Source: a bacterium (lineage in GTDB: Bacteria; ARS69). From it: a stretch of DNA of 55,635 nucleotides. The notes beneath the pieces were generated by a model that saw only the letters and a program-made list of their open reading frames with translations, was not told the DNA's origin and did not search any database. Both the position numbers and the translations under genes were made by a program. Of this stretch, positions 1-55,635 are shown in pieces. The stretch covers positions 1-55,635 of the forward strand of contig JALGZR010000007.1 in assembly GCA_025774805.1 (NCBI GenBank), in the 5' to 3' direction. Positions within the stretch are counted from its first letter, which is position 1. Every line of letters starts with the position of its first letter.

Positions 1-100
1 CACGCCGGTGGGGAGCAGGTCGGTCAGGGCGACGCCCGTGGCCCCGTCCGGACCGTTGTTCGTCAGGGCGACCGTGTAGGTGATCGTCCCGCCCTCGTCC
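1..100 (-). repeat. DUF11 unit, copy 2 of a 376-bp tandem repeat
   Basis: Nearly identical to 377-476 at the base level; offset is exactly 376 bases. Both copies encode the same DUF11 strand pair ([17 protein letters not shown]). The offset leaves a remainder of one on division by three, so the two copies lie in different reading frames. Confidence 0.85.
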
Positions 101-1684
101 GGGGTGCCGTCGTCGACCGTCTTCGTGACCGCAAGGTCGATTCCGCTCACCGTGATGTCGGCGGTGTCGGAGTCGTTCCCGGCGTTCGTGTCGGCCTGGT
201 CGGAGGCCGTGACGCTCGCGGTGTTCACGATCGTCTGGCCGGCCGTGCCGGCGTCCACCGTCGCCGTGATCGTCAGCGTGTCGGAGGCCGAGGCGGCCAC
301 CGAGCCGACCGTCCAGAGCCCGGAGACGTCGTCCGTCGTCGTAGGACCCCTGTGTGGTCGTGTCCGAGACGTAGGTCACGCCGGTGGGGAGGAGGTCGGT
401 CAGGGCGACGCCCGTGGCCCCGTCCGGACCGTTGTTCGTCAGGGCGACCGTGTAGGTGACCGTCCCGCCCTCGTCAGGAGTCGGATCATCGACAGATTTG
501 GCGACGGCCAGATCCGCTTCGAGCCCCGTCCCGAACTCGACGACAAACCAGCCGACGTCTGCTGACTCCGCCGTGCTGCTTCGGTCCATGGTGATCTGGG
601 TGGAGGACGAGAGATCCATCGAGACCGAGCCGACTCCGATGATGTCATCCTGATCATACGGAGACCTACCCATGTTCTGCCCTCCCACGGGCTGAACGGA
701 TGCGAACGCCACGGACCGGTCGAGATCGACGGCGCTGATGCTGACGGTCTTTTGGCCCACGCCTGTGGCGAAGTTCTCACTTCCTCTTTGAACAGAGGAG
801 CCGTCGTTGAGCTCGATGGCTTGCCAGGCGATCTCAGTGATCACGTCACTCGTCAGCGAACGGTCGATGGTAATCGTCGTAGAATCCGTGAGCTGCGCCC
901 GGAGCATCCTCGCGCCAACGTCCGCTCCACTGCCGGGGGATCTGAAACCAACCAGGACAAATGTCTTCGTCGGATCCATCGGGGGGCTGAGAGTTGCGGT
1001 CACCGAAGACACGCCTGTCCCCATGCTCGAGGTCGCGCCGGTCTGGACGTTGATCGCCGCTGGATCCAGGAACTCGATGACTTGCCACCGGATGACGTGT
1101 GACGCATTCGATTCTTCGGCTCGGAACTGGAGATTCGAGGTGCTCGTGAGTTGCCCGACGATCGGGTCATCCGAGCTCCATTCGTTGTCGGAGGCCGCCG
1201 GAGTCTTCGACCAGGTGACGAAGGCCTGGTCGACGGCTCCCACTGCCGTCGGGAGCGTCACGTCTATGACGGTCGAGTCTTGGCCGACTTCCCCACGTTG
1301 GACCCTGACTCCGCTCGCATACTCCACGACATACCACTGGATTCCTATCGTCGAGGTCGTATCCGTGACCCTCGTGAACTCGAGAGACGTCGGCGAGGCA
1401 ATCCTGCCTCCAAGCATCGAGCCTGAGGGCCGGTTGCTGTCGTGACGGGCGTTGAAGATGAGGAAGGCTTTTGTCGTGTCCACCGCCGTGATGGAGACCG
1501 TAACGGTACCGTTCCCCGAGCTCGAGGTCTGTCCGGATTGGACCGCTTTGATTACAGGAGGTTGCGCCTGAGCTGCTATGGGGAGTACCAGCAGAGTCGC
1601 GGCACAGAAGACCACCCGACTGATACGCGTGACGAGCCCGTTCTTCGGCAATCTCCGGGTGGAAGGAATCTCACGGGTTCCCAT
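1..1684 (-). CDS. secreted DUF11-repeat surface protein, 3' end outside window, apparent frameshift
   Basis: ATG at 1684 is preceded by an AGAGGA ribosome site about 9 nt upstream. The product starts with a signal peptide (hydrophobic core [18 protein letters not shown], cleavage expected after AQA). It continues with about three copies of a roughly 100-residue unit, recognisable by [24 protein letters not shown] and VGWFVVEF, each followed by a VQRG/VQTG-like stretch. Then come DUF11 units ([19 protein letters not shown]), a beta-sandwich repeat common in secreted and surface proteins. The frame stays open to the window edge, but DUF11 similarity jumps to another frame near 328-345, where two repeat units are 376 bp apart, not a multiple of three. 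Known for the family: extracellular, adhesive or structural roles. Inferred: surface protein. The frameshift could be a real decay step or an indel in a GAC run. Confidence 0.8.
377..476 (-). repeat. DUF11 unit, copy 1 of a 376-bp tandem repeat
   Basis: This copy is in frame with the signal peptide at 1684. Only a few bases differ from 1-100. The near identity suggests recent duplication, or gene conversion, inside the surface protein gene. Confidence 0.85.
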
Positions 1685-2455
1685 TGCTCTGGTCCTCTTG
1701 CGTTCAAGTGATAGGGTGGTCTTTGCTTGTCGGATCCGGTCGGCGATCCGTCGATTCGCCTGGAGAAGGAGCTGCAAATCGGCGGGGCCCGGAGTTCGCG
1801 GATCCTCGCATGGGTACAGGCATCAAACGAATGTCCACGTAGCTCCCGGAGCCGCCCGGCTGGCACTGAAAGGAGAGCCCCGCAACGACACCCAAGAGGT
1901 CCGCGCCGTCCGAGGCTGAGATGCCAAACGCACGTACAGAACGATACCACAAATGGAGGGTCACTTTGAGGAGTCGCGGGCATCGGTGGAACCATTTGCA
2001 TCCGCTTCAGGTACTGCTCTTCCTTGACAAGGGATCCCGAGATTTGCATCGAGTGATCGATCCTCACGGATTGTGCAACGAATTACCGTGCGATTTGTCA
2101 TGATCCCGAGGCAATGAGGTGGAACTCGAGCTCGGAAACAGTAGCCCCGATGATGAGACAGGAGTGCAGCAGTTCTGTACGGTTCAAAGGCCTTCTGGGG
2201 GGCTTGACCTCTCGATGACAGAGCACTTGGCCCCTACTTGTTGTGGCCTTGGACGGTAGAGGGAATGGGCAAGTGAGTCTTCTAGGAGATCGGCGTCCCT
2301 CGTTCGTCGGGAAAGAGGTCCTGCTCGGGCTTATCACGGCCCCCCGGGCAGCGAAGCTCGATCCGTTCGAGGCCATTCTCTACCAGTGAAGGGTCCGGGA
2401 GCCGTGCGGCCCCCGGACTCGGAGAACGGTGATCTGCGATCCGGCCCGGTCGCAG
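1685..2455. other. gene-poor stretch upstream of the DUF11 gene
   Basis: About 770 bases in which I see no convincing gene. The open frames here have no family likeness, no good ribosome site and atypical composition, with more Cys, Ser and His codons than the neighbours. The leader of the DUF11 gene runs through the first bases. The rest may be decayed coding DNA, given the gene fragments on its right. Confidence 0.5.
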
Positions 2456-2662
2456 ACGCACGATCTTACGCGTGGATTGGAAGGCCCCGGGGTCCAGGCG
2501 GACGAAGTACACGCCCGCGGCGACCCGAAGGCCGTGTGTGTCCCGACCATCCGAGACCGAGACGTGTCGGCCCGAAACCACCGTGTCCCGATACAGGATC
2601 TTCACGAGCCGACGGGTGACGTCGTAGACCACGAGGAGGGTTGGTGAAACGTGAAAACCCAC
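2456..2662 (-). pseudogene. orphan FlgD-like C-terminal tail fragment
   Basis: The minus frame encodes VVYDVTRRLVKILYRD, then DGRD, then VAAGVYFVRLDPG and STRKIVRLR. This is the FlgD-Ig-like tail found at the C-terminus of many secreted proteins in FCB bacteria. Nothing recognisable precedes it, and the frame reads through beyond the usual end at RLR to 2282. It sits just downstream of the M28 peptidase, which carries its own complete tail, so this is a second, orphan copy. Most likely it is the remnant of a deleted secreted protein or of a duplicated tail. The likeness is clear; the history is inferred. Confidence 0.7.
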
Positions 2663-2727
2663 GGGCGATCATGAGAGGATGCGAGAAATGCCGAATGTCG
2701 TGTGGTCTCGGCCGGCCGGACTGGGGC

Positions 2728-4413
2728 TCACCGGAGGCGGATCATCCGCCGGGTCCGCGAGCCCTCGTCGGTCTCCAACCGCATCCAATAGACGCCCGAC
2801 GCCGCGGTGCGACCCCGATCGTCGCGGCCGAACCACACGACCTCGTGCGAGCCCACGTCCGCGGGCCCCGTGAAAAGGGTCCTCACGCGCCGACCGGACA
2901 CGTCGTGGATGGAAAGCCTCACGTGCTGGGGAATCGGCAGATCGAATCGCAACGTCGTCGAACCGCGACTCGGGTTCGGCTGGGCGGGGTGGAGCTGAAG
3001 GGCGGGGGCGGAGGCCAAGATCGGCGCGTCCACGACCCTCACGGGAATCGCCAGATGGGCGATGGTGGCCACCGCGGCCTTCGTAACGTGGGTCGGGTAT
3101 TCCGTGGGATACCGCTCGATCCGGTCATCCGACGTATGGTACCAGGGGCAGAAATCGCCTCCCCACGCGTACTCTTCGATTCCGAGGATCGCCTCGTACC
3201 CCCACGACCAGAACGACGCGTGATCGGACGCTCCCAGGGGCTGGTTGACGATGATCGGTTCGAGGTCGTCAGGTAGATACTGAGCGGCCGCATCCTGCAG
3301 AATCTCTGCGAGCGGGTGGGAGACATCGTTCGTGTAGATGATCAGATCGGGAGGGGCTGGATCGGTTCCGCGGTAGGCGATCATGTCGAGGTTGACGCAA
3401 CCCATCACGTTCTCGCCTTGCCCGTGGATGTGCTCGACGTATTGCGACGATCCGACGAGACCCTGCTCCTCGCCGTTGAATGCCGCGAACTTGATGGTGC
3501 GCCGGAATCGATGCTGACTGAGCACACGTGCCGCCTCGAGAAGAGCCGCCGTCCCGCTCCCATCGTCGTCGGCGCCGGGCGCGCTGACGTACGGATACTC
3601 GCTGGTGGAGTCGAAGTGCCCCGTCAGGTATACGACCCTCGCCGGGTTCACCTCACCGGGAAGAGTGGCGATCACGTTCTTTCTCAATCCCGACTGCTCG
3701 TGCTCGAAGAACTCGACCTGCAAACCGTACGAGGCGAACACGTCGTACATCCATACCGCAGCCGCGTCATTCGCCGCCGTGAACGTGTACCGGGTCTCGA
3801 AGTCGTCGAGAGATTGCCAGACCGAGGTGTAGTTCACCTCCTCGATCTCGTTCACCATGACACCCACCTCGGGGGCGAACTCCGTGGTGAAGAGGTGGTA
3901 CCCCACTCTCTCCGCGTGTGGCACGGGCCAGGGCTTCGAAGCCCGGGTGATTCGCTGCAGTCCCTCGAGTCCCCGGGGGCCGCGAGTCTCCAAACGCGCC
4001 ATGTGTGGAGGGGCCCCGGGGGTCCACAGAAGGGTCGTGTGGCCCTTGCGATGAAGGACCTCGGCCGGGGCCTCGAATCGAGCGGTGAGGGCATCCTCGG
4101 AGAGGAAGAGATAGTAGGAGCCAATCGAGCGCATCGGGCCGATCTCTACGCACGGCCCACCCGGTCGAAGATCCGGAGGCAGGGTCACGACGGCGAAGTC
4201 CTCGTTGTGCGCGAGCAGTCGCCCTCCCGCGTGGAGCGGCTTCAAGAGAGAGGGCGAGGGTCGGTCCCAGGACACGACCGTCAGGATCCTGTCGCCGGGG
4301 CTCTCGGCCAACGTGGGGAGAGAGAGAAGAGGAAGGAGGACGAAGGGGACTCCGGCGAGAAGGGCGCGGAGGGCCCCAAGACGGCCTGCACTCCCTCGCG
4401 TATCGATCGACAT
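2728..4413 (-). CDS. secreted M28-family metallopeptidase with FlgD-like tail
   Basis: 561 residues from ATG 4413, chosen because a GGGGGAG ribosome site lies about 7 nt upstream and a signal peptide follows directly (RALLAGVPFVLLPLLSLPTLA). The middle is an M28 (aminopeptidase Y/Q-like) domain with the expected two-zinc ligands in order: His/Asp in TGHFDS, Asp in GADDDGSG, Glu-Glu in NGEEQG, Asp in NLDM, His in YHTSDD. The C-terminal 80 or so residues have the PNPSRGSTTLRFDLP linker and the SGRRVRTL...GVYWMRL FlgD-like domain. Expected role: hydrolysis of peptides outside the cytoplasm, with the tail serving export or surface attachment. An in-frame start 18 codons earlier lacks a comparable ribosome site. 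Specificity cannot be read from the sequence. Confidence 0.93.
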   Translation of the reverse strand: MSIDTRGSAGRLGALRALLAGVPFVLLPLLSLPTLAESPGDRILTVVSWDRPSPSLLKPLHAGGRLLAHNEDFAVVTLPPDLRPGGPCVEIGPMRSIGSYYLFLSEDALTARFEAPAEVLHRKGHTTLLWTPGAPPHMARLETRGPRGLEGLQRITRASKPWPVPHAERVGYHLFTTEFAPEVGVMVNEIEEVNYTSVWQSLDDFETRYTFTAANDAAAVWMYDVFASYGLQVEFFEHEQSGLRKNVIATLPGEVNPARVVYLTGHFDSTSEYPYVSAPGADDDGSGTAALLEAARVLSQHRFRRTIKFAAFNGEEQGLVGSSQYVEHIHGQGENVMGCVNLDMIAYRGTDPAPPDLIIYTNDVSHPLAEILQDAAAQYLPDDLEPIIVNQPLGASDHASFWSWGYEAILGIEEYAWGGDFCPWYHTSDDRIERYPTEYPTHVTKAAVATIAHLAIPVRVVDAPILASAPALQLHPAQPNPSRGSTTLRFDLPIPQHVRLSIHDVSGRRVRTLFTGPADVGSHEVVWFGRDDRGRTAASGVYWMRLETDEGSRTRRMIRLR

Positions 4414-4716
4414 GATGCTCCCCCTGCTTCCGGCCACGAACGGGCTACCGAATCGCTCCGATTCCACGATCTTGGACTCTCCTCCCGAAACGGCTGATTG
4501 AACAGTACCAGCTCGCAGATCGTGCTCACACCAGCAGGATCCGGATCTCTCGATCAGGAACTCCGACCCCCCCGAATGACCCTCTATGTGCTTTCGTTTC
4601 CGTTCCGCGCGGCTCCTCTCCGCAAGTCAGGGGGAGAGAATTGCGCATCCCGGGTCTGGTCGGGCCCAAGGGAATCTCGAATCCCAACCTGTTTAGAAAC
4701 AATCCTTTAACCCGGA

Positions 4717-5283
4717 CTATTCATGAAGGGCCGCCTTCTCCGTCGCCGACGCCCTTCCCTTCGAGCCGCTCCAGCCGCCGGCCGGCCGGTCGCATTCATA
4801 CATCGTATCCGTGCAGAAGATCGGGTCGACCTCCACGCCGGTCTCGACATATTCCCGGAACAGGCGCCGGGCGTCGTCCAGTCTCCCTTCGAGCCGAAAG
4901 ACCTCACCGGCGTAGTAGACGCTCTCGCAGAGCTGCCGGAGATCGGAGGGATCGCCGGAATCGACGAGCTCTTCGGGGCTGATCTCTCCTGCCGGGCAGG
5001 CGAAGATTCGCTCGAGCCCGGGATCGTTCCGGACGGTGCGACGGGATTCCTCCAGCTCGGCTGCGGCCTCGCTCTCGCGACCGAGCTCGCGCAGGATCAG
5101 AATCCCTCGGGCGCTGCCGTAGGTGGCGTGTGTCAGCAGCTCGCACGCCTTCCGGTAGTCCGCGACGGCGTCCTCCCGCCGGCCCAGTATCCAGAGGGGC
5201 GTTCCGCGGTGGTGGTACAGCCACGCGGACGGGAAGATGTCGGACGACCGGGACGGGGGCGGGGTCGCGGTGGGACCGGGGGT
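4717..5283 (-). pseudogene. TPR-protein C-terminal fragment lacking a start
   Basis: The minus frame between an in-frame TAG at 5284-5286 and the stop at 4717 encodes a good helical TPR-like sequence: AWLYHHRGTPLWILGRREDA, ADYRKACELL, LILRELGRESEAAAELEES, GEVFRLEGRLDDARRLFREY. It ends after KAALHE. There is no ATG, GTG or TTG near its beginning; the first residues are a Pro-rich run fused to the mirror image of a FlgD tail on the other strand. This looks like the C-terminal half of a TPR protein cut by a rearrangement around 5230-5285. Coding quality is high, so the cut may be recent. Confidence 0.72.
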
Positions 5284-5349
5284 CTACTCCGTGCGGCTGG
5301 AGTCCGGAACGTTCGACACCTCGAGAAAGGTGGTGCGGACCGAATTGCA
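5232..5349 (+). pseudogene. second orphan FlgD-like tail, plus strand
   Basis: Plus frame: SDDRDGGG, then VAVGPGVYSVRLESG and FDTSRKVVRTE, matching the last strands of the FlgD-Ig-like tail. No upstream domain is joined to it; instead it abuts, head to head, the start-less TPR fragment on the minus strand. It marks a recombination junction, probably the end of a lost secreted protein. Confidence 0.62.
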
Positions 5350-5591
5350 TGCGATGACCCGGTCAACTCGCGGCGGGGAGAGAGGCCCGGTGTCCCGTTG
5401 GTCGCCGGGTCCCTCCTTTTGTTGGGATTGCGATCCGGGACCCAAGACTCCAGAATGGTCGAGCTCGGCGAGGATCGTCCTTCCCGGAGAGCCCGGGGCG
5501 GTTCAGTGGCGCATCCCCTGCACTTTCGGCGTGAGCCGAATGGAAGCAACTGACCTGCACACGCAAACCTGTGAAGGAAGGTGATGTCGCG

Positions 5592-7475
5592 ATGCCTCGA
5601 CGCAAACGAGTGTACAAAAGAAGTGTGGTTCCAGATCGACTCGACCTGCGTGACAGACCCTATCGTCCGAGCATCTCGGAGGCACCGAAGCCCAACCTCG
5701 ATTCTCTGAGCGGGATGCGGTTCGATCCCCTGGACCAGGGTGCAACGAACGCCTGTACCGGATTCGCTCTCGCCCAGGTCGTCAACTTTCTTCAACGCAC
5801 CTCGAACCGAAGGTCGCGCGCCCGGGTGTCACCGTACATGCTGTATTCGATGGCGCGGCGCTACGACGAGTTCCCAGGATCGAAGAAGGACTCGGGCTCG
5901 AGTATCAGAGGCGCGCTGAAGGGTTGGTACAGACATGGGGCTTGCAGGGATTCGCTGTGGCCGACACTCGATATGCCACCACCCCGGGAAGATCCCAAGC
6001 GAGATTGGTGGCAAGACGCTGCCAAGCGACCTCTGGGCGCATACTACCGGGTAGATACGCGTTCGGTCACGGACATGCACGTCGCTCTGAACGAAGTCGG
6101 GGTTGCGTACGCCAGTGCTGTCTGTCACAGCGGCTGGGACAAGGGGTTCACGCTGACCGCTCGCCAGAGGAGAGGATGGCAGATCACGCCCCGAGAGGCG
6201 TCTCCGAGTGACGGAGGTCACGCGTTCGTCATCTTTGGCTACACCTCGGATGGCTTCCGGATCCTGAACTCATGGGGACCGGACTGGGGCGAGGATGGAG
6301 TCGCAATCCTGAGCTACGAGGATTGGCTGGCGAATGCGATGGATTGCTGGGTGGCGCAGATGGGTGTCGTCACGGAAGAGCACAAGGACATAGCCGGGAC
6401 GCTCTCTCTGCGAAAGAAGAGGGGCAGGGTCGTGCTTGCCAGCGAGCGAACTCTCCGGAATCGGGAGATCTCTCCGTTCATCGTCAACATGGAGAACAAC
6501 GGCGAGCTGAGCACGAGCGGCGAGTTTCGCACCCAACGGTCGGATCTGGAGGCGCTCTTCAAGATCCACCTGAAGAAAGCGCGCGCGGATTGGAAGGTAA
6601 CCAAGGGACGTATCGACGTCGCTCTCTATGCCCACGGAGGATTGACCGGTGAGGACGCCGCAGCGAGCACGGCGGCCGAGTGGATCCCTGCGCTTTACGA
6701 CGCCAAGATCTTCCCGATCTTCCTCATGTGGGAGACGGATCTCATATCGACGCTCGAGAATCGCTTGGCGGATTTCGTGCATGGCGAACCACGCCGCACC
6801 GGCGGCCCGTTCGACTCTCTGCTCAAGTTCTGGAATGAACGTTTGGAGCAGGGACTGGCGGCACCCGGCTCAATGATCTGGGGGGAGATGAAACAGAACG
6901 CGCGAGCGATCAGCGAGAACGAGACAAGCGGGGGACGATTGCTCTATCAAGTGAGCCAGGAGCTGGCGGCTCTGGATCCGAAAAACGCACGACTTCACCT
7001 GATTGGCCATTCGGCGGGATCGATCGTACACTGTTACCTGATCCATGCACTGGCCCCGCTCGGATGGACGTTCCAGACCGTCAATTTCATGGCGCCGGCC
7101 GCGACGGTCGACCTCTTCAGGGGCAAGGTACTGAAGCACCTTCGTTCCGGTGTGGTGCGGAATTACCATCACTTCCAACTTCGAGACGATATCGAGCAGC
7201 AGGATCCGACATGTCGGCCGATACTCGGGTATGGAAGATCACTGCTCTATCTCGTCTCCGAGTCCTTCGAAGGCGGGCGGACAACCCCGATTCTCGGGAT
7301 GGAGAGGCACTTTGCGAAGGAACGAGCGCGCTGGGGGAAGGGACTCCCGGTCAGATCGTGGTCGGCGCCGATGGACCGGACGGAGAGTGCCACACACGGG
7401 GGCTTTGACAACGATCCGGTGACGAGGAGCACGATTCTCAAGTTGATCAAGGGGAGGCTGCGAGCGTCACGATAG
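5592..7475 (+). CDS. papain-like (C1) protease fused to an alpha/beta hydrolase
   Basis: 627 residues from ATG 5592, with AGGAAGG about 12 nt upstream; an in-frame GTG at 5571 is the alternative. The N-terminal half is a C1-type cysteine peptidase with all four expected residues: Gln49 in DQGATNAC, Cys55, His210 in GGHAFVIFGY, Asn226 in ILNSWGPDWG. The C-terminal half is an alpha/beta-hydrolase: ALYAHGGLTGEDAA (His348, oxyanion region) and LIGHSAGS with nucleophile Ser474; a late His is expected but not placed. There is no signal peptide or membrane segment, so it probably acts in the cytoplasm. The pairing of a protease with a serine hydrolase in one chain is unusual and resembles effector proteins more than housekeeping enzymes. 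Function is unknown; toxin, defence effector or maturation enzyme are all possible. It lies alone beside tRNA-Arg. Confidence 0.85.
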   Translation: MPRRKRVYKRSVVPDRLDLRDRPYRPSISEAPKPNLDSLSGMRFDPLDQGATNACTGFALAQVVNFLQRTSNRRSRARVSPYMLYSMARRYDEFPGSKKDSGSSIRGALKGWYRHGACRDSLWPTLDMPPPREDPKRDWWQDAAKRPLGAYYRVDTRSVTDMHVALNEVGVAYASAVCHSGWDKGFTLTARQRRGWQITPREASPSDGGHAFVIFGYTSDGFRILNSWGPDWGEDGVAILSYEDWLANAMDCWVAQMGVVTEEHKDIAGTLSLRKKRGRVVLASERTLRNREISPFIVNMENNGELSTSGEFRTQRSDLEALFKIHLKKARADWKVTKGRIDVALYAHGGLTGEDAAASTAAEWIPALYDAKIFPIFLMWETDLISTLENRLADFVHGEPRRTGGPFDSLLKFWNERLEQGLAAPGSMIWGEMKQNARAISENETSGGRLLYQVSQELAALDPKNARLHLIGHSAGSIVHCYLIHALAPLGWTFQTVNFMAPAATVDLFRGKVLKHLRSGVVRNYHHFQLRDDIEQQDPTCRPILGYGRSLLYLVSESFEGGRTTPILGMERHFAKERARWGKGLPVRSWSAPMDRTESATHGGFDNDPVTRSTILKLIKGRLRASR

Positions 7476-7570
7476 GGTCTACGCGATCCTCTTCGACGAG
7501 AGGTTCCGGTAGAGGAGGCGTGCCCGCCCCCGGCAATGCCGTGGTTCAATGGTCCGGGTGCTCTACGGGA

Positions 7571-7599
7571 TTGTCCCCTTGGGGTGGAACTTGTATCCT
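7571..7599 (+). promoter_or_regulatory. sigma-70-like promoter of tRNA-Arg
   Basis: TTGTCC at 7571-7576, a 17-base spacer, then TATCCT at 7594-7599. The expected start point falls around 7605, some 15 bases before the mature tRNA. Spacing is ideal and each box keeps four of six consensus bases. Confidence 0.5.
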
Positions 7600-7621
7600 C
7601 CCTTTCCGCAAACTCTTCCGC

Positions 7622-7695
7622 GCCCCCGTAGCTCAGGTGGATAGAGCAACGGTTTCCTAAACCGTGTGCCGGGTGTTCGAGTCACCCCGGGGGCG
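7622..7695 (+). tRNA. tRNA-Arg, anticodon CCU
   Basis: A full cloverleaf can be drawn. Acceptor GCCCCCG (7622-7628) pairs with CGGGGGC (7688-7694), with discriminator G at 7695. TA linker; D stem GCTC/GAGC with loop AGGTGGATA; anticodon stem ACGGT/ACCGT with loop TTCCTAA, giving anticodon CCT (reads AGG). Five-base variable region GTGCC; T stem GGGTG/CACCC with loop TTCGAGT. CCA is not encoded. It stands alone between the protease-hydrolase gene and a convergent kinase gene, a typical position for integration of mobile DNA. Confidence 0.96.
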
Positions 7696-7807
7696 CCCCT
7701 TCTGTGCACGATGCGGATGGGGGTGCGGCCAGTCCAGGTCCACATCCGTAGCCTGATGGCTCGCAGATGTTACGAGCCTTGGGGACGGACAGGCGCCAGT
7801 GTCGGCG

Positions 7808-9508
7808 CTACTCCAGAAGCGACGCGATCACCTTCCGGAGGTTCGCTGCGTTCTTCCCATAGTCCCACAGTTTCAGCGGATTCACGAGATCGCTCTCCAC
7901 TCGAACCGAGTAGCGGTCTTGGTCGGTTGCCCGGACCTGGAACCGGATGCGTTCGCCGGCACTCTTCATGCTCATCGCGGTCCGTGCGTGAATCGACCCC
8001 TCGCTCAGATCGAGATCTGTGACGTGAGCACCGAGCTGCGAGATCGCCTGTGAACACCGCGCGAGAATCTGGGCGAAGCTTCCCTCTAGTTCGATTGCGG
8101 TCTCCTTGTGCGTTCTCGTCCGGCCCTGTGTGCGGAAACGGCGAAGGTAGACAAAGTGAGCGAGGAACCAAACCGCCCAGAACGCAGTGAAGAGAACCCA
8201 GCCAAACTGGGCTGTACCCCCTTTGGTGCGCCACACCCACCACGACGAAACAGCGCCCACCAGGGACACCATGCCGAGGAACAGCATGAACCACCAAAGC
8301 AAAGTCCATCGCGATTCGGACTCCGGGGAACGGCTGAACCGGACGAGCGCTACTCCGCGAACGGAAGTCTCCTTCTCGCGTCGGCGCTCGATCCACCGCA
8401 CCGCGGGGCTGGCTGCGCAGATGAGCAGACCTAGGAGCCCCAGCGGGATCGCCGCCTGCCAGGCGGGGTCAGCCACCATGAAGGTCAGGGCAGCAATGAC
8501 CAGTGTGGTTCCGGCCCAGAACGTCCATACGTGCGCGCTCGAACGGCGGACTCCGAGAGTCGCAAACGAGGAGTCCTCACGTCGTACCTCAAAGCGAGAT
8601 CTCGCCTCACTTGCAGGAGAGAGAACGAGCTCATCTCGAACCTCATTAGCCGTTGAACATCGGTCCTCCGGATCTTTCTCGAGCAGATGCTCGATGACCG
8701 TCGCAAGCGGCGCGGGAACCTGGGGATTGAGGTGAATGATAGGCTTCGGGGAGCCGTGCAGGATGGCCTCGAAGATGGACCCGATCGACTTGCCGGTGAA
8801 CGGCTGCCGCCCGGTCGCGGCCTCGTATAGAACCACTCCGAGCGCAAAGAGATCAGATCGTACATCCAGCTCCTCGCCTCGCACCTGCTCCGGAGACATG
8901 TACGCAACGGTTCCGACCGTGGACCCCGATTGCGTGAGCGAGCGTTCTAGCGTGGGGGAGTTCGAGAGCGCGATGGTGGAGTCGTCCTTGACCGCTCGGG
9001 ACAAGCTCTTCGCCAGTCCGAAGTCCAGCAGCTTCACCCGCCCTTTCGCCAGAGCAACCACGTTCGCGGGCTTGAGATCCCGGTGGAGAATCCCCTTCGA
9101 GTGCGCCTCCCGGAGGGCGTCCGCCAGCTGGTGTGCGACGCTCAGGAGTGCCTCCGGGTCAAGTGGCCCGTCAGCGATCACTTCGCGCAGCGTGCGGCCT
9201 TCCAGGTACTCCATCGCGAAGAAGGGGCGCCCCTCGAACGTGCCGGTCTCGAAGATCGTACAGATGTGCGGGTGATTGAGAGCCGCAATTGCCCGGGCCT
9301 CTCGAAGAAATCTCTCGCTCGCGGTTGGATCGCCGGATAGCTTCTTCGAGAGGAATTTCAGCGCGACGGTGCGGCCGAGCTTGGAGTCTTCACCTTTGTA
9401 GACGGTCCCCATTCCACCTTCGCCGAGCTTCTCGACGATTCGGAAATGGGCGACTGTGGCTCCGATAGGGTGATCGGGTGTGCTGGCGGGTCCCTCGCCT
9501 TCGACCAT
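7808..9508 (-). CDS. membrane Ser/Thr protein kinase (PknB-like) with four C-terminal membrane segments
   Basis: 566 residues. The N-terminal Hanks-type kinase domain (about 20-290) is complete: Gly loop GEGGMG 29-34, Lys51 in VALK, HRDLKPAN 142-149, DFG 162-164, and an activation segment rich in Ser/Thr ending in AYMSPEQ. After a short linker there are four hydrophobic segments (near 330-347, 352-366, 400-423, 432-452), then a roughly 90-residue soluble C-terminal domain I do not recognise. The catalytic domain and the tail are both expected in the cytoplasm. Membrane kinases usually carry a single segment and an external sensor; four segments with almost no external part is different. No clear ribosome site precedes ATG 9508. 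A 117-bp repeat element lies just upstream. Confidence 0.92.
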   Translation of the reverse strand: MVEGEGPASTPDHPIGATVAHFRIVEKLGEGGMGTVYKGEDSKLGRTVALKFLSKKLSGDPTASERFLREARAIAALNHPHICTIFETGTFEGRPFFAMEYLEGRTLREVIADGPLDPEALLSVAHQLADALREAHSKGILHRDLKPANVVALAKGRVKLLDFGLAKSLSRAVKDDSTIALSNSPTLERSLTQSGSTVGTVAYMSPEQVRGEELDVRSDLFALGVVLYEAATGRQPFTGKSIGSIFEAILHGSPKPIIHLNPQVPAPLATVIEHLLEKDPEDRCSTANEVRDELVLSPASEARSRFEVRREDSSFATLGVRRSSAHVWTFWAGTTLVIAALTFMVADPAWQAAIPLGLLGLLICAASPAVRWIERRREKETSVRGVALVRFSRSPESESRWTLLWWFMLFLGMVSLVGAVSSWWVWRTKGGTAQFGWVLFTAFWAVWFLAHFVYLRRFRTQGRTRTHKETAIELEGSFAQILARCSQAISQLGAHVTDLDLSEGSIHARTAMSMKSAGERIRFQVRATDQDRYSVRVESDLVNPLKLWDYGKNAANLRKVIASLLE

Positions 9509-9560
9509 GCTTGGAGGGTAGCGGAGATGGGGGTGGGGGCGCCAGTTTCGGCTACGCTGC

Positions 9561-9677
9561 GCGGCTCAACTCATCCCGGACCCGATCCAGCTCCCGGATC
9601 CAGCCCTTAACTCCCTGCCAGGGTGTTCAAGCAACCTGCACGCTGGGTGTTCGCTCGCGAAGCTCGCAGGGGCGCCA
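9561..9677. repeat. 117-bp dispersed element, copy A
   Basis: Aligns without any gap to 13026-13142 (offset 3465), with 97 of 117 bases identical by hand count. It contains two GGGTGTTC motifs about 24 bases apart. Mismatches fall evenly over the three codon phases, so it is unlikely to be protein-coding. It lies 53 bases upstream of the kinase start and downstream of the methyltransferase. Confidence 0.8.
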
Positions 9678-9735
9678 TTCCAGTCTCACAGTGCAAACAT
9701 GCAGGTTCGGGTGAGCGAGTTGTCGGATGTCGGGC

Positions 9736-10803
9736 TCAGGCGATCCTGTCCGCAATGGCCTCGATTGCGATCAGGCCATCCATGAACCTCCTGCACGGCC
9801 CCGGATCCGAAGGGACAGGACTCTCTGATAGAATCCGAAAACCCGCTGATGTGAGTTGATCTCGGACACCGGCCGCGGTCGGGAAGACGGCGTCCGGATC
9901 CGTGAGCGATTTCTCAAACGCCCAGTGCATCCGTGAAGGCGGGGCAGCGCCCTCCGCGGGGGCGAAATGGTCGATGATTACGAAGCGTCCACCGGGGTTC
10001 AGTGAATGCCACACCTTGTGGAACAGTGCTTCGCTGTAGACGTTGACGTCACACTCCAGAACCACGTCATACCCCGAGGGGAGCTCGTCTCGGAGGAAGT
10101 CTGCCGGATGGTAGATGACCCGATCGTCCAGCGAGTTCTCAATTGCGATCTCACGGCCGGCGGCGCAGACGTTGTCGATGTCGACGACGGTGACGCAGAG
10201 TCCGGGATACCTTCGCGCTAGGGCCAGTGACACGACCCCGGACCCGCCTCCCAGGTCCATCAGGCGATTCACCCCACCCAGATCCAACAATCCGGTCAGT
10301 TCATCTGCCAGAGGCTGATGGATCTCGTAGAGCATGCGAGTGAACCGCCGTGCTCTGTCTTCCTCTTTGGCCATCTTGTCGAGGTAGGTCGGGAACGCCC
10401 TTTCAGGAGTGTCCGAGGCGGCCTCGGACGCACGAATGTGCAGTGGCAGGCCGCAAAGCCCCGGTAGCCGCTCTCGCGCCTCTTCCGCCAGCAGCGTCCA
10501 GGACTCTCGGCTGTAGACCTCCAGGATGGCTCTTCGTGCCACCGAGGATGGTTGATACCTCTCGGAATCCTCTTCGATGAGGCCGGTGCGGCAGAGTAGC
10601 TGAAGCCAGTAGTAGCAGCGCCTCGGGGGGATACCCAGCGCATGAGCCACCCCCTGGGCATCCAAGGGCTTCGTCTCCAGCAACCAAAAGAGGCCGAGTT
10701 CCATCGCCGTGCCCAAGGCGGCCGAGGCGAATGACTCGTCCATGAGGTCAAGGACGTCGTCCACCGTGGTTGGCTTCACTTGGACCTCCGTCGTCGGCTC
10801 CAT
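9736..10803 (-). CDS. SAM-dependent methyltransferase, O-methyltransferase (Methyltransf_2) type
   Basis: 355 residues. The first 100 residues form a winged-helix/dimerisation domain (FASAALGTAMELGLFWLLE, GLIEEDSERYQPSS) like that of small-molecule O-methyltransferases. The Rossmann catalytic part follows with the SAM-binding motif DLGGGSG at 183-189, the acidic ribose-binding strand VTVVDIDNV, and GGRFVIIDHFAP. It probably methylates a small hydroxylated or amine substrate in the cytoplasm; the substrate cannot be told. It lies 34 bases downstream of the cyclase gene on the same strand, so the two are probably co-transcribed. Alternatives are C- or N-methyltransferases of the same fold. Confidence 0.88.
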   Translation of the reverse strand: MEPTTEVQVKPTTVDDVLDLMDESFASAALGTAMELGLFWLLETKPLDAQGVAHALGIPPRRCYYWLQLLCRTGLIEEDSERYQPSSVARRAILEVYSRESWTLLAEEARERLPGLCGLPLHIRASEAASDTPERAFPTYLDKMAKEEDRARRFTRMLYEIHQPLADELTGLLDLGGVNRLMDLGGGSGVVSLALARRYPGLCVTVVDIDNVCAAGREIAIENSLDDRVIYHPADFLRDELPSGYDVVLECDVNVYSEALFHKVWHSLNPGGRFVIIDHFAPAEGAAPPSRMHWAFEKSLTDPDAVFPTAAGVRDQLTSAGFRILSESPVPSDPGPCRRFMDGLIAIEAIADRIA

Positions 10804-10837
10804 AAGTGTCAGCGCATCACCGGATCAGCGCTGCAAG

Positions 10838-12607
10838 TCAACGAAGACCGAGTTCACTGAGCAGGCGCATCCGCTCCTTGAGCGCTTGCTCGTTGAAGCC
10901 CAGCCACATGCGATAAAGTGACTCGATTCCCTCAAGAGTGGTAACGGGCTCAAGCTGCTGCGCGCGCTCCAACGCAACTCGGGCCTGACGGTGCTCTCCC
11001 AGTCTCGCGAGCACGCACGCCATCTCCATCCACGCGACAGCGAGTCCATCGAACAGATCGGTGGACTTACGCAGCTCTCCCAGTGCCTCATCGAACCGGT
11101 TGCCCAAGCCGTGGGCCATGCCGAGCCACAAATGCCACATGTGACGGTGGGGGTCGCGCGGTGAAAGCCGCATTGCGCGCTCGATTCGTTCCACTCCCTC
11201 CGTCAGTCGCTCCGCAGCAGCGAGCACCGCCCCGAGGACCGCGCAGACGTGTGCATTGTTTGGATTGAGCTCCAGAGATCGTTCCAGGCTGGAGATCCCC
11301 CTCTCCACCTCGCCGAGTTGGGCGTTGATCGCCCCCCAGTGGTAGAGAATGGCCGGGTCGTCCGGGGCCCGCTCGAGGGCGCTTCGACCATCCGCGAGAG
11401 CCTCTGCCCTCTCTCGGTCCGGGTCCTCGCTCCAGCCGAGGAAAACCCGGTCGGCCAGGAGAGCGCCGCGCAGAGCGAGCGCATGGGGATAGTCGGGGTC
11501 GAGGTCAAGCGCCTGCTCGCAGAGCTCGATGGCCGCTCGCCACGCCTTGCTGCTTGTGGTGGAGAGATACCTGAGAAGCGCACGCTGGTAAAGTGACCAT
11601 GCATCGACACTCGCCGTTGGCAGTCTGTCCGCTCGTTCCACCTCGGCCTTTATGAGCTGAGGCTGAAGCTGCGCGGCGATCCCTTCTGTGACTTCGTCTT
11701 GCAGCTCAAAGATCTCTTCGAGAGGGCGATCGTACTTCTCGGCCCACAGATGGCGACCGGACTCTGCCTCGAGCAGCTGGACGGTGACGCGTATCCTGTT
11801 CCTGAGCTTGCGGACGCTTCCCTCGACAACGTACCTCACGCCGAGATCACGGCCGACCTGTCGGACGTCGGGAGACTTGCCCTTGTAGGCAAACGTGGAG
11901 CTGCGCGCGATCAAGAAGAAACCCGGAACGCGTGACAGCAAGGTGATGAGGTCTTCCGTCATTCCGTCCGAGAGAACGTCGCTCTCATCGCCCGAGAGGT
12001 TTACCAGCGGCAGGATGGCAATCGAGGGAGGTCCGGCGTCAGAGGTCACTCTCGGCGCCACAGGCGGTGTCCCCTCCGTACCGAGCTTGATGCGATACAC
12101 GCGCACGGGCCTCGGCAGATTCTTCACGACATGCTCCCCCAAGGCATCCCAACGGAGGTGGAGCTTTCCTTCCACCTGATCGAAGGCACTCCCGGAGACG
12201 CAGATTCCACCGGGCTCGGCGAGCCCCTCCACCCGGGCAGCGATGTTCACACCGTCTCCATAGATGCGCTCTGCCTCGCACATCACGTCTCCCAGGTTGA
12301 CACCGACTCGGAACGGCATCCTGCGATGGAGAGGCCGCGCTCTGTCTTGAGAACTGAGATCCCTCTGAATCTCCACTGCACACGTGATCGCTTCGACGAC
12401 ACTCGGGAACTCCGCTAGCAAATTGTCCCCGACTGCATCCACCACCCGACCGCCATGTTGGTCAACGTGGTGGGCCATCACGTCCCTGCATCCCTTCAGG
12501 GTCTCGAGAGTCGCCAGTTCGTCGTCGGCCATGAGCCGCGCGTATCCGACGGCATCCGCGCTGAGGATGGCCGAGAGCCTGCGTTGAGCGGCTCCCGGAT
12601 CCGCCAT
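10838..12607 (-). CDS. class III adenylate/guanylate cyclase with TolB-like domain and TPRs
   Basis: 589 residues from ATG 12607, with GGAGG 8 nt upstream. N-terminal class III cyclase catalytic domain (about 8-175): metal-binding Asp18 (SADAVGY) and Asp61 (VGDNLLAEF), transition-state Asn121 and Arg125 (GDGVNIAARVEG). At the usual adenine-selecting Lys position there is Asp57 (VVDAVGD), a variant also seen in other cyclase-TPR proteins, so substrate choice is uncertain. A TolB N-terminal-like domain follows (about 195-310; AILPLVNLSGDE), then TPR units to the end (340-585). No membrane segment is visible. Likely a cytoplasmic cyclic-nucleotide or orphan signalling protein scaffolding partners through its repeats. 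Confidence 0.9.
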   Translation of the reverse strand: MADPGAAQRRLSAILSADAVGYARLMADDELATLETLKGCRDVMAHHVDQHGGRVVDAVGDNLLAEFPSVVEAITCAVEIQRDLSSQDRARPLHRRMPFRVGVNLGDVMCEAERIYGDGVNIAARVEGLAEPGGICVSGSAFDQVEGKLHLRWDALGEHVVKNLPRPVRVYRIKLGTEGTPPVAPRVTSDAGPPSIAILPLVNLSGDESDVLSDGMTEDLITLLSRVPGFFLIARSSTFAYKGKSPDVRQVGRDLGVRYVVEGSVRKLRNRIRVTVQLLEAESGRHLWAEKYDRPLEEIFELQDEVTEGIAAQLQPQLIKAEVERADRLPTASVDAWSLYQRALLRYLSTTSSKAWRAAIELCEQALDLDPDYPHALALRGALLADRVFLGWSEDPDRERAEALADGRSALERAPDDPAILYHWGAINAQLGEVERGISSLERSLELNPNNAHVCAVLGAVLAAAERLTEGVERIERAMRLSPRDPHRHMWHLWLGMAHGLGNRFDEALGELRKSTDLFDGLAVAWMEMACVLARLGEHRQARVALERAQQLEPVTTLEGIESLYRMWLGFNEQALKERMRLLSELGLR

Positions 12608-13411
12608 GCTGTTCCTCCGGCTTTGGGCTCACGCGTGGTGGACTCCGTACTGGTGCCACCAAACCAAGGATGTGCCAGAATTGCAGTTGCGCGATGGTCT
12701 CGTGACGAACGCAGCCGCCAGGCGATGCACACCCGGGCCAGTTCTACGAAGCTGGCAATGGCGAGGATCGTTCATCGTGGTTGAAGGAGTGTTGCGGCCA
12801 TCTACGTGGTGGTTCGTGGCGACCGTACCGGGCCAAGATACACCTGGCGCAGGTTATGCTCAACCCAGGCCAAGGCGTTCCAAGATCCTGCGCTGCTGGT
12901 CCAGTCGATCGAGGCTAGGGCGAGGCGTGGCTCCTTACCGCGCCGGCCGCGGCGTCTCGATGGCCCGAATCGCGAGGGCCTACGGAAACGGACCGTTCGG
13001 AGCCCCGACCGGCGAATCAGGTGGCCCGGCCCAACTCCACCAGGACCCTTTCCAGCTCCCGGATCCACCCCTCCACTTCCCGCCAGGGTGTTCGAGCAGC
13101 CTGCACGCAGGGTGTTCGATTGCGGAGCAAGCAGGGGCGCCACCTCTTCTCTCCGCCACACTCGTGCGCCGTGGTTGGCGAACGCTGCGGCGCAATCCCG
13201 CGCCATTGCGATTCATTCTCGATTCGTGCCTACGGTCGGCGCGTACGGCCCAAGGATGTCGAGGCGGCGCAACGAACCGTCACGCTTTCCAACTTCATAT
13301 TTATCAATGGATTAGGGAGTTCCGCGCTTCAGTTTTCCGTGCGACGGGCCGATGCGGGGGAGAGTCCCGAACCCCCGTCCCCGCGCGGGGCCGACAGCGG
13401 CCGAGGAGAGC
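12608..13411. other. 800-base gene-poor stretch
   Basis: I see no supportable gene. Open frames in it lack family features. It carries copy B of the 117-bp element (13026-13142) and, at about 13290-13310, an AT-rich patch (CATATTTATCAATGG) that may hold the promoter of the following DUF2225 gene. The leader of the cyclase gene occupies the left end. Confidence 0.6.
13026..13142. repeat. 117-bp dispersed element, copy B
   Basis: Gapless partner of 9561-9677. It holds GGGTGTTCGAG at 13086-13096 and GGGTGTTCGA at 13110-13119, separated by a near-palindrome CCTGCACGCAGG. The 11-mer GGGTGTTCGAG also occurs in the T arm of the nearby tRNA-Arg (7671-7681). Confidence 0.8.
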
Positions 13412-14086
13412 ATGACGACGCTTCAGGACGAGATCTGGGTCTGTCCGGTCTGCGAGGCCCGCCTGCAAGTGAAGGCGGTCCATACCTGTGGGAGCCACGG
13501 AGCCGACTCGGATTTCCGTCCCCACTTCTGGGGAATCGACCCGCTCGAGAGCTACGTGCATTCCTGCCAGGAGTGCGGTTTCTCCGGTAGCGCGGAGGAC
13601 TATCGCGACGGTGTTCCGGAGAACGTGATCCGGAAGATCCGGAAGTTCCTTACGCCCCGCACCCGCGATCTCGCGCGGCCGGGCTCACCGTTCTTTCGCT
13701 ACGAGTTCATGGCCCTCATACACGAGTGGGAGGATCGGGACTCCCTCGAAGTCGGCGACAACTTTCTCAAGGCGTCCTGGGTAGCGAGACTCCACTCGAA
13801 TCGGGAGAAGGAGAGGCTCTACCAACGCGAAGCGGTGCGCCGCCTGGAGGAGGCGCTCGAGATCGGCGAGTGCGAGGATCAGGCGCAGCGCGCTGCGGTC
13901 TCCTATCTCGTGGGCGAGTTGCACCGGCGCCTCAACCGGAAACGACGCGCGGAGACCTGGTTCCACAGGGCCCTCGGGGAGTTCGAGCTCTGGGAGAAGG
14001 AGCACGGTGACCCGGCGTCGGATCTCGCCTGGCTGGGGGATCAGATCCGCCGACAGCTCGAGGCGCCCGCCGACGTCCTCAACTGA
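13412..14086 (+). CDS. DUF2225 family protein
   Basis: 224 residues from ATG 13412, preceded by GAGGAGAG. The N-terminus has a zinc-ribbon-like cysteine layout: CPVC at residues 11-14, a further Cys in VHTCGS, and CQECGF around 53-58. The rest is helical (FLKASWVARL, LGEFELWEKEHGD) and resembles the TPR-like C-terminal half of DUF2225 proteins. The role of the family is unknown; it is widespread in Firmicutes and several GC-rich phyla and has no signal peptide. The gene converges on the AsmA-like gene with only 7 bases between the stops. Confidence 0.85.
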   Translation: MTTLQDEIWVCPVCEARLQVKAVHTCGSHGADSDFRPHFWGIDPLESYVHSCQECGFSGSAEDYRDGVPENVIRKIRKFLTPRTRDLARPGSPFFRYEFMALIHEWEDRDSLEVGDNFLKASWVARLHSNREKERLYQREAVRRLEEALEIGECEDQAQRAAVSYLVGELHRRLNRKRRAETWFHRALGEFELWEKEHGDPASDLAWLGDQIRRQLEAPADVLN

Positions 14087-14093
14087 ATCGCGC

Positions 14094-16916
14094 TCACTTT
14101 CCTCCGAGAAGCTTGCGCAACGCGTCCTCGAGCGGCTTCTCCTTGGGCGCTTCCGCCGCGGAAGTGTCCGCGCTGTCGGGAGCGGAGGTCGACTCCGGTT
14201 TCCCGAAGAGGTTCGAGATCCCGTCACGAATCCCGTCCTTCACGCTGCGACCCAGTGCATCCATCGCGTTCCGACGGGCCCGGTCCATGAGCTTCGCGGT
14301 GTCGACCTTCACTCGAGGCTTCTTCGAGGGACCCTCGACCTTCAGATCGATGACGAGCCGGCCGGTCGTGTTCGCGAGGAGCGCGGCGAGATCACGGCCC
14401 ACGCGCTTCCGATAGTGGTCGGAGAGGGCCTCGTTGAGCTCCACCTGGACGGCGTAGTCGACGTTGCCCTCGAAGTCGGTGAATCCCGAGACATTCCAGT
14501 CCGCGTTTCCCCCACTGAGTCGCAGATCGTCGGTGATGAGCCTTCCGTCCCGGATCGTGAACGCCGTGCTCAGATCCCGGAAGTCGATGGCCTCCTGCTC
14601 GTCGAGGTTCAGCGCGTTCCAGACCGCGCCGACCGCTGGAGTCCGCTGGAGCTTGCCTCCCCGGGCATCGACCCGTCCGTCCCCCGTGAGGCTCTCGACC
14701 ACGAGCTCGGGGTCACCCCCCTTCCCGTCGAACCGCGCCGAGAGATCGAGCGTGCCGGAGAGGAGGTTCTTCGCCGGGGTCAGGGTCGAGAGGAAGTCGT
14801 TCGCCGGCAGCTCGGTGGCGTTGGCTTCGATGGTGAACCCCGGGGAGTCGAGGTCGGTCAAATCGACCGCGGCTCGACCATCGGCCCGGCCCGTCCAGAC
14901 GGCGGCCGTGATGTCGGTGATCTCGAGCGTACGGTCGTCTCGTAGATCGATACGTCCCTTCACGTCGGTGAGGGGAACGCGATGGGCTTCGATCCGAGGG
15001 GAGTGAAACCCGCCCCGCGCGGTCTGCCCCTCGACGTCGACTCCCGCTTCGACCGCCTCCATCCGGACGCCCTCGAAGGTCGCCGTGGCCATTCGGGCGT
15101 CGGCTCGAGCCTTGCGATCCCGCACGGCCACGATGAGATCCACGTTCACCATCGTCGCGCCCACGGTGATCAGCGAGTCGACGGTCAGCTCCAGGTCCGC
15201 CAGCACGGGAGGGAGGGGCGGGAGGAGCGGCGCTGGGGGTGCCCCGACCGAGTCGGAAGCGCCGCCGCCCGGGATGCCCTCGACGCCGCCATTCGCCGAA
15301 ACCGGAGCGGACAGCTCCGCGAGATCCAGGCGGGGCATCTGCCCGCGGAGGCGGACATGCGGGTCGCCGAGGAGATCGGCGATGCGACCGGTGACTCGGA
15401 AGGAGGAGCGCCCCAGGGAACCGCTCAGGCGATCCAGGATCGCGTCGCGACCGTCGAGCGAGAGCGACGCATCGACGTCCCGGACGGGGACGGGGAGATC
15501 GGCCGTCGAAAGCGTCGCGTCGGTGATCTCGAGGTGTCCGCCGAGTCGCGTCCCCTCCGGGTGGGAGGCGTCTCCCGTCACCTTCACGTCCAGAGTGAGG
15601 CTTCCGCCGACCGACGTGCCCTGCGGCGTGAAACCGGCCTCCTCGAGAAGGGAGAGATCGATCTCTCCCGCGACGGCGGCGTCGAGGCGGGCGGTCGCCG
15701 GCGTCCGCAGGCCGTCGATCGTCCCCGTGAGCTCGAGGCGACCGTTGCCGAGACGCGCGGCCAGCCGGTCGAACCGGAGCCGGTCGGGCCCGGTTTGGAC
15801 CTCCCCCCGCAGATCCTCGATCCCGAGCGGAAACCCCTCGAGGCCGAGCGAGGCGCCCTGAAACTCCAGGCCGATTACGAGATCCGGCGGCGAGTCCGGA
15901 TCGGTGAGCGGGCCGGTCCACGCGAGCTCGACGCCTACGGGCCCCCGGGCCGTGGGCCGGCGGCCCTCGGGAAACGTCTCGGGAGGTACGAGGGGGAGGA
16001 GCTCGTCGAGCTGGAGGGTCTCGGGAGCGAGACGCAGATCGACGTGGGGAGCATCGGGGATCCCCGTGAGCTGCCCGGTGAGGACCAGATTGAGCGGCCC
16101 CGCAATCAGTCGAAGCTCCTCGACCGCCAGACGCTCTTCGTCCGCGAGATAGTCGACTCGGTAGCGGAGGACCGGATGGAGATCGTCGAGAGTCTCCCGG
16201 TACGCCTGCATCGCGGCGAGGTCGAGCGTGGCCAGCGTGACCTCCCCCTCGGAGCGAACGCGTCGGCCTCCGGCCTCGACGCGGAGGTCCCCGGCCCCGT
16301 CAATGCCCGTCAAGACCACGTCCTCGGACCCGTCCGGAGTCGCGAGACGAAAGGACCCCCCGACGATCTCGAGACGCTCGATCGCTCCCCTCCATCCGGC
16401 CGCCACCGCGGGAATCGAGGTTTCCGCAGAAGGCGCCACCGGTTCTTCGCGGCCGGCTTCGGGCGCCTCGGCGGGGCGGGCCGGGGCGGCCTCCGCATGT
16501 GCCGGCGTCCCCAGCTTGCCGGGCAGGACGACGCCGGTCGAGTCGCTGCGGAGGAAGAGGGCCGGGCGGGTGAGCGAGATACGCTCGACGACGACGGTGC
16601 GGCTCAGGAGGGCCCGGAGATTCAGGCGGGCCAGGCCCGCGTCCAAAGTGAGAACCGGCGGATCGGCCGGATCCTCTCCCGTCAATCGGAGATCCTCGAG
16701 GGTGACTCCGAGGGGGAGGAGGGAGAGATCCGCCCGGCCGAGCTCGACCGCGAGGCCGGTGGCTTCGGCGGCTCCCGAGACGATCTCCGCTCGGATCCGC
16801 TCCGGGGTGAGCGCGGAGCGGAGGACGAGGGCCCCGGCCCCCACCAGAATCACCCCGAGGAACACGAGCACCGCGAGGATCCTCAGGATCCTCCGACGTC
16901 GGAGGCGGTCAGCCAT
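14094..16916 (-). CDS. AsmA-family envelope protein
   Basis: 940 residues from ATG 16916 (GGAG 8 nt upstream). A positively charged N-terminus is followed by one membrane segment (about 10-32), then a long periplasmic beta-rich body built of the AsmA-type pattern: TGLAVELGRADLSLLPLGVT near the start and a C-terminal AsmA-like part (TDLDSPGFTIEANATEL, FDGKGGDPELVVESLTGDG). Known for the family: bridge-like proteins with repeating beta grooves, implicated in phospholipid transport or outer-membrane assembly. The C-terminus is rich in Lys, Glu and Ala. It follows the transferase gene by 4 bases and is probably translated from the same messenger. Confidence 0.88.
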   Translation of the reverse strand: MADRLRRRRILRILAVLVFLGVILVGAGALVLRSALTPERIRAEIVSGAAEATGLAVELGRADLSLLPLGVTLEDLRLTGEDPADPPVLTLDAGLARLNLRALLSRTVVVERISLTRPALFLRSDSTGVVLPGKLGTPAHAEAAPARPAEAPEAGREEPVAPSAETSIPAVAAGWRGAIERLEIVGGSFRLATPDGSEDVVLTGIDGAGDLRVEAGGRRVRSEGEVTLATLDLAAMQAYRETLDDLHPVLRYRVDYLADEERLAVEELRLIAGPLNLVLTGQLTGIPDAPHVDLRLAPETLQLDELLPLVPPETFPEGRRPTARGPVGVELAWTGPLTDPDSPPDLVIGLEFQGASLGLEGFPLGIEDLRGEVQTGPDRLRFDRLAARLGNGRLELTGTIDGLRTPATARLDAAVAGEIDLSLLEEAGFTPQGTSVGGSLTLDVKVTGDASHPEGTRLGGHLEITDATLSTADLPVPVRDVDASLSLDGRDAILDRLSGSLGRSSFRVTGRIADLLGDPHVRLRGQMPRLDLAELSAPVSANGGVEGIPGGGASDSVGAPPAPLLPPLPPVLADLELTVDSLITVGATMVNVDLIVAVRDRKARADARMATATFEGVRMEAVEAGVDVEGQTARGGFHSPRIEAHRVPLTDVKGRIDLRDDRTLEITDITAAVWTGRADGRAAVDLTDLDSPGFTIEANATELPANDFLSTLTPAKNLLSGTLDLSARFDGKGGDPELVVESLTGDGRVDARGGKLQRTPAVGAVWNALNLDEQEAIDFRDLSTAFTIRDGRLITDDLRLSGGNADWNVSGFTDFEGNVDYAVQVELNEALSDHYRKRVGRDLAALLANTTGRLVIDLKVEGPSKKPRVKVDTAKLMDRARRNAMDALGRSVKDGIRDGISNLFGKPESTSAPDSADTSAAEAPKEKPLEDALRKLLGGK

Positions 16917-16920
16917 GGAT

Positions 16921-17610
16921 CTACTCCTTCTCGGGGACTGGGGTCGGACCGCCGAGCCGGACTCGGAGTCCTGCGAGCGCGCGGCGGGTGTGGGGACACT
17001 GCTCACCGTCGCGTAGATCATCGGCCAGTCGGCGCAGATCTTCCACCGTATCGACGTCGTACCACGGCGAAAGATCGGTCAGGGCGAACCCCAGGGACCG
17101 CGCGTTGCGACGGGTCGCGCGGGCGACGTCGGGAGTGTCCCAGGGCACGTCCCGAAAGAGGCCGGGAAGGGGGCGGGGGAGAGCGAGACAGGCATAACCC
17201 CCGTCCTCCGTGGGAATCCACCCCACCCGGCCCCGGCGCGCCTCGTCGAGACACTCCGCGACAAGAGAGGCGGGAAGGTTCGGGTGATCCGCTCCGACGG
17301 CCGCCACCGGTCCGGGTCGTCGCTCGAAGGCCGCCTCCGTCGTCGCGGCGAGCCGCTCGCCGAGATCGCCTTCACCTTGGCTCACGAATCGTCGGCCCGG
17401 ACCGAGCAAGCGTTCCATCGCGGCCAGGGAGTCTCCGGTCGGCACCGCGATCTCGAGGATTGCATCCGGAATTGTTTCCAAGGAAATGATGATGTCGCGC
17501 AAGAACGCTTGAGCGAGAGTTGCCGCTTCTCGCGCCTCGAGCGGGGGGATCAGCCGGGTCTTTACATTGCCGGGGACGGGTTCTTTGGCGAAAAGAAGAA
17601 GAGTCGCCAC
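16921..17610 (-). CDS. TIGR04282 / DUF2064 family nucleotidyltransferase-like protein
   Basis: 229 residues from GTG 17610, chosen because the conserved core begins immediately (ATLLLFAKEPVPGNVKTRL) and a GAGG lies 9 nt upstream; the longer frame to 17817 would run into the opposite gene's start. Other signatures: GADHPNLPASLV, PTEDGGYACLALPRP, and VPWDTPDVARATRR. Related to CofC/MobA-like GT-A folds, annotated as 'rSAM/selenodomain-associated transferase 1' or glycosyltransferase A; the actual substrate is unknown. It is the first gene of a two-gene unit with the AsmA-like gene. Confidence 0.87.
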   Translation of the reverse strand: MATLLLFAKEPVPGNVKTRLIPPLEAREAATLAQAFLRDIIISLETIPDAILEIAVPTGDSLAAMERLLGPGRRFVSQGEGDLGERLAATTEAAFERRPGPVAAVGADHPNLPASLVAECLDEARRGRVGWIPTEDGGYACLALPRPLPGLFRDVPWDTPDVARATRRNARSLGFALTDLSPWYDVDTVEDLRRLADDLRDGEQCPHTRRALAGLRVRLGGPTPVPEKE

Positions 17611-17627
17611 GAAAACGGGCCTCGAAC

Positions 17628-17657
17628 TTGAGATGGAACTACCCTCTATGCTACGAT
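17628..17657 (+). promoter_or_regulatory. candidate sigma-70-like promoter of the PEP-CTERM gene
   Basis: TTGAGA at 17628-17633, 18-base spacer, TACGAT at 17652-17657. The predicted leader of about 65-70 bases contains a small stem ACTCG/CGAGT (17667-17683) before the GGAGG ribosome site. Boxes are moderate, so this is tentative. Confidence 0.4.
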
Positions 17658-17731
17658 AATGACGCAACTCGTCTGGGTCGAGTGGCAATTCGGGAACGCC
17701 CCTGCCGGGTGCCGCTCTTGGAGGATGATCC

Positions 17732-18028
17732 ATGAAGCAACGTCGCTTGTGCAGCGCGTTCGTGCTGAGCCTCTTCCTGGCCGGGATCGGCCTGGTGTCC
17801 CCGGTTATGGCTGCCAACGGCAGCGATGACGCGGTCCTGTTCCACGAGGAGTCCTCTTCGGCTCACGTGGGGAACTCCGGGGGCCATGGATTGGCTTTGG
17901 ATGCCACGGAAGGCGGCGGCGATTCCTCGGCCGGCGACGACAAGGTCGCCGTCCCCGAGCCGGGCACGTTGGCACTGCTGGGACTCGGATTGGCGGCCCT
18001 CGGCGTGTCTCGCCGCCGCCGGCGCTAG
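17732..18028 (+). CDS. very small PEP-CTERM sorting-signal protein
   Basis: 98 residues; GGAGG 8 nt before ATG. Three parts: a signal peptide (VLSLFLAGIGLVSPVMA), a mature stretch of about 45 residues made mostly of Gly, Ser, Asp, His and Glu, and a C-terminal PEP-CTERM signal (VPEPGTLALLGLG, hydrophobic helix, RRRRR end). PEP-CTERM tails are recognised by exosortase, encoded here at 28561-29451. It is the only PEP-CTERM protein I find in the window. The low-complexity, hydroxyl-rich middle resembles glycosylated linkers more than a folded domain. Single-gene unit closed by a strong terminator. Confidence 0.93.
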   Translation: MKQRRLCSAFVLSLFLAGIGLVSPVMAANGSDDAVLFHEESSSAHVGNSGGHGLALDATEGGGDSSAGDDKVAVPEPGTLALLGLGLAALGVSRRRRR

Positions 18029-18095
18029 GCCGGGCCATCGCGAGAACGGACGCCACCGTCTCCGATAGGCTTCGCGACAGGGAGACGAGCTCACG

Positions 18096-18128
18096 GGACC
18101 GGAGGGCCTCCCTCCGGTCCTTCTCTTT
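18096..18128 (+). terminator. intrinsic terminator after the PEP-CTERM gene
   Basis: Perfect 10-bp stem GGACCGGAGG (18096-18105) with CCTCCGGTCC (18111-18120), five-base loop, then TTCTCTTT. Confidence 0.85.
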
Positions 18129-18448
18129 GTGCGTGTCCCCTCGAGAGCGCTCCTCGCTCGAGACCCCAGACCGCGTTTCTCACCCGGCCTGTCGCCAGCG
18201 CAGCTCGGCCCTGCCACCGCAGGGACCGGCGACCCATGCGGTGACGGAAGGCCTTGGAAGGACCGGGAACGGATCGGCATCGAGCCGGGGAAGGGACGCA
18301 GCTCTCCGCCGGCGGGTCTCCCCGGAGGATCTACGAAAGAAGAGTCCTCCCGAGCGGGAAGCCCGGGGCGACGCGGGTGGCGAGGACGGCCGGGAGAGGG
18401 AATCGGAGGACGAGGGTCGGGCGCGACGGCCCGGGTCGTTCAGGAAGG
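18129..18448. other. 320-base spacer between convergent genes
   Basis: I find no gene. Frames on both strands are Arg/Pro/Ser-rich noise. The stretch GGGACGCAGCTCTCCGCCGG near 18294 recalls the second half of a c-di-GMP (GEMM) riboswitch, but the conserved first half is missing. A weak inverted repeat at about 18419-18432 may end the minus-strand sugar transferase gene. Confidence 0.5.
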
Positions 18449-19282
18449 TCAGCACGCGCCCTTGCCGGTCAGGACCACAGCGACGGTGCGAAACAGGATC
18501 TTCAAGTCCTGAAGAATCCACCGTCCCCGGATGTATTCGAGGTCCTGTTCAAGCTTTTTCTTCACGTCGTCGATATTGGAATCGTAGTCAAGGTTGACTT
18601 GAGCCTGTCCGGTGATGCCCGGTCGCACTCGAAGTCGTTCTCGATACCCCGGGATCTGCTCGACGAACAGGTCCACGAAATAGGGCCGCTCGGGACGAGG
18701 TCCGACCAGGGTCATCTGCCCGAGGAGGACGTTCACGAACTGGGGCGTCTCGTCGAGTCGGGTGAACCGCAGGACTCTCCCGATGGAAGTGATGCGGGGA
18801 TCGTTCTTGCTCGACCACTGCGGACCGTACTCCTCGGCGTTCACGACCATCGTGCGGAACTTGTAGATCCGGAACGGGGTGCCGTGGGCGACGGTGCTCC
18901 GGCGATGGGAGCGGCGCCGGTCCGCCGGCCCGGAGGCCCCGCTGGCGGCGGCGCGACGGCGGATCTCGCGACGATCCAGTCCCACCCGGACCTGGCCGTA
19001 GAGGATGGGACCTTTCGAGGTCGCCTTGATGAGAAGCGCGATCACCACGAAGGGCGGGATGAGCAGCGCGAGGGCGATGAGAGAGATCGCCACGTCGAGG
19101 GCCCGGCGGCCCCTGTCGTCGAGGCGGCGGAGCCACCGGGCGCGAGGAGCGATCGCGGTCGTAGGATTCGTCTTCGGGAGGGTCCGGTCGGGAAGATCCC
19201 CCGCCGACGATTCGGGTCGGGCGCTCGCCGCGCGTAGGTGCACGGGGATCCTCAGGGCTGTCGGCGTCGGAACCGATGGCAT
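18449..19282 (-). CDS. polyprenyl-phosphate sugar-1-phosphate transferase (first copy)
   Basis: 277 residues from ATG 19282 (GGGA about 9 nt upstream). One membrane segment (ALDVAISLIALALLIPPFVVIALLI) is followed by the bacterial sugar transferase domain (PF02397): GPILYGQVRVGLDRRE, FRIYKFRTM, SIGRVLRFTRLDETPQFVNV, LVGPRPERP, VRPGITGQAQV. It lacks the N-terminal multi-membrane and CoA-binding-like part of WbaP/WcaJ-size proteins, so it is a short PglC-like form. It joins a sugar phosphate to undecaprenyl phosphate at the inner membrane, starting a polysaccharide. An Arg-rich insertion (about 30 residues with RRRAAASG, DRRRSHRR) splits the VGLDRR and FRIYKF motifs; the second copy at 35544 has the same. 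Divergent from the export operon. Confidence 0.92.
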   Translation of the reverse strand: MPSVPTPTALRIPVHLRAASARPESSAGDLPDRTLPKTNPTTAIAPRARWLRRLDDRGRRALDVAISLIALALLIPPFVVIALLIKATSKGPILYGQVRVGLDRREIRRRAAASGASGPADRRRSHRRSTVAHGTPFRIYKFRTMVVNAEEYGPQWSSKNDPRITSIGRVLRFTRLDETPQFVNVLLGQMTLVGPRPERPYFVDLFVEQIPGYRERLRVRPGITGQAQVNLDYDSNIDDVKKKLEQDLEYIRGRWILQDLKILFRTVAVVLTGKGAC

Positions 19283-19523
19283 GATCCGTCCCTGACGGGC
19301 GAGGGGCTGTCCCGAGGGGATGTTTCGCAAGGACGGGGCCAGTCGGGCCGCGGGATCGAGGCAGGCGGGAGCGGGCGACCTTGTGGAAGGGTGGGCTTCG
19401 CTGTAGGATCTTTGATCGCCAGATCCGGGCGGGGCCGCGCGCTGGGGGATTCCCCCCCGGCCGGGTGGGGAGGATTCCCCGCCCCGACCCACGCCGAAGC
19501 CTACGAGCAGGGGGGAGAGGGCC

Positions 19524-20504
19524 GTGCTGCAGAGCTGGGGAACGCGACTGACGGCGTGCTGCCTCGGGGCGGCGCTCGCGGTGATCCCGATGGCACCGGG
19601 ATGGACCCAGGGCGTCGAGTACACGATCGGGATCGGGGACGAGCTGGAGGTCACCGTCTGGCAGCGGGCCGAGCTCGGGGGCAACTTCGTGGTCGACACG
19701 GAGGGGAACGTGACTCTGCCTCTGGTCGGCGCGATTCGGGCCAGCGGGCAGACCCCGGCCCGTCTCGGTGAGGAGCTGACCCGACGCTTCTCCTTCGTCG
19801 ATCGGGAGGTGAGCCAGGTCACCGTCGCGGTCCGCGAGTACAACTCCCGCCGGGTCTACGTGATGGGAGAGGTCATCCAGCCGGGATCCTTCGCGTTCGC
19901 TCGAATCCCGAGCGTGTGGGAGGTCATCCGGGAGGCGGGAGGGCCGACCCCCGAGGCGGCTCTGAGCCGCGTTCGGATCATCCCGCCCGAGGGCGGGGGC
20001 CCGCCGCAGGTAGTGGACCTGGAGCTCGTGATCTCGACGGGGGACTTCGGCCTTCTACCCGACCTGAGGGCGGGGAGCACGATCCTGATTCCTCGGGCCG
20101 AGGTGGTCGGGCCCGAGGGGGACGTCATCCACGTTTACGGAAACGTGGGGGCCCCGGGGACGTACTCGATCGACGCCGGGCGAACGCTGCTACAGGCCAT
20201 CCTCACGGCGGGGGGCCCCGCGGGGAACCCGGACATGAGCCAGGTCCGGGTCGTGAGGCCGGGACCGGTTCGTGCGCGCGTCTTCACCGTCGATCTCGAA
20301 GACTACACCCACGACGGGATTCTCTTCGCGAACATCCCCCTCCTTCCCGGAGATACCGTGACGATTCCGGCGAACCAGCGGACGATCATCTGGGGTGCGG
20401 TGCGGGCAGTCGCCAACATCTCGACGAACCTGCTCGCGACGATCTTCTTCTTCCGGAATTTCAACGACGAGAACACGACGACGGTGGTCCGGGTTCGTGA
20501 ATAG
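19524..20504 (+). CDS. Wza-like polysaccharide export protein (SLBB domains)
   Basis: 326 residues from GTG 19524 with GGGGGGAGAG upstream. N-terminal signal peptide ending near PGWTQG; no lipobox at that point. Poly_export domain (about 33-110: YTIGIGDELEVTVWQRAEL, GNVTLPLVGAIRASG), then two SLBB-like units (RRVYVMGEVIQPGSFAF and IHVYGNVGAPGTYSIDAGRT). Near the C-terminus is a hydrophobic helix (VANISTNLLATIFFF) that may enter the outer membrane. Role: outer-membrane or periplasmic channel for polysaccharide export. First gene of a long plus-strand operon. Confidence 0.93.
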   Translation: MLQSWGTRLTACCLGAALAVIPMAPGWTQGVEYTIGIGDELEVTVWQRAELGGNFVVDTEGNVTLPLVGAIRASGQTPARLGEELTRRFSFVDREVSQVTVAVREYNSRRVYVMGEVIQPGSFAFARIPSVWEVIREAGGPTPEAALSRVRIIPPEGGGPPQVVDLELVISTGDFGLLPDLRAGSTILIPRAEVVGPEGDVIHVYGNVGAPGTYSIDAGRTLLQAILTAGGPAGNPDMSQVRVVRPGPVRARVFTVDLEDYTHDGILFANIPLLPGDTVTIPANQRTIIWGAVRAVANISTNLLATIFFFRNFNDENTTTVVRVRE

Positions 20505-20531
20505 CGGCCGCCCGAAAGGGAGATCCATCCT

Positions 20532-22148
20532 TTGATTTTCGAAAACAAGCGGATCATCGACTTCCGAGAAATCCGTCGGATGCTCTGGCGACGGAAGCTC
20601 CTGATCGCCATTCCGATCGTGGTGACCGTGGCCGCGGCGATCGTCGGAATCACGATGACCGAGCCGATGTACGACTCCGTGGCGACCCTGGTGGTCGAGA
20701 GGCCGGTTCCGCTGACCCGGACGGTGGCCCAAGCCATGGGGGTCGGCGGCCGAAACGACAACGAGGGCGTCCGGATTCTCCGCAAGCGCATCCAGTCCTC
20801 GAGCTTCCTGGAGTCGGTGGCGGTGCAGATCGGGCTCCACGAGAACGCGCGGATCGTGGAGAGGGCCCGCCAGCTCGCCGAGGAGAACCCCGAGCACGGC
20901 TTTCAGGATCTGCTGCTGCGCCAGTGCGTCGATGCCCTCAATCGGATGCTCGACATCCGTTCCGAGGGATGGGACGTCTTCTACATCCGGGCGGTGTCGA
21001 GCTCCGCGCACCTCGCGTACCAGGTGGCATCGACGGTCGCGGAGCAGTACATCCACTCGAACCGGCAGAATCGCCTGAAGCAATCCGAGGAGGCGTTCAA
21101 CTTCGCCCAGGAGCAGATGGCGATCTACGAGACGAAGCTCGAGGAGAAGCGCCGTCAGCTCCGGGAGTACGAGCAAGAGATCGCGCTGAAGCCGCTCTCG
21201 TCCTCTCCCGTGCACGACACGAACCTCAGCCGGGTGAACTCCCTGATCGTGGCCGCCCAGGCGGACATCGAGTTCCTGCGCGGCCGCCACGCCTCGGTGA
21301 ACGCCCTTATTCTGGAGGCGGGACTGGAGGCGTTTCTCGACCTGCGTCTGATGGAGTCCTCGAAGCTGGTCGCGTTGCGGGAGACCCTCTTCGAGCTCGA
21401 GCGGCATCTCGCGCTCACGCTCATGGAGTACGACGAAGGCGAATCCCCCGTGATCTCGGCGAAGAACCAGACCGCGGTGAAGAGCCAGCAGCTCCTGAGC
21501 GAGCTGGAGAGCCTGGCCAGCAACGCCTTCCCCACGATCGTGCCCGAGTACCGACGGCTCTTGGTGGACTACGAGTACACCCTGATCAGCCTCGAAGCGG
21601 CCGGACGACGTCAGCAGGAGCTCAAGGACTTCTTGAACAAGTACGCGGCGGATCTCGCGAACATGCCGGCCGAGGAGTTCCGGCTCAACCGTTTCCGGGA
21701 GGACGTGGAAAGCGCCGAAAGGCTCTACCAGACCTGGCTGGAGCAGGCGAACAGTACTCAGATCGCCAAGGCGGTCCAGTCGGCGAACGTCGGCAACCAG
21801 ATCATCCTCATCGAGCCGGCCCGTCTCTCTCTCGCTCCGTTCGCCCCCGAGAAGGAGAAGATGCTGATGCTCGCCCTGTTGATGGGCATCGCGCTCGGGG
21901 TGTGCGCCGCTGTCGTCATGGAATACCTCGACCTGACCCTGAAGTCGGTCGAGGAGATCGAGATGGTCCGGGAGGCTCCGATCCTCGGCGCGATTCCGCG
22001 GATGCAGTCGGCGGTGATCGCGGACATGGAGGCCCGTCGGCGACGCCGGATCCGGATTCTCGTGCCCTCGCTGATCTTCACGGCCTTGGTGATCGTCGTC
22101 CTTGGTTACTACTACTTCTTCGTTCTCCAGCCCCCTCCCACCGGGTGA
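20532..22148 (+). CDS. Wzz/GNVR-type polysaccharide chain-length determinant
   Basis: 538 residues starting at TTG 20532, with AGGGAG 10 nt upstream. An N-terminal membrane helix (LLIAIPIVVTVAAAIVGITM), long periplasmic coiled coils (SEEAFNFAQEQMAIYETKLEE, LKDFLNKYAADLANMP), the GNVR-like segment (AERLYQTWLEQANSTQIAKA) and two C-terminal membrane stretches (MLMLALLMGIALGVCAAVVM; VPSLIFTALVIVVLGYYYFF). Matches co-polymerases of exosortase-linked exopolysaccharide loci. It controls chain length and links polymerisation to export; usually partnered by a BY-kinase, which here is the next gene, 2 bases away. Confidence 0.92.
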   Translation: MIFENKRIIDFREIRRMLWRRKLLIAIPIVVTVAAAIVGITMTEPMYDSVATLVVERPVPLTRTVAQAMGVGGRNDNEGVRILRKRIQSSSFLESVAVQIGLHENARIVERARQLAEENPEHGFQDLLLRQCVDALNRMLDIRSEGWDVFYIRAVSSSAHLAYQVASTVAEQYIHSNRQNRLKQSEEAFNFAQEQMAIYETKLEEKRRQLREYEQEIALKPLSSSPVHDTNLSRVNSLIVAAQADIEFLRGRHASVNALILEAGLEAFLDLRLMESSKLVALRETLFELERHLALTLMEYDEGESPVISAKNQTAVKSQQLLSELESLASNAFPTIVPEYRRLLVDYEYTLISLEAAGRRQQELKDFLNKYAADLANMPAEEFRLNRFREDVESAERLYQTWLEQANSTQIAKAVQSANVGNQIILIEPARLSLAPFAPEKEKMLMLALLMGIALGVCAAVVMEYLDLTLKSVEEIEMVREAPILGAIPRMQSAVIADMEARRRRRIRILVPSLIFTALVIVVLGYYYFFVLQPPPTG

Positions 22149-22150
22149 AC

Positions 22151-22978
22151 ATGACCAAGAAGCAGCCGGTCGAGCACACGATCTATCAGGATTTCGATCC
22201 GGAGGCTCCCGAGACCACCGAGTTCCGTCGGATCTTCACCCGGATCACCCGGCGGGGTCAGACGCAGAAGATCCGATCGATCCTGTTCACCAGCGCCGAT
22301 CGCGCCGAGGGAAAGACCACGTCGGCCGCCCTGTTCGCCATGGTCGCCGCTCTCCACCAGGGTCTGCGCACGTGTCTCGTGGATGCCGATCTCCATCGTC
22401 CGCGAATCGACAAGCTCTACGACATTCCGAAAGAGCCGGGCCTGGCGGAGATCCTGGGGGAGGACCTCTCCATCGAGACGTGCCTGAAGTCGTCGCGCTA
22501 CGACAACCTCAAGGTCATCCCCGCGGGAGGAAGGTGTCCTTTCCCGTCGGAGCTCCTCATTCCGGATCGGATCGCGGCGACCAGCAGCAAGCTGAAGCTT
22601 CTCTTCGATCTGATCGTGCTCGATGCACCACCCCTGCTTCCGGTCAGCGACCCGGCCGTCCTGGCTCGAGAGGTGGACGGCGTGGCCCTGGTGGTGCGGG
22701 CGGGCCGAACCCAGCGGGAGGTGGCCCTCCGTGGGAAGAAGATCCTGGACGACGTCGGGGCGAACGTCCTGGGCATCATCGTGAACAACGCCGACGACGT
22801 GCTTCCCTACTACTACGGGCACACGTACTACCACTACAGCGGGGCCGAGGCCCTCTCCACGAAGAGGGAGGAACTGAACCCGAGCCGCCGGGAGGAGAAA
22901 CGGCTGGAGGTCCGACCGGACGCAAAGGGCGCCGTGAAGCCCCCGGTCCGAGGCCGCGCCGCCGGCTCCTCGGGATGA
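22151..22978 (+). CDS. BY-kinase-like ATPase of the polysaccharide co-polymerase
   Basis: 275 residues. Modified Walker A SADRAEGKTTSA with Lys55, Walker A' CLVDADLHRPR, Walker B-like LIVLDAPP, and a Tyr-rich cluster (YYYGHTYYHYSG) near residue 220, the place where bacterial tyrosine kinases autophosphorylate. In CpsD/CapB-type systems this cytoplasmic ATPase pairs with the Wzz-like membrane protein and cycles with export. Unlike typical members, the Tyr cluster is not terminal: about 45 basic residues (KREELNPSRREEKRLEVRP) follow. Stop and next start overlap by four bases (ATGA). Confidence 0.92.
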   Translation: MTKKQPVEHTIYQDFDPEAPETTEFRRIFTRITRRGQTQKIRSILFTSADRAEGKTTSAALFAMVAALHQGLRTCLVDADLHRPRIDKLYDIPKEPGLAEILGEDLSIETCLKSSRYDNLKVIPAGGRCPFPSELLIPDRIAATSSKLKLLFDLIVLDAPPLLPVSDPAVLAREVDGVALVVRAGRTQREVALRGKKILDDVGANVLGIIVNNADDVLPYYYGHTYYHYSGAEALSTKREELNPSRREEKRLEVRPDAKGAVKPPVRGRAAGSSG

Positions 22979-23940
22979 AGGGGTTCTGGGGCACCTGGCT
23001 CCGGCTGGGGGTCGGCCTCGGGGCGCTCGCCTTCCTGATCGCCCGGGTGGACATGGGCCGGGCCGCGGAGACGCTGAGGACCGCCGACCCGGCGTGGATC
23101 GGATTGGCGCTGGCCGTTCAGGGGCTGAGCAAGACCTGCTGGGTCCGCCGGTGGGGGACCCTTCTCGGCGTGACCGGAACGCACCCGGGCGCGGCCACTC
23201 TTCTTCGCTTGATTCTCGTCGGGCTGTTCTTCAACAACTTCCTTCCCTCGTCCATCGGGGGAGACGTGGTCCGGGGGATCGGCTTGGCGAGGACTGGGGT
23301 CCCCCGGGCTGCGGCGGCGGCCACGGTGCTGGCGGACCGGCTGATCGGGCTCTTCACCCTGGGCATCATGGCGGCGCTGGGAGGGCTCCTGGGGGCGATC
23401 TTCTGGCCCGCGGACGGGCCGTGGGTGGCGGCGGCCGTGTTCGCGCTCGGAGTCGTGGCGGCGATCCCGTTGGTGACGCGTCCCGAGGTCCTCGACCGAA
23501 TCGCCCGCTCCCGCCTGATTCCGCTTTTCGGGAGAGTCGCCGGCCGGATCCGCAAGCTGATCGACCGGATCTCCTTTCTGTCGGGGCGGCGGCGGGCGGT
23601 CACCCGGGCGGTGGCGCTCTCTCTCGGGCTCTCGGCATGCTCGGCGGTCTATCATTGGTCGGTGGGCCGGGCGATCGGCCTTCCCGTCCCCCTGGCGGCC
23701 TTCTTCGTGATCGTCCCGACGGTCATGCTGTTCGCTGCGCTGCCGATTACCTTGAATGGGCTCGGGGTCCGGGAGCTGGGCTTCGTCGGGCTCCTGGGGG
23801 CCCAGGGGGTACCCCCCTCGACCGCGGCGGTGTTCGCCTTCCTCGCGTTCGCGGGGACCTTCGGATTCGCCATCGCGGGCGGGATTCTGTTTCTGGTGGG
23901 CGGCCGTCACGCGGATCCCCGCGACGGAGGTGCGGCATGA
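22975..23940 (+). CDS. flippase-like membrane protein (lysylphosphatidylglycerol synthase TM / UPF0104), copy 1
   Basis: 321 residues, about eight hydrophobic helices. Signature FFNNFLPSSIGGDVVRGIGLAR is the conserved loop of the LPG_synthase_TM family (the AglD/GtrA-independent flippase-like group). GT2, such proteins and GT-C enzymes often occur together in lipid-linked sugar transfer. It is a candidate for moving or handling a polyprenyl-phosphate sugar. A second homologue lies at 24980, on the other side of the GT2 gene. ATGA overlaps at both ends show tight coupling. Confidence 0.85.
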   Translation: MKGFWGTWLRLGVGLGALAFLIARVDMGRAAETLRTADPAWIGLALAVQGLSKTCWVRRWGTLLGVTGTHPGAATLLRLILVGLFFNNFLPSSIGGDVVRGIGLARTGVPRAAAAATVLADRLIGLFTLGIMAALGGLLGAIFWPADGPWVAAAVFALGVVAAIPLVTRPEVLDRIARSRLIPLFGRVAGRIRKLIDRISFLSGRRRAVTRAVALSLGLSACSAVYHWSVGRAIGLPVPLAAFFVIVPTVMLFAALPITLNGLGVRELGFVGLLGAQGVPPSTAAVFAFLAFAGTFGFAIAGGILFLVGGRHADPRDGGAA

Positions 23941-24974
23941 AGACAGTGCGGACCGAGGTTCGTCCCTCCCGCCCGGGGGAGCGCCGGGAGCCGAGCGAGC
24001 CCACGGGCTCGACGAGGCTCAGCATCTCGTTCGTGGTCCCGCTCTACAACGAGGTGGAGAACGTCGATCTTCTCGTCGCGGAGGTGCGGTCGGTGATGGA
24101 CGGATCGAATCGGGAGTGCGAGGTCCTCCTGATCGATGACGGCTCCACCGACGGGACGGCGGAACGGCTCGCCGGAGTGCCCGCGATGGACCCGCGCTTC
24201 CGGGTGATCCTGCTGCGGCGCAACTTCGGTCAGACGGCGGCGATGTCCGCCGGCTTCGACCATGCGCGGGGCGACGTCATCGTGGCGATGGACGGCGACC
24301 TCCAGAACGATCCGGCGGACCTCGAGATCCTGATGGAGAAGATCGAAGGGGAGGGCTACGACATCGTCAGCGGCTGGCGGAAGCGGCGCCGTGACCCGCT
24401 GTTCAGCCGCAAGGTCCCCTCCTGGCTGGCGAACCGTCTGATCGGGTGGCTCACCGGCGTGCGCCTTCACGACTACGGCTGCTCGTTGAAGGCCTACCGG
24501 GCCGAGGTGCTCCAGAACGTCCGGCTCTACGGCGAGATGCACCGCTTCATCCCTGCCCTCGCGAGCTGGGGAGGGGCCCGGATCACCGAGGTGCCGGTCA
24601 GCCATCGACCGAGGACCCGGGGTACCTCGAAGTACGGTATCAATCGAACGATTCGAGTTCTACTTGATCTGATCACTGTCAAGTTCTTGCTTTCCTTCGC
24701 GACAAGGCCACTTCAGGTGTTCGGGCTTTGGGGCCTGGGGATGTTCGGGGTCGGCAGCCTGCTGACGGGCTATCTCGCCTACATCCGCCTCTTTCACGGC
24801 TCCCCGCTCTCGGATCGCCCGCTCCTGATGCTCGGGATTCTCATGATCCTGATGGGAGTGCAGCTCGTCAGCATGGGGCTCCTGGCGGAGATCAGCATTC
24901 GTACGTACCACGAGTCGCAGGAAAAGCCGACCTACGTGATCCGGGAGATCGTGGAGGATGATCAGGAGGTCTGA
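23937..24974 (+). CDS. DPM1/GtrB-like family 2 glycosyltransferase
   Basis: 345 residues. GT-A catalytic domain with SFVVPLYNEVENVD, LLIDDGSTDGT, the metal site AMDGDLQNDP, and FGQTAAMSAGFDHARGDV; two C-terminal membrane helices (LFGLWGLGMFGVGSLLTG-like and LMLGILMILMGVQLVSMGLL). This architecture makes polyprenyl-phosphate-linked monosaccharides at the inner membrane. About 25 extra N-terminal residues rich in Arg and Pro precede the fold. Overlaps the flippase-like gene by four bases. Confidence 0.92.
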   Translation: MKTVRTEVRPSRPGERREPSEPTGSTRLSISFVVPLYNEVENVDLLVAEVRSVMDGSNRECEVLLIDDGSTDGTAERLAGVPAMDPRFRVILLRRNFGQTAAMSAGFDHARGDVIVAMDGDLQNDPADLEILMEKIEGEGYDIVSGWRKRRRDPLFSRKVPSWLANRLIGWLTGVRLHDYGCSLKAYRAEVLQNVRLYGEMHRFIPALASWGGARITEVPVSHRPRTRGTSKYGINRTIRVLLDLITVKFLLSFATRPLQVFGLWGLGMFGVGSLLTGYLAYIRLFHGSPLSDRPLLMLGILMILMGVQLVSMGLLAEISIRTYHESQEKPTYVIREIVEDDQEV

Positions 24975-24979
24975 GACGC

Positions 24980-25915
24980 GTGAGCCGGAGGTGGCCCTGG
25001 TCGACGGTCGGGAAGCTCGCGGTGAGCGCTGCTCTCATCGGCTTCCTGGGAGTTCGGTACGGCGGCGATCCGGCGTTTCGGCGGACGCTGGGGGAGTTGG
25101 ATCTGCGGGCCTTCTTCGCGGCGGAGGCCGTGGTCGCCGGAGGCCTCTTTCTCTCCGCCCTCCGTTGGAAGATCCTGCTTCGGGCTGCGGGTGTGTCTCT
25201 GGGGTTCTGGAGATCCCTCCGTCTGTATCTTGTCGGCTACTTCTTCAACTTCTTCCTGCCGACGACCGTCGGGGGCGATGTCGTCCGGGCCATGGGCCTG
25301 GGGAGCCGGGCCTCGCTGCCGGTCGTGGGAGGGTCGATCGTCGTCGAACGAATCCTCGGCTTCGGTTGTCTGCTGGTCATCGGCATCCTGGCGAGCTTCG
25401 GTCTCCCCTCCCTGGCCGTGGCCCGCGGTGTCCTGCTGCTGAGCGCGGCCCTCTACGTGGGGGGGCTCGCTCTGATCCTGCTCGTCCCCCTTCCCCCCGT
25501 GGATCGGGGGGGATGGACCGGACGGATCCTGGGCGGGCTCCGGCGCACCGCCCTGGAGATCCGCTCCTACGGATTCCACGGAGCGGCGCTCGGAGGGGGG
25601 CTCCTGCTCTCCCTCGGGTGGCAGCTCTCCCTCGTGGCCGCGAACGCCATCCTCTCGCGTGGGTTGGGCGGGGTGGCTCCCCTGAAGAGCCTGCTGGCCC
25701 TGATTCCCGTCGTGCAGGCGATCACGATGATCCCGGTGAGCTTCGGAGGACTGGGCATCCGGGAGGTCGGGTACGAGTACTTCTTCCGGAGCTCCGGATT
25801 CGATCCGGCCGGGGCAGTCGCGCTCGGCGTGGGCTGGCTCGGCGTGACGATCGCGTTGGCCCTCAAGGGCGGTCTCGTCTACCTGACGTCCCCGGTGGGG
25901 GAGCGGGAGGCGTGA
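24980..25915 (+). CDS. flippase-like membrane protein (LPG synthase TM family), copy 2
   Basis: 311 residues from GTG 24980, five bases after the GT2 stop. The same loop as copy 1 appears (FFNFFLPTTVGGDVVRAMGLGSR), plus IPVSFGGLGIREVGYEYFF, matched by LPITLNGLGVRELGFVGLL in copy 1. About eight membrane helices. Two paralogues in one operon suggest two lipid-linked substrates or a heteromer. Function is inferred from family and context only. Confidence 0.85.
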   Translation: MSRRWPWSTVGKLAVSAALIGFLGVRYGGDPAFRRTLGELDLRAFFAAEAVVAGGLFLSALRWKILLRAAGVSLGFWRSLRLYLVGYFFNFFLPTTVGGDVVRAMGLGSRASLPVVGGSIVVERILGFGCLLVIGILASFGLPSLAVARGVLLLSAALYVGGLALILLVPLPPVDRGGWTGRILGGLRRTALEIRSYGFHGAALGGGLLLSLGWQLSLVAANAILSRGLGGVAPLKSLLALIPVVQAITMIPVSFGGLGIREVGYEYFFRSSGFDPAGAVALGVGWLGVTIALALKGGLVYLTSPVGEREA

Positions 25916-25916
25916 G

Positions 25917-27680
25917 GTGACGAACGTCGGGTTCCCCCGCGCGGTCGCCTCCCGGGAGGTGGGGCTCCTCGCGATTGTCCTCGGGGGCGCGCTCGTCGTC
26001 CGCCTCTGGGGAATCACCTTCGGACTGCCCCACGTCTACCACCCGGACGAGGGTTTCGAGGTGTACCGCGCCCTCCGACTGGGGATGGGCGGGTTCGACA
26101 TGGGTCGCGTCGCGAAGGGGGGCTACTACCTGATTCTGTTCGTCGAGTACGGACTGTATTTCGTGTGGCTCTTCCTGACCCGGGCGGTGAGCAGCGTGCA
26201 CGAGTTCGCCGAGTACTTCGTCCGCGACCCCTCCGGATTCTGGAAGATCGGCCGGGTCACGACCGCACTCATGGGCACGGCGACGGTGGGCCTCGTGTGG
26301 TGGCAGGGCCGGAGAATGGCAACCGCTCGGGCGGGCCTTCTCGGCGCGCTCTTTCTCGCGCTGTCCCTCCGGCACGTGATCGATTCCCACTACGTGACCG
26401 TGGACGTGCCGATGACCCTCTTCACGCTGTGGGCGATCGTCATGGTCGTCGAAGACGTGGCCGGCAGATCCCGTCTGAGGCCCTGGATCTTTGCCCTGGT
26501 GGCTGCGTTCGCCGTTCTGAACAAGCTCCCGGCGGTCGTCCTCTTCGTGCCCTACCTCGTCGGCGGGTGGCTCCGGGGCGGTTTCCGAGGGGAGCGGGGT
26601 CTTCTGACCTGGGCCACGATCCAGCCGGCTCTGTACGCCGCGATCATCTACTGTGTGGCGAATCCCGGATTCGTCGTCTCCATCGCCGGCACGTTCCGGA
26701 TGGTCGGAGAGGTCGTGGGAGGGGCGGAGGAGACGGGGGGCGAGTATGCCTACGTCGAGCAGAAGGCGAATCTCTGGCTCTTCTACGGCCGGGTGCTGCT
26801 CGACTCCCAGGGACCGGGGCTCTTGGGGCTCTCCCTGCTGGGCGCGGGAGTCGGGCTCGCGCGCCGATTCCGCGAGGCGCTGCTTCATCTGCTCTTCGTC
26901 GTACCGTTCTTCCTCTTGATCGCGGGCGCGACGTCGGTGCACCTCTACTACGCCCGCTACATCGTTCCCCTGCTGCCCGGCCTGTGCCTCCTGGCCGGCA
27001 TCGGCCTGGACGAGCTCGTTCGCCGGCTCCGCGGCCCCGAGTCGCTGGGAATGGGGGTCGCCGTCGCTCTGGCGGGCCTCGTCCTCGTCGAGCCGGGACT
27101 CGCGGTGACGCAGTGGAACCGGCGACAGTCCCGCACGGATACGCGGACGATCGCGGTGGAGTGGATTCAGGCGAACGTCCCCCACCGATCCCGGGTTCTG
27201 CTCGAGGGCTTCCCCGAGGAATCGGCCCAGCTCGCGATCCCGATCGGAGACCTGAAGAGGAACGTGAGGGAGATGATCGAGGAGCTCCACGAAACGGACC
27301 CGGGCAAAGCCCGGTTCTGGGAGCTCAAGATCGAGACGATGACGCCTCCCCTTTACGATCTCGTGACCGTGCGCCACTTCGAGCCCTGGGAGACGCTGGA
27401 GGACTACCTCGAGGACGGCGTGGAGTACGTCGTTCTTCGAACCGACTTCTTCCGTCCCGACCGGAGAGTGAGCCGGAAGCACGATCCGATCACGGTGGAG
27501 ACCCGGACGGCGTTCTACCGGGAGCTCACCGGGTCGTCGCGGGCGGAGCGTCTCGCCTCGTTCGAGGCCGACGAGAACGGAGCTCCGGGATTCGACATCG
27601 AGATCTGGCGCGTCGAGCCGTACGAGGACGAGAGCGAGTTCGACCCGACGTCGGATGACGACGCGGAGGAAACGTCCTGA
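25917..27680 (+). CDS. GT-C glycosyltransferase, family 39/ArnT-like
   Basis: 587 residues from GTG 25917. After the first membrane helix comes the short loop with HPDEG, the acidic pair expected in the first external loop of PMT/ArnT-type enzymes. Around ten further hydrophobic helices follow (SVHEFAEYFVRDP loop, GTATVGLVWWQGRRM, HYVTVDVPMTLFTLWAI), then a soluble C-terminal domain of about 180 residues (VEWIQANVPHRSRVLLEGFP; DLVTVRHFEPWE). It would transfer a sugar from a polyprenyl phosphate on the periplasmic side to protein, lipid or glycan. It comes right after the GT2 and flippase-like pair. Confidence 0.88.
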   Translation: MTNVGFPRAVASREVGLLAIVLGGALVVRLWGITFGLPHVYHPDEGFEVYRALRLGMGGFDMGRVAKGGYYLILFVEYGLYFVWLFLTRAVSSVHEFAEYFVRDPSGFWKIGRVTTALMGTATVGLVWWQGRRMATARAGLLGALFLALSLRHVIDSHYVTVDVPMTLFTLWAIVMVVEDVAGRSRLRPWIFALVAAFAVLNKLPAVVLFVPYLVGGWLRGGFRGERGLLTWATIQPALYAAIIYCVANPGFVVSIAGTFRMVGEVVGGAEETGGEYAYVEQKANLWLFYGRVLLDSQGPGLLGLSLLGAGVGLARRFREALLHLLFVVPFFLLIAGATSVHLYYARYIVPLLPGLCLLAGIGLDELVRRLRGPESLGMGVAVALAGLVLVEPGLAVTQWNRRQSRTDTRTIAVEWIQANVPHRSRVLLEGFPEESAQLAIPIGDLKRNVREMIEELHETDPGKARFWELKIETMTPPLYDLVTVRHFEPWETLEDYLEDGVEYVVLRTDFFRPDRRVSRKHDPITVETRTAFYRELTGSSRAERLASFEADENGAPGFDIEIWRVEPYEDESEFDPTSDDDAEETS

Positions 27681-28576
27681 TGGTCGGACCGGGCTCGGTG
27701 AGGAACGCGCTGACCGTCGACGTCGAGGACTGGTTCCAGGTCTCGAATCTCGATTCCGTGGTGCGCCGCGCCGAGTGGGAGCGCTACCCGTCGCGCGTGA
27801 CCGGAAACACCCGTCGGCTCCTCGACCTGTTCGAGGCGCACCGGGTGAAAGCGACGTTCTTCGTGCTCGGATGGGTCGCGGAGCGGCGGCCGGATCTCGT
27901 CGGCGAGATCGCGGGGGCCGGACACGAGGTCGCGTGCCACGGCTACGGACACGATCTCGTGTACTCGTTGGGGCGGCGGGGATTCGAACAGGACCTGGAC
28001 CGCTCGGTCGCGGCGATCGAGGCCGCCGCCGGCGTGCGCCCCCGGGGATACCGGGCGCCGAGCTTCAGCATCGATCACCGATCCCTGTGGGCGTTCGAGG
28101 TTCTCGTCGATCGGGGCTTCACCTACGACTCGAGCGTCTACCCGGTGAGGCACCCGCGGTACGGGATCCCGTCCTTTCCGCGCGTTCCCCGGCGCGTCCG
28201 CACGGCAGCGGGGGAGGAGATCCGGGAGTTCCCGATGACGACGCTGCGGATCCTCGGGGGAAACATCGGAGCGTCGGGAGGGGGGTATCTGCGCCTGCTT
28301 CCTCTCGCGGTGGTGGAGACCGCCTTCGCGCGCATGAACGGTGCCGGCCATCCCGCGGTTCTCTACGTGCATCCGTGGGAGGTCGACCCGGAGCAGCCCC
28401 GCTTGAAGCCGAAGGGGCTGGGTCGGATCACGCACTACGCGAACCTGGCGCGCACCGAGGGACGGCTGGGCCGTCTCCTGCGCCGATTCGACTTCGGCAC
28501 GATGGAGGAGTCGCTCGCGGCGGCTTCCACGCTGGAGATCGAGCCGATCGAGGTCGGGACATGCGCGGGAGCGTGA
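27680..28576 (+). CDS. exosortase-system polysaccharide deacetylase (TIGR03006-like)
   Basis: 298 residues; start overlaps the previous stop (TGATG). NodB-fold: TVDVEDWFQVSNLDS at residue 12 onwards, KATFFVLGWVAERRPDLV, CHGYGHDLVYSL (metal His pair), GYRAPSFSI, GFTYDSSVYPVRHPRYG, and the DUF3473-type C-terminal part YVHPWEVDPEQPRL. This subfamily accompanies exosortase loci. It is expected to remove N-acetyl groups from the exported polysaccharide. No signal peptide is visible, as usual for this group. Confidence 0.94.
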   Translation: MVGPGSVRNALTVDVEDWFQVSNLDSVVRRAEWERYPSRVTGNTRRLLDLFEAHRVKATFFVLGWVAERRPDLVGEIAGAGHEVACHGYGHDLVYSLGRRGFEQDLDRSVAAIEAAAGVRPRGYRAPSFSIDHRSLWAFEVLVDRGFTYDSSVYPVRHPRYGIPSFPRVPRRVRTAAGEEIREFPMTTLRILGGNIGASGGGYLRLLPLAVVETAFARMNGAGHPAVLYVHPWEVDPEQPRLKPKGLGRITHYANLARTEGRLGRLLRRFDFGTMEESLAAASTLEIEPIEVGTCAGA

Positions 28577-29451
28577 CCGGGGGAGCCCTCCGCCGGCCGG
28601 ACTCAGGACTGGTCCTGCTCCTGGTCGCCGTGGGGGTGCTCCACGGTCCGCTGTTCCCGGAGCTGCGCGCCGACTGGTTTCGCTCGGGCGACTTCTCCCA
28701 CGGATTCCTCGTTCCGATTCTCTCAAGCTGGCTGCTCTGGCAGCGTCGCGACGCGATTTGGCGGGCTCCCGCCCGCCCGAGCTGGACCGGAGCCCTGCTG
28801 CTCGCAGGGGGAATCCTGCAGTACCTGGTGGGGGTCGCGGCCTCGGAGTTCTACCTCCAGAGAACTTCGCTGGTACCGGTGATCGGGGGCTGGATCCTCC
28901 TGCTCTGGGGACCCGCCCGGGCCCGCCTGTGCCTGTTTCCGGTGGCCTTTCTGCTGCTCATGATCCCGCCGCCCACCCTGATCTGGAGCACGCTCTCGGT
29001 ACCCCTCCAGCTCGTCGCGTCGCGTGCCGCGGGAGGGCTGCTCGATGTCGTGGGTCTCGAGGCGGTCCGTGAGGGAAACGTGATCCATCTCGACACGTGC
29101 TCCCTCGAAGTCGCCCGGGCGTGCAGCGGACTTCGCTCCCTGGTGACGCTCCTGGCGGTGAGCGCGCTCCTCGCGGAGGGAAGCCTGCTCCGCGGGCGCG
29201 GGCCGGAGAGGACGATCACCAAGATCGCGCTTTTTCTGCTCGCCGTGCCCGTGACGATCGGGGCGAACGGCCTGCGCGTGGCGGGTACCGCGCTCGCCGT
29301 CTCCCGCTTCGGGCCGGAGGCGGCGGAGGGAGGCGCCCACGACGCGGCCGGCCTCGTGGTCTTCGTGATCTCACTCGCCGCCCTGTTCCTCGGACGGAGG
29401 ATCCTGGCATGGATCGATACACGGCGGCCCTCGCCCTCGCCTGCCTCCTGA
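28561..29451 (+). CDS. exosortase (EpsH-type PEP-CTERM sorting enzyme)
   Basis: 296 residues, about eight membrane helices. The catalytic set is intact: Cys188 in EVARACSGLRSL, Arg239 in IGANGLRVAGTAL, His260 in EGGAHDAAGL. The N-terminal motif GDFSHGFLVPILSSWLLW is typical. It cleaves proteins at the PEP motif and transfers them to an unknown acceptor at the membrane. Unlike exosortase A proteins with a fused EpsI part, this one is a stand-alone enzyme and EpsI is encoded by the next gene, overlapping by 43 bases. It also overlaps the deacetylase gene by 16 bases. Confidence 0.95.
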   Translation: MRGSVTGGALRRPDSGLVLLLVAVGVLHGPLFPELRADWFRSGDFSHGFLVPILSSWLLWQRRDAIWRAPARPSWTGALLLAGGILQYLVGVAASEFYLQRTSLVPVIGGWILLLWGPARARLCLFPVAFLLLMIPPPTLIWSTLSVPLQLVASRAAGGLLDVVGLEAVREGNVIHLDTCSLEVARACSGLRSLVTLLAVSALLAEGSLLRGRGPERTITKIALFLLAVPVTIGANGLRVAGTALAVSRFGPEAAEGGAHDAAGLVVFVISLAALFLGRRILAWIDTRRPSPSPAS

Positions 29452-30065
29452 CGGCGATCGGCGCCCTCGGCGGTCACGCGCTGCGGACCGGCGCGCCCGA
29501 AGCGGGAGAGGGAATCGACCTCGACCGGACCCCGCGGGTGATTGCCGGGCGTCCGTCCCGCGACGTGACCGTGGAAGATCGAGTGCGCGACATGCTCCGA
29601 TCGGACGCGCTTCTGATGCGGAGGTACGAGACCGAGGGAGAGCCGCCGGTCTGGGTTCTCATCGACTACCATCGCACGCAACGGTTGGGAGCGACGATCC
29701 ACTCCCCCCGGATCTGCTATCCGGGCGCGGGGTGGAGTGTCAAGGACGTCGAGACGACGACGCGCGACTGGGGCGCACGGCCGGAGCCGGTGCGCTGGCT
29801 GCGGCTCGAGCGGGGATCCGAGGAGATGATCGCCCTCTATTGGTACGAGACCCGCTGGGGGCGTTCGGCCCGCGAGACCGCACTGAAGATGGACATCGTC
29901 CGGTCGGCGGTGTCGCGGCGCGCGGCGGACGCCGCGCTGGTTCGGATTTCCACCCCGGTCGTTGCGGGAGACCGTCAGGGCGCGCGGGAACGGCTCACCC
30001 GCTTCCTCGCCGAGGGAGAGGAACTGCTTCGGCAGGAGCTCCCCTTCGGGACGAGCGGGGCATGA
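29409..30065 (+). CDS. epsI: EpsI-domain exosortase partner
   Basis: 218 residues from ATG 29409, inside the end of the exosortase gene. An N-terminal membrane anchor (AALALACLLTAIGALGGHAL) and an EpsI domain with VWVLIDYHRTQ, the signature IHSPRICYPGAGWSVKD, and MIALYWYETRWGRS. EpsI is of unknown activity but goes with exosortase in exopolysaccharide loci. Start choice is supported by the anchor following at once. Confidence 0.92.
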   Translation: MDRYTAALALACLLTAIGALGGHALRTGAPEAGEGIDLDRTPRVIAGRPSRDVTVEDRVRDMLRSDALLMRRYETEGEPPVWVLIDYHRTQRLGATIHSPRICYPGAGWSVKDVETTTRDWGARPEPVRWLRLERGSEEMIALYWYETRWGRSARETALKMDIVRSAVSRRAADAALVRISTPVVAGDRQGARERLTRFLAEGEELLRQELPFGTSGA

Positions 30066-30934
30066 GCCCGGGCGGGGAGCCCATTCTCCTGGCCCGGGTC
30101 GGGATCTTCGTCGAGTGCTGGCGGCAAGCCCTTCTCTCGCTCCGCCGGCCGTTTCCGTTCGCGATCCTCCTCGGACTGTTCGCGATCCAGGCTGCCCTGA
30201 TCGCCGCACTCGAGAGCTTCCCCCGCCCTCCGATCGGTTCCGCCCTGATCCCCGTGTTCCGCGCCGCGGGTGGGGAGAGGGCGCTCCACTACCCGGGGGC
30301 GTTCGAGATTCTCCCCCGCGTCTACGATTGGCTCGATCCGGGGATCTTGTTCCTGGCGGGGACCTTCTTCTCCGCCTGGGTCGCCGCCGCCCTGCCGGAG
30401 GCCTTTCTGGGGGATCGCCTCCGGTTCGCCGGGTCGCTCCGCCTCGGAATCGTGCGGACCCCCGCGGCCTGGGGGGCACTGCTTCCGGGGTTCGTGGTCT
30501 GGGGGGCCGCGCCGATCCTCGCCGACACGCTGCCCGACGTGTCGCGGGGACCGGTGCCGTTCCGGGAGGTCTTCGGCCTCTTGCTGCTGCTGGTCGAGGT
30601 GGGAGCGCGCGTGCTCCTGGCCTACGCGATTCCGTCCGCGGTTCTCGGGGGTCTGTCTTCGGTCGACGCGTTTCGACGCAGCATCGTCCTGGCGAGCCAT
30701 CGTCTCTGGACGACGCTCGGGTTCCTCGTCGTGAGCGGACTCCCCGCGCTCATGTTGCGGCGGTGGCGCGGTGATCTCCCTCTCGACTTCACCTACGATG
30801 ACCCCGAGATCGCCCTCGTCTGGATCTGGAGGACGGCGATCGCCGGCCTGATCGGAACCTATTTCCTGATCGCGACCACGACCCGGCTCTACCTGCATCT
30901 CGAGAGCGAGGGCGGAGAGGAGAAGCCGTCGTGA
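30062..30934 (+). CDS. six-helix membrane protein of the exosortase operon
   Basis: 290 residues with roughly six hydrophobic segments (FAILLGLFAIQAALIAAL, ILFLAGTFFSAWVAAALP, WGALLPGFVVWGAAPILA, EVFGLLLLLVEVGARVLL, TLGFLVVSGLPALML, AGLIGTYFLIATTTRLYL). I do not recognise a family with confidence; the last part (LSSVDAFRRSIVLASHRLW) resembles the membrane domain of some DUF975/glycerophosphodiesterase-anchor proteins. ATGA overlaps with EpsI and with the following lipoprotein imply a shared job in the exosortase pathway. Confidence 0.85.
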   Translation: MSPGGEPILLARVGIFVECWRQALLSLRRPFPFAILLGLFAIQAALIAALESFPRPPIGSALIPVFRAAGGERALHYPGAFEILPRVYDWLDPGILFLAGTFFSAWVAAALPEAFLGDRLRFAGSLRLGIVRTPAAWGALLPGFVVWGAAPILADTLPDVSRGPVPFREVFGLLLLLVEVGARVLLAYAIPSAVLGGLSSVDAFRRSIVLASHRLWTTLGFLVVSGLPALMLRRWRGDLPLDFTYDDPEIALVWIWRTAIAGLIGTYFLIATTTRLYLHLESEGGEEKPS

Positions 30935-32424
30935 CCGGTTCGAGGGGCGCACGGACCCCGACGTCGCGACTCCCCGGCGCCGTCCTCCTCCCGCCGGCTC
31001 TGGCTCTGCTCGTCTTCGGGTGCGGGCAGGAGACGGAGATGTCCCGCCGCTTCGACGCGGAACGGACCCGGTGGCAGGCGGACCGGGAGGAGCTCAGGAT
31101 CCGGGACGACTTCGGCGGAGATCTTCCTCCCGAGAAACGCGAGCACATCCGGGAGCTGCACATCGAAGTCGATCGGGAGTACGGGGTCGAGGAGCCCCCG
31201 TCTTCTGCGTCACTCGCGAACGCGGACGTGGCGCGGCGCCTGCGGATCGCCGGAGCTTCGGCGCTCTATGCCGCGGAGCTGGCCGCCCACGACGATTCGA
31301 ACGAGGAGCTGGCCGAGGAGTACGCCCGGATTGGCCGTGTGTACGACTTCGACCGGGAGGTCGCGATCCGTGCCGGGATCGGGGAGGGCCGCACGCGTGA
31401 GCATCTGGGCGATCTTCGAGGGGCGCTCGACCGGTACGTGTCCCTGCTCGACGGCCCCGCGGCCCGCGCGCCGGGACGCCTCGGCTCGGGAGATCTTCTC
31501 CTGCTCGACCTGGAGATCCACTCGGGCCTGCTGGCCCGCCGCTGCCTGGCGCCGGAGGAGGCGCAGGGGACGATCCGTCGCGTGGTCCGGAGAATCGAGC
31601 GGCGCACGGACGGCTGGGACGCGAATCCCGTCCGAAGCCGTCTGAAGCGGCGGCGGGCGGAGGGGCACTTCCTGGCCGACAATTGGAGCGAGGGTCTGCG
31701 GGAGCTGCGGGAGCTTGCGGACTCCGCGGGAAGCGCGGAAGAGCGGGCCGAGCTCGAGCTCCTCCTGGGCGAGGTCCGGGAGGCCGCGGGTGTGGACCGG
31801 TCCGCGGCGGAGGCGAGCTACCGAAAGGCGGCCGCGCAGGGGGATCGGCTCATGGACGGGGCCGCGGCCCGGGTGAGACTGGGTGACCTTCTGATCCGCT
31901 CCGGCCGCGCGTGGGAGGCTCTCGAGGTTCTGGACGCGCTGCTCGGGTTGGGAGCGCGTGTCCTCGAGGGACGGCAGGCGGAGGCCCTCGTCCTGAAGGC
32001 CCGATCTCTGGTGCGGTTGGATCGTTGGGAGGACGCTCTCCCCGTGCTGAATCGGGCCGCGGCCCTGGAGCCCCGGGGGCCGTTTCCGCTCGTCGCGGCC
32101 GCCCTGTCGATGCGGCGCCTTCGGCGGTTCACGCGGCCCGTCTCGGAGCCCGCGATCGTCCGCTTGGTCGAGGTTGCCGAGCGGGTGCCCTCGGAGCATC
32201 GGTGGGCGCGCGTTCCCCGACCGTGGGTGGAGGTCTTTCGCGAGGAGAGGACGCGCGGGGCGTGGCGCGACTGCGTCGAGGATCTGCTGCTGGCGGCGAG
32301 AATCGCCTCGGATCAGGAGGTGCGCTCGCGAGCCCGAGCAGAGGCGGCCCGGCTGGCGGAGGAGCGGCTTCGGGACGTCGAGTGGGCCGAGACGATCCGG
32401 GAGGCGGCGGTCAAGGGGCGCTGA
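30931..32424 (+). CDS. TPR-rich lipoprotein
   Basis: 497 residues from GTG 30931. Signal peptide with lipobox LLVFGCGQ (Cys at about residue 31), so a lipid-anchored periplasmic protein. The mature part is almost all helical with TPR-like pairs (GRTREHLGDLRGALDRYVSLL; LVRLDRWEDALPVLNRAAALEPRG). Likely a scaffold at the inner face of the outer membrane or on the periplasmic side of the inner membrane. It terminates the chain of overlapping genes started at 22975. Confidence 0.88.
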   Translation: MTGSRGARTPTSRLPGAVLLPPALALLVFGCGQETEMSRRFDAERTRWQADREELRIRDDFGGDLPPEKREHIRELHIEVDREYGVEEPPSSASLANADVARRLRIAGASALYAAELAAHDDSNEELAEEYARIGRVYDFDREVAIRAGIGEGRTREHLGDLRGALDRYVSLLDGPAARAPGRLGSGDLLLLDLEIHSGLLARRCLAPEEAQGTIRRVVRRIERRTDGWDANPVRSRLKRRRAEGHFLADNWSEGLRELRELADSAGSAEERAELELLLGEVREAAGVDRSAAEASYRKAAAQGDRLMDGAAARVRLGDLLIRSGRAWEALEVLDALLGLGARVLEGRQAEALVLKARSLVRLDRWEDALPVLNRAAALEPRGPFPLVAAALSMRRLRRFTRPVSEPAIVRLVEVAERVPSEHRWARVPRPWVEVFREERTRGAWRDCVEDLLLAARIASDQEVRSRARAEAARLAEERLRDVEWAETIREAAVKGR

Positions 32425-32468
32425 GATCCGGACGAACGAATGGGGAACAGGAGGCAGCCCGATCCTGC

Positions 32469-32498
32469 TTGACACATCTGCGGCGCGTTCGCGACATT
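32469..32498 (+). promoter_or_regulatory. possible internal promoter before the tandem DUF5683 gene
   Basis: A perfect TTGACA at 32469-32474; the best -10 boxes about 17-18 bases on (CGACAT/GACATT) are poor. It lies in the only real gap of this operon (32425-32533). Confidence 0.3.
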
Positions 32499-32533
32499 GG
32501 CGCGACAATGGGTCGGTTTCTTTGGGTGGTGAA

Positions 32534-33754
32534 GTGATCGTCCGACGGCGAGCACATCGAAATGGAAGCGGGCGCATCGCGTGGCCGGGCGCGTTGGCCG
32601 CGGGCGTCCTGGTGGCGAGTCTCGGAACGGTCGGGTCTGCCGGCGCTCAGACCGGCCCGGGAACCCGGCTGATGGGACCCCAGTCCGTCTATGCCGAAGG
32701 ACGGGCTCTCGAGTTCCGGACCGATCTTTCCTGGACCCGGCTGGTCTTCGGGGGAGAGGAGAAGATCGCGGGCACTTCACCCCTCCGGGTGCCGGGCCCC
32801 CTTGCCGGTGATTTCTGGTTGTCCGCCGGCGGCCCCGGTGTCGAGACCCAGAGGGGCCGGGTGCGGATCCGCCTGGATGAAAACGGGTCGCGGATCTCCC
32901 ACTACGGACAGCCGCCGCTCCAAGAGTCCCTGATGCGCTCCGCGCTCTTTCCGGGGTACCCCCAGCTCCGGTCCGGACACTACGGAAGGTCGTTCTACTT
33001 CGCGGCCCTGGGCGTGACGGCCGGGGTCCTGGCGATCCTGGCCCAGGACGAGGTCTCGGACGCCGAAGACCGGCTGGACGCGGCGGAGAGGGCAGCGTCG
33101 CAGGCGGTGACCGCCTCGGAGCGGACCCGCCTCCTGCTCGACGCACAGGATCGTCTGGAGGACTACGACTACGAGATCGATCGCCGGAACCTGTACCTGA
33201 TGTCGCTCGCGGCGGTGTGGGGCGTCAGCGCGGTCGATGCGGTGATCTTCGCCCCCGGTTTCAACGTCGCGTTCGCGGACGAGAACTCCCTGACGCTGGG
33301 TATGAGACGGAAGACACGCTTCGACGCGATGCTTCGTTCCCTCGTGCTGCCCGGTCTCGGGCAGGCGTACAATGGGCAGGGGCGGAAGGCCGCGCTGGTG
33401 GCGATGGGCGCCGCCGGTGCGATCGGATGGCTCATTCACGAACAGGATCGGTACAACGATGCGGTTCGGGACTACGAGAAGGTGAACGCGCGCCTCGGGG
33501 CGGCGTGGGAGATCGAAGAGCTCGAGATCCTGCGCGAGCGGGGCAACCGGCTCTTCGAAGAGGTCGACGACCGATACCGGAATCGCAACATCGCTCTCGG
33601 GATCGTCGGCGGCTACTGGGGGCTCGCGATCCTGGACACCGCTCTGTCCTTCGGGGAGCCGTGGGGGCGGAAGCGGGTCTCCCCGGGAGGATCGTCCCTC
33701 GGGTGGAGCGTGGATCCCGCGCGAGGCCGCGTGGGGGCTCGAATACGGTTCTGA
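32534..33754 (+). CDS. secreted/membrane protein with two DUF5683-like units
   Basis: 406 residues from GTG 32534; a signal peptide (LAAGVLVASLGTVGSAGAQ) follows. Two related segments each start with a 'SxxLPGxxQ' motif: LMRSALFPGYPQLRSGHYGR and AMLRSLVLPGLGQAYNGQGRK, each leading to a hydrophobic helix pair and an acidic coiled-coil stretch. Known DUF5683 proteins are membrane proteins of unknown role, common in FCB bacteria. The duplicated arrangement looks specific. It is adjacent to lipoproteins and the exosortase set, so a role in surface layer assembly is inferred. Confidence 0.82.
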   Translation: MIVRRRAHRNGSGRIAWPGALAAGVLVASLGTVGSAGAQTGPGTRLMGPQSVYAEGRALEFRTDLSWTRLVFGGEEKIAGTSPLRVPGPLAGDFWLSAGGPGVETQRGRVRIRLDENGSRISHYGQPPLQESLMRSALFPGYPQLRSGHYGRSFYFAALGVTAGVLAILAQDEVSDAEDRLDAAERAASQAVTASERTRLLLDAQDRLEDYDYEIDRRNLYLMSLAAVWGVSAVDAVIFAPGFNVAFADENSLTLGMRRKTRFDAMLRSLVLPGLGQAYNGQGRKAALVAMGAAGAIGWLIHEQDRYNDAVRDYEKVNARLGAAWEIEELEILRERGNRLFEEVDDRYRNRNIALGIVGGYWGLAILDTALSFGEPWGRKRVSPGGSSLGWSVDPARGRVGARIRF

Positions 33755-33764
33755 GGGAAAAGTG

Positions 33765-35393
33765 ATGACTCGCCTACGGTCACTCGGCATCGCCGCGACG
33801 GGGTTGGTCGCGGCCGTCCTGATCCCGACGGGGTGCGGGAAGAAGCACGACGATCTGATCGATCCCGGTCCGATCGACCCCTCCGCGCTCCCCCCCGTGC
33901 CGATGGACCTGGCCCTCGGTGTCGCCACCTCGCGCGTCGTTCTGACGTGGTCGGTGGAGGATGCCACCGGAGTCACGGAATTTCGGATCTACCGGGCCGA
34001 GGGGGTGGAGGGGGAGTTCCTGTATCGCTCCTCGACCACGACCACCCGGTTCGTGGACGATCAAGTACTGAACGGGACGACCTACCGGTACCAAGTGTCC
34101 GCGGTGAAGGGCGCACTGGAAGGCCAACGGTCGATCACGGTGTCCGCGGTCCCCGACGTGTTCGGTCTCGTGATCGAAGGAGGCGCGGAGGTCACCTCAG
34201 GGAACAACGTCGCCCTGGGCACACGACGGGTAGCAGTCGCCCTGGTCGCGCCTCCGTCGACGGTTTTCTGGTCGCTCTCCGAGGATTCGACCCTGGCGGG
34301 GGCCCCCCTGAATCGGTTCGTTCCGAGTGCGCCCGTCACGACGTACGTACTCTCGCCCGGGGACGGACGGAAGACGATTTACGGTCGCTATGTGGGCGAT
34401 GGCGGCTCGATCTCCGAGCTCGTGCACGCGTCCATTCGTCTCGATACACGCGCGCTGATCCTCGAGGTGACCGAGGACTCCGAGGGTCGCACTCTCGGCA
34501 TCGGCGACACTCTCCACATTGCGCTGATCGCGGACACGACGGGCGGCGCGGCGTTCGTCCGGATCGACGAGGATTACCCCAGTATCGAGCTCTTCGATGA
34601 CGGATCGGCCGGCGATCCGACTCCGTTCGACGGGGCCTATGAGCGAGACTTCGGCGTGACCGCCGGGCTCGAGGTCATGGAGCGAGTCCTCATCGGATCG
34701 TTCCGTGACGACCTCGGGAACCAAGCGTCTTCGGTATTCTCGACGACCCGGGTGACGATCGCCGTCCCGCCCGGACCGATCTCCTTCCGTCGATCCGCGG
34801 TTCAGGTCGTGGGGAGCTCGGTCCGTCTTCGCTGGACCGAGAACACGGACTCGGACTTCGCCGAGTATCGCCTCTACCGGACCGATCCCGACCCAGCGGC
34901 GACCGTCAGCGTGGACGACAATCTGGTCGCGATCATCACCGACCAGGTCGGGCTCGAATGGACCGACACCGGTCTCGAGGGGGGCCGCCGGTACCAGTGG
35001 GGGGTCACCGCATACGACGTCCACGGGTTCCGGGCCCCGCTGGACACGTTGACCGTCGAGAGCGTCGGCTTCGACCCCGTCCTCACCGGCCCGGGGCACG
35101 CTCCGGCCACGGGAGATCTGGTGACGACGTTCCAGTTCGACTGCACCTACAGCCACCCCGCGAATCTGGCTCCCGCCCGGGTGGAACTGGTGGTCGACGG
35201 CACGTTCCTGGTTCCCATGACCCAGACCGGTCCGGGGAACGACTGGGTGGGCGGTGAGGAGTTCTCGGTCGGGATCAGCCTGGGGGCCGGGAGCCACGTG
35301 TATGCCTTCGAGGCCATCGCGGTCGACGACTCCCGAGTCCGGTTGCCGGCGGATCCCGCGACGGACTTCCTCGGTCCGACCGTGACGAACTGA
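33765..35393 (+). CDS. lipoprotein with fibronectin type III domains
   Basis: 542 residues from ATG 33765 (AGGGA 8 nt upstream; GTG three bases earlier is less likely). Lipobox VLIPTGCGKKH with Cys near residue 25. Two FnIII domains are clear: about 45-130 (VPMDLALGVATSRVVLTWSV ... YRYQVSAVKG) and about 345-435 (SSVRLRWTENTDSDFAEYRLYRT ... RYQWGVTAYDVHG). Between them are beta-rich parts (GDGRKTIYGRYVGDGGS; LFDDGSAGDPTPFDGAYERDF). Probably displayed at the outer membrane, binding glycan or protein. Last gene of the run. Confidence 0.88.
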   Translation: MTRLRSLGIAATGLVAAVLIPTGCGKKHDDLIDPGPIDPSALPPVPMDLALGVATSRVVLTWSVEDATGVTEFRIYRAEGVEGEFLYRSSTTTTRFVDDQVLNGTTYRYQVSAVKGALEGQRSITVSAVPDVFGLVIEGGAEVTSGNNVALGTRRVAVALVAPPSTVFWSLSEDSTLAGAPLNRFVPSAPVTTYVLSPGDGRKTIYGRYVGDGGSISELVHASIRLDTRALILEVTEDSEGRTLGIGDTLHIALIADTTGGAAFVRIDEDYPSIELFDDGSAGDPTPFDGAYERDFGVTAGLEVMERVLIGSFRDDLGNQASSVFSTTRVTIAVPPGPISFRRSAVQVVGSSVRLRWTENTDSDFAEYRLYRTDPDPAATVSVDDNLVAIITDQVGLEWTDTGLEGGRRYQWGVTAYDVHGFRAPLDTLTVESVGFDPVLTGPGHAPATGDLVTTFQFDCTYSHPANLAPARVELVVDGTFLVPMTQTGPGNDWVGGEEFSVGISLGAGSHVYAFEAIAVDDSRVRLPADPATDFLGPTVTN

Positions 35394-35543
35394 TCGGAGG
35401 ATCCGGGCCGAGACCGGCACCCTCCGTTGACGCCCGTCCGACGCGCATGCTAGGCTCGCTGATCAGGCGTCTCCGGAGTCTATTCTCCAGCTCACCATCG
35501 TCCGTTCGACCTCTCGCATAGAAGCACCTACGGAGGGCGTGTC

Positions 35544-36338
35544 TTGCAGGAGCCTCGCAGGGTACCCGAACACGAAGGAGACGGTCAGGCGCTGGCGGTT
35601 GACGGCGCGGGAAGCGGCGTTCTCGCCCTGCGCACGAGGGTCCGGTACCCGCGGCCCCGCCCCACGAGCCCCCTGCGGCGGACGGTCGACATTGTCGGCG
35701 CGAGTCTCCTCTGCGCGCTGCTCCTCCCGCTGTTCGGGATCATCGCCCTCGCGGTCCGGATCAGCACCCCGGGGCCGGTCATCTACCGGCAGACGCGCGT
35801 CGGCATCAATCGACGGTGCGGGGTGGATCGCCGGAGCCCCGTCGGCCACGCGGTTCCCGTGGATCGGCGCCGCCAGGACCGGCGCCGGGTGGCGAGCGCA
35901 GGACGGCTCTTCCGCATCTCCAAGTTCCGGACCATGGTTGACGGCGCGGAGAGCCGCCGGGGACCGACCTGGGCCGCGAAGAACGACGCCCGCGTCACCC
36001 CGGTGGGTCGCTTTCTGCGGCGGACCAGGTTCGACGAGCTGCCCCAGCTCGTCAACGTCCTCCGGGGGGACATGTCTTTCATCGGACCGCGCCCCGAGCG
36101 TCCTTTCTTCGTCGAGAAGTTCCGCCGGGCGATCCCGGGGTACATGGACCGCCTCACGGTTCCGCCCGGAATCACGGGGCTGGCCCAGGTCGAGCACAAA
36201 TACGATACGAACCTGGAAGACGTTCGCCTCAAGTTGGAGTATGATGTCCGGTATGTACGGCGGCGAAGCTTCTGGCTCGATCTCCGTATCCTTCTCAAGA
36301 CGATCCGCGTGGTGCTCTCCGGCTCCGGAGCGCATTAG
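35544..36338 (+). CDS. polyprenyl-phosphate sugar-1-phosphate transferase (second copy)
   Basis: 264 residues from TTG 35544 with GGAGGG 7 nt upstream. One membrane segment (VDIVGASLLCALLLPLFGIIALAV) and the full PF02397 core: GPVIYRQTRVGINRR, FRISKFRTM, PVGRFLRRTRFDELPQLVNV, FIGPRPERP, VPPGITGLAQV. The same Arg-rich insert as the paralogue at 18449 sits between the two core motifs (about 35 residues with DRRSPVGHAVPVDRRRQDRR). Two short initiating transferases at the two ends of the locus imply two lipid-linked glycans or a past duplication. Confidence 0.92.
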   Translation: MQEPRRVPEHEGDGQALAVDGAGSGVLALRTRVRYPRPRPTSPLRRTVDIVGASLLCALLLPLFGIIALAVRISTPGPVIYRQTRVGINRRCGVDRRSPVGHAVPVDRRRQDRRRVASAGRLFRISKFRTMVDGAESRRGPTWAAKNDARVTPVGRFLRRTRFDELPQLVNVLRGDMSFIGPRPERPFFVEKFRRAIPGYMDRLTVPPGITGLAQVEHKYDTNLEDVRLKLEYDVRYVRRRSFWLDLRILLKTIRVVLSGSGAH

Positions 36339-36378
36339 AAACAGGGAAGTTAGCCCCACTCACCCTTCCCCTTTGCCC

Positions 36379-36407
36379 TTGACGCTCCCCTAGGTGCGTG
36401 CTAGCGT
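36379..36407 (+). promoter_or_regulatory. candidate sigma-70-like promoter of the STAS-GGDEF unit
   Basis: TTGACG at 36379-36384, 17-base spacer, TAGCGT at 36402-36407. The STAS gene starts about 75 bases after the expected start point. Confidence 0.45.
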
Positions 36408-36485
36408 TCGCCAGGCTGTGGGCCAGGAACAGCCTAAGCTGTTGATATAGAAGAAATTGCGGCCGATCGCGACCGGGAGGACGTC

Positions 36486-36824
36486 GTGGAGGTGTCAGTG
36501 CGAAAGGCCGGCAAGCTGAGCATACTGGATCTACGGGGGAAGATCCTGGGCGGAGCGGAGTCCGATGTGCTCCGGCACGAGCTCGATCGGATCCTCGAGG
36601 AGGGAGAGCTTCGCCTTCTGGTGAACCTGAGCGACGTTCCGTGGATGAACAGCGCGGGGCTCGGCATCCTGCTCTCGGCTTACTCCCGCATGAAGGAGCG
36701 GGGCGGCACGATTCGCCTGTTCGGGGTGGGGGAGAGGGTTCGCGGAATCCTGAGAACGACCAAACTCCTCACGGTTCTGGACGTTCTTGACGATGAAGAG
36801 GCAGGAATCCAGAGCTTTGTCTGA
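36486..36824 (+). CDS. STAS-domain anti-sigma factor antagonist-like protein
   Basis: 112 residues from GTG 36486 (GGGAGG close upstream). Complete single STAS domain: LSILDLRGKILGGAESDVLR, LVNLSDVPWMNSAGLGILLS with Ser56 at the usual phosphorylation position, and RILRTTKLLTVLDVLDD-like end. Such proteins are switched by kinase and SpoIIE-type phosphatase; a SpoIIE phosphatase is encoded at 46586-49099. It may also serve a different partner switch in polysaccharide production. The next gene starts inside its 3' end. Confidence 0.92.
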   Translation: MEVSVRKAGKLSILDLRGKILGGAESDVLRHELDRILEEGELRLLVNLSDVPWMNSAGLGILLSAYSRMKERGGTIRLFGVGERVRGILRTTKLLTVLDVLDDEEAGIQSFV

Positions 36825-37140
36825 GTTCCGTTTCATCCCCCCGGGGGGATCGGTGGACCGGAGACGGGAATCGCGCCGGCCGGGTACGTACCGGGCCGAG
36901 TCCCGTCTCACCTCGGGAATCGAGTTGATCCTCCTCCTGGTGCTGATCGGCGCACTGGGCGTCGCGGCCGGGAAGTTCTTCTCGATGCTCGACCGAATCG
37001 GGACCTCTTGGACTCGGGGATTGCCTGTCGCCGGCCTGTTCCTGGCGGCGGCGTACATCGCCGGCCGCCGGGTGATTCGGGTGGCGCGGACGATGCGAAA
37101 CGGTGCGGAGATCCGGAAGGGGAGAGGACGGCATGACTGA
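36793..37140 (+). CDS. small membrane protein between STAS and GGDEF genes
   Basis: 115 residues from ATG 36793, overlapping the STAS gene by 32 bases. A basic 40-residue N-terminus is followed by two membrane helices (GIELILLLVLIGALGVAAGKF; GLPVAGLFLAAAYIAGRRVI) and a basic end. No family recognised. Its position suggests it belongs to the same signalling unit. Confidence 0.78.
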   Translation: MKRQESRALSEFRFIPPGGSVDRRRESRRPGTYRAESRLTSGIELILLLVLIGALGVAAGKFFSMLDRIGTSWTRGLPVAGLFLAAAYIAGRRVIRVARTMRNGAEIRKGRGRHD

Positions 37141-38173
37141 ACCGATCGATCCGCCCCAGCGGGGGGCCATTCTCGGACGGATGCTCTCCCTTCCTCCCCT
37201 GGGGCAGATCGGGCGACACAAGTACGGTCCGTTCCTGCGCGGGGCACTCGAGCTGTTCCTCGCCGACGGGATCACGGTCGGTTTCTGGGTCTCTCCGCAG
37301 CAGCTCCGCCAGTATCGGGTTCTGGCCGGTGAGACCGGGCGCGACGTCCACGAGTCGGTGCTCGACCCGGGGCACACGGCCGGGGCCATGCGTTCCGTTC
37401 TCCGCCGGGGGAGCACCGAGCTCGTAACCCACCTGCCCGATCCGCGCTTCGACCCCTCCGTGGAGGGATACCCCGGCCACGAGTCGATCTCCGGGCTCTT
37501 CGTCGGACTGCGGATGCGGGACGAGCCTCCGGCGGTCCTGGGAGCGCACCGTTTTCGAGGTGATCCTTTCGACGCGTCGGACCGGGACCTGGCCAGCTCG
37601 CTCTCACCGGTCTTCGCGTCGGCCCTCGACAACCTCCGGCGTTTCGGTCGGGCCGAAGAGCTCTCGGTGACGGACGGTCTGACCGGGGTCTACAATTACC
37701 GCTACCTGCGCAGCGCGCTCGACAAGGAGGTGGCGCGGGCGAAGAGATTCCGCGAGCAGTTCTCCATCATCATGCTGGACGTCGATCACCTCAAAGAATA
37801 CAACGACGTCCATGGTCACTTGCAGGGAAGCGAAGTTCTTCGCCGCCTGGCCCAAGTCGTGATGGGCGAGATGAGGAGTGCTGACGTCGTGGCGAAGTAC
37901 GGCGGCGACGAGTTCGTGATCGTCCTTCCCCAGACCACTCGGGAAGGGGCCCGTGTACTCGCGGAGAGGATCCGAGGCGCCGTCGAGGCCCATCGCTTTC
38001 CGGGAGAGGAAGAGGGAATGAAGATCACGACCTCGATGGGGATCGCGCAGTTCCCCGAGGACGGAGAGGGAGCGCGCGAACTGCTCGAGGCCGCCGACGC
38101 GACTCTGTACCGGGCGAAGCGATCCGGCCGCAACCGCGTCGCCATGCTCGCTTCCGGCTCCTATCCGAAGTAG
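37133..38173 (+). CDS. diguanylate cyclase with N-terminal GAF-like sensor
   Basis: 346 residues from ATG 37133 (GGGGAGAGG upstream). The N-terminal 170 residues look like a GAF-type domain (GPFLRGALELFLADGITVGF ... LAGETGRDVHESVLDPG). GGDEF domain in the second half with the intact active site GGDEF at 257-261, and an RxxD inhibitory site (Arg248-Asp251) five residues before it. It makes c-di-GMP and should be product-inhibited. Next to polysaccharide genes, this points to c-di-GMP control of matrix production. It overlaps the preceding gene by eight bases. Confidence 0.93.
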   Translation: MTEPIDPPQRGAILGRMLSLPPLGQIGRHKYGPFLRGALELFLADGITVGFWVSPQQLRQYRVLAGETGRDVHESVLDPGHTAGAMRSVLRRGSTELVTHLPDPRFDPSVEGYPGHESISGLFVGLRMRDEPPAVLGAHRFRGDPFDASDRDLASSLSPVFASALDNLRRFGRAEELSVTDGLTGVYNYRYLRSALDKEVARAKRFREQFSIIMLDVDHLKEYNDVHGHLQGSEVLRRLAQVVMGEMRSADVVAKYGGDEFVIVLPQTTREGARVLAERIRGAVEAHRFPGEEEGMKITTSMGIAQFPEDGEGARELLEAADATLYRAKRSGRNRVAMLASGSYPK

Positions 38174-38184
38174 GGAGATACTGG

Positions 38185-39483
38185 ATGTCGCTCTTGGAGA
38201 AGCTGGAGAATCGAACGGCGACGGTAGGTGTGGTGGGTCTGGGTTACGTGGGTCTCTCCCTTGCCATCGAGTTTGCCCGAGCCGGGTACAAGATCATCGG
38301 TATCGACATCAACGACGAGAAGGTCGCGAAGTTGAACGCGGGGCGGTCCTACGTGATGGACGTTCCGTCGGACGTCGTCTCGAAGCTGGTCGCGGAGGGC
38401 CGGCTCGTCGCATCGAGCGACTACTCCCAGATCGCCAACATGGACTCGATCAGTATCTGCGTGCCGACCCCTCTCCGCTCGAAGAGCAAGGATCCCGATC
38501 TATCGTACATTCTCGATGCGGTCTCCAAGATCAGGAAACACCTTCACGCCGGCCAGCTCGTCGTTCTCGAGAGCACGACCTTTCCCGGGACGACGACCGA
38601 AGTCATCCAGCCGATCCTGGAAGAGTCCGGCCTCTCCGTCGGCAAGGACTTCTACCTCGCGTTCTCGCCCGAGCGGGTCGATCCGGGAAACGTCCAGTTC
38701 CAGACGAGGAACATCCCCAAGGTGGTGGGCGGCGTGACGGAGGACTGCACCCGACACGCGAGAACCCTCTACGGGAACTGCCTGGACCGGGTCGTCGGGG
38801 TCTCGTCGACGGATGTCGCCGAGATGGTGAAGCTGCTCGAGAACACGTTTCGGAGCGTCAACATCGGCCTGGTCAACGAGTTCGCGCTCCTGTGCAACAG
38901 CCTGGGGATCGACGTCTGGGAGGTGATCGACGCGGCCTCGACGAAGCCCTTCGGCTTCATGCCGTTCTATCCGGGGCCTGGCCTGGGGGGTCACTGCATT
39001 CCGGTCGATCCGCTCTACCTCTCCTGGAAGGCGAAGGTGAACGGCTTCCACCCCCGATTGATCGACGTGGCGGTGCAAGTCAACCAGGACATGCCCCAGC
39101 ACATCGTCCGAAAGGTGCGAGAGGCGCTAAAACCTCTCAAGAAAGATCTCAAAGGGTCGAAAATATTGGTGATCGGGGTGGCCTACAAGCGCGACACCGA
39201 CGACGTGCGGGAATCTCCGGCCCTGGAGATCATCCATCTTCTCGACCAGGAGGGAGCCAAGGTCGAGTTCAGTGACCCCTTCGTCCGGTTCCTCCAGTCG
39301 AACGGGTCCCGACTCTCCTCGCGCACGCTGAGCGAAAAGGAGCTGGCCGAAGCCGACTGCGTACTCGTGGTCACGGACCACACCTCGGTCGACTACGAGC
39401 TCGTGGCCCGGCACGCCCCCGTCGTCATCGACACTCGGAACGCGCTCAAGGACTTCTCCGGCGAAAACATCCACCGGCTCTGA
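38185..39483 (+). CDS. UDP-sugar 6-dehydrogenase (WbpA/TviB/WecC family)
   Basis: 432 residues. Rossmann NAD motif VGVVGLGYVGLSLAIEFA at 14-31, NAD-binding acid IIGIDIN, central helix LLENTFRSVNIGLVNEF, catalytic Cys271 in GPGLGGHCIPVDP, and third-domain VIGVAYKRDTDDVRESPA. It oxidises the C6 hydroxyl of a UDP-hexose, by family resemblance UDP-GlcNAc or UDP-ManNAc rather than UDP-glucose, giving a uronic acid for the polysaccharide. It works with the adjacent epimerase. Confidence 0.94.
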   Translation: MSLLEKLENRTATVGVVGLGYVGLSLAIEFARAGYKIIGIDINDEKVAKLNAGRSYVMDVPSDVVSKLVAEGRLVASSDYSQIANMDSISICVPTPLRSKSKDPDLSYILDAVSKIRKHLHAGQLVVLESTTFPGTTTEVIQPILEESGLSVGKDFYLAFSPERVDPGNVQFQTRNIPKVVGGVTEDCTRHARTLYGNCLDRVVGVSSTDVAEMVKLLENTFRSVNIGLVNEFALLCNSLGIDVWEVIDAASTKPFGFMPFYPGPGLGGHCIPVDPLYLSWKAKVNGFHPRLIDVAVQVNQDMPQHIVRKVREALKPLKKDLKGSKILVIGVAYKRDTDDVRESPALEIIHLLDQEGAKVEFSDPFVRFLQSNGSRLSSRTLSEKELAEADCVLVVTDHTSVDYELVARHAPVVIDTRNALKDFSGENIHRL

Positions 39484-39534
39484 CGAATCGCCGGAAGAGG
39501 CGCCCGAAAGCGCCCTGAGAATCGGGGGGGAGGA

Positions 39535-40497
39535 TTGGCCAGGTTTCTCGTGACCGGGGGAGCCGGTTTCATCGGCTCCAACCTGGTTGATGCGCTCGTC
39601 GCCTCGGGGGACGACGTCGTCGTCCTCGACGATCTCTCCAGCGGCAAGATCGAGAACCTCGAGACGAGTCGCTCCGCGATCACGTTCGTGGAGGGGCGGA
39701 TCCAGGATCCCGCTGCGGTCGCCAGGGCGATGGCGGCGGTGGACTACGTGCTCCACCATGCCGCCCTCGCATCGGTCCCGCAGTCTCTCGAGGACCCCCG
39801 TCTCAATCACCGGGTCAACGTCGATGGGACGCTGGAGCTTCTCCTCGCCGCGCGGGACGTCGGGGTGAAGCGGTTCGTTTTCGCGTCCTCCTCCGCCGTG
39901 TACGGCGATCGCAGGGAGTCTCCGACGGCCGAGGAGCTCCCGACCGACCCCCTCTCCCCGTACGGGGCGTCGAAGGTCATCGGAGAGGACTACTGCCGGC
40001 AGTTCACGGCGGTGGGGTGGGTCCCGTGCGTCTGTCTGCGCTACTTCAACGTTTTCGGCCCCCGCCAGAATCCGAACTCCGACTACGCGGCGGTGATCCC
40101 GATCTTCTTCCGGCGGCTGCTGGAGGGACGGGGCGCGACCATCTACGGCGACGGAGAGCAGACGCGGGATTTCGTGCACGTGGAGAACGTCGTCCGCGCG
40201 AATCTCCTGGCGGTCGAACGGAGCGAGGGGATCGGCGGCGTCTTCAACATCGGCTGTGGTGAGGCCATCACTGTGAACGATCTCTATCGGGAGATCGCCG
40301 CCATCGTGGGGAGCACCCGGAAGGCCACTCACGCCCCGGAGCGTGCGGGCGAGATCCGTCACTCCCTCGCGGACGTCGGCCGTTCGCGGCGGCGACTGGG
40401 ATACGAGGTCCGGACCGACTGGCGAACCGGCCTGGAAAAGACCGCCGGCTGGTACCGCGAGCAGTACGGACCGGTCGGGGAGTCGGATCGACGATGA
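39535..40497 (+). CDS. NAD-dependent UDP-sugar 4-epimerase (WbpP/TviC-like)
   Basis: 320 residues from TTG 39535, with GGGGGGAGGA upstream. Short-chain extended fold: TGGAGFIGSN at 7-16, HHAALASVPQSLEDP (the loop typical of UDP-GlcNAc/GlcNAcA epimerases), Tyr143-xxx-Lys147 in SPYGASK, RYFNVFGPRQNPNSDYAAVIP. Paired with the dehydrogenase it could make a UDP-GalNAc(A)-type precursor. Its stop overlaps the next gene's ATG. Confidence 0.93.
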   Translation: MARFLVTGGAGFIGSNLVDALVASGDDVVVLDDLSSGKIENLETSRSAITFVEGRIQDPAAVARAMAAVDYVLHHAALASVPQSLEDPRLNHRVNVDGTLELLLAARDVGVKRFVFASSSAVYGDRRESPTAEELPTDPLSPYGASKVIGEDYCRQFTAVGWVPCVCLRYFNVFGPRQNPNSDYAAVIPIFFRRLLEGRGATIYGDGEQTRDFVHVENVVRANLLAVERSEGIGGVFNIGCGEAITVNDLYREIAAIVGSTRKATHAPERAGEIRHSLADVGRSRRRLGYEVRTDWRTGLEKTAGWYREQYGPVGESDRR

Positions 40498-41924
40498 GCG
40501 CTCGCGAAGCCCGCATCGTCCTCGTCGACGACGACCCGACCTTTCGGCGCATCCTGACCGCGGGTCTCGGGGAGCACGACTACCGGGTCACGGCCCTCAC
40601 CGGCGAAGGGGACGTGGTCGACCAGATCGCGTGTGCACTGCCCGACGTGGTTCTCCTCGATCTGAACCTCCCGAACCGGAGTGGACTCGAGGTCCTCGAC
40701 GGGCTCGTGAAGGCCGAGCTGGACGCCCCCGTGATCATGGTGACCGGAACTCAGGACGTCTCGACCGCAGTGCGAGCGATTCGGGCCGGGGCCTTCGACT
40801 ACGTGACGAAACCGGTGGCGCTCGACGAGCTGCTCTGCTCGGTGAAGCGGGCGGTCGACTCGGGACGGATCGCCCGGGAGCGCGACCTCTATCGGGCCCT
40901 CACCGACCGGCGGTTCGCGTACGTCGAGAGTCGGAATCCCGAGATGCGCCGGCTCTACGATCTCGCCCGGAAGGTCGCCCGGAGCGAGACGACGACCGTC
41001 CTCATCCAGGGAGAGTCGGGTACGGGGAAGGAGCACGTGGCCAATCTGATTCACCGTCTCTCTCCCCGCCGGGACATGCCCTTCCTCGAGGTCAACTGCG
41101 CGAGCCTTCCGGAGCCCCTCTTGGAGAGCGAGCTGTTCGGTCATGAGAAGGGGGCCTTCACGGACGCCTCGGCCCGCAAGCGCGGCCTGCTCGAGCTCGC
41201 CGACGGAGGCACTCTCTTCCTCGACGAGGTGGGGGAGATGGCCCTGCCCATCCAGGTGAAGCTCCTCCGCGTTCTGGAGCGCATGTCGTTCCGCCGGGTC
41301 GGGGGCGTCGAAGATATCGAGGTGAGCGTGCGGCTCATCTCGGCGACGAATCGGGATCTGGCCCGGCAGGTGAGCGGAGGGGCCTTCCGGGAGGATCTGT
41401 TCTTTCGGCTGAAGGTCGTACCGATCCACCTTCCGCCGCTGCGAAAGCGGCCCGAGGACCTTCCGCTTCTCGCCCAACACTTCCTCGAGGAGTTCTCGGC
41501 GGCCTTCGGAAAGAGGTTCCAGCGGATCTCCCGGGAAGCGATGGCGGCGGCGCGCGACTACGAGTGGCCGGGGAACATCCGCGAGCTCCGGAATTGCCTG
41601 GAGCGCGCGGTCCTGCTCCACGAGGGCGAGGTGCTGACGGCGGAGATGCTCCAGATCCCCGGGACCTGCGCGCCGGCTCTCTCCGAGGACGAAGCCGTGT
41701 CCTTCGTCCACACGATCCGGGAGATCCAGAGTCAGGGGATCCCGGACGAGGGCATCGACTTCGAGAGGATCGTGGGCGCGGTCGAGCGCTACTTGATCAC
41801 GATGGCCGCCGAGAAGGCCCAGTGGAATCAGAGCCAGGCCGCGCGCTACCTGCAGCTCAACCGGGACAAACTGCGGACCCGGATGAAGAACCACCGACTC
41901 GGCCGGCCCACCCGTTCGCTCTGA
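40494..41924 (+). CDS. sigma-54-dependent response regulator (NtrC family)
   Basis: 476 residues. Receiver domain with Asp12/Asp13 pocket, phospho-Asp56 (VVLLDLNLPNRSG) and Lys106 region (YVTKPV). AAA+ domain with Walker A GESGTGKE 173-180, Walker B GTLFLDEVGEM, arginine-finger region FREDLFFRL. The sigma-54 loop reads GAFTDA (220-225) where the consensus is GAFTGA. C-terminal Fis-type helix-turn-helix (NQSQAARYLQLNRDKLRTRM). Its overlap with the epimerase gene suggests control of envelope polysaccharide genes, like PrsR in exosortase systems. No sensor kinase is beside it. Confidence 0.93.
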   Translation: MSAREARIVLVDDDPTFRRILTAGLGEHDYRVTALTGEGDVVDQIACALPDVVLLDLNLPNRSGLEVLDGLVKAELDAPVIMVTGTQDVSTAVRAIRAGAFDYVTKPVALDELLCSVKRAVDSGRIARERDLYRALTDRRFAYVESRNPEMRRLYDLARKVARSETTTVLIQGESGTGKEHVANLIHRLSPRRDMPFLEVNCASLPEPLLESELFGHEKGAFTDASARKRGLLELADGGTLFLDEVGEMALPIQVKLLRVLERMSFRRVGGVEDIEVSVRLISATNRDLARQVSGGAFREDLFFRLKVVPIHLPPLRKRPEDLPLLAQHFLEEFSAAFGKRFQRISREAMAAARDYEWPGNIRELRNCLERAVLLHEGEVLTAEMLQIPGTCAPALSEDEAVSFVHTIREIQSQGIPDEGIDFERIVGAVERYLITMAAEKAQWNQSQAARYLQLNRDKLRTRMKNHRLGRPTRSL

Positions 41925-41940
41925 CGGGCGACCCCGCCCG
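41925..41940 (+). terminator. weak hairpin after the response regulator gene
   Basis: CGGGCG / CGCCCG stem of six pairs with a four-base loop right after the stop; no T tract follows, so termination is uncertain. Confidence 0.3.
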
Positions 41941-42057
41941 GCCGAATCACCACTCTCTCCGTTCGACCGGCGACTCCCCCGACGCGCCTCGGCGGGCGAT
42001 CGCTCCCGGCCCGACGTCCGCGCGGAGATTCCCCTTTCTCGCACCGTTCGATTTCCG

Positions 42058-42063
42058 TACATT
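42058..42063 (+). promoter_or_regulatory. possible -10 box of lptE, suggesting a leaderless messenger
   Basis: TACATT at 42058-42063 lies 9 bases before ATG 42073, and no Shine-Dalgarno sequence is seen between them. The -35 (TTTCTC, 17 bases upstream) is weak. Confidence 0.35.
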
Positions 42064-42072
42064 CTCCCGATC

Positions 42073-42648
42073 ATGTCAGCCCGCATTCCTCACCGGTCTC
42101 TGCTGATGCAGCGGCGAGCCGTGCCCGGTCGGAAATCCGGGCGGGCGGAATCGAGAACGGCGGCGGGGATCGGGATCCTCCTGTCGATCGCGGCCGTCGT
42201 GGCGGGGTGCGGATACGGCTTCTCGGCTTCTCTGCTCCCGGGCCACATCAAGAGCGTGGCGATTCCCCTGATGGAGAACCGCACGAATCGCTCGGATCTG
42301 GCGACGGCGTTCGCCGATTCCCTGGTCGAGGCGTTCCTCGCCGATCCGACGCTGAAGGTCGCCGACGAGCGGTCCGCCGATTCCGTGCTGGAGGGGGCGA
42401 TACTCGAGTACCGCCGGGAGCCGTTTCGGGTCGACGCGAACGAGAACGTCCTCGAGTACAGCATCCGGATCATTCTGGAGGCCCGCTTCGTCGACCTGCG
42501 GAAGAACGAGGTGATCTGGGAGGAGGCGCGGCTCAACCAGTGGGACACCTACGACTTCGCGAACGGGGAGACGGAGGAGGAAGGCATCGCCCGGGTGCTG
42601 GTGAAGCTGACGGATGACGTGTTGAACCGGACGGTCGAGGGCTGGTGA
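42073..42648 (+). CDS. lptE: LptE-like LPS-assembly lipoprotein
   Basis: 191 residues. Lipobox [10 protein letters not shown] gives a lipid-anchored periplasmic protein; about 35 residues precede the hydrophobic core, so ATG 42106 (residue 12) is an alternative start. The body has the LptE fold pattern of FCB and delta-type members: [40 protein letters not shown]-like, and a C-terminal helix ([18 protein letters not shown]). LptE plugs LptD at the outer membrane for lipopolysaccharide insertion. It is 13 bases from leuS, a common bacterial gene order. Confidence 0.88.
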
Positions 42649-42661
42649 GCCCGAAGGGTCG

Positions 42662-45262
42662 ATGAGGATGCAGAAGCAGGAGACGCGCAAGGCCTGGCCG
42701 GACGGCGCCCGCTATCCGTTTGCGCGCATCGAGCCGAAGTGGCAGGAGCGTTGGCTGAGCGAGAAGACGTTTCGCACTCCGGACGAGCCCGACGACCGAC
42801 CGAAGTTCTACGTCCTGGTGATGTTCCCGTACCCGTCCGGGGCGGGGCTTCACGTGGGGCATCCCGAGTCGTACACCGCGGCGGACATTCTCGCGCGTTA
42901 CAAGCGCATGCGGGGGTTCCGGGTGCTGCACCCCATGGGCTGGGACGCCTTCGGTCTGCCGGCGGAGCAGTACGCGGTCGAAACGGGCACGCATCCGCGG
43001 ACCACCACGGAGCGGAACGTGGAGAACTTCCGCCGTCAGATCCGGATGTTGGGGCTGTCGTACGACTGGGACCGGGAGGTGAACACGACGGCTCCCGATT
43101 ACTACCGGTGGACCCAGTGGATCTTCCTGCAGATGTTCGGAGCCTGGTACGACGAGGAGGCGGGGCGCGCGCGCCCGATCCACGAGCTCCCGATCCCCGA
43201 CGAGGTGAGGGGCGCGGGGGAGGCGGCCGTTCGCCGGTACCGGGACGCGCGCCGGCTGGCCTACGAGGCGGAGGTGCCCGTGAACTGGTGTCCGGCCCTG
43301 GGGACCGTTCTGGCGAACGAGGAGGTCGTCGAGGGTCGAAGCGAGCGGGGCGGCCACCCCGTCGAGCGGCTGCCGTTGCGCCAGTGGATGCTGCGGATCA
43401 CGGCGTACGCCGATCGTCTGCTCGACGACCTGGAGACCGTGGACTGGCCCGACTCGATCCGGCGGATGCAGCAGAACTGGATCGGGAAATCGTTCGGCGC
43501 GGACATCGACTTTCCCTCGGCGGAGGCTCCCGCGGTCGATCGCACGGGCGGGTTTCCGGGGGAGGTGCCGGAGAAGACGCTTCGCGTCTACACCACGCGT
43601 CCCGACACGATCTTCGGGGCCACGTTCATGGTGCTCTCTCCGGAGCACCCGCTCATCGACCACTTCACGACTCCTGAGTGCCGGGAGACCGTCGACGCCT
43701 ACCGCCGGGAGGCGGCCGGCAAGAGCGAGATCGATCGGACCGACCTGGCCCGAGAGAAGACGGGCGTCGCCACCGGCGGCTTCGCGTGGAATCCCGCGAC
43801 AGGGGAAGACGTGCCGGTGTGGATCGCGGACTACGTCCTGATGTCCTACGGCACGGGCGCGATCATGGCCGTTCCGGGACACGACGCCCGGGACTACGAG
43901 TTCGCCCAGGCCTTCGACCTGCCCGTTCGATTCATTCTCGAGGGAGAGGGCGGCGAGACCGTCCCGGGGGAGGACCCGCCCGGGGCCCGTTATGTCGGCT
44001 CGGCGGGGGAGGGGGTCTCGCTGGACGGGCTCGACGTCGCGGAAGGGAAGCGGACGATCGTGGAGTGGTTGGAGCGCACCGGCTACGGTCGGGCCGCCTC
44101 GAGAACCAAGCTTCGGGACTGGCTCTTCAGCCGCCAGCGATACTGGGGAGAGCCCATTCCCATCCTGCACGGACCCGAGGGCGGGCTCGTCCCGGTCCCC
44201 GAGAGCGAACTGCCGCTCAAGCTCCCCGAGCTCGAGGACTACCGGCCGAGCGGACATCCGGAGCCGCTCCTGGCGAAGGCGCACGATTGGGTGGAGGTCA
44301 CCGATGCGGCGACCGGCCGTCGCTACGTTCGGGAGACGAACACGATGCCCCAGTGGGCCGGTTCGTGCTGGTACTACCTCCGCTACATCGACCGGGACAA
44401 CGACGAGCAACTCGTGGCTCCGGAGAAGGAGCGCGACTGGATGCCGGTCGACATCTACATCGGCGGGGCGGAGCACGCGGTGCTGCACCTGCTCTACGCG
44501 CGCTTCTGGCACAAGGTCCTGTACGACCTCGGATGCGTCTCGACCCCGGAGCCCTTCCAGCGCCTCGTGAACCAGGGGATGATCCTCGGAGAGGACGGCG
44601 AGAAGATGTCGAAGTCCCGGGGGAACGTCATCAACCCGGACGACGTCGTCGAACGGCAAGGGGCCGACGCACTGCGCCTCTACGAGATGTTCATGGGGCC
44701 CCTGGAGGTGGACAAGCCCTGGTCCACCCAGGGCATTCAGGGAATCTCGCGCTTCCTCGATCGCGTGTGGCGGGCCGTGCAGGTTCCCGCGGCCGACGGG
44801 GATCCCCACGAGCGGATCCGGCACCGAACGATCCGCAAAGTCACCGAGGACATCGAGCGGATCCGCTACAACACGGCCATCGCCGCGCTCATGGAATATG
44901 TCAACTCGATCACCCGCGAAGAGCTCGCCACGGAAGAGGACTGCCGCATCCTCACCCTGCTCCTCTCGCCCTTCGCGCCGCACCTCGCGGAGGAGGTCTG
45001 GAGCCGCCTCGGCCACCCGGCCTCGATCCAGCACGAGGTCTGGCCGTCCTACGACCCGGAGCTGGCCCGCTCCGAGACCGTCACGATCGTCGTCCAGATC
45101 GCGGGAAAGGTCCGCGCCCGTCTGGAGATGGACCCCGACGCCTCCGACGCCGACATCGAGTCCGCCGCCCTCGCGGACGAGACGGTCCGGCGCCATCTGG
45201 GCGGCCGGATCCCGCGCAAGGTCATCGTGGTTCCCGGGCGCCTCGTGAATCTGGTCGTCTGA
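42662..45262 (+). CDS. leuS: leucyl-tRNA synthetase
   Basis: 866 residues, usual length for bacterial LeuRS. Class I signatures: [16 protein letters not shown] (HIGH motif at 64-67), [17 protein letters not shown] (KMSKS 648-652), the editing domain with [20 protein letters not shown] and [13 protein letters not shown], and the C-terminal anticodon-binding part. Charges tRNA-Leu. ATG 42662 and ATG 42668 are both possible; the first is kept for lack of evidence against it. Confidence 0.98.
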
Positions 45263-45628
45263 CGGGTCGGACGGCGGGCTCCGTGTAGCTGCCCGCGCTC
45301 GCGGCTGGTGCCCCGCAGGAAGCACTCCAGGAGAACCGTGTTAGTTCTTCGGAAGACGTGAGATGGGTTGTAGCGGCCGGAATAGGTAGTTGACATAAGG
45401 TCTCTTTTCGGACATCAAATCCCGTCCCCACGCCCCCTCGAGGCGCCCCGGATCGTCTTGGATGCGGCCGCGGGGGCCACTCCCGACGTCAGAGCGGGTC
45501 GTGAACGTGAAGGGGTGGCCGCCGATGTGGGGATGGCGTCGTGGCGAGGCCTTCGGGGGCCGGGCGCCGCCCGGGTCCGTGGAGCGGTCGGCGTCGGGGA
45601 TGCCGCGGGTCGGATCGGACGGCGAGCT
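45263..45628. other. 366-base convergent intergenic stretch with AT-rich patch
   Basis: No gene seen. A noticeably AT-richer patch at about 45340-45425 holds TTGACA (45390-45395) and TCAAAT (45415-45420), 19 bases apart, on the plus strand, with no obvious gene downstream. If active it would yield a short RNA running against the 3' end of the TPR gene. Confidence 0.5.
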
Positions 45629-46339
45629 TCAGGAGCCGGGGGACGCGGGAGGCTCGGGGAGACCGAGCTGGAGGAGCTGGAAGCGGGCCTCGGCGGCCTC
45701 GGGGGATGAGGGGAAGGTGTCGATCACGGCCTGATAGAAGCCGCGGGCCTCCTCGGGGCGGTTCTGAGCGCGCGCACAGCGGGCGGCCCCCAGGGCCGCA
45801 TCGGCACGAGAGGCCGGTTGCCCGCCGTCGGTCCAGACGGCCTGGTAGGCGGTGAGAGCTCCGGAGAGGTCCCCCATCTCCTCGCGACTGCTGGCGATGC
45901 CGAGGCGGGCCCCGTCCCGGAGAAGATCGTCGTGGAGGGGATTCGCGAGAAAGGCCTCGTAGGTCTCGCGGGCTCGCTCATAGTCGCCGCTCTCGTAGTA
46001 GGTGTTGGCGAGGATGAAGGTGGCCTCACGAGCGGCTTGGGAACGCTTGTGCCGGCGGCGGACCTCTTCGAGGGCGGCCGCCCCGGACTCGAGCCGGGCG
46101 AGGGCGAGCTCGTCCCGGGCGGCGACGAGAGCGCGCTGGGCCTCCACGTTCACTCGGGACCCGCGGTCGATGCCGGCCGCGGACCCGGCGATGCGCACGG
46201 CCAGCGTGACGAGGAGGATGAACGCGACGGCGCCGAGGACGACGACCGCGACGTTGTCCCGCGCGTACGCCAAGGAGACCTGGACCGCGCGCAGGAACCG
46301 GTCCTCCTTGAGCTGCTTCCTGGTCAGACGTTCGGACAC
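45629..46339 (-). CDS. membrane-anchored TPR protein (YfgM/YbgF-like)
   Basis: 236 residues from GTG 46339, chosen for GGAGGG 7 nt upstream and because the preceding frame is Gly/Pro-rich and unlike a leader. Cytoplasmic start (SERLTRKQLKEDRFLRAVQ), one membrane helix (VAVVVLGAVAFILLVTLAV), then helical repeats (FILANTYYESGDYERARETYEAFL; GFYQAVIDTFPSSPEAAEARFQL) of tetratricopeptide type. Similar in plan to YfgM, a periplasmic chaperone-associated protein. A longer start (ATG 46456 or 46543) cannot be excluded. Confidence 0.82.
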   Translation of the reverse strand: MSERLTRKQLKEDRFLRAVQVSLAYARDNVAVVVLGAVAFILLVTLAVRIAGSAAGIDRGSRVNVEAQRALVAARDELALARLESGAAALEEVRRRHKRSQAAREATFILANTYYESGDYERARETYEAFLANPLHDDLLRDGARLGIASSREEMGDLSGALTAYQAVWTDGGQPASRADAALGAARCARAQNRPEEARGFYQAVIDTFPSSPEAAEARFQLLQLGLPEPPASPGS

Positions 46340-46532
46340 CGTCTCGCCCTCCGTGCCGGCCGGCTTCGGCCCGGCCTCCCCGGCCCCGTTCGGTTCCTCG
46401 GGCCCGACAATGGCCTCCAGGGGCCCCGAGACCCGCTTTCGCGCTCCGCGAGGCATCCGGGCGGCCCCCGCGGAGAGGCAACCAGGAAGAGTAGCACCGG
46501 GCCTTGCGGGCGGCAACCCCCTGCCGCGCGGC

Positions 46533-46561
46533 TTGACAGCCACCCGCTACAGGATTCAAAT
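46533..46561 (+). promoter_or_regulatory. sigma-70-like promoter of the PDZ-SpoIIE gene
   Basis: Perfect TTGACA 46533-46538, exact 17-base spacer, TCAAAT 46556-46561; gene starts 24 bases further on with GGGGAGG as ribosome site. Confidence 0.7.
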
Positions 46562-46585
46562 CTCAGGTGAATAGGGGAGGCTCGC

Positions 46586-49099
46586 GTGTACGGTTACCGG
46601 CGCCGAAGCGCCGCCGCCTATCTGTTGGGGGTTGCGGCCGCGTTCGTCCTGGCGGCGGAGCTCGGCGGGGCCCTGCTTCCACTCCCGGAGCGACCGTACT
46701 GGGGGCTCATAGTCGGCGACAACGATGTTGTGCGTCGAGTCGTGTCCCCGTCCCCGAGCGAAGCGGCCGGCATCGAGAAGGGCGACGAGATCGTTGCCTT
46801 CGCCGGAGCGACGTGGCAGCGGACGTGGGAACGGACCTACCGGGAGGACGGCTCCGCTCGGGTCACGGTCCGGAGCGCCGAGGGGACCCTTCGCGAGGTC
46901 TGGGTCGAGCGGGCCCACCACCCTCCCGCCGAGGTCGCCCGCCTCTATCTGACCGGACTGGTCGTCCTCTGCTTCGTCGTCACGGGCCTCGTCGTCTTCC
47001 TGAGCCGCTCGGACACGGTGGCGACGCTCTTCTACCTGATGTGTCTGCTCTTCTCGCGGATCATCCTTCCCAACTTCATCGTGAGTCCGAAGGAGGCGGT
47101 CTTTCTGAACAAGATCGTCCTGGACCTCGCGTCGCTCTTCCTGCCCCCCGTCCTCCTCCACTTCTTTCTCCTCTTCCCCCGGCGCTACCGGTTCCTCACC
47201 GGAGGCTCCCGGAGAGCGTGGCTGCTCTATGTGCCGGCGATCGTCGCGATGCCCCTGGCAATCCAGTTCGACGTCGATCTCGTGCTGGAGAGTCGCGCCG
47301 TGAGCCGGGGGGCGCTCGTCTTCCAGACCGTCATGGCGCTCATCTTCACGGTGATGATCACGCTGGGAGTGGCGTCGTTCCTCCAGGGCGTACGAAACGT
47401 GACCTCTCCCCCACTCCGGCGCAGCGTCCGCTGGGTCCTCCCCGGAACCGCGCTCGGAATCCTCCCTCCCCTGCTGGTCATGGCGATCCTGAACGTCTTC
47501 CCGACGCTGGAGTTCCCCGGGGATCGCTACGTGTTCGTGACGTTCGCGCTCGTTCCTCTCTCGTTCGGTCACGCGATCTTCCGTTACGGACTGATGGACG
47601 TGGAGCTCGTCGTGAAGCGGAGCTTCGTCTACGCGATGCTCACCGCGCTGCTCGTGGCGCTCTACTACGTGGTGGCCGAGGGGATCGGGCGATGGCTCGT
47701 GGAGCGAACCGGGATCGGACACACGATCCTCGCCTTCGCGGTGGTCTTCGCGACGGCCCTACTCTTCCTTCCCGCCCGGGACCGAGTGCAGGAGTTCGTC
47801 GATCGGAAGCTCTACCGCAGGCGCTACAGCTTCCGGAAGACCATTCGGGAGTTCTCCCGCGCCTTCGCCACGTTTCTCGAGCGGGACGAGATCGTGTCAC
47901 GGCTGGTGAACCGTCTTCCCGAGATCCTCCAGGTCGAGCGCTCGGTCCTCTTCATCCGCTCCCCGTCCGATGACTCGCTCGTGCTCGCGGGAAGCCGGAG
48001 CATCGGGGCGAGCGAGATTCCCTATCCCTGCTTCCGACCCTCGCCCTCGCTCCTCGCGTGGTGGCGCGAGTTCGGCGGACCGGTGCCGGTCGATCCCCGC
48101 ACCGCCTCCGACCACTTCGATCGCCTGCCGGCCGAAGAGGCGAATCTGCTGCGCGCGATCGATCCGGAGATCCTGGTCTTCCTGCCGCACCGGGAGCGAA
48201 AGGTCGAGGGGGTCCTCTTCCTGGGGCGGAAGGTCACGGAAGACCCCTACCGGTCCCACGACCTCGAGCTCCTGGCCACGTTGGGCGACCAGGCGGGCAC
48301 CGCCCTGGCGGGGGCCCGCTTCCACGAGGAAGCTCTCGAGCGGCGCCGTCTCGAGGAGGAGCTCGCCGTCGCGCGCCGAATCCAGGCGAGTCTCCTGCCC
48401 GCGGAGATCCCCCGGCAGGACGGCGTCGACATCGCCGCCCTCACGCGTCCCTGCCAGCAGGTCGGTGGGGACTTCTACGACTTCCTGGACTTCGGTCCCC
48501 GCAGTCTCGGGATCGCGGTGGCCGACGTCTCGGGGAAGGGGGTCCCCGCCGCCCTGATATTGTCGGGACTGCAGGCCACCTTGCGGGCCGAGGCGGCCCA
48601 GCAGACGTCCCCCGCTCCCGTGGTCCAGAAGATCAACGAGCGACTGTGCGCCGACGTCCAGCCCGGGAGCTTCGCGAGCCTTCTGTACGGCAACCTCGAT
48701 CTCGAGAAGCGGAAGCTCCGCTACGTCAACGCGGGCCACCCGGCGGGACTCGTGGTCCGACGGGACGGGACGCTCGAGAGGCTCGACGAGGGGGGCATCC
48801 TGCTGGGGGTCGAGCCCACGGCCACCTACGTCGGCGGGGAGCGCTCGTTCGCGTCGGGGGATCTCCTCCTGCTCTACAGTGACGGCGTGACGGACGTCCT
48901 CAACGCGGAGGACGAGGAGTTCGGGCCCTCTCGACTCGAGGCCCTCCTTCCCCGTCTCACCCATCTTCCCGGGTCGGCCATCCTCGACCGGATCGTGGCC
49001 TCGGTCGAGTCGTTCGTCGGGGGCGCCCTCCCGGACGATCTGACCCTCCTGGTGACGAAGTTCCTTCCCACTTCCCCGTCCCCCGAGACGAGCGCCTGA
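46586..49099 (+). CDS. PDZ-membrane-GAF-like-SpoIIE protein phosphatase
   Basis: 837 residues from GTG 46586. Order: membrane helix (about 8-28); PDZ-like domain in the periplasm (about 35-110; SEAAGIEKGDEIVAFAG); about seven membrane helices (115-395); a GAF-like sensory part (about 430-575; LPEILQVERSVLFI); a short coiled coil (LEEELAVARRIQASLLPAE); PP2C-type SpoIIE phosphatase domain (about 610-830) with metal Asp residues in VGGDFYDF, VADVSGKGVPAAL, LYSDGVTDV and PDDLTLLV. It should dephosphorylate a STAS protein in a partner-switching circuit; the STAS protein at 36486 is the only candidate here. The PDZ part hints at sensing misfolded envelope proteins. Confidence 0.92.
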   Translation: MYGYRRRSAAAYLLGVAAAFVLAAELGGALLPLPERPYWGLIVGDNDVVRRVVSPSPSEAAGIEKGDEIVAFAGATWQRTWERTYREDGSARVTVRSAEGTLREVWVERAHHPPAEVARLYLTGLVVLCFVVTGLVVFLSRSDTVATLFYLMCLLFSRIILPNFIVSPKEAVFLNKIVLDLASLFLPPVLLHFFLLFPRRYRFLTGGSRRAWLLYVPAIVAMPLAIQFDVDLVLESRAVSRGALVFQTVMALIFTVMITLGVASFLQGVRNVTSPPLRRSVRWVLPGTALGILPPLLVMAILNVFPTLEFPGDRYVFVTFALVPLSFGHAIFRYGLMDVELVVKRSFVYAMLTALLVALYYVVAEGIGRWLVERTGIGHTILAFAVVFATALLFLPARDRVQEFVDRKLYRRRYSFRKTIREFSRAFATFLERDEIVSRLVNRLPEILQVERSVLFIRSPSDDSLVLAGSRSIGASEIPYPCFRPSPSLLAWWREFGGPVPVDPRTASDHFDRLPAEEANLLRAIDPEILVFLPHRERKVEGVLFLGRKVTEDPYRSHDLELLATLGDQAGTALAGARFHEEALERRRLEEELAVARRIQASLLPAEIPRQDGVDIAALTRPCQQVGGDFYDFLDFGPRSLGIAVADVSGKGVPAALILSGLQATLRAEAAQQTSPAPVVQKINERLCADVQPGSFASLLYGNLDLEKRKLRYVNAGHPAGLVVRRDGTLERLDEGGILLGVEPTATYVGGERSFASGDLLLLYSDGVTDVLNAEDEEFGPSRLEALLPRLTHLPGSAILDRIVASVESFVGGALPDDLTLLVTKFLPTSPSPETSA

Positions 49100-49325
49100 C
49101 CAGAATCTGGGCGGTCGATTGCCCAGAATGCTCCCGGTCCGGCGCCACGACCCGAAACACATCACTTGTGAAATCAATAACTTGCTGTGGCCGATCCAAC
49201 TGCTTTGACAGGAGGCGCTTAGAGCCGCACGAGCGGGCCGGAACGGGACGCTCCGGGAGGGCGTCTGGCACCCCCCATGCACCCTGTCCCCGTGAACCCT
49301 CCTGCCCACGTGAAGGAGGAACGGC

Positions 49326-49394
49326 ATGAGAGCCCTGGTCCTGGGGGGTCTCTGGACCCTCTGCTTTCTCGACTTCTTCTGGTGGCTGCGATGA
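49326..49394 (+). CDS. 22-residue Trp-rich membrane microprotein
   Basis: ATG 49326 has a near-perfect AAGGAGG ribosome site 8 nt upstream. Product: MRALVLGGLWTLCFLDFFWW plus Leu-Arg, a single hydrophobic helix ending in a FFWW aromatic belt. Too short for homology. The strong ribosome site and the partner ORF 95 bases later support translation. It could regulate or stabilise a membrane complex; there is no clue which. Confidence 0.55.
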   Translation: MRALVLGGLWTLCFLDFFWWLR

Positions 49395-49489
49395 CCGGAG
49401 GTGTCGAGGGAGAGTACCGGCGGGCCTCGTGACGCTCCGATCCTCCACGGGCCCGCGCGACGACGGACTTCGATCGTGAGGAAGTCGGA

Positions 49490-49597
49490 ATGAGTCCACG
49501 CCCCTGGATACTGCGGATCGTGCTCACGGCGTTCGCCGCGCTGCTCTACTACGGAGCCTTCGCGCATTGGTGGTTGCCCCGCACGATCTCGGGCTGA
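49490..49597 (+). CDS. 35-residue membrane microprotein with WW end
   Basis: ATG 49490, GAGGAAG 8 nt upstream. Product begins MSPRPWILRIVLTAFAALLY and ends AHWWLPRTISG: one membrane helix with an aromatic pair near its end, like the 22-residue ORF. Followed by a strong terminator, so the two form a small unit. Not recognised. Confidence 0.55.
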   Translation: MSPRPWILRIVLTAFAALLYYGAFAHWWLPRTISG

Positions 49598-49659
49598 CGG
49601 GAACGTCGTCCGGGAAACAACGGGGACCGCCGGTCGCGGAAGAACGGCGGTGCGATCAG

Positions 49660-49687
49660 GGCCCCCCGGTCACCGGGGGGCCTTCTC
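49660..49687 (+). terminator. intrinsic terminator after the microprotein unit
   Basis: Perfect 11-base inverted repeat GGCCCCCCGGT / ACCGGGGGGCC (49660-49670 and 49672-49682), then TTCTC. It ends plus-strand transcription before the convergent peptidase gene. Confidence 0.8.
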
Positions 49688-49777
49688 GTGTCCTCGAGGA
49701 TCCCGGCGTTCCGCGAGGGCCGCACTCCCCGGGCGGCGCGTCGGGAGCCGGCGGTCGGGCCGGGCGAAACCGGCAGG

Positions 49778-52078
49778 TCATCGAACGAGCGCGAACTTCC
49801 CCGTCACGTCGTCGGTGAGGCCTCCGGCGCGATCGAACACGCGGATCGCGTACACGTAGACTCCGCTCTCCAGGTCGCCGGCCTCCCAGGTGATCGTGTC
49901 CCCCGTGACCCGGTTCGCGGCCCGTTGGTTCCCGTCCCCGATGAACGTCGTCGCGTTGAGCCGACCCACCACGGTGCCCTCGAGGTCGAAGACCTTGACG
50001 CGGACGCTCGCATCGCGCGTCAGCTCGTAGTAGAGGGTGAGCCGGTCCCGGCCCTCGCGCACCGGATTCGGGAAGACGTAGTGGCTCAAGACCCTCGGAC
50101 CTTCGGATACGGGGGCCTCGACGAAGAGAACGACCGAGGATTCGTTGTTGTCACCGGAGACCTCCGAGATGGCGTAGCCGGGATCGAGACCCTCCAGCAC
50201 CGCGTGGATCTCGTGGAATCCGAGATCGTCCAGACCCGGCGTCCAGGTCAGTTCCAGAGGCACGAATCCGCCGGACGGGAAGAAGTCGCGATGCGTCCGC
50301 TCTCCCAGGGCGAGAGCGCCTCGGGCCGGGTCTCCGTCGTAGAACGTCACGCGTACGAACAGGGAGTCCGTCGTTCCGCCCGGGAGAGAGAGAGAGGAGT
50401 TCCCGAGGTTGTGGACGAACGCGTGCAGCGTGACCGGGCGGCCGGCGACGAAGCGGTCGCGACCGAACTCCGAGCTCGCCTCGATCTCTCCCGGGGGAAG
50501 CGCGAGATCAGGCACGTCGTGTTGAACGGCGAAGCGCGCGAGCGTGGCCAGAGCGGTCTGCGTCGAGAGCTGAAACTGCAGCTCGGCGTTCGGGCGACCC
50601 GACTCGGGGAACATGGTCTCCCAGACGTCGGTCCACATGTGGTACCCGGGGTAGTTCTCGGGGAACTCGGCGTCCTCCGTGAAGAGCACCGCGTCCACTC
50701 CGATCTGCCAGAAGCTGACGTGATCGCTGCGACCGAAGGACTCGATCCGCTTCTCCACCACGAGGGACGGAACGAAGAGCTCGGCGGACTCTACGATCCA
50801 GTCGGCGAGCCACTCCGATCTCGGGTTGCCCTGGACGTCGAGGGCGTTGAGCGACGGGTTGTGGCCGAGCATGTCCAGGTTGAGGGCGAAGAACAGGTCC
50901 TGATCGACCCCCGTCAGGGAGTCCGCGTAGACGGCCGATCCCACGAGTCCGATTTCCTCGGCCTGGAGCGCCACGAAGTAGATGTCGAACTCGAACGTGA
51001 CCTCCTTCAGGATGCGGGCGAGCTCGAGGATCGCCGCGACGCCCGTCGCGTTGTCGTTCCCCCCGGGGGCGGGGTCGACCCGCCAGTTCCAGTCGCAATC
51101 CGGGTCGGCGAGGATCTGGTCGGCGGGTGCGGTGCAGTCGCAGTCGGTGTAGTCCACCCGGTGGGGAGCTCCGCAGAGCTCGACCGGGTCGCTCTCCTTG
51201 CCGATGGCGTCCAGGTGCGCCGTCACGAACACGGCCCCGGCTCCCGGAACCGGAGACGCGAGGCAGCCGACGATGTTCGCCACCTGGACCTCCACGCTGT
51301 CCTCGTTCAAGACGGTGAAGCTGTGCTCGAAGACCGCCTCGGGCCCCAGCGCCTCCTCGAGCTTCCTCTCGACGTAATCCCGGAACCGTCCCCGGATGGG
51401 GTTGTCCTCCCAGTACCGGTAGGCGGGCGCTCCGCTCTCCTGCTCCGACAGGAAGACGACGTACGACTCGAGAGAATCGAGATTCACCCTCTCCACGAGC
51501 TCCTCGACTTCCTCCGGGGTCCGAAGGGCCCGATCGGTCGGGGAAGCGGAGCGCGCGCGTTCGAGAATGTCACGGAAGCGCTCGGGGGGACCGGGGGCAC
51601 GCACCTCCGGAGTCGGGAGCATGCGATCCAACACCCGGAATCCGTGGTGCGCCATCCGGGCGACCCGGGCCGGGTGCTCCCGGGTCACGTGGATCGTCGT
51701 CCCGCCCGGCGACCGCGTGATCGACCGGCCGAACGACACCGCCGCGCGGCCTCCGGCCGGGGGAGGCGTCGAGAAGACCCGCTCGCCGCTTGGGACGCGG
51801 CCGAGATAGCGGGGTCTCCCCCACCCCGGCAAGTCCGCTCCGAGAGTGCCGTCGGGGAGGGCGAGCAGCAGCCACGCTCGTCCCTCATTCTCCTCCGTCT
51901 GGAGGAGAACCCAGACGTCGGGAAGTCCGCCCCCCGCCGCCAGCGTGGAAAGCTCGAGGGGACCCGCCTCGTAGAGGTCGAACGGCGGGTCGACGGACTG
52001 TCCCGCCGGCGAGGCCGTGGCGCCCGCCAACAGGAAGAGCAGAGCGATCCGGGATCGGTGGAGGGATCGGGGTCTCAT
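49778..52078 (-). CDS. large secreted M28-family metallopeptidase with CARDB-like and FlgD-like parts
   Basis: 766 residues. Signal peptide (ALLFLLAGATASPAG), an N-terminal part of about 240 residues without a known fold (it includes an ERFRDILERARSASP stretch), then M28 catalytic domain with ligands in TAHLDAIG, GGNDNATGVAA, LQAEEIGLVGS, LNLDMLGH and YPGYHMWTD. It has an inserted Cys-rich loop (DYTDCDCTAPADQ). A CARDB-type beta domain (about 560-660: VTLHAFVHNLGNSSLSL) precedes the C-terminal tail with FPNPVREG and VRVKVFDLEGTVVGRL. Secreted protease or aminopeptidase. Second M28 enzyme of the window, only distantly like the one at 2728. Confidence 0.93.
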   Translation of the reverse strand: MRPRSLHRSRIALLFLLAGATASPAGQSVDPPFDLYEAGPLELSTLAAGGGLPDVWVLLQTEENEGRAWLLLALPDGTLGADLPGWGRPRYLGRVPSGERVFSTPPPAGGRAAVSFGRSITRSPGGTTIHVTREHPARVARMAHHGFRVLDRMLPTPEVRAPGPPERFRDILERARSASPTDRALRTPEEVEELVERVNLDSLESYVVFLSEQESGAPAYRYWEDNPIRGRFRDYVERKLEEALGPEAVFEHSFTVLNEDSVEVQVANIVGCLASPVPGAGAVFVTAHLDAIGKESDPVELCGAPHRVDYTDCDCTAPADQILADPDCDWNWRVDPAPGGNDNATGVAAILELARILKEVTFEFDIYFVALQAEEIGLVGSAVYADSLTGVDQDLFFALNLDMLGHNPSLNALDVQGNPRSEWLADWIVESAELFVPSLVVEKRIESFGRSDHVSFWQIGVDAVLFTEDAEFPENYPGYHMWTDVWETMFPESGRPNAELQFQLSTQTALATLARFAVQHDVPDLALPPGEIEASSEFGRDRFVAGRPVTLHAFVHNLGNSSLSLPGGTTDSLFVRVTFYDGDPARGALALGERTHRDFFPSGGFVPLELTWTPGLDDLGFHEIHAVLEGLDPGYAISEVSGDNNESSVVLFVEAPVSEGPRVLSHYVFPNPVREGRDRLTLYYELTRDASVRVKVFDLEGTVVGRLNATTFIGDGNQRAANRVTGDTITWEAGDLESGVYVYAIRVFDRAGGLTDDVTGKFALVR

Positions 52079-52270
52079 CGCCGGCTCCGAGCGGAGAACA
52101 CGAGTAGCAGCATACGGGCCAGGTTAGGGTCGAGACCCGGAACGGGTCAAGGCGCCCTTGGGCGAAAGAGTGCGCCCCCGCGAACGGGGGCGAGGGCGAC
52201 GCGATCGATCGCATTCCATGGCAAAGGGCCCGCCACCGAAGCGGCGGGCCCGCAAGGCGCTGGAGAGCTT
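52079..52270. other. short spacer with two hairpins
   Basis: Holds two stems read from the minus strand: a UUCG-capped hairpin (GCCCCCG/CGGGGGC, 52174-52191) and the lipoprotein terminator at 52226-52251. Otherwise nothing seen. Confidence 0.6.
52226..52251 (-). terminator. terminator of the FnIII lipoprotein gene
   Basis: GGGCCCGCC / GGCGGGCCC, nine pairs, eight-base loop; on the minus strand TTT follows the stem. Confidence 0.7.
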
Positions 52271-52738
52271 CTAGAACTTCTGCACTTCGTCGTGGATCCC
52301 GCCTTTTCCTCCCGACTTGTGGCCGGCGACGTACCAATAGGGAGGATTGGTGTACGCGCTCTGGTTCTCCGACGTGTCCTCCGCCAGGACGCGGTACTCG
52401 ACCGAACCGGCGTAGGTGTCGTTGACCGTGTTTTCCGTAAGGACGGTCGGCGAGACGTCGGCCCACGTCTGTCCTCGGTCCAGGCTACGCTGCAGCTTGT
52501 AGCCCGCGAGGTCGGGTTCGGAGTTCTCGTCCCAATGGACCCGGAGGGATCCGTTGACGTGCCGCACGAACAGGCCCGTCGGTACGTTCGGCGGGGTCGT
52601 GTCGACGACCGGATCATCACCGGGATTGTCGAGAGGGGGGTTCGTGGTGCTGTCCCCGTCGTCGCCGCACCCGACGAACGCAAGCGCGAAGACGAAGGGA
52701 AGGAGCGTTAGGAGCGTCCGGGGGAACTTGCCGTTCAT
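52271..52738 (-). CDS. small FnIII lipoprotein
   Basis: 155 residues from ATG 52738, where the signal peptide begins; GGAGG lies about 12 nt upstream. Lipobox FALAFVGCGDDGD, then an acidic Asp/Pro linker, then one fibronectin III-type domain (VPTGLFVRHVNGSLRVHWDE ... VEYRVLAEDTSENQSAYT). The C-terminus is Gly/Lys-rich. Probably at the outer membrane. Its domain resembles those of the larger lipoprotein at 33765. Confidence 0.87.
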   Translation of the reverse strand: MNGKFPRTLLTLLPFVFALAFVGCGDDGDSTTNPPLDNPGDDPVVDTTPPNVPTGLFVRHVNGSLRVHWDENSEPDLAGYKLQRSLDRGQTWADVSPTVLTENTVNDTYAGSVEYRVLAEDTSENQSAYTNPPYWYVAGHKSGGKGGIHDEVQKF

Positions 52739-52892
52739 GACTCTGGAAACCTCCGACTTCAGAGTTCGATCAGTTCGAGGGGAGATCGAAACCGGAGGTA
52801 CGCATCGCAAGAGGGATACCAAATCGGGACCCGCGAACATCCGTCAAGGGTGCCGAACAGGGGCGGGAGATTTGCTCGGGCCTGTCCGCGGG

Positions 52893-52909
52893 GCCGCGCA
52901 TTGCGCGGC
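52893..52909 (-). terminator. hairpin after the HEIGH metallopeptidase gene
   Basis: Perfect GCCGCGC/GCGCGGC stem, three-base loop, 34 bases past the stop. No T tract, so only a possible terminator. Confidence 0.35.
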
Positions 52910-52942
52910 GGAGAGGGGGGCAAAGTGCAATGGCTGAGCGGG

Positions 52943-53974
52943 TCAGCGCAGAACGTGCACGCGGGCGGTTCCCGCGGCGGGGTCCTGCCGCCACCGAACG
53001 AAGTAGACCCCGGATGCCACGTGACGGCTCGCGGAGTCCCGTCCGTTCCAGACGAAGACGACCTCGTCGGGATCGCCGGCCGATCCGAGAAGGGTCCGGA
53101 CCCGGCGCCCCCGGAGATCGTACACCTCCGCCGTCGTCTCTCTCCCGGCCGGCCGCGAGCCCTGGAATCGGATCTCCATGAGGGCGACCTCGGAGAGCGA
53201 GAGGGGATTCGGGGCCGAGCGTGGCGGAGCTCGCCCGAGCTCGCCCCGTCGACGGACCGATCGGGGCAGCACGGACTCGAGCCAGGTGCGGAGCCCCGGG
53301 ACCTGATCGGGGGTGGGGAGGTCGGGATTCTCGATGTTGCCGGAGTAGTTCGCAACAGCTCCCCCGAACAGGTAGCGGAAGTCCTCCGCGAAGATCTCGC
53401 GGGGGCGATCGCGGTGACGCGCGTTCGAGTGGTAGCGGGAATCGCCGGCGATGCCCCGTCGTTCGACGTACTCGGACCAGAGGGCGGAGGTCTCGGGCAA
53501 GATCACGTGCTGGAACAGGTGCCCGATCTCGTGGGTGACGGTGGCGTGAACGTGCCCGGAGGACACCTCCCGAATGCCGGGAGAGAGGAAGATGGTCCGG
53601 CCTTCGCAGGTCGATTTGATCGCGTCTCGCCTCGGGAAGGGAAGAACGAGAATGCGGCCGTCGGGAGGGAGAAGGCCCCGCTCCAACGCTCCCACCGCGT
53701 CGCGGACCTGCCGGGGGTCCATGGGATGGAAGTCACCGTCCCCGAGCTGAGAGACGAGGGGAGATCGGGGGTCGATCACGAGCTCCCTCTCCCGACCGTC
53801 GACGCGGAGGAAGAGATCCCCGTCCCGCGCGTGCAGAAAGCGGGCGGTCACCTCCTCCGGCCCGAGGATCTCGAGCCCGGCGTGGGCCGATCCGGCTCCG
53901 GCGAGAGCCGAGACTGCGGCCAGAGACGCGGTGACGAGACCGGCGGTTCGACGGGCAGGCACTCCGGATCGCAT
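52943..53974 (-). CDS. secreted HExxH zinc metallopeptidase with FlgD-like tail
   Basis: 343 residues. Signal peptide (VTASLAAVSALAGAGSAHA). The catalytic motif ATVTHEIGHLFQHV (HEIGH) is near residue 145; Glu in EIFAEDFRYLFG, about 50 residues on, is a candidate third zinc ligand. The C-terminal 80 residues form a FlgD-like tail (AEVYDLRGRRVRTLLGS ... VASGVYFVRWRQDP). I cannot assign it to a named peptidase family. Third protein in the window with this tail. Confidence 0.84.
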   Translation of the reverse strand: MRSGVPARRTAGLVTASLAAVSALAGAGSAHAGLEILGPEEVTARFLHARDGDLFLRVDGRERELVIDPRSPLVSQLGDGDFHPMDPRQVRDAVGALERGLLPPDGRILVLPFPRRDAIKSTCEGRTIFLSPGIREVSSGHVHATVTHEIGHLFQHVILPETSALWSEYVERRGIAGDSRYHSNARHRDRPREIFAEDFRYLFGGAVANYSGNIENPDLPTPDQVPGLRTWLESVLPRSVRRRGELGRAPPRSAPNPLSLSEVALMEIRFQGSRPAGRETTAEVYDLRGRRVRTLLGSAGDPDEVVFVWNGRDSASRHVASGVYFVRWRQDPAAGTARVHVLR

Positions 53975-54329
53975 GGCGTCCGTCCCCCACTGCGGGTGCG
54001 GCGGATCCAGCGAAACTTCGGCAACCCGGCGACCTTGCGGTCCGTGGCTTTGCGAGCCTCCGCGGGGGAGCCCTGCCCTTTCGGTTTCGTGGTCGGGCGG
54101 TACTCAGGGGCGAGAGTGCAACGGGCGTGCCGTTCGGTGCCGGGCCGTCCGCGACCTCGGCGGCCAGGGACGGCGCGGCTTGCGCAAAAAACACCAAGAG
54201 CGTGTCAACCGGGGGACACGAATGGTGCGGGAGGTAGACCCGGGAGGGGCTTCGTCCCCACTGCGCGTGGGGTTTTCTCCTCAGATCGGACGGGGGATCG
54301 CGGGTCGGGCTCCGTTCCCTTCGTGAGGG
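53975..54329. other. 355-base spacer between fliN and the metallopeptidase gene
   Basis: No gene. A plus-oriented hairpin CCCCAC/GTGGGG with TTTT after it (54256-54276) faces against both flanking genes. On the minus strand TTGACA (54203-54208) sits in a GTGTC/GACAC repeat and is followed by a T6 run near 54184-54189; this could be a promoter for the metallopeptidase or a terminator for fliN. Confidence 0.45.
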
Positions 54330-55244
54330 TCAGAGAGTCGCCTTCAGGCGTTCCTCCGACGAGCCGATCTCCGTGATTCGCAGGCCGAATCGCTCGTCCA
54401 GGACGACGACCTCGCCGCGGGCGATCACGTGACCGTTCGCGAGCACCTCCAGGGGAGCCTCTTCCCTCTGATCGAGTTCGAGAATCGCTCCGGGAGTCAG
54501 CCGGAGGATCTCTTCCAGACGCATCTGCGTCGAGCCGAGACGGATCGTGAGCGGCATCCGGACGGAGAGCAGGTGGTGCAGATTTCCGAGCTCCCCCGGA
54601 CCGGTCGCCGACTCCACCGGAGATTCCGGGGTGAAGCCCTCCTCGGGGTCATCGGGGACGGACTCCTCCCCCTCGGGGAGATCCCCGGTTCCGGCCTCCG
54701 GGGTCGGGGTCTCGGACGAGCCCTCGGGCCCCTCGGTCGCCGTCGCGACGAGAAACGTCATCTCTCCCCCGGAGATCGTCAGGTCGAGCCGGGCGACCTC
54801 GCAGTTCGCGGGGATGCCCGCGTCGCGCAGGGAGTCCTCGATCCGGTCCCCCGCCACGACCTCCAGATCGCCCCACTCGAGAACCGGCGGACCCTCGCCG
54901 CCGCTCTCGACGACCAGCCGGAGGTTCGTCCGGAGAGTCGCGAGGTCGTCCTCGGTGAACTCGGGGATCGGGATCTCCTTCGCGTCCAGGAGCGCGGAAA
55001 CGGCACCCCACCCCAGGAGGCAGCCGCTCCCCGACGCCTCCGCCTCCCCCCACGTGGCCCGGGCCAGAACGGCGCCCTCTCCGATCTGCCCCGCGAGCGA
55101 GGCGCGGTCGGTGGAGACCACCTCGGGGCCGGCGCACGCGATCTCTCCCTCCATCCGGCCCCGCAGTCCGTTCACGATCCGCTCCCCGAACGCCTCGAAG
55201 AACGCCAGTCCGGACTCGAGCGGCTCTCGGGTCTCGGTCGTCAT
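54330..55244 (-). CDS. fliN: FliN/FliY-like flagellar switch protein
   Basis: 304 residues, longer than a simple FliN. The N-terminal half (GLAFFEAFGERIVNGLRGRM ... EIPIPEFTEDDLATLRTNL) resembles the CheC/FliM-type middle domain, as in FliY; then comes an acidic Glu/Pro linker, and the C-terminal 75 residues are the FliMN_C domain (LLSVRMPLTIRLGSTQMRLE, ILELDQREEAPLEVLANGHV). Part of the C-ring that reverses or brakes the flagellar motor. ATGA overlap with fliM. Confidence 0.88.
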   Translation of the reverse strand: MTTETREPLESGLAFFEAFGERIVNGLRGRMEGEIACAGPEVVSTDRASLAGQIGEGAVLARATWGEAEASGSGCLLGWGAVSALLDAKEIPIPEFTEDDLATLRTNLRLVVESGGEGPPVLEWGDLEVVAGDRIEDSLRDAGIPANCEVARLDLTISGGEMTFLVATATEGPEGSSETPTPEAGTGDLPEGEESVPDDPEEGFTPESPVESATGPGELGNLHHLLSVRMPLTIRLGSTQMRLEEILRLTPGAILELDQREEAPLEVLANGHVIARGEVVVLDERFGLRITEIGSSEERLKATL

Positions 55245-55635
55245 GCGGGATCACCCCCTTCTTCGTCGCCGGCTCGGTGGATCGACTCCACCCGAAACGC
55301 GAGGTTTCCCCGGAATCGTCCCGGGCTTCCGTTCATGAGAGGTCGGCCCTGCACGAGGGCCTCCGCCCCCGATTCGCACGGGGCGTGAAGTCGGAGAACG
55401 TCCCCGACGGAGAGGCCGAGGATCTCCTGGAGCGTGAGATCGACGCGACCGAGATCGACCTTCACCTCCACCGGGGCGCTCGCCGCGGACTCCTCCAGGG
55501 CGGTTCTCATGACCTCGGCGGAGACACCGGGAGTGCGCCGGTACGTCGTGCCCTGCCCGAGGCGATGGATCGCGGTCTCCATGACGACGTAGGGAAGGCA
55601 GACGTTGATCATCCCGGTCACGTCGTTCATCTTGA
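55241..55635 (-). CDS. fliM: flagellar switch protein FliM, 5' part outside window
   Basis: Only the C-terminal 130 or so residues are present. DVTGMINVCLPYVVMETAIHRL matches the end of the FliM middle domain, followed by the FliMN_C domain (VEVKVDLGRVDLTLQEILGL, GDVLRLHAP, VQGRPLMNGSPGRFRGNLAF). The frame remains open to the window edge, so the first 200 or so residues are expected beyond it. Confidence 0.9.
   Translation of the reverse strand, partial: KMNDVTGMINVCLPYVVMETAIHRLGQGTTYRRTPGVSAEVMRTALEESAASAPVEVKVDLGRVDLTLQEILGLSVGDVLRLHAPCESGAEALVQGRPLMNGSPGRFRGNLAFRVESIHRAGDEEGGDPA

Follow-up and report, generated by a model that had tools for sequence, protein, structure and literature searches.

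The stretch of DNA analyzed here (55,635 nucleotides, hereafter the window) carries a gene in which a papain-like protease is joined to an alpha/beta hydrolase, a real fusion as the preliminary description had proposed. Because the fusion is itself fused to, or adjoins, wall-cutting enzymes in several lineages, we suggest that it probably helps to take bacterial cells apart. The specific reading that we favor, at roughly even confidence, is that of a zymogen-like protease and lipid esterase dismantling bacterial cells together with wall hydrolases, with self-lysis as its first candidate setting. The features of the gene are listed in Table 1.

Table 1. Coordinates of the fusion gene, its domains and the neighboring tRNA gene in the window.
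Feature	Position	Strand	Basis or remark
CDS, papain-like protease + alpha/beta hydrolase fusion	5592..7475	+	627 aa; relatives in 78 genomes; AlphaFold2
N-terminal segment, aa 1-40, PDxxDLRD	5592..5711	+	Motif conservation; probable pro-segment
Papain (C1A) domain, ~aa 41-258	5712..6365	+	Sequence and structure match to xylellain
Papain catalytic codons	Gln49 5736-5738, Cys55 5754-5756, His210 6219-6221, Asn226 (NSWG) 6267-6269	+	Invariant
Inter-domain segment, aa 262-335	6375..6596	+	Conserved together with the hydrolase
Alpha/beta hydrolase domain, ~aa 336-620	6597..7451	+	Alignment, model, fold search
Hydrolase catalytic codons (Asp538 as candidate acid)	HGG 6633-6641, Ser474 7011-7013, Asp538 7203-7205, His602 7395-7397	+	Invariant
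tRNA-Arg (CCT)	7621..7698	+	Neighbor, judged unrelated

Its GC content by codon position (0.60/0.49/0.72) and its conservation in more than 70 genomes show the open reading frame to be coding. AAGGAAGG lies approximately 10 nt 5' of the ATG at 5592, a longer alternative start is possible at the GTG at 5571, and neither a sigma-70 promoter nor a terminator pattern was seen for the gene. Its overall GC content is 60.2%, that of the whole window 66.6%, and since the nearest genes have 62-65%, the composition of the gene tells little. The gene looks nameless because the Pfam matches of both domains (DUF676, E 0.01; Peptidase_C1, E 0.026) fall under the cut-offs. Its neighbors, all unrelated to it, encode an M28 peptidase, a Ser/Thr kinase, an O-methyltransferase and a cyclase-TPR protein. 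The M28 peptidase (2728-4467, minus strand) looks secreted and has a FlgD_ig-like tail, and the kinase (7808-9508, minus strand) is by appearance membrane-spanning in its C-terminal half. Integration at the tRNA-Arg was considered and is not indicated, because the gene lies 5' of the tRNA, whose 3' end has no repeat in the window. The protein itself, described earlier as cytoplasmic and lacking an export signal, indeed has no hydrophobic N-terminus or transmembrane segment by sequence; among 68 relatives, a lax hydropathy test of the N-terminus was passed by two, a transmembrane test by none.

Structure prediction, the check that the preliminary description had suggested, gave a confident two-domain model of the whole protein (AlphaFold2 with relatives; pLDDT 90.6, pTM 0.90). 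In a phmmer search of the PDB, residues 4-254 matched xylellain (3ois) at E 1.5e-17, a match that a profile of 54 sequences raised to E 5e-26, and structural superposition of the papain part on 3ois gave a Z of 28.5 and an rmsd of 2.2 over 235 residues. Pfam PF00112 matched 54/54 members at E up to 0.05, with the window protein under the curated cut-off. Gln49, Cys55, His210 and Asn226, which had been named as the protease active site before any relatives were aligned, carry these numbers and are invariant in all 54 aligned sequences, which come from several phyla. With this Gln-Cys-His-Asn set in a papain fold, the papain half belongs to the C1A family and is of the xylellain type. In the N-terminal PDxxDLRD motif, D15, D18 and D21 are invariant, and P14 and R20 are conserved in at least 90% of the 54 sequences. 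In sequence the segment aligns with the N-terminus of xylellain, in structure it overlays the pro-segments of procathepsins, and we infer that it occludes the protease active site, which would make the protein a zymogen. Xylellain has the protease fold, the catalytic residues and the N-terminal PD..D.RD segment in common with the window protein but is a single-domain protease, whereas the window protein adds an alpha/beta hydrolase behind the protease.

As VIA-align returned papain folds only when given the whole model, the hydrolase part was modeled (pLDDT 92.3) and searched alone. The best fold matches were to dienelactone hydrolase (Z 14.1) and phospholipase A1 (Z 13.6), with many esterases just below. 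Foldseek placed the Nir2 DDHD domain in its top row (E 2.8e-4), but with a TM of only ~0.4, and Pfam gave no DDHD match. Invariant in 54/54 sequences are H348-G349-G350 (oxyanion-type), H473, S474, G476, E535, D538, H602 and D606; Ser474, named earlier as the second active site, is thus among them, and either Asp538 or Glu535 could be the acid of the serine triad. Given the invariant GHSAGS Ser474 and His602 and fold matches with Z up to 14.1, the C-terminal half belongs to the alpha/beta hydrolase superfamily. Since many esterase types match about equally well, the substrate is not readable from the fold; for a hydrolase with this HGG oxyanion motif and GHSAGS nucleophile, acyl esters are the most likely targets, lipids being our guess.

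A genome scan gave 547 relatives, of which the best 80 loci were kept, 78 of these nearly full length. Among these best 80 loci, the fusion is present in at least 78 further genomes at ~37-60% identity, and all 78 genomes behind the kept loci matched at E up to 1e-30. Plasmids add carriers in Eleftheria, rhizobia, Microvirga and Ideonella. Within the window's own family, four other genomes gave no copy of the gene, three of them being incomplete or contaminated. No relative of the fusion was found on viral contigs, and phage records gave papain-domain matches only. The tree of the fusion mixes Pseudomonadota, Nitrospirota, Rokubacteria, Acidobacteriota and Bacteroidota, and in this quick tree the window protein pairs with a Rokubacteria sequence (L018; SH-aLRT 93). 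Because the distribution is patchy and the tree mixes phyla, the pattern is that of horizontal transfer and suggests that the gene moved between phyla. One copy, in a metagenome-assembled genome titled Bordetella parapertussis (L083), lies at the base of the Nitrotoga/Nitrospira clade, and that title may be a misassignment. Two variants were also seen: in Roseivivax and Paracoccus plasmids (L097, 4795-7671; L012, 6798-9401) a trypsin domain stands ahead of a papain-hydrolase-related region in the same open reading frame, giving a two-protease form, and in Larkinella (L074, 7221-9878; L092, 7279-9921) both species encode, on the strand of the fusion and 32-75 bp ahead of it, a secreted-looking vWA protein of ~880 aa.

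The fusion is mostly solitary. Across ~70 loci, most of which have no recognised partner, we found no conserved operon partner, tRNA included, and the gene does not belong to a metabolic operon; ABC-F (EttA) and sensor-kinase genes that appeared in the cluster list of neighbors were judged chance and lineage effects. The preliminary description, which had placed the gene alone next to a tRNA and read this as the hallmark of an effector, was right about the solitude, and the gene behaves like a mobile, accessory, effector-type one, as the patchy distribution, the tree and the caspases or wall hydrolases beside some relatives indicate, but the adjacent tRNA is incidental. It had also linked no named system to this architecture. 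NCBI names such proteins only 'C1 family peptidase', none of the PADLOC families corresponds to them and the open-access literature that we searched held no description of a papain-hydrolase fusion, but with 78 further genomes the architecture is not unique. The solitude of the gene, together with the many bacterial C1A peptidases that have no assigned role (PMC10380794), would also suit an enzyme for ordinary intracellular turnover of proteins and acyl esters in which the fusion is a convenience. We consider this the least probable of the explanations weighed here: the fusion and both active sites have been kept together across wide distances, the fusion has been joined to unrelated wall hydrolases, and it is patchy, its hydrolase profile being found in 3 of 386 genomes of a broad sample.

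One line of evidence for the lysis reading comes from peptidoglycan hydrolases at the relatives. In Pseudoxanthomonas and Lysobacter (Xanthomonadales), one open reading frame combines a muramidase (PF11860, N-acetylmuramidase, E 3.5e-62) with papain and hydrolase; in the assembly of Pseudoxanthomonas sp. NC8 (L064) the frame is broken by frame changes and a stop, and intact copies exist in sister species. A Ramlibacter frame starts with GH19 (E 7.5e-11) before papain and hydrolase, and second copies in Rhizobacter have an N-terminal GH19-like domain under the Pfam cut-off (E 0.0024). Elsewhere the wall enzyme is a separate gene: GH19 18 bp downstream of the fusion in Nitrosomonadales, Amidase_2 at L079 (24 bp downstream) and in R. 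etli (80 bp upstream), a gene for a PG-binding protein at L090 (15 bp upstream), and a CHAP/PG-binding gene beside the fusion at L043 and in S. fredii. A GH108 endolysin and a holin-like gene lie just upstream of the fusion in Ferrigenium, and a muramidase and a holin-like gene adjoin it in Pseudomonas; the holin-like calls come from one sub-threshold Pfam match and the similarity between the two loci. GTA_holin_3TM had no match in 78 genomes, but its controls were silent too. Among the 78 genomes, 9 of 12 muramidase genes and 3 of 14 GH19 genes lay in the fusion or within 2 kb of it, and 3 of 142 PG_binding_1 matches lay within 2 kb; the same held for 1 of 49 Amidase_2 matches in 40 genomes. 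Pooling the four wall families gave 7 lineages observed versus 0.27 expected (P ~2e-8), a value to be read as an order of magnitude and no clean test, because the families were chosen after being seen near the gene, and taxon and tree served to tell the lineages apart.

The wall hydrolases fused to papain-hydrolase are signal-less, which would also suit a weapon against other bacteria. Such a weapon could enter its victims through a contractile injection particle or a type VI secretion system (T6SS), or once a few producers have lysed, and would carry three warheads: the protease, the esterase and the wall hydrolase. Tail genes at some relatives fit such a role: in one Nitrosomonadales locus (L029, 11881-14448) the fusion is followed by a GH19 lysozyme, a phage tail sheath and a tail tube, in another (L020, 4466-5911) by a tail sheath alone, and in Nitrotoga visual inspection picked out a DUF4157-like (eCIS core) gene a few genes from the fusion. 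We nevertheless regard the weapon as unlikely, since the sheath occurs in one lineage only, no other tail genes are present at either locus, the fusion is solitary in most genomes and searches aimed at other families brought no PAAR, VgrG or immunity gene to light. The eCIS_core profile had no match in the window genome, but its absence there is unproven because the controls were silent too.

A second line of evidence links the hydrolase to caspases. Its profile matches stand-alone hydrolases on rhizobial plasmids (E ~1e-28 to 1e-33), and the gene after the hydrolase is a caspase by Pfam in five loci (L095, L096, L103, L104 and L106); at L105 and L094 it was called a caspase by similarity to the caspases of the other loci. 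In S. meliloti ml28 (L106) the order is hydrolase, caspase, then a pYEATS protein. In the rhizobial plasmid operons (L095, 5239-7695; L096, 5176-9451; L103, 12921-19426; L106, 7860-12492) the caspase follows the hydrolase within a few bases, several contain pYEATS and some have a lysozyme or CHAP gene upstream. A plasmid of the cyanobacterium Kovacikia minuta (L093, 5203-8187) encodes Amidase_2, hydrolase and caspase in one 994-aa protein, which the hydrolase profile matched at E 2.7e-73. With the papain fusion itself, a caspase gene lies directly upstream in two Rokubacteria, one of them carrying the sister of the window protein, and S. meliloti M162 has a diverged papain-hydrolase gene followed by a GDSL+caspase gene. 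Pairing of a caspase with an alpha/beta hydrolase was seen in relatives only, the window genome giving no caspase match. Two further caspase frames contain no window-type hydrolase: a 1355-aa open frame in Larkinella (L109, 2805-6782; G414:C7) joins Amidase_2 to a caspase, and a 453-aa open frame in Microvirga (G422:C1:2977855-2979012) joins PG_binding_1 to one.

These links could also be expected of abortive-infection anti-phage defence, in which an intracellular protease-lipase zymogen, as the papain counterpart of the caspase/hydrolase pairs, would be set off by phage. The caspases of the conflict systems of Kaur et al. are reported always to have an alpha/beta hydrolase neighbor (Kaur et al., 2020, PMC7159879), the present hydrolase has homologs that partner caspases at pYEATS-containing loci, and the gene is patchy and transferred. 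Against this, the fusion matched no PADLOC family (best E 0.039; library of 2023), defence models near the fusion loci are scattered, and no sensor, NTPase or second-messenger enzyme stands beside the window gene. Wall hydrolases are also, to our knowledge, unusual in known defence loci, and we judge defence improbable.

A cell-dismantling kit for wall, protein and lipid fits better, because unrelated wall hydrolases have been recruited repeatedly and caspases occur at the same hydrolase; where the preliminary description had suggested, among other roles, a two-hit toxin, the relatives point more specifically to lysis of the cell envelope. The protease would be held inactive by its own N-terminal segment, as in xylellain, until unmasked through self-cleavage or through a different protease, for example a caspase; proteins and membrane lipids would then come under attack at the same time. 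A peptidoglycan hydrolase, which some lineages encode within the fusion protein and others as a separate gene, would open the wall. The bacterial cell that disintegrates could be the producer itself, lysing by program or in response to phage, or else a rival that the protein reaches after its release or delivery. In this scheme we infer the enzyme activities, the zymogen control, the target and the trigger of the fusion, and the solitary window copy would work like those relatives that have a wall hydrolase. Its role is argued by homology alone, because no wall hydrolase or caspase stands beside it and its genome gave no caspase match. Counting against lysis, the window copy is partnerless, as are most of the ~70 loci, and no immunity or antitoxin gene came to light in searches aimed at other families.

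Several known systems resemble this arrangement in part. Lysis cassettes of phages and gene-transfer agents (endolysin and holin) recall the two lineages in which GH108 or a muramidase and a holin-like gene lie beside the fusion, but most fusion copies have no holin. We know of no such cassettes that normally contain a papain-hydrolase protein. The pairs of caspase and alpha/beta hydrolase likewise couple a peptidase to such a hydrolase (Kaur et al., 2020, PMC7159879). The window protein differs from them in having papain for caspase, in being fused rather than neighboring and in having none of the MoxR, vWA and VMAP core components among its gene neighbors; its hydrolase homology is to the rhizobial hydrolases that precede caspases. 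A metacaspase joined to Amidase_2 and GDSL lipase has been called 'a highly destructive weapon' (Asplund-Samuelsson et al., 2012, PMC3501461), and such proteins likewise combine protease, lipase and peptidoglycan hydrolase in one chain. The papain family, with papain in place of caspase, an alpha/beta hydrolase in place of GDSL and a mostly different wall hydrolase, appears on this comparison to be their counterpart with a different protease and lipase fold. It is possible, though somewhat doubtful, that all of this reflects a widespread, unnamed set of papain-based lysis executioners in which protease (papain, caspase, trypsin), lipid-esterase (alpha/beta hydrolase, GDSL, PLD) and wall-hydrolase modules (muramidase, GH19, amidase, CHAP) are interchangeable within one protein or operon, and in which caspase and papain both serve as trigger proteases.

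Many environmental bacteria from several phyla carry the fusion under a bland family name. Should it prove to be a lysis executioner, papain-type proteases would be linked to the job suspected for prokaryotic caspases, and the role of the bacterial caspase/hydrolase pairs would become testable with a single, self-contained protein.

Follow-up and report, generated by a model that had tools for sequence, protein, structure and literature searches.

The 55,635-nucleotide stretch of bacterial DNA analyzed here (contig JALGZR010000007.1; below, the window) contains an exosortase gene and its companion, EpsI, and four more genes follow directly. Which of these four take part in protein sorting is the question raised by this locus. 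The preliminary description suggested that all four may be missing parts of the sorting apparatus. Our analysis suggests, with a probability of about 60%, that the window carries a variant form of the PEP-CTERM/exosortase locus within an exopolysaccharide (EPS) operon and that the extra genes divide into two pairs. By comparison of genomes, a membrane protein (here, MEM) and a TPR lipoprotein belong to the PEP-CTERM/exosortase system, whereas a PEGA-DUF5683 protein and an FnIII lipoprotein belong to the EPS locus and also live without exosortase.

Layout of the exosortase locus

The features of the locus are as follows.

17732-18028, plus strand: 98-aa PEP-CTERM protein, likely exosortase substrate (TIGR02595, sequence)
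19524-27680, plus strand: upstream exopolysaccharide operon (Pfam)
27680-28576, plus strand: polysaccharide deacetylase of the XrtA-system type (TIGR03006, 347 bits; cut-off, 276.2)
28561-29451, plus strand: exosortase (EpsH/Xrt family), general type (PF09721, 221 bits, 1.7e-65)
29409-30065, plus strand: EpsI, exosortase-associated protein (PF11984, 128 bits; TIGR02914, 102.6 bits)
30062-30934, plus strand: MEM, membrane protein with about six transmembrane (TM) helices, no known family
30931-32424, plus strand: TPR lipoprotein in the PrsT position, encoded by the partner gene of MEM (lipobox, orthologues)
~32534-33754 (start codon uncertain), plus strand: envelope protein with PEGA and tandem DUF5683 (PF18935 in two stretches, 72.5 bits)
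33765-35393, plus strand: FnIII lipoprotein, one segment weakly similar to choice-of-anchor-X (PF00041 in two stretches)
35544-36338, plus strand: bacterial sugar transferase, located 3' of the four genes (PF02397, 9.6e-63)
40494-41924, plus strand: NtrC-type response regulator, PrsR-like (TIGR02915, 376.3 bits, under the cut-off of 502.6)

The coordinates and frames of the four genes after exosortase-EpsI were verified in the order first described, and the frames are real genes, because two other genera have orthologues with 31-55% identity arranged in the same order. The exosortase gene shares 43 bases with EpsI, and the four-base joins reported for the first genes are present at EpsI/MEM (30062-30065) and MEM/TPR (30931-30934). 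The upstream operon encodes, according to Pfam, a Wza-type SLBB export protein, a Wzc/Wzz-type chain-length protein, a P-loop NTPase, two LPG_synthase_TM proteins, a GT2, and a PMT-type protein.

The exosortase scores 191.5 bits against TIGR02602 (cut-off, 105.55), and the catalytic Cys, Arg, and His (Cys188, Arg239, and His260) are invariant in an alignment of three members of the phylum. It is adjoined by EpsI (TIGR02914 cut-off, 42.8), the TIGR03006 deacetylase, and the EPS export genes. The protein encoded at 17732-18028 has a signal peptide, an acidic, Cys-free middle part, and a VPEPGT motif with a hydrophobic stretch and RRRRR; it scores 32.7 bits against TIGR02595 in a search of its own genome and 30.3 in another search (cut-off, 16). 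This PEP-CTERM protein had escaped the preliminary description.

The locus resembles the PEP-CTERM/EpsH (XrtA-type) system with PrsK, PrsR, and PrsT (Haft et al. 2006, PMC1569441) in combining an exosortase and EpsI, a TIGR03006 deacetylase, an EPS operon, a PEP-CTERM substrate, and a TPR lipoprotein and, in relatives, in having PrsK directly after the TPR gene (TIGR02916, 317-383 bits; cut-off, 300). However, the exosortase of the window stays under the XrtA cut-off (TIGR03109, 179 versus 208 bits), only two PEP-CTERM proteins above cut-off were found in the genome (both very small, one of them inside the window), and the MEM family, paired to the TPR gene, is an addition. A cyanoexosortase B locus of Nostoc (PMC12188702) is similar in that an exosortase is embedded among polysaccharide genes of the Wza/Wzc type and followed by a partner gene, whereas its exosortase family and accessory gene are different ones, and MEM and TPR genes are not reported in the available part of that paper.

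MEM and the TPR lipoprotein

A gene-neighborhood survey, which had been proposed as a check, shows that MEM and TPR track exosortase in gene order. All three genomes with exosortase in the window's small phylum keep the order exosortase-EpsI-MEM-TPR-DUF5683, and the two genomes of this phylum without exosortase also lack MEM and DUF5683. In a second phylum, where exosortase is present in 17 of 20 genomes, 16/17 loci have MEM immediately after EpsI, followed by at least part of TPR, and the contig of the seventeenth stops after EpsI. In every complete locus of both phyla, MEM and TPR overlap by four bases or are at most 23 bases apart; in G002, they form one continuous ORF.

Because a scan of genome contigs with MEM gave only two loci, the survey relied on profile searches of whole genomes; viral contigs, when scanned, gave no match to MEM. 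High-scoring MEM genes exist in 18 of 386 genomes, and strong exosortase is present in 16 of these 18 versus 41 of the 368 others (Fisher 8e-13, with related genomes counted as independent). MEM is spread over ten families, each including at least one exosortase genome, and in five families MEM and exosortase are unlinked within one genome; the association of MEM thus extends beyond gene order. The two MEM genomes without strong exosortase have two and five PEP-CTERM genes beside MEM-TPR. MEM-linked exosortases occupy separate regions in the exosortase tree, and MEM is not universal, since it is missing from 41/57 exosortase genomes. Weak matches in three genomes without exosortase (G278, G393, and G300; E values of 3e-6 to 6e-4) were taken as unrelated membrane proteins.

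No Pfam, NCBIfam, or PDB family (the last by profile search) matched MEM: DUF7847 reached 14.8 bits in one of 15 members only (gathering cut-off, 28.7), and GPDPase_memb (E value of 0.36, one member) was not above the Pfam gathering cut-off. An AlphaFold model with a mean pLDDT of 45 and 2-3 sequences behind it was too poor for comparison. The description of MEM as a six-helix protein agrees with the six to seven TM segments that hydropathy indicates in five orthologues, but the window's own MEM has five.

The TPR lipoprotein has a lipobox in the window (LVFGC) and in orthologues. The repeats of the window protein remain under the Pfam cut-off (20 versus 32.7 bits); among five orthologues, three pass the NCBIfam TPR model TIGR02795 (94.4, 96.5, and 135.8 bits; cut-off, 90.1) and two fall short of it (72.4 and 87.2 bits). 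Because this protein takes the position of PrsT, which received its name in 2006 as a member of the PrsT-PrsK-PrsR regulatory gene set (PMC1569441), calling all four genes uncharacterized was slightly too strong. In contrast to PrsT, however, it has ~500 aa versus the 899 positions of the TIGR02917 model, against which it scores 12.2 bits, far under the cut-off of 312.2 (best relative, 55.8). The PrsT/pepA floc-formation locus of Aquincola tertiaricarbonis (PMC9850573) likewise combines a TPR lipoprotein gene with a nearby PEP-CTERM gene, whereas the available text on it mentions no MEM-like gene and the window protein fails the PrsT model. By sequence comparison, MEM is best read as an undescribed membrane component paired to a PrsT-like TPR lipoprotein. 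The PEP-CTERM papers, in the parts available, leave open how the outer membrane is crossed after exosortase processing and give few partners beyond EpsI and Prs proteins; MEM with its TPR lipoprotein, tracking exosortase/PEP-CTERM across ten families, is a named candidate for knock-out and pull-down.

The DUF5683-FnIII pair

The DUF5683 protein belongs to PF18935 (72.5 bits; gathering cut-off, 26.7), a family without known function that is matched by 12/12 members at an E value of 0.01, with PEGA in 9/12. Its tandem arrangement, as first described, holds for the window's phylum (~370-406 aa) but not for the second phylum, whose orthologues (~245-263 aa) lack the length for two copies. In the window, the FnIII lipobox reads IPTGC; in orthologues, it is nearer the consensus (e.g., GLSGC and FLYGC). 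All nine FnIII members matched choice_anch_X, the window member below the cut-off, and a PDB profile search with the FnIII protein returned FnIII domains only. Its AlphaFold model (mean pLDDT of 33, 2-3 sequences) was likewise too poor for comparison. The FnIII gene is missing in G002 and shortened in G001.

An FnIII-profile search hit 104 genomes, mostly by partial FnIII-domain matches, and the 15 with a single match of E <1e-80 over at least 335 positions were kept. Five exosortase-free genomes (G049, G102, G105, G258, and G385) have DUF5683-FnIII pairs, which adjoin sugar transferase (a frequent neighbor of the pair), polysaccharide deacetylase, or Wza/Wzc genes. Because they are paired in EPS loci of such genomes, DUF5683 and FnIII are not specific to sorting, and the comparison strikes these two false leads from the list of sorting parts. 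Occurrence mainly away from exosortase was what the preliminary description had named as evidence against its reading; judged in this way, DUF5683 and FnIII are polysaccharide-locus genes.

Proposed roles and rival readings

From these sequences, we infer how MEM-TPR might work. The acidic, small PEP-CTERM protein would leave the cytoplasm through Sec and stay anchored in the inner membrane through its C-terminal helix, and exosortase with EpsI would cut it at the PEP motif. MEM would lie in the inner membrane beside exosortase and form a complex with the TPR lipoprotein. The latter would extend its solenoid into the periplasm, bind the processed protein or the EPS partner of that protein, and hand over its cargo to the Wza/Wzc-type exporter. 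PEGA-DUF5683 and FnIII would contribute to the envelope structure at the site of EPS export. In relatives with PrsK and PrsR directly after, MEM-TPR probably also informs the kinase of the pathway's state. This signaling part may not apply to the window, because no PrsK-like gene was found in it. Next to TPR, no kinase match was found in the window or in two other loci (L025 and L026). Neither the window's regulator nor that of L038 (345.6 bits) reaches the PrsR cut-off. A more specific and less likely version would make MEM a hitherto undescribed membrane subunit that a certain class of exosortase machine cannot do without; with the PrsT-like TPR lipoprotein, it would release cleaved PEP-CTERM proteins from exosortase and move them across the periplasm into the polysaccharide exporter.

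That all four genes form one sorting apparatus, with a membrane partner, a periplasmic scaffold, and an outer-membrane receptor displaying processed proteins, appears improbable. They do adjoin exosortase-EpsI together in both phyla, and G195 has the same set, but the DUF5683-FnIII pairs of exosortase-free genomes and the sorting genes of G002, which lacks FnIII, argue against a single unit; MEM and TPR retain their part in the proposal, and the receptor is rejected because no result points to such a role. An unlikely reading in the opposite direction assigns all four genes to EPS machinery, with MEM and TPR aiding polysaccharide assembly or export and an indirect tie to exosortases that happen to sit in EPS operons. 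It would account for MEM-TPR beside sugar transferase genes with no exosortase nearby (G259 and G386) and for MEM in EPS clusters (G159 and G318). However, the EPS pair also occurs where MEM is absent: strong exosortase is missing from all six genomes with full-length FnIII and no MEM. MEM genomes without strong exosortase, for their part, keep PEP-CTERM genes next to MEM-TPR.

A third reading, also rather unlikely, places MEM-TPR at the front end of a sensory system that monitors periplasmic EPS or unprocessed PEP-CTERM protein and controls PrsK-PrsR and sigma-54 expression of PEP-CTERM genes, leaving the path of the sorted protein untouched. The order MEM-TPR-kinase-regulator in many loci of the second phylum and in G159, G295, G347, and G195, with tested kinases above the PrsK cut-off, is consistent with it, as is the naming of PrsT within a regulatory system. 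Nevertheless, MEM-TPR has no adjoining kinase in the window, G001, G002, G132, G134, G138, and G400, and a search upstream of the small PEP-CTERM genes in the window's phylum gave no convincing sigma-54 site. Floc formation in Aquincola requires prsT itself (PMC9850573), which is compatible with either role, sensory or sorting.

The exosortase locus and its conserved gene order

The exosortase-to-FnIII genes form the end of an exopolysaccharide (EPS) operon in the window, which also contains genes for a Wza-type export protein, a Wzc/Wzz-type protein, a P-loop NTPase, a glycosyltransferase, a PMT-type protein, and a deacetylase; no Wzx or Wzy family match was found among the EPS operon proteins scanned. 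The preliminary description of exosortase-EpsI and four downstream genes, encoding a membrane protein (here, MEM), a TPR lipoprotein (here, TPR), a DUF5683 protein, and an FnIII lipoprotein, proved accurate, including both four-base overlaps.

Genes of the exosortase locus in the window
28561-29451, +, exosortase (general exosortase model)
29409-30065, +, EpsI (passes EpsI model)
30062-30934, +, MEM, membrane protein (4-base overlap with EpsI)
30931-32424, +, TPR lipoprotein (4-base overlap with MEM)
about 32534-33754, +, PEGA and tandem-DUF5683 protein
33765-35393, +, FnIII lipoprotein
35544-36338, +, sugar transferase, 3′ of the FnIII gene

The window exosortase scores above the general exosortase model (191.5 versus 105.55 bits) and below the XrtA model (179 versus 208 bits), while EpsI and the deacetylase each exceed their own model cutoff. 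In addition, two LPG_synthase_TM (PF03706) paralogues (22975-23937 and 24980-25912) flank a GT2 gene of the EPS operon, and a short STAS-like antagonist ORF and a GAF-GGDEF protein (36486-38173) lie between the sugar transferase and UDP-sugar dehydrogenase genes.

Gene order around the exosortase locus is conserved. The window's phylum is represented in the collection by only five genomes of one single family. Three have an exosortase, with invariant catalytic Cys, Arg, and His residues in the alignment, and all three keep the order deacetylase-exosortase-EpsI-MEM-TPR-DUF5683-(FnIII)-sugar transferase, the FnIII gene being absent from one (G002); the other two lack an exosortase and a MEM or DUF5683 orthologue. 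In a second phylum, exosortase is present in 17 of 20 genomes, and the 17 loci read (L038 and L085 to L100) show, to the limit of every contig, the order sugar transferase-exosortase-EpsI-MEM-TPR-(PrsK-like kinase, PrsR-like regulator)-DUF5683-FnIII; the contig of genome G131 stops 3′ of EpsI. Two genomes (G138 and G400) have a rearranged order, MEM-TPR-exosortase-EpsI, and a contig with the label Candidatus Eisenbacteria has MEM adjoining EpsI. A single ORF in G126 (L096:13580-15130) encodes a fused exosortase and EpsI.

Co-occurrence of MEM with exosortase, and its coupling to TPR

MEM co-occurs with exosortase/PEP-CTERM, and the neighbourhood survey proposed earlier shows that MEM and TPR track this system in gene order. 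A MEM profile search gave 18 strong matches among 386 genomes of many lineages, excluding three weaker matches. A strong exosortase (E below 1e-20) is present in 16 of these 18 genomes versus 41 of the other 368, a table for which the Fisher test ignores kinship and gives a value that is a guide only. All 10 MEM families include an exosortase genome; in five, MEM and exosortase share a genome though they are far apart or on separate contigs. The MEM-linked exosortases occupy at least two, probably three, separate regions of the exosortase tree, whose bootstrap is not fully settled. Of the MEM genomes, only G295 (90% complete) and G386 lack a strong exosortase, and these carry two and five PEP-CTERM genes, respectively, in the same stretch as MEM-TPR; the five are clustered (L160:1-5353). 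The converse association fails, as MEM is absent from 41 of 57 exosortase genomes, and no MEM or DUF5683 orthologue was found in stretches of about 7 to 17 kb around 40 exosortases of MEM-free genomes.

MEM has 5 to 7 TM segments by hydropathy. The members searched gave no significant hit in Pfam, NCBIfam, or PDB (for PDB, also with a 15-member profile), no description was found in the open-licence papers searched, and structure predictions were of too low quality to inform interpretation. MEM is coupled to TPR; in G002 (L026:11561-13915) both lie in one continuous ORF with no intervening stop, a possible fusion. TPR has a lipobox, and a conserved R-[FY]-x-AE-[KR] stretch follows the lipid cysteine.

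The PEP-CTERM/EpsH system was defined in 2006, with PrsK, PrsR, and the TPR lipoprotein PrsT co-occurring, often in tandem, close to EPS genes (PMC1569441); Aquincola floc formation requires PrsT (PMC9850573). The window TPR gene occupies the PrsT place, although its product falls short of the PrsT model. The kinases tested (L038, G159, and G347) score above the curated PrsK model. In G132, G134, and the window, TPR and DUF5683 have neither a kinase nor a regulator between them. The role we infer for MEM and TPR is to help process the sorted protein or hand it over. Alternatively, they may take part in signalling with PrsK-PrsR. MEM-TPR may also have a role in polysaccharide assembly.

The DUF5683-FnIII pair

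The DUF5683-FnIII pair is independent of exosortase. In the window's phylum, the DUF5683 protein has the DUF5683 domain twice, and PEGA is also seen in most family members; our literature search returned a single, unrelated mention of DUF5683. The full-length FnIII protein has at least two FnIII domains, with a choice-of-anchor X-like segment in 9/9 members. Among the genomes of 15 long, high-scoring FnIII matches, seven lack a strong exosortase, including all six without MEM. In G105, G258, G102, and G385 the pair adjoins a sugar transferase, joined in the latter three by a deacetylase, and in G049 it adjoins Wza/Wzc-type genes; no exosortase was found near the pair or matched genome-wide in these five. 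On this evidence the pair belongs with the polysaccharide locus rather than with sorting, contrary to the suggestion that both proteins are sorting parts. G262, whose only exosortase-family match is short and weak, has no DUF5683 gene within the partial flanks read.

PEP-CTERM proteins

A PEP-CTERM search of the window's genome gave two matches above the cutoff, one of them in the window (17951-18022), at the end of a gene unmentioned in the preliminary description:

17732-18028, +, PEP-CTERM protein, 98 aa

Its signal peptide precedes an acidic middle of some 50 residues that lacks Cys, after which come VPEPGT, a hydrophobic stretch, and RRRRR; the product is likely an exosortase substrate. 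PEP-CTERM proteins of G001, G002, and G003 are likewise small (88 to 118 aa), and second-phylum genomes have 0 to 5 matches each, most in longer reading frames. G003, of the window's family (82% complete), has a PEP-CTERM gene (L043) and no exosortase was found in it; the latter may be missing from the assembly. Judged by translation only, two large peptidase-like ORFs in the window (2728-4467 and 49778-52078, both −) have C-terminal segments that resemble FlgD-type sorting tails.
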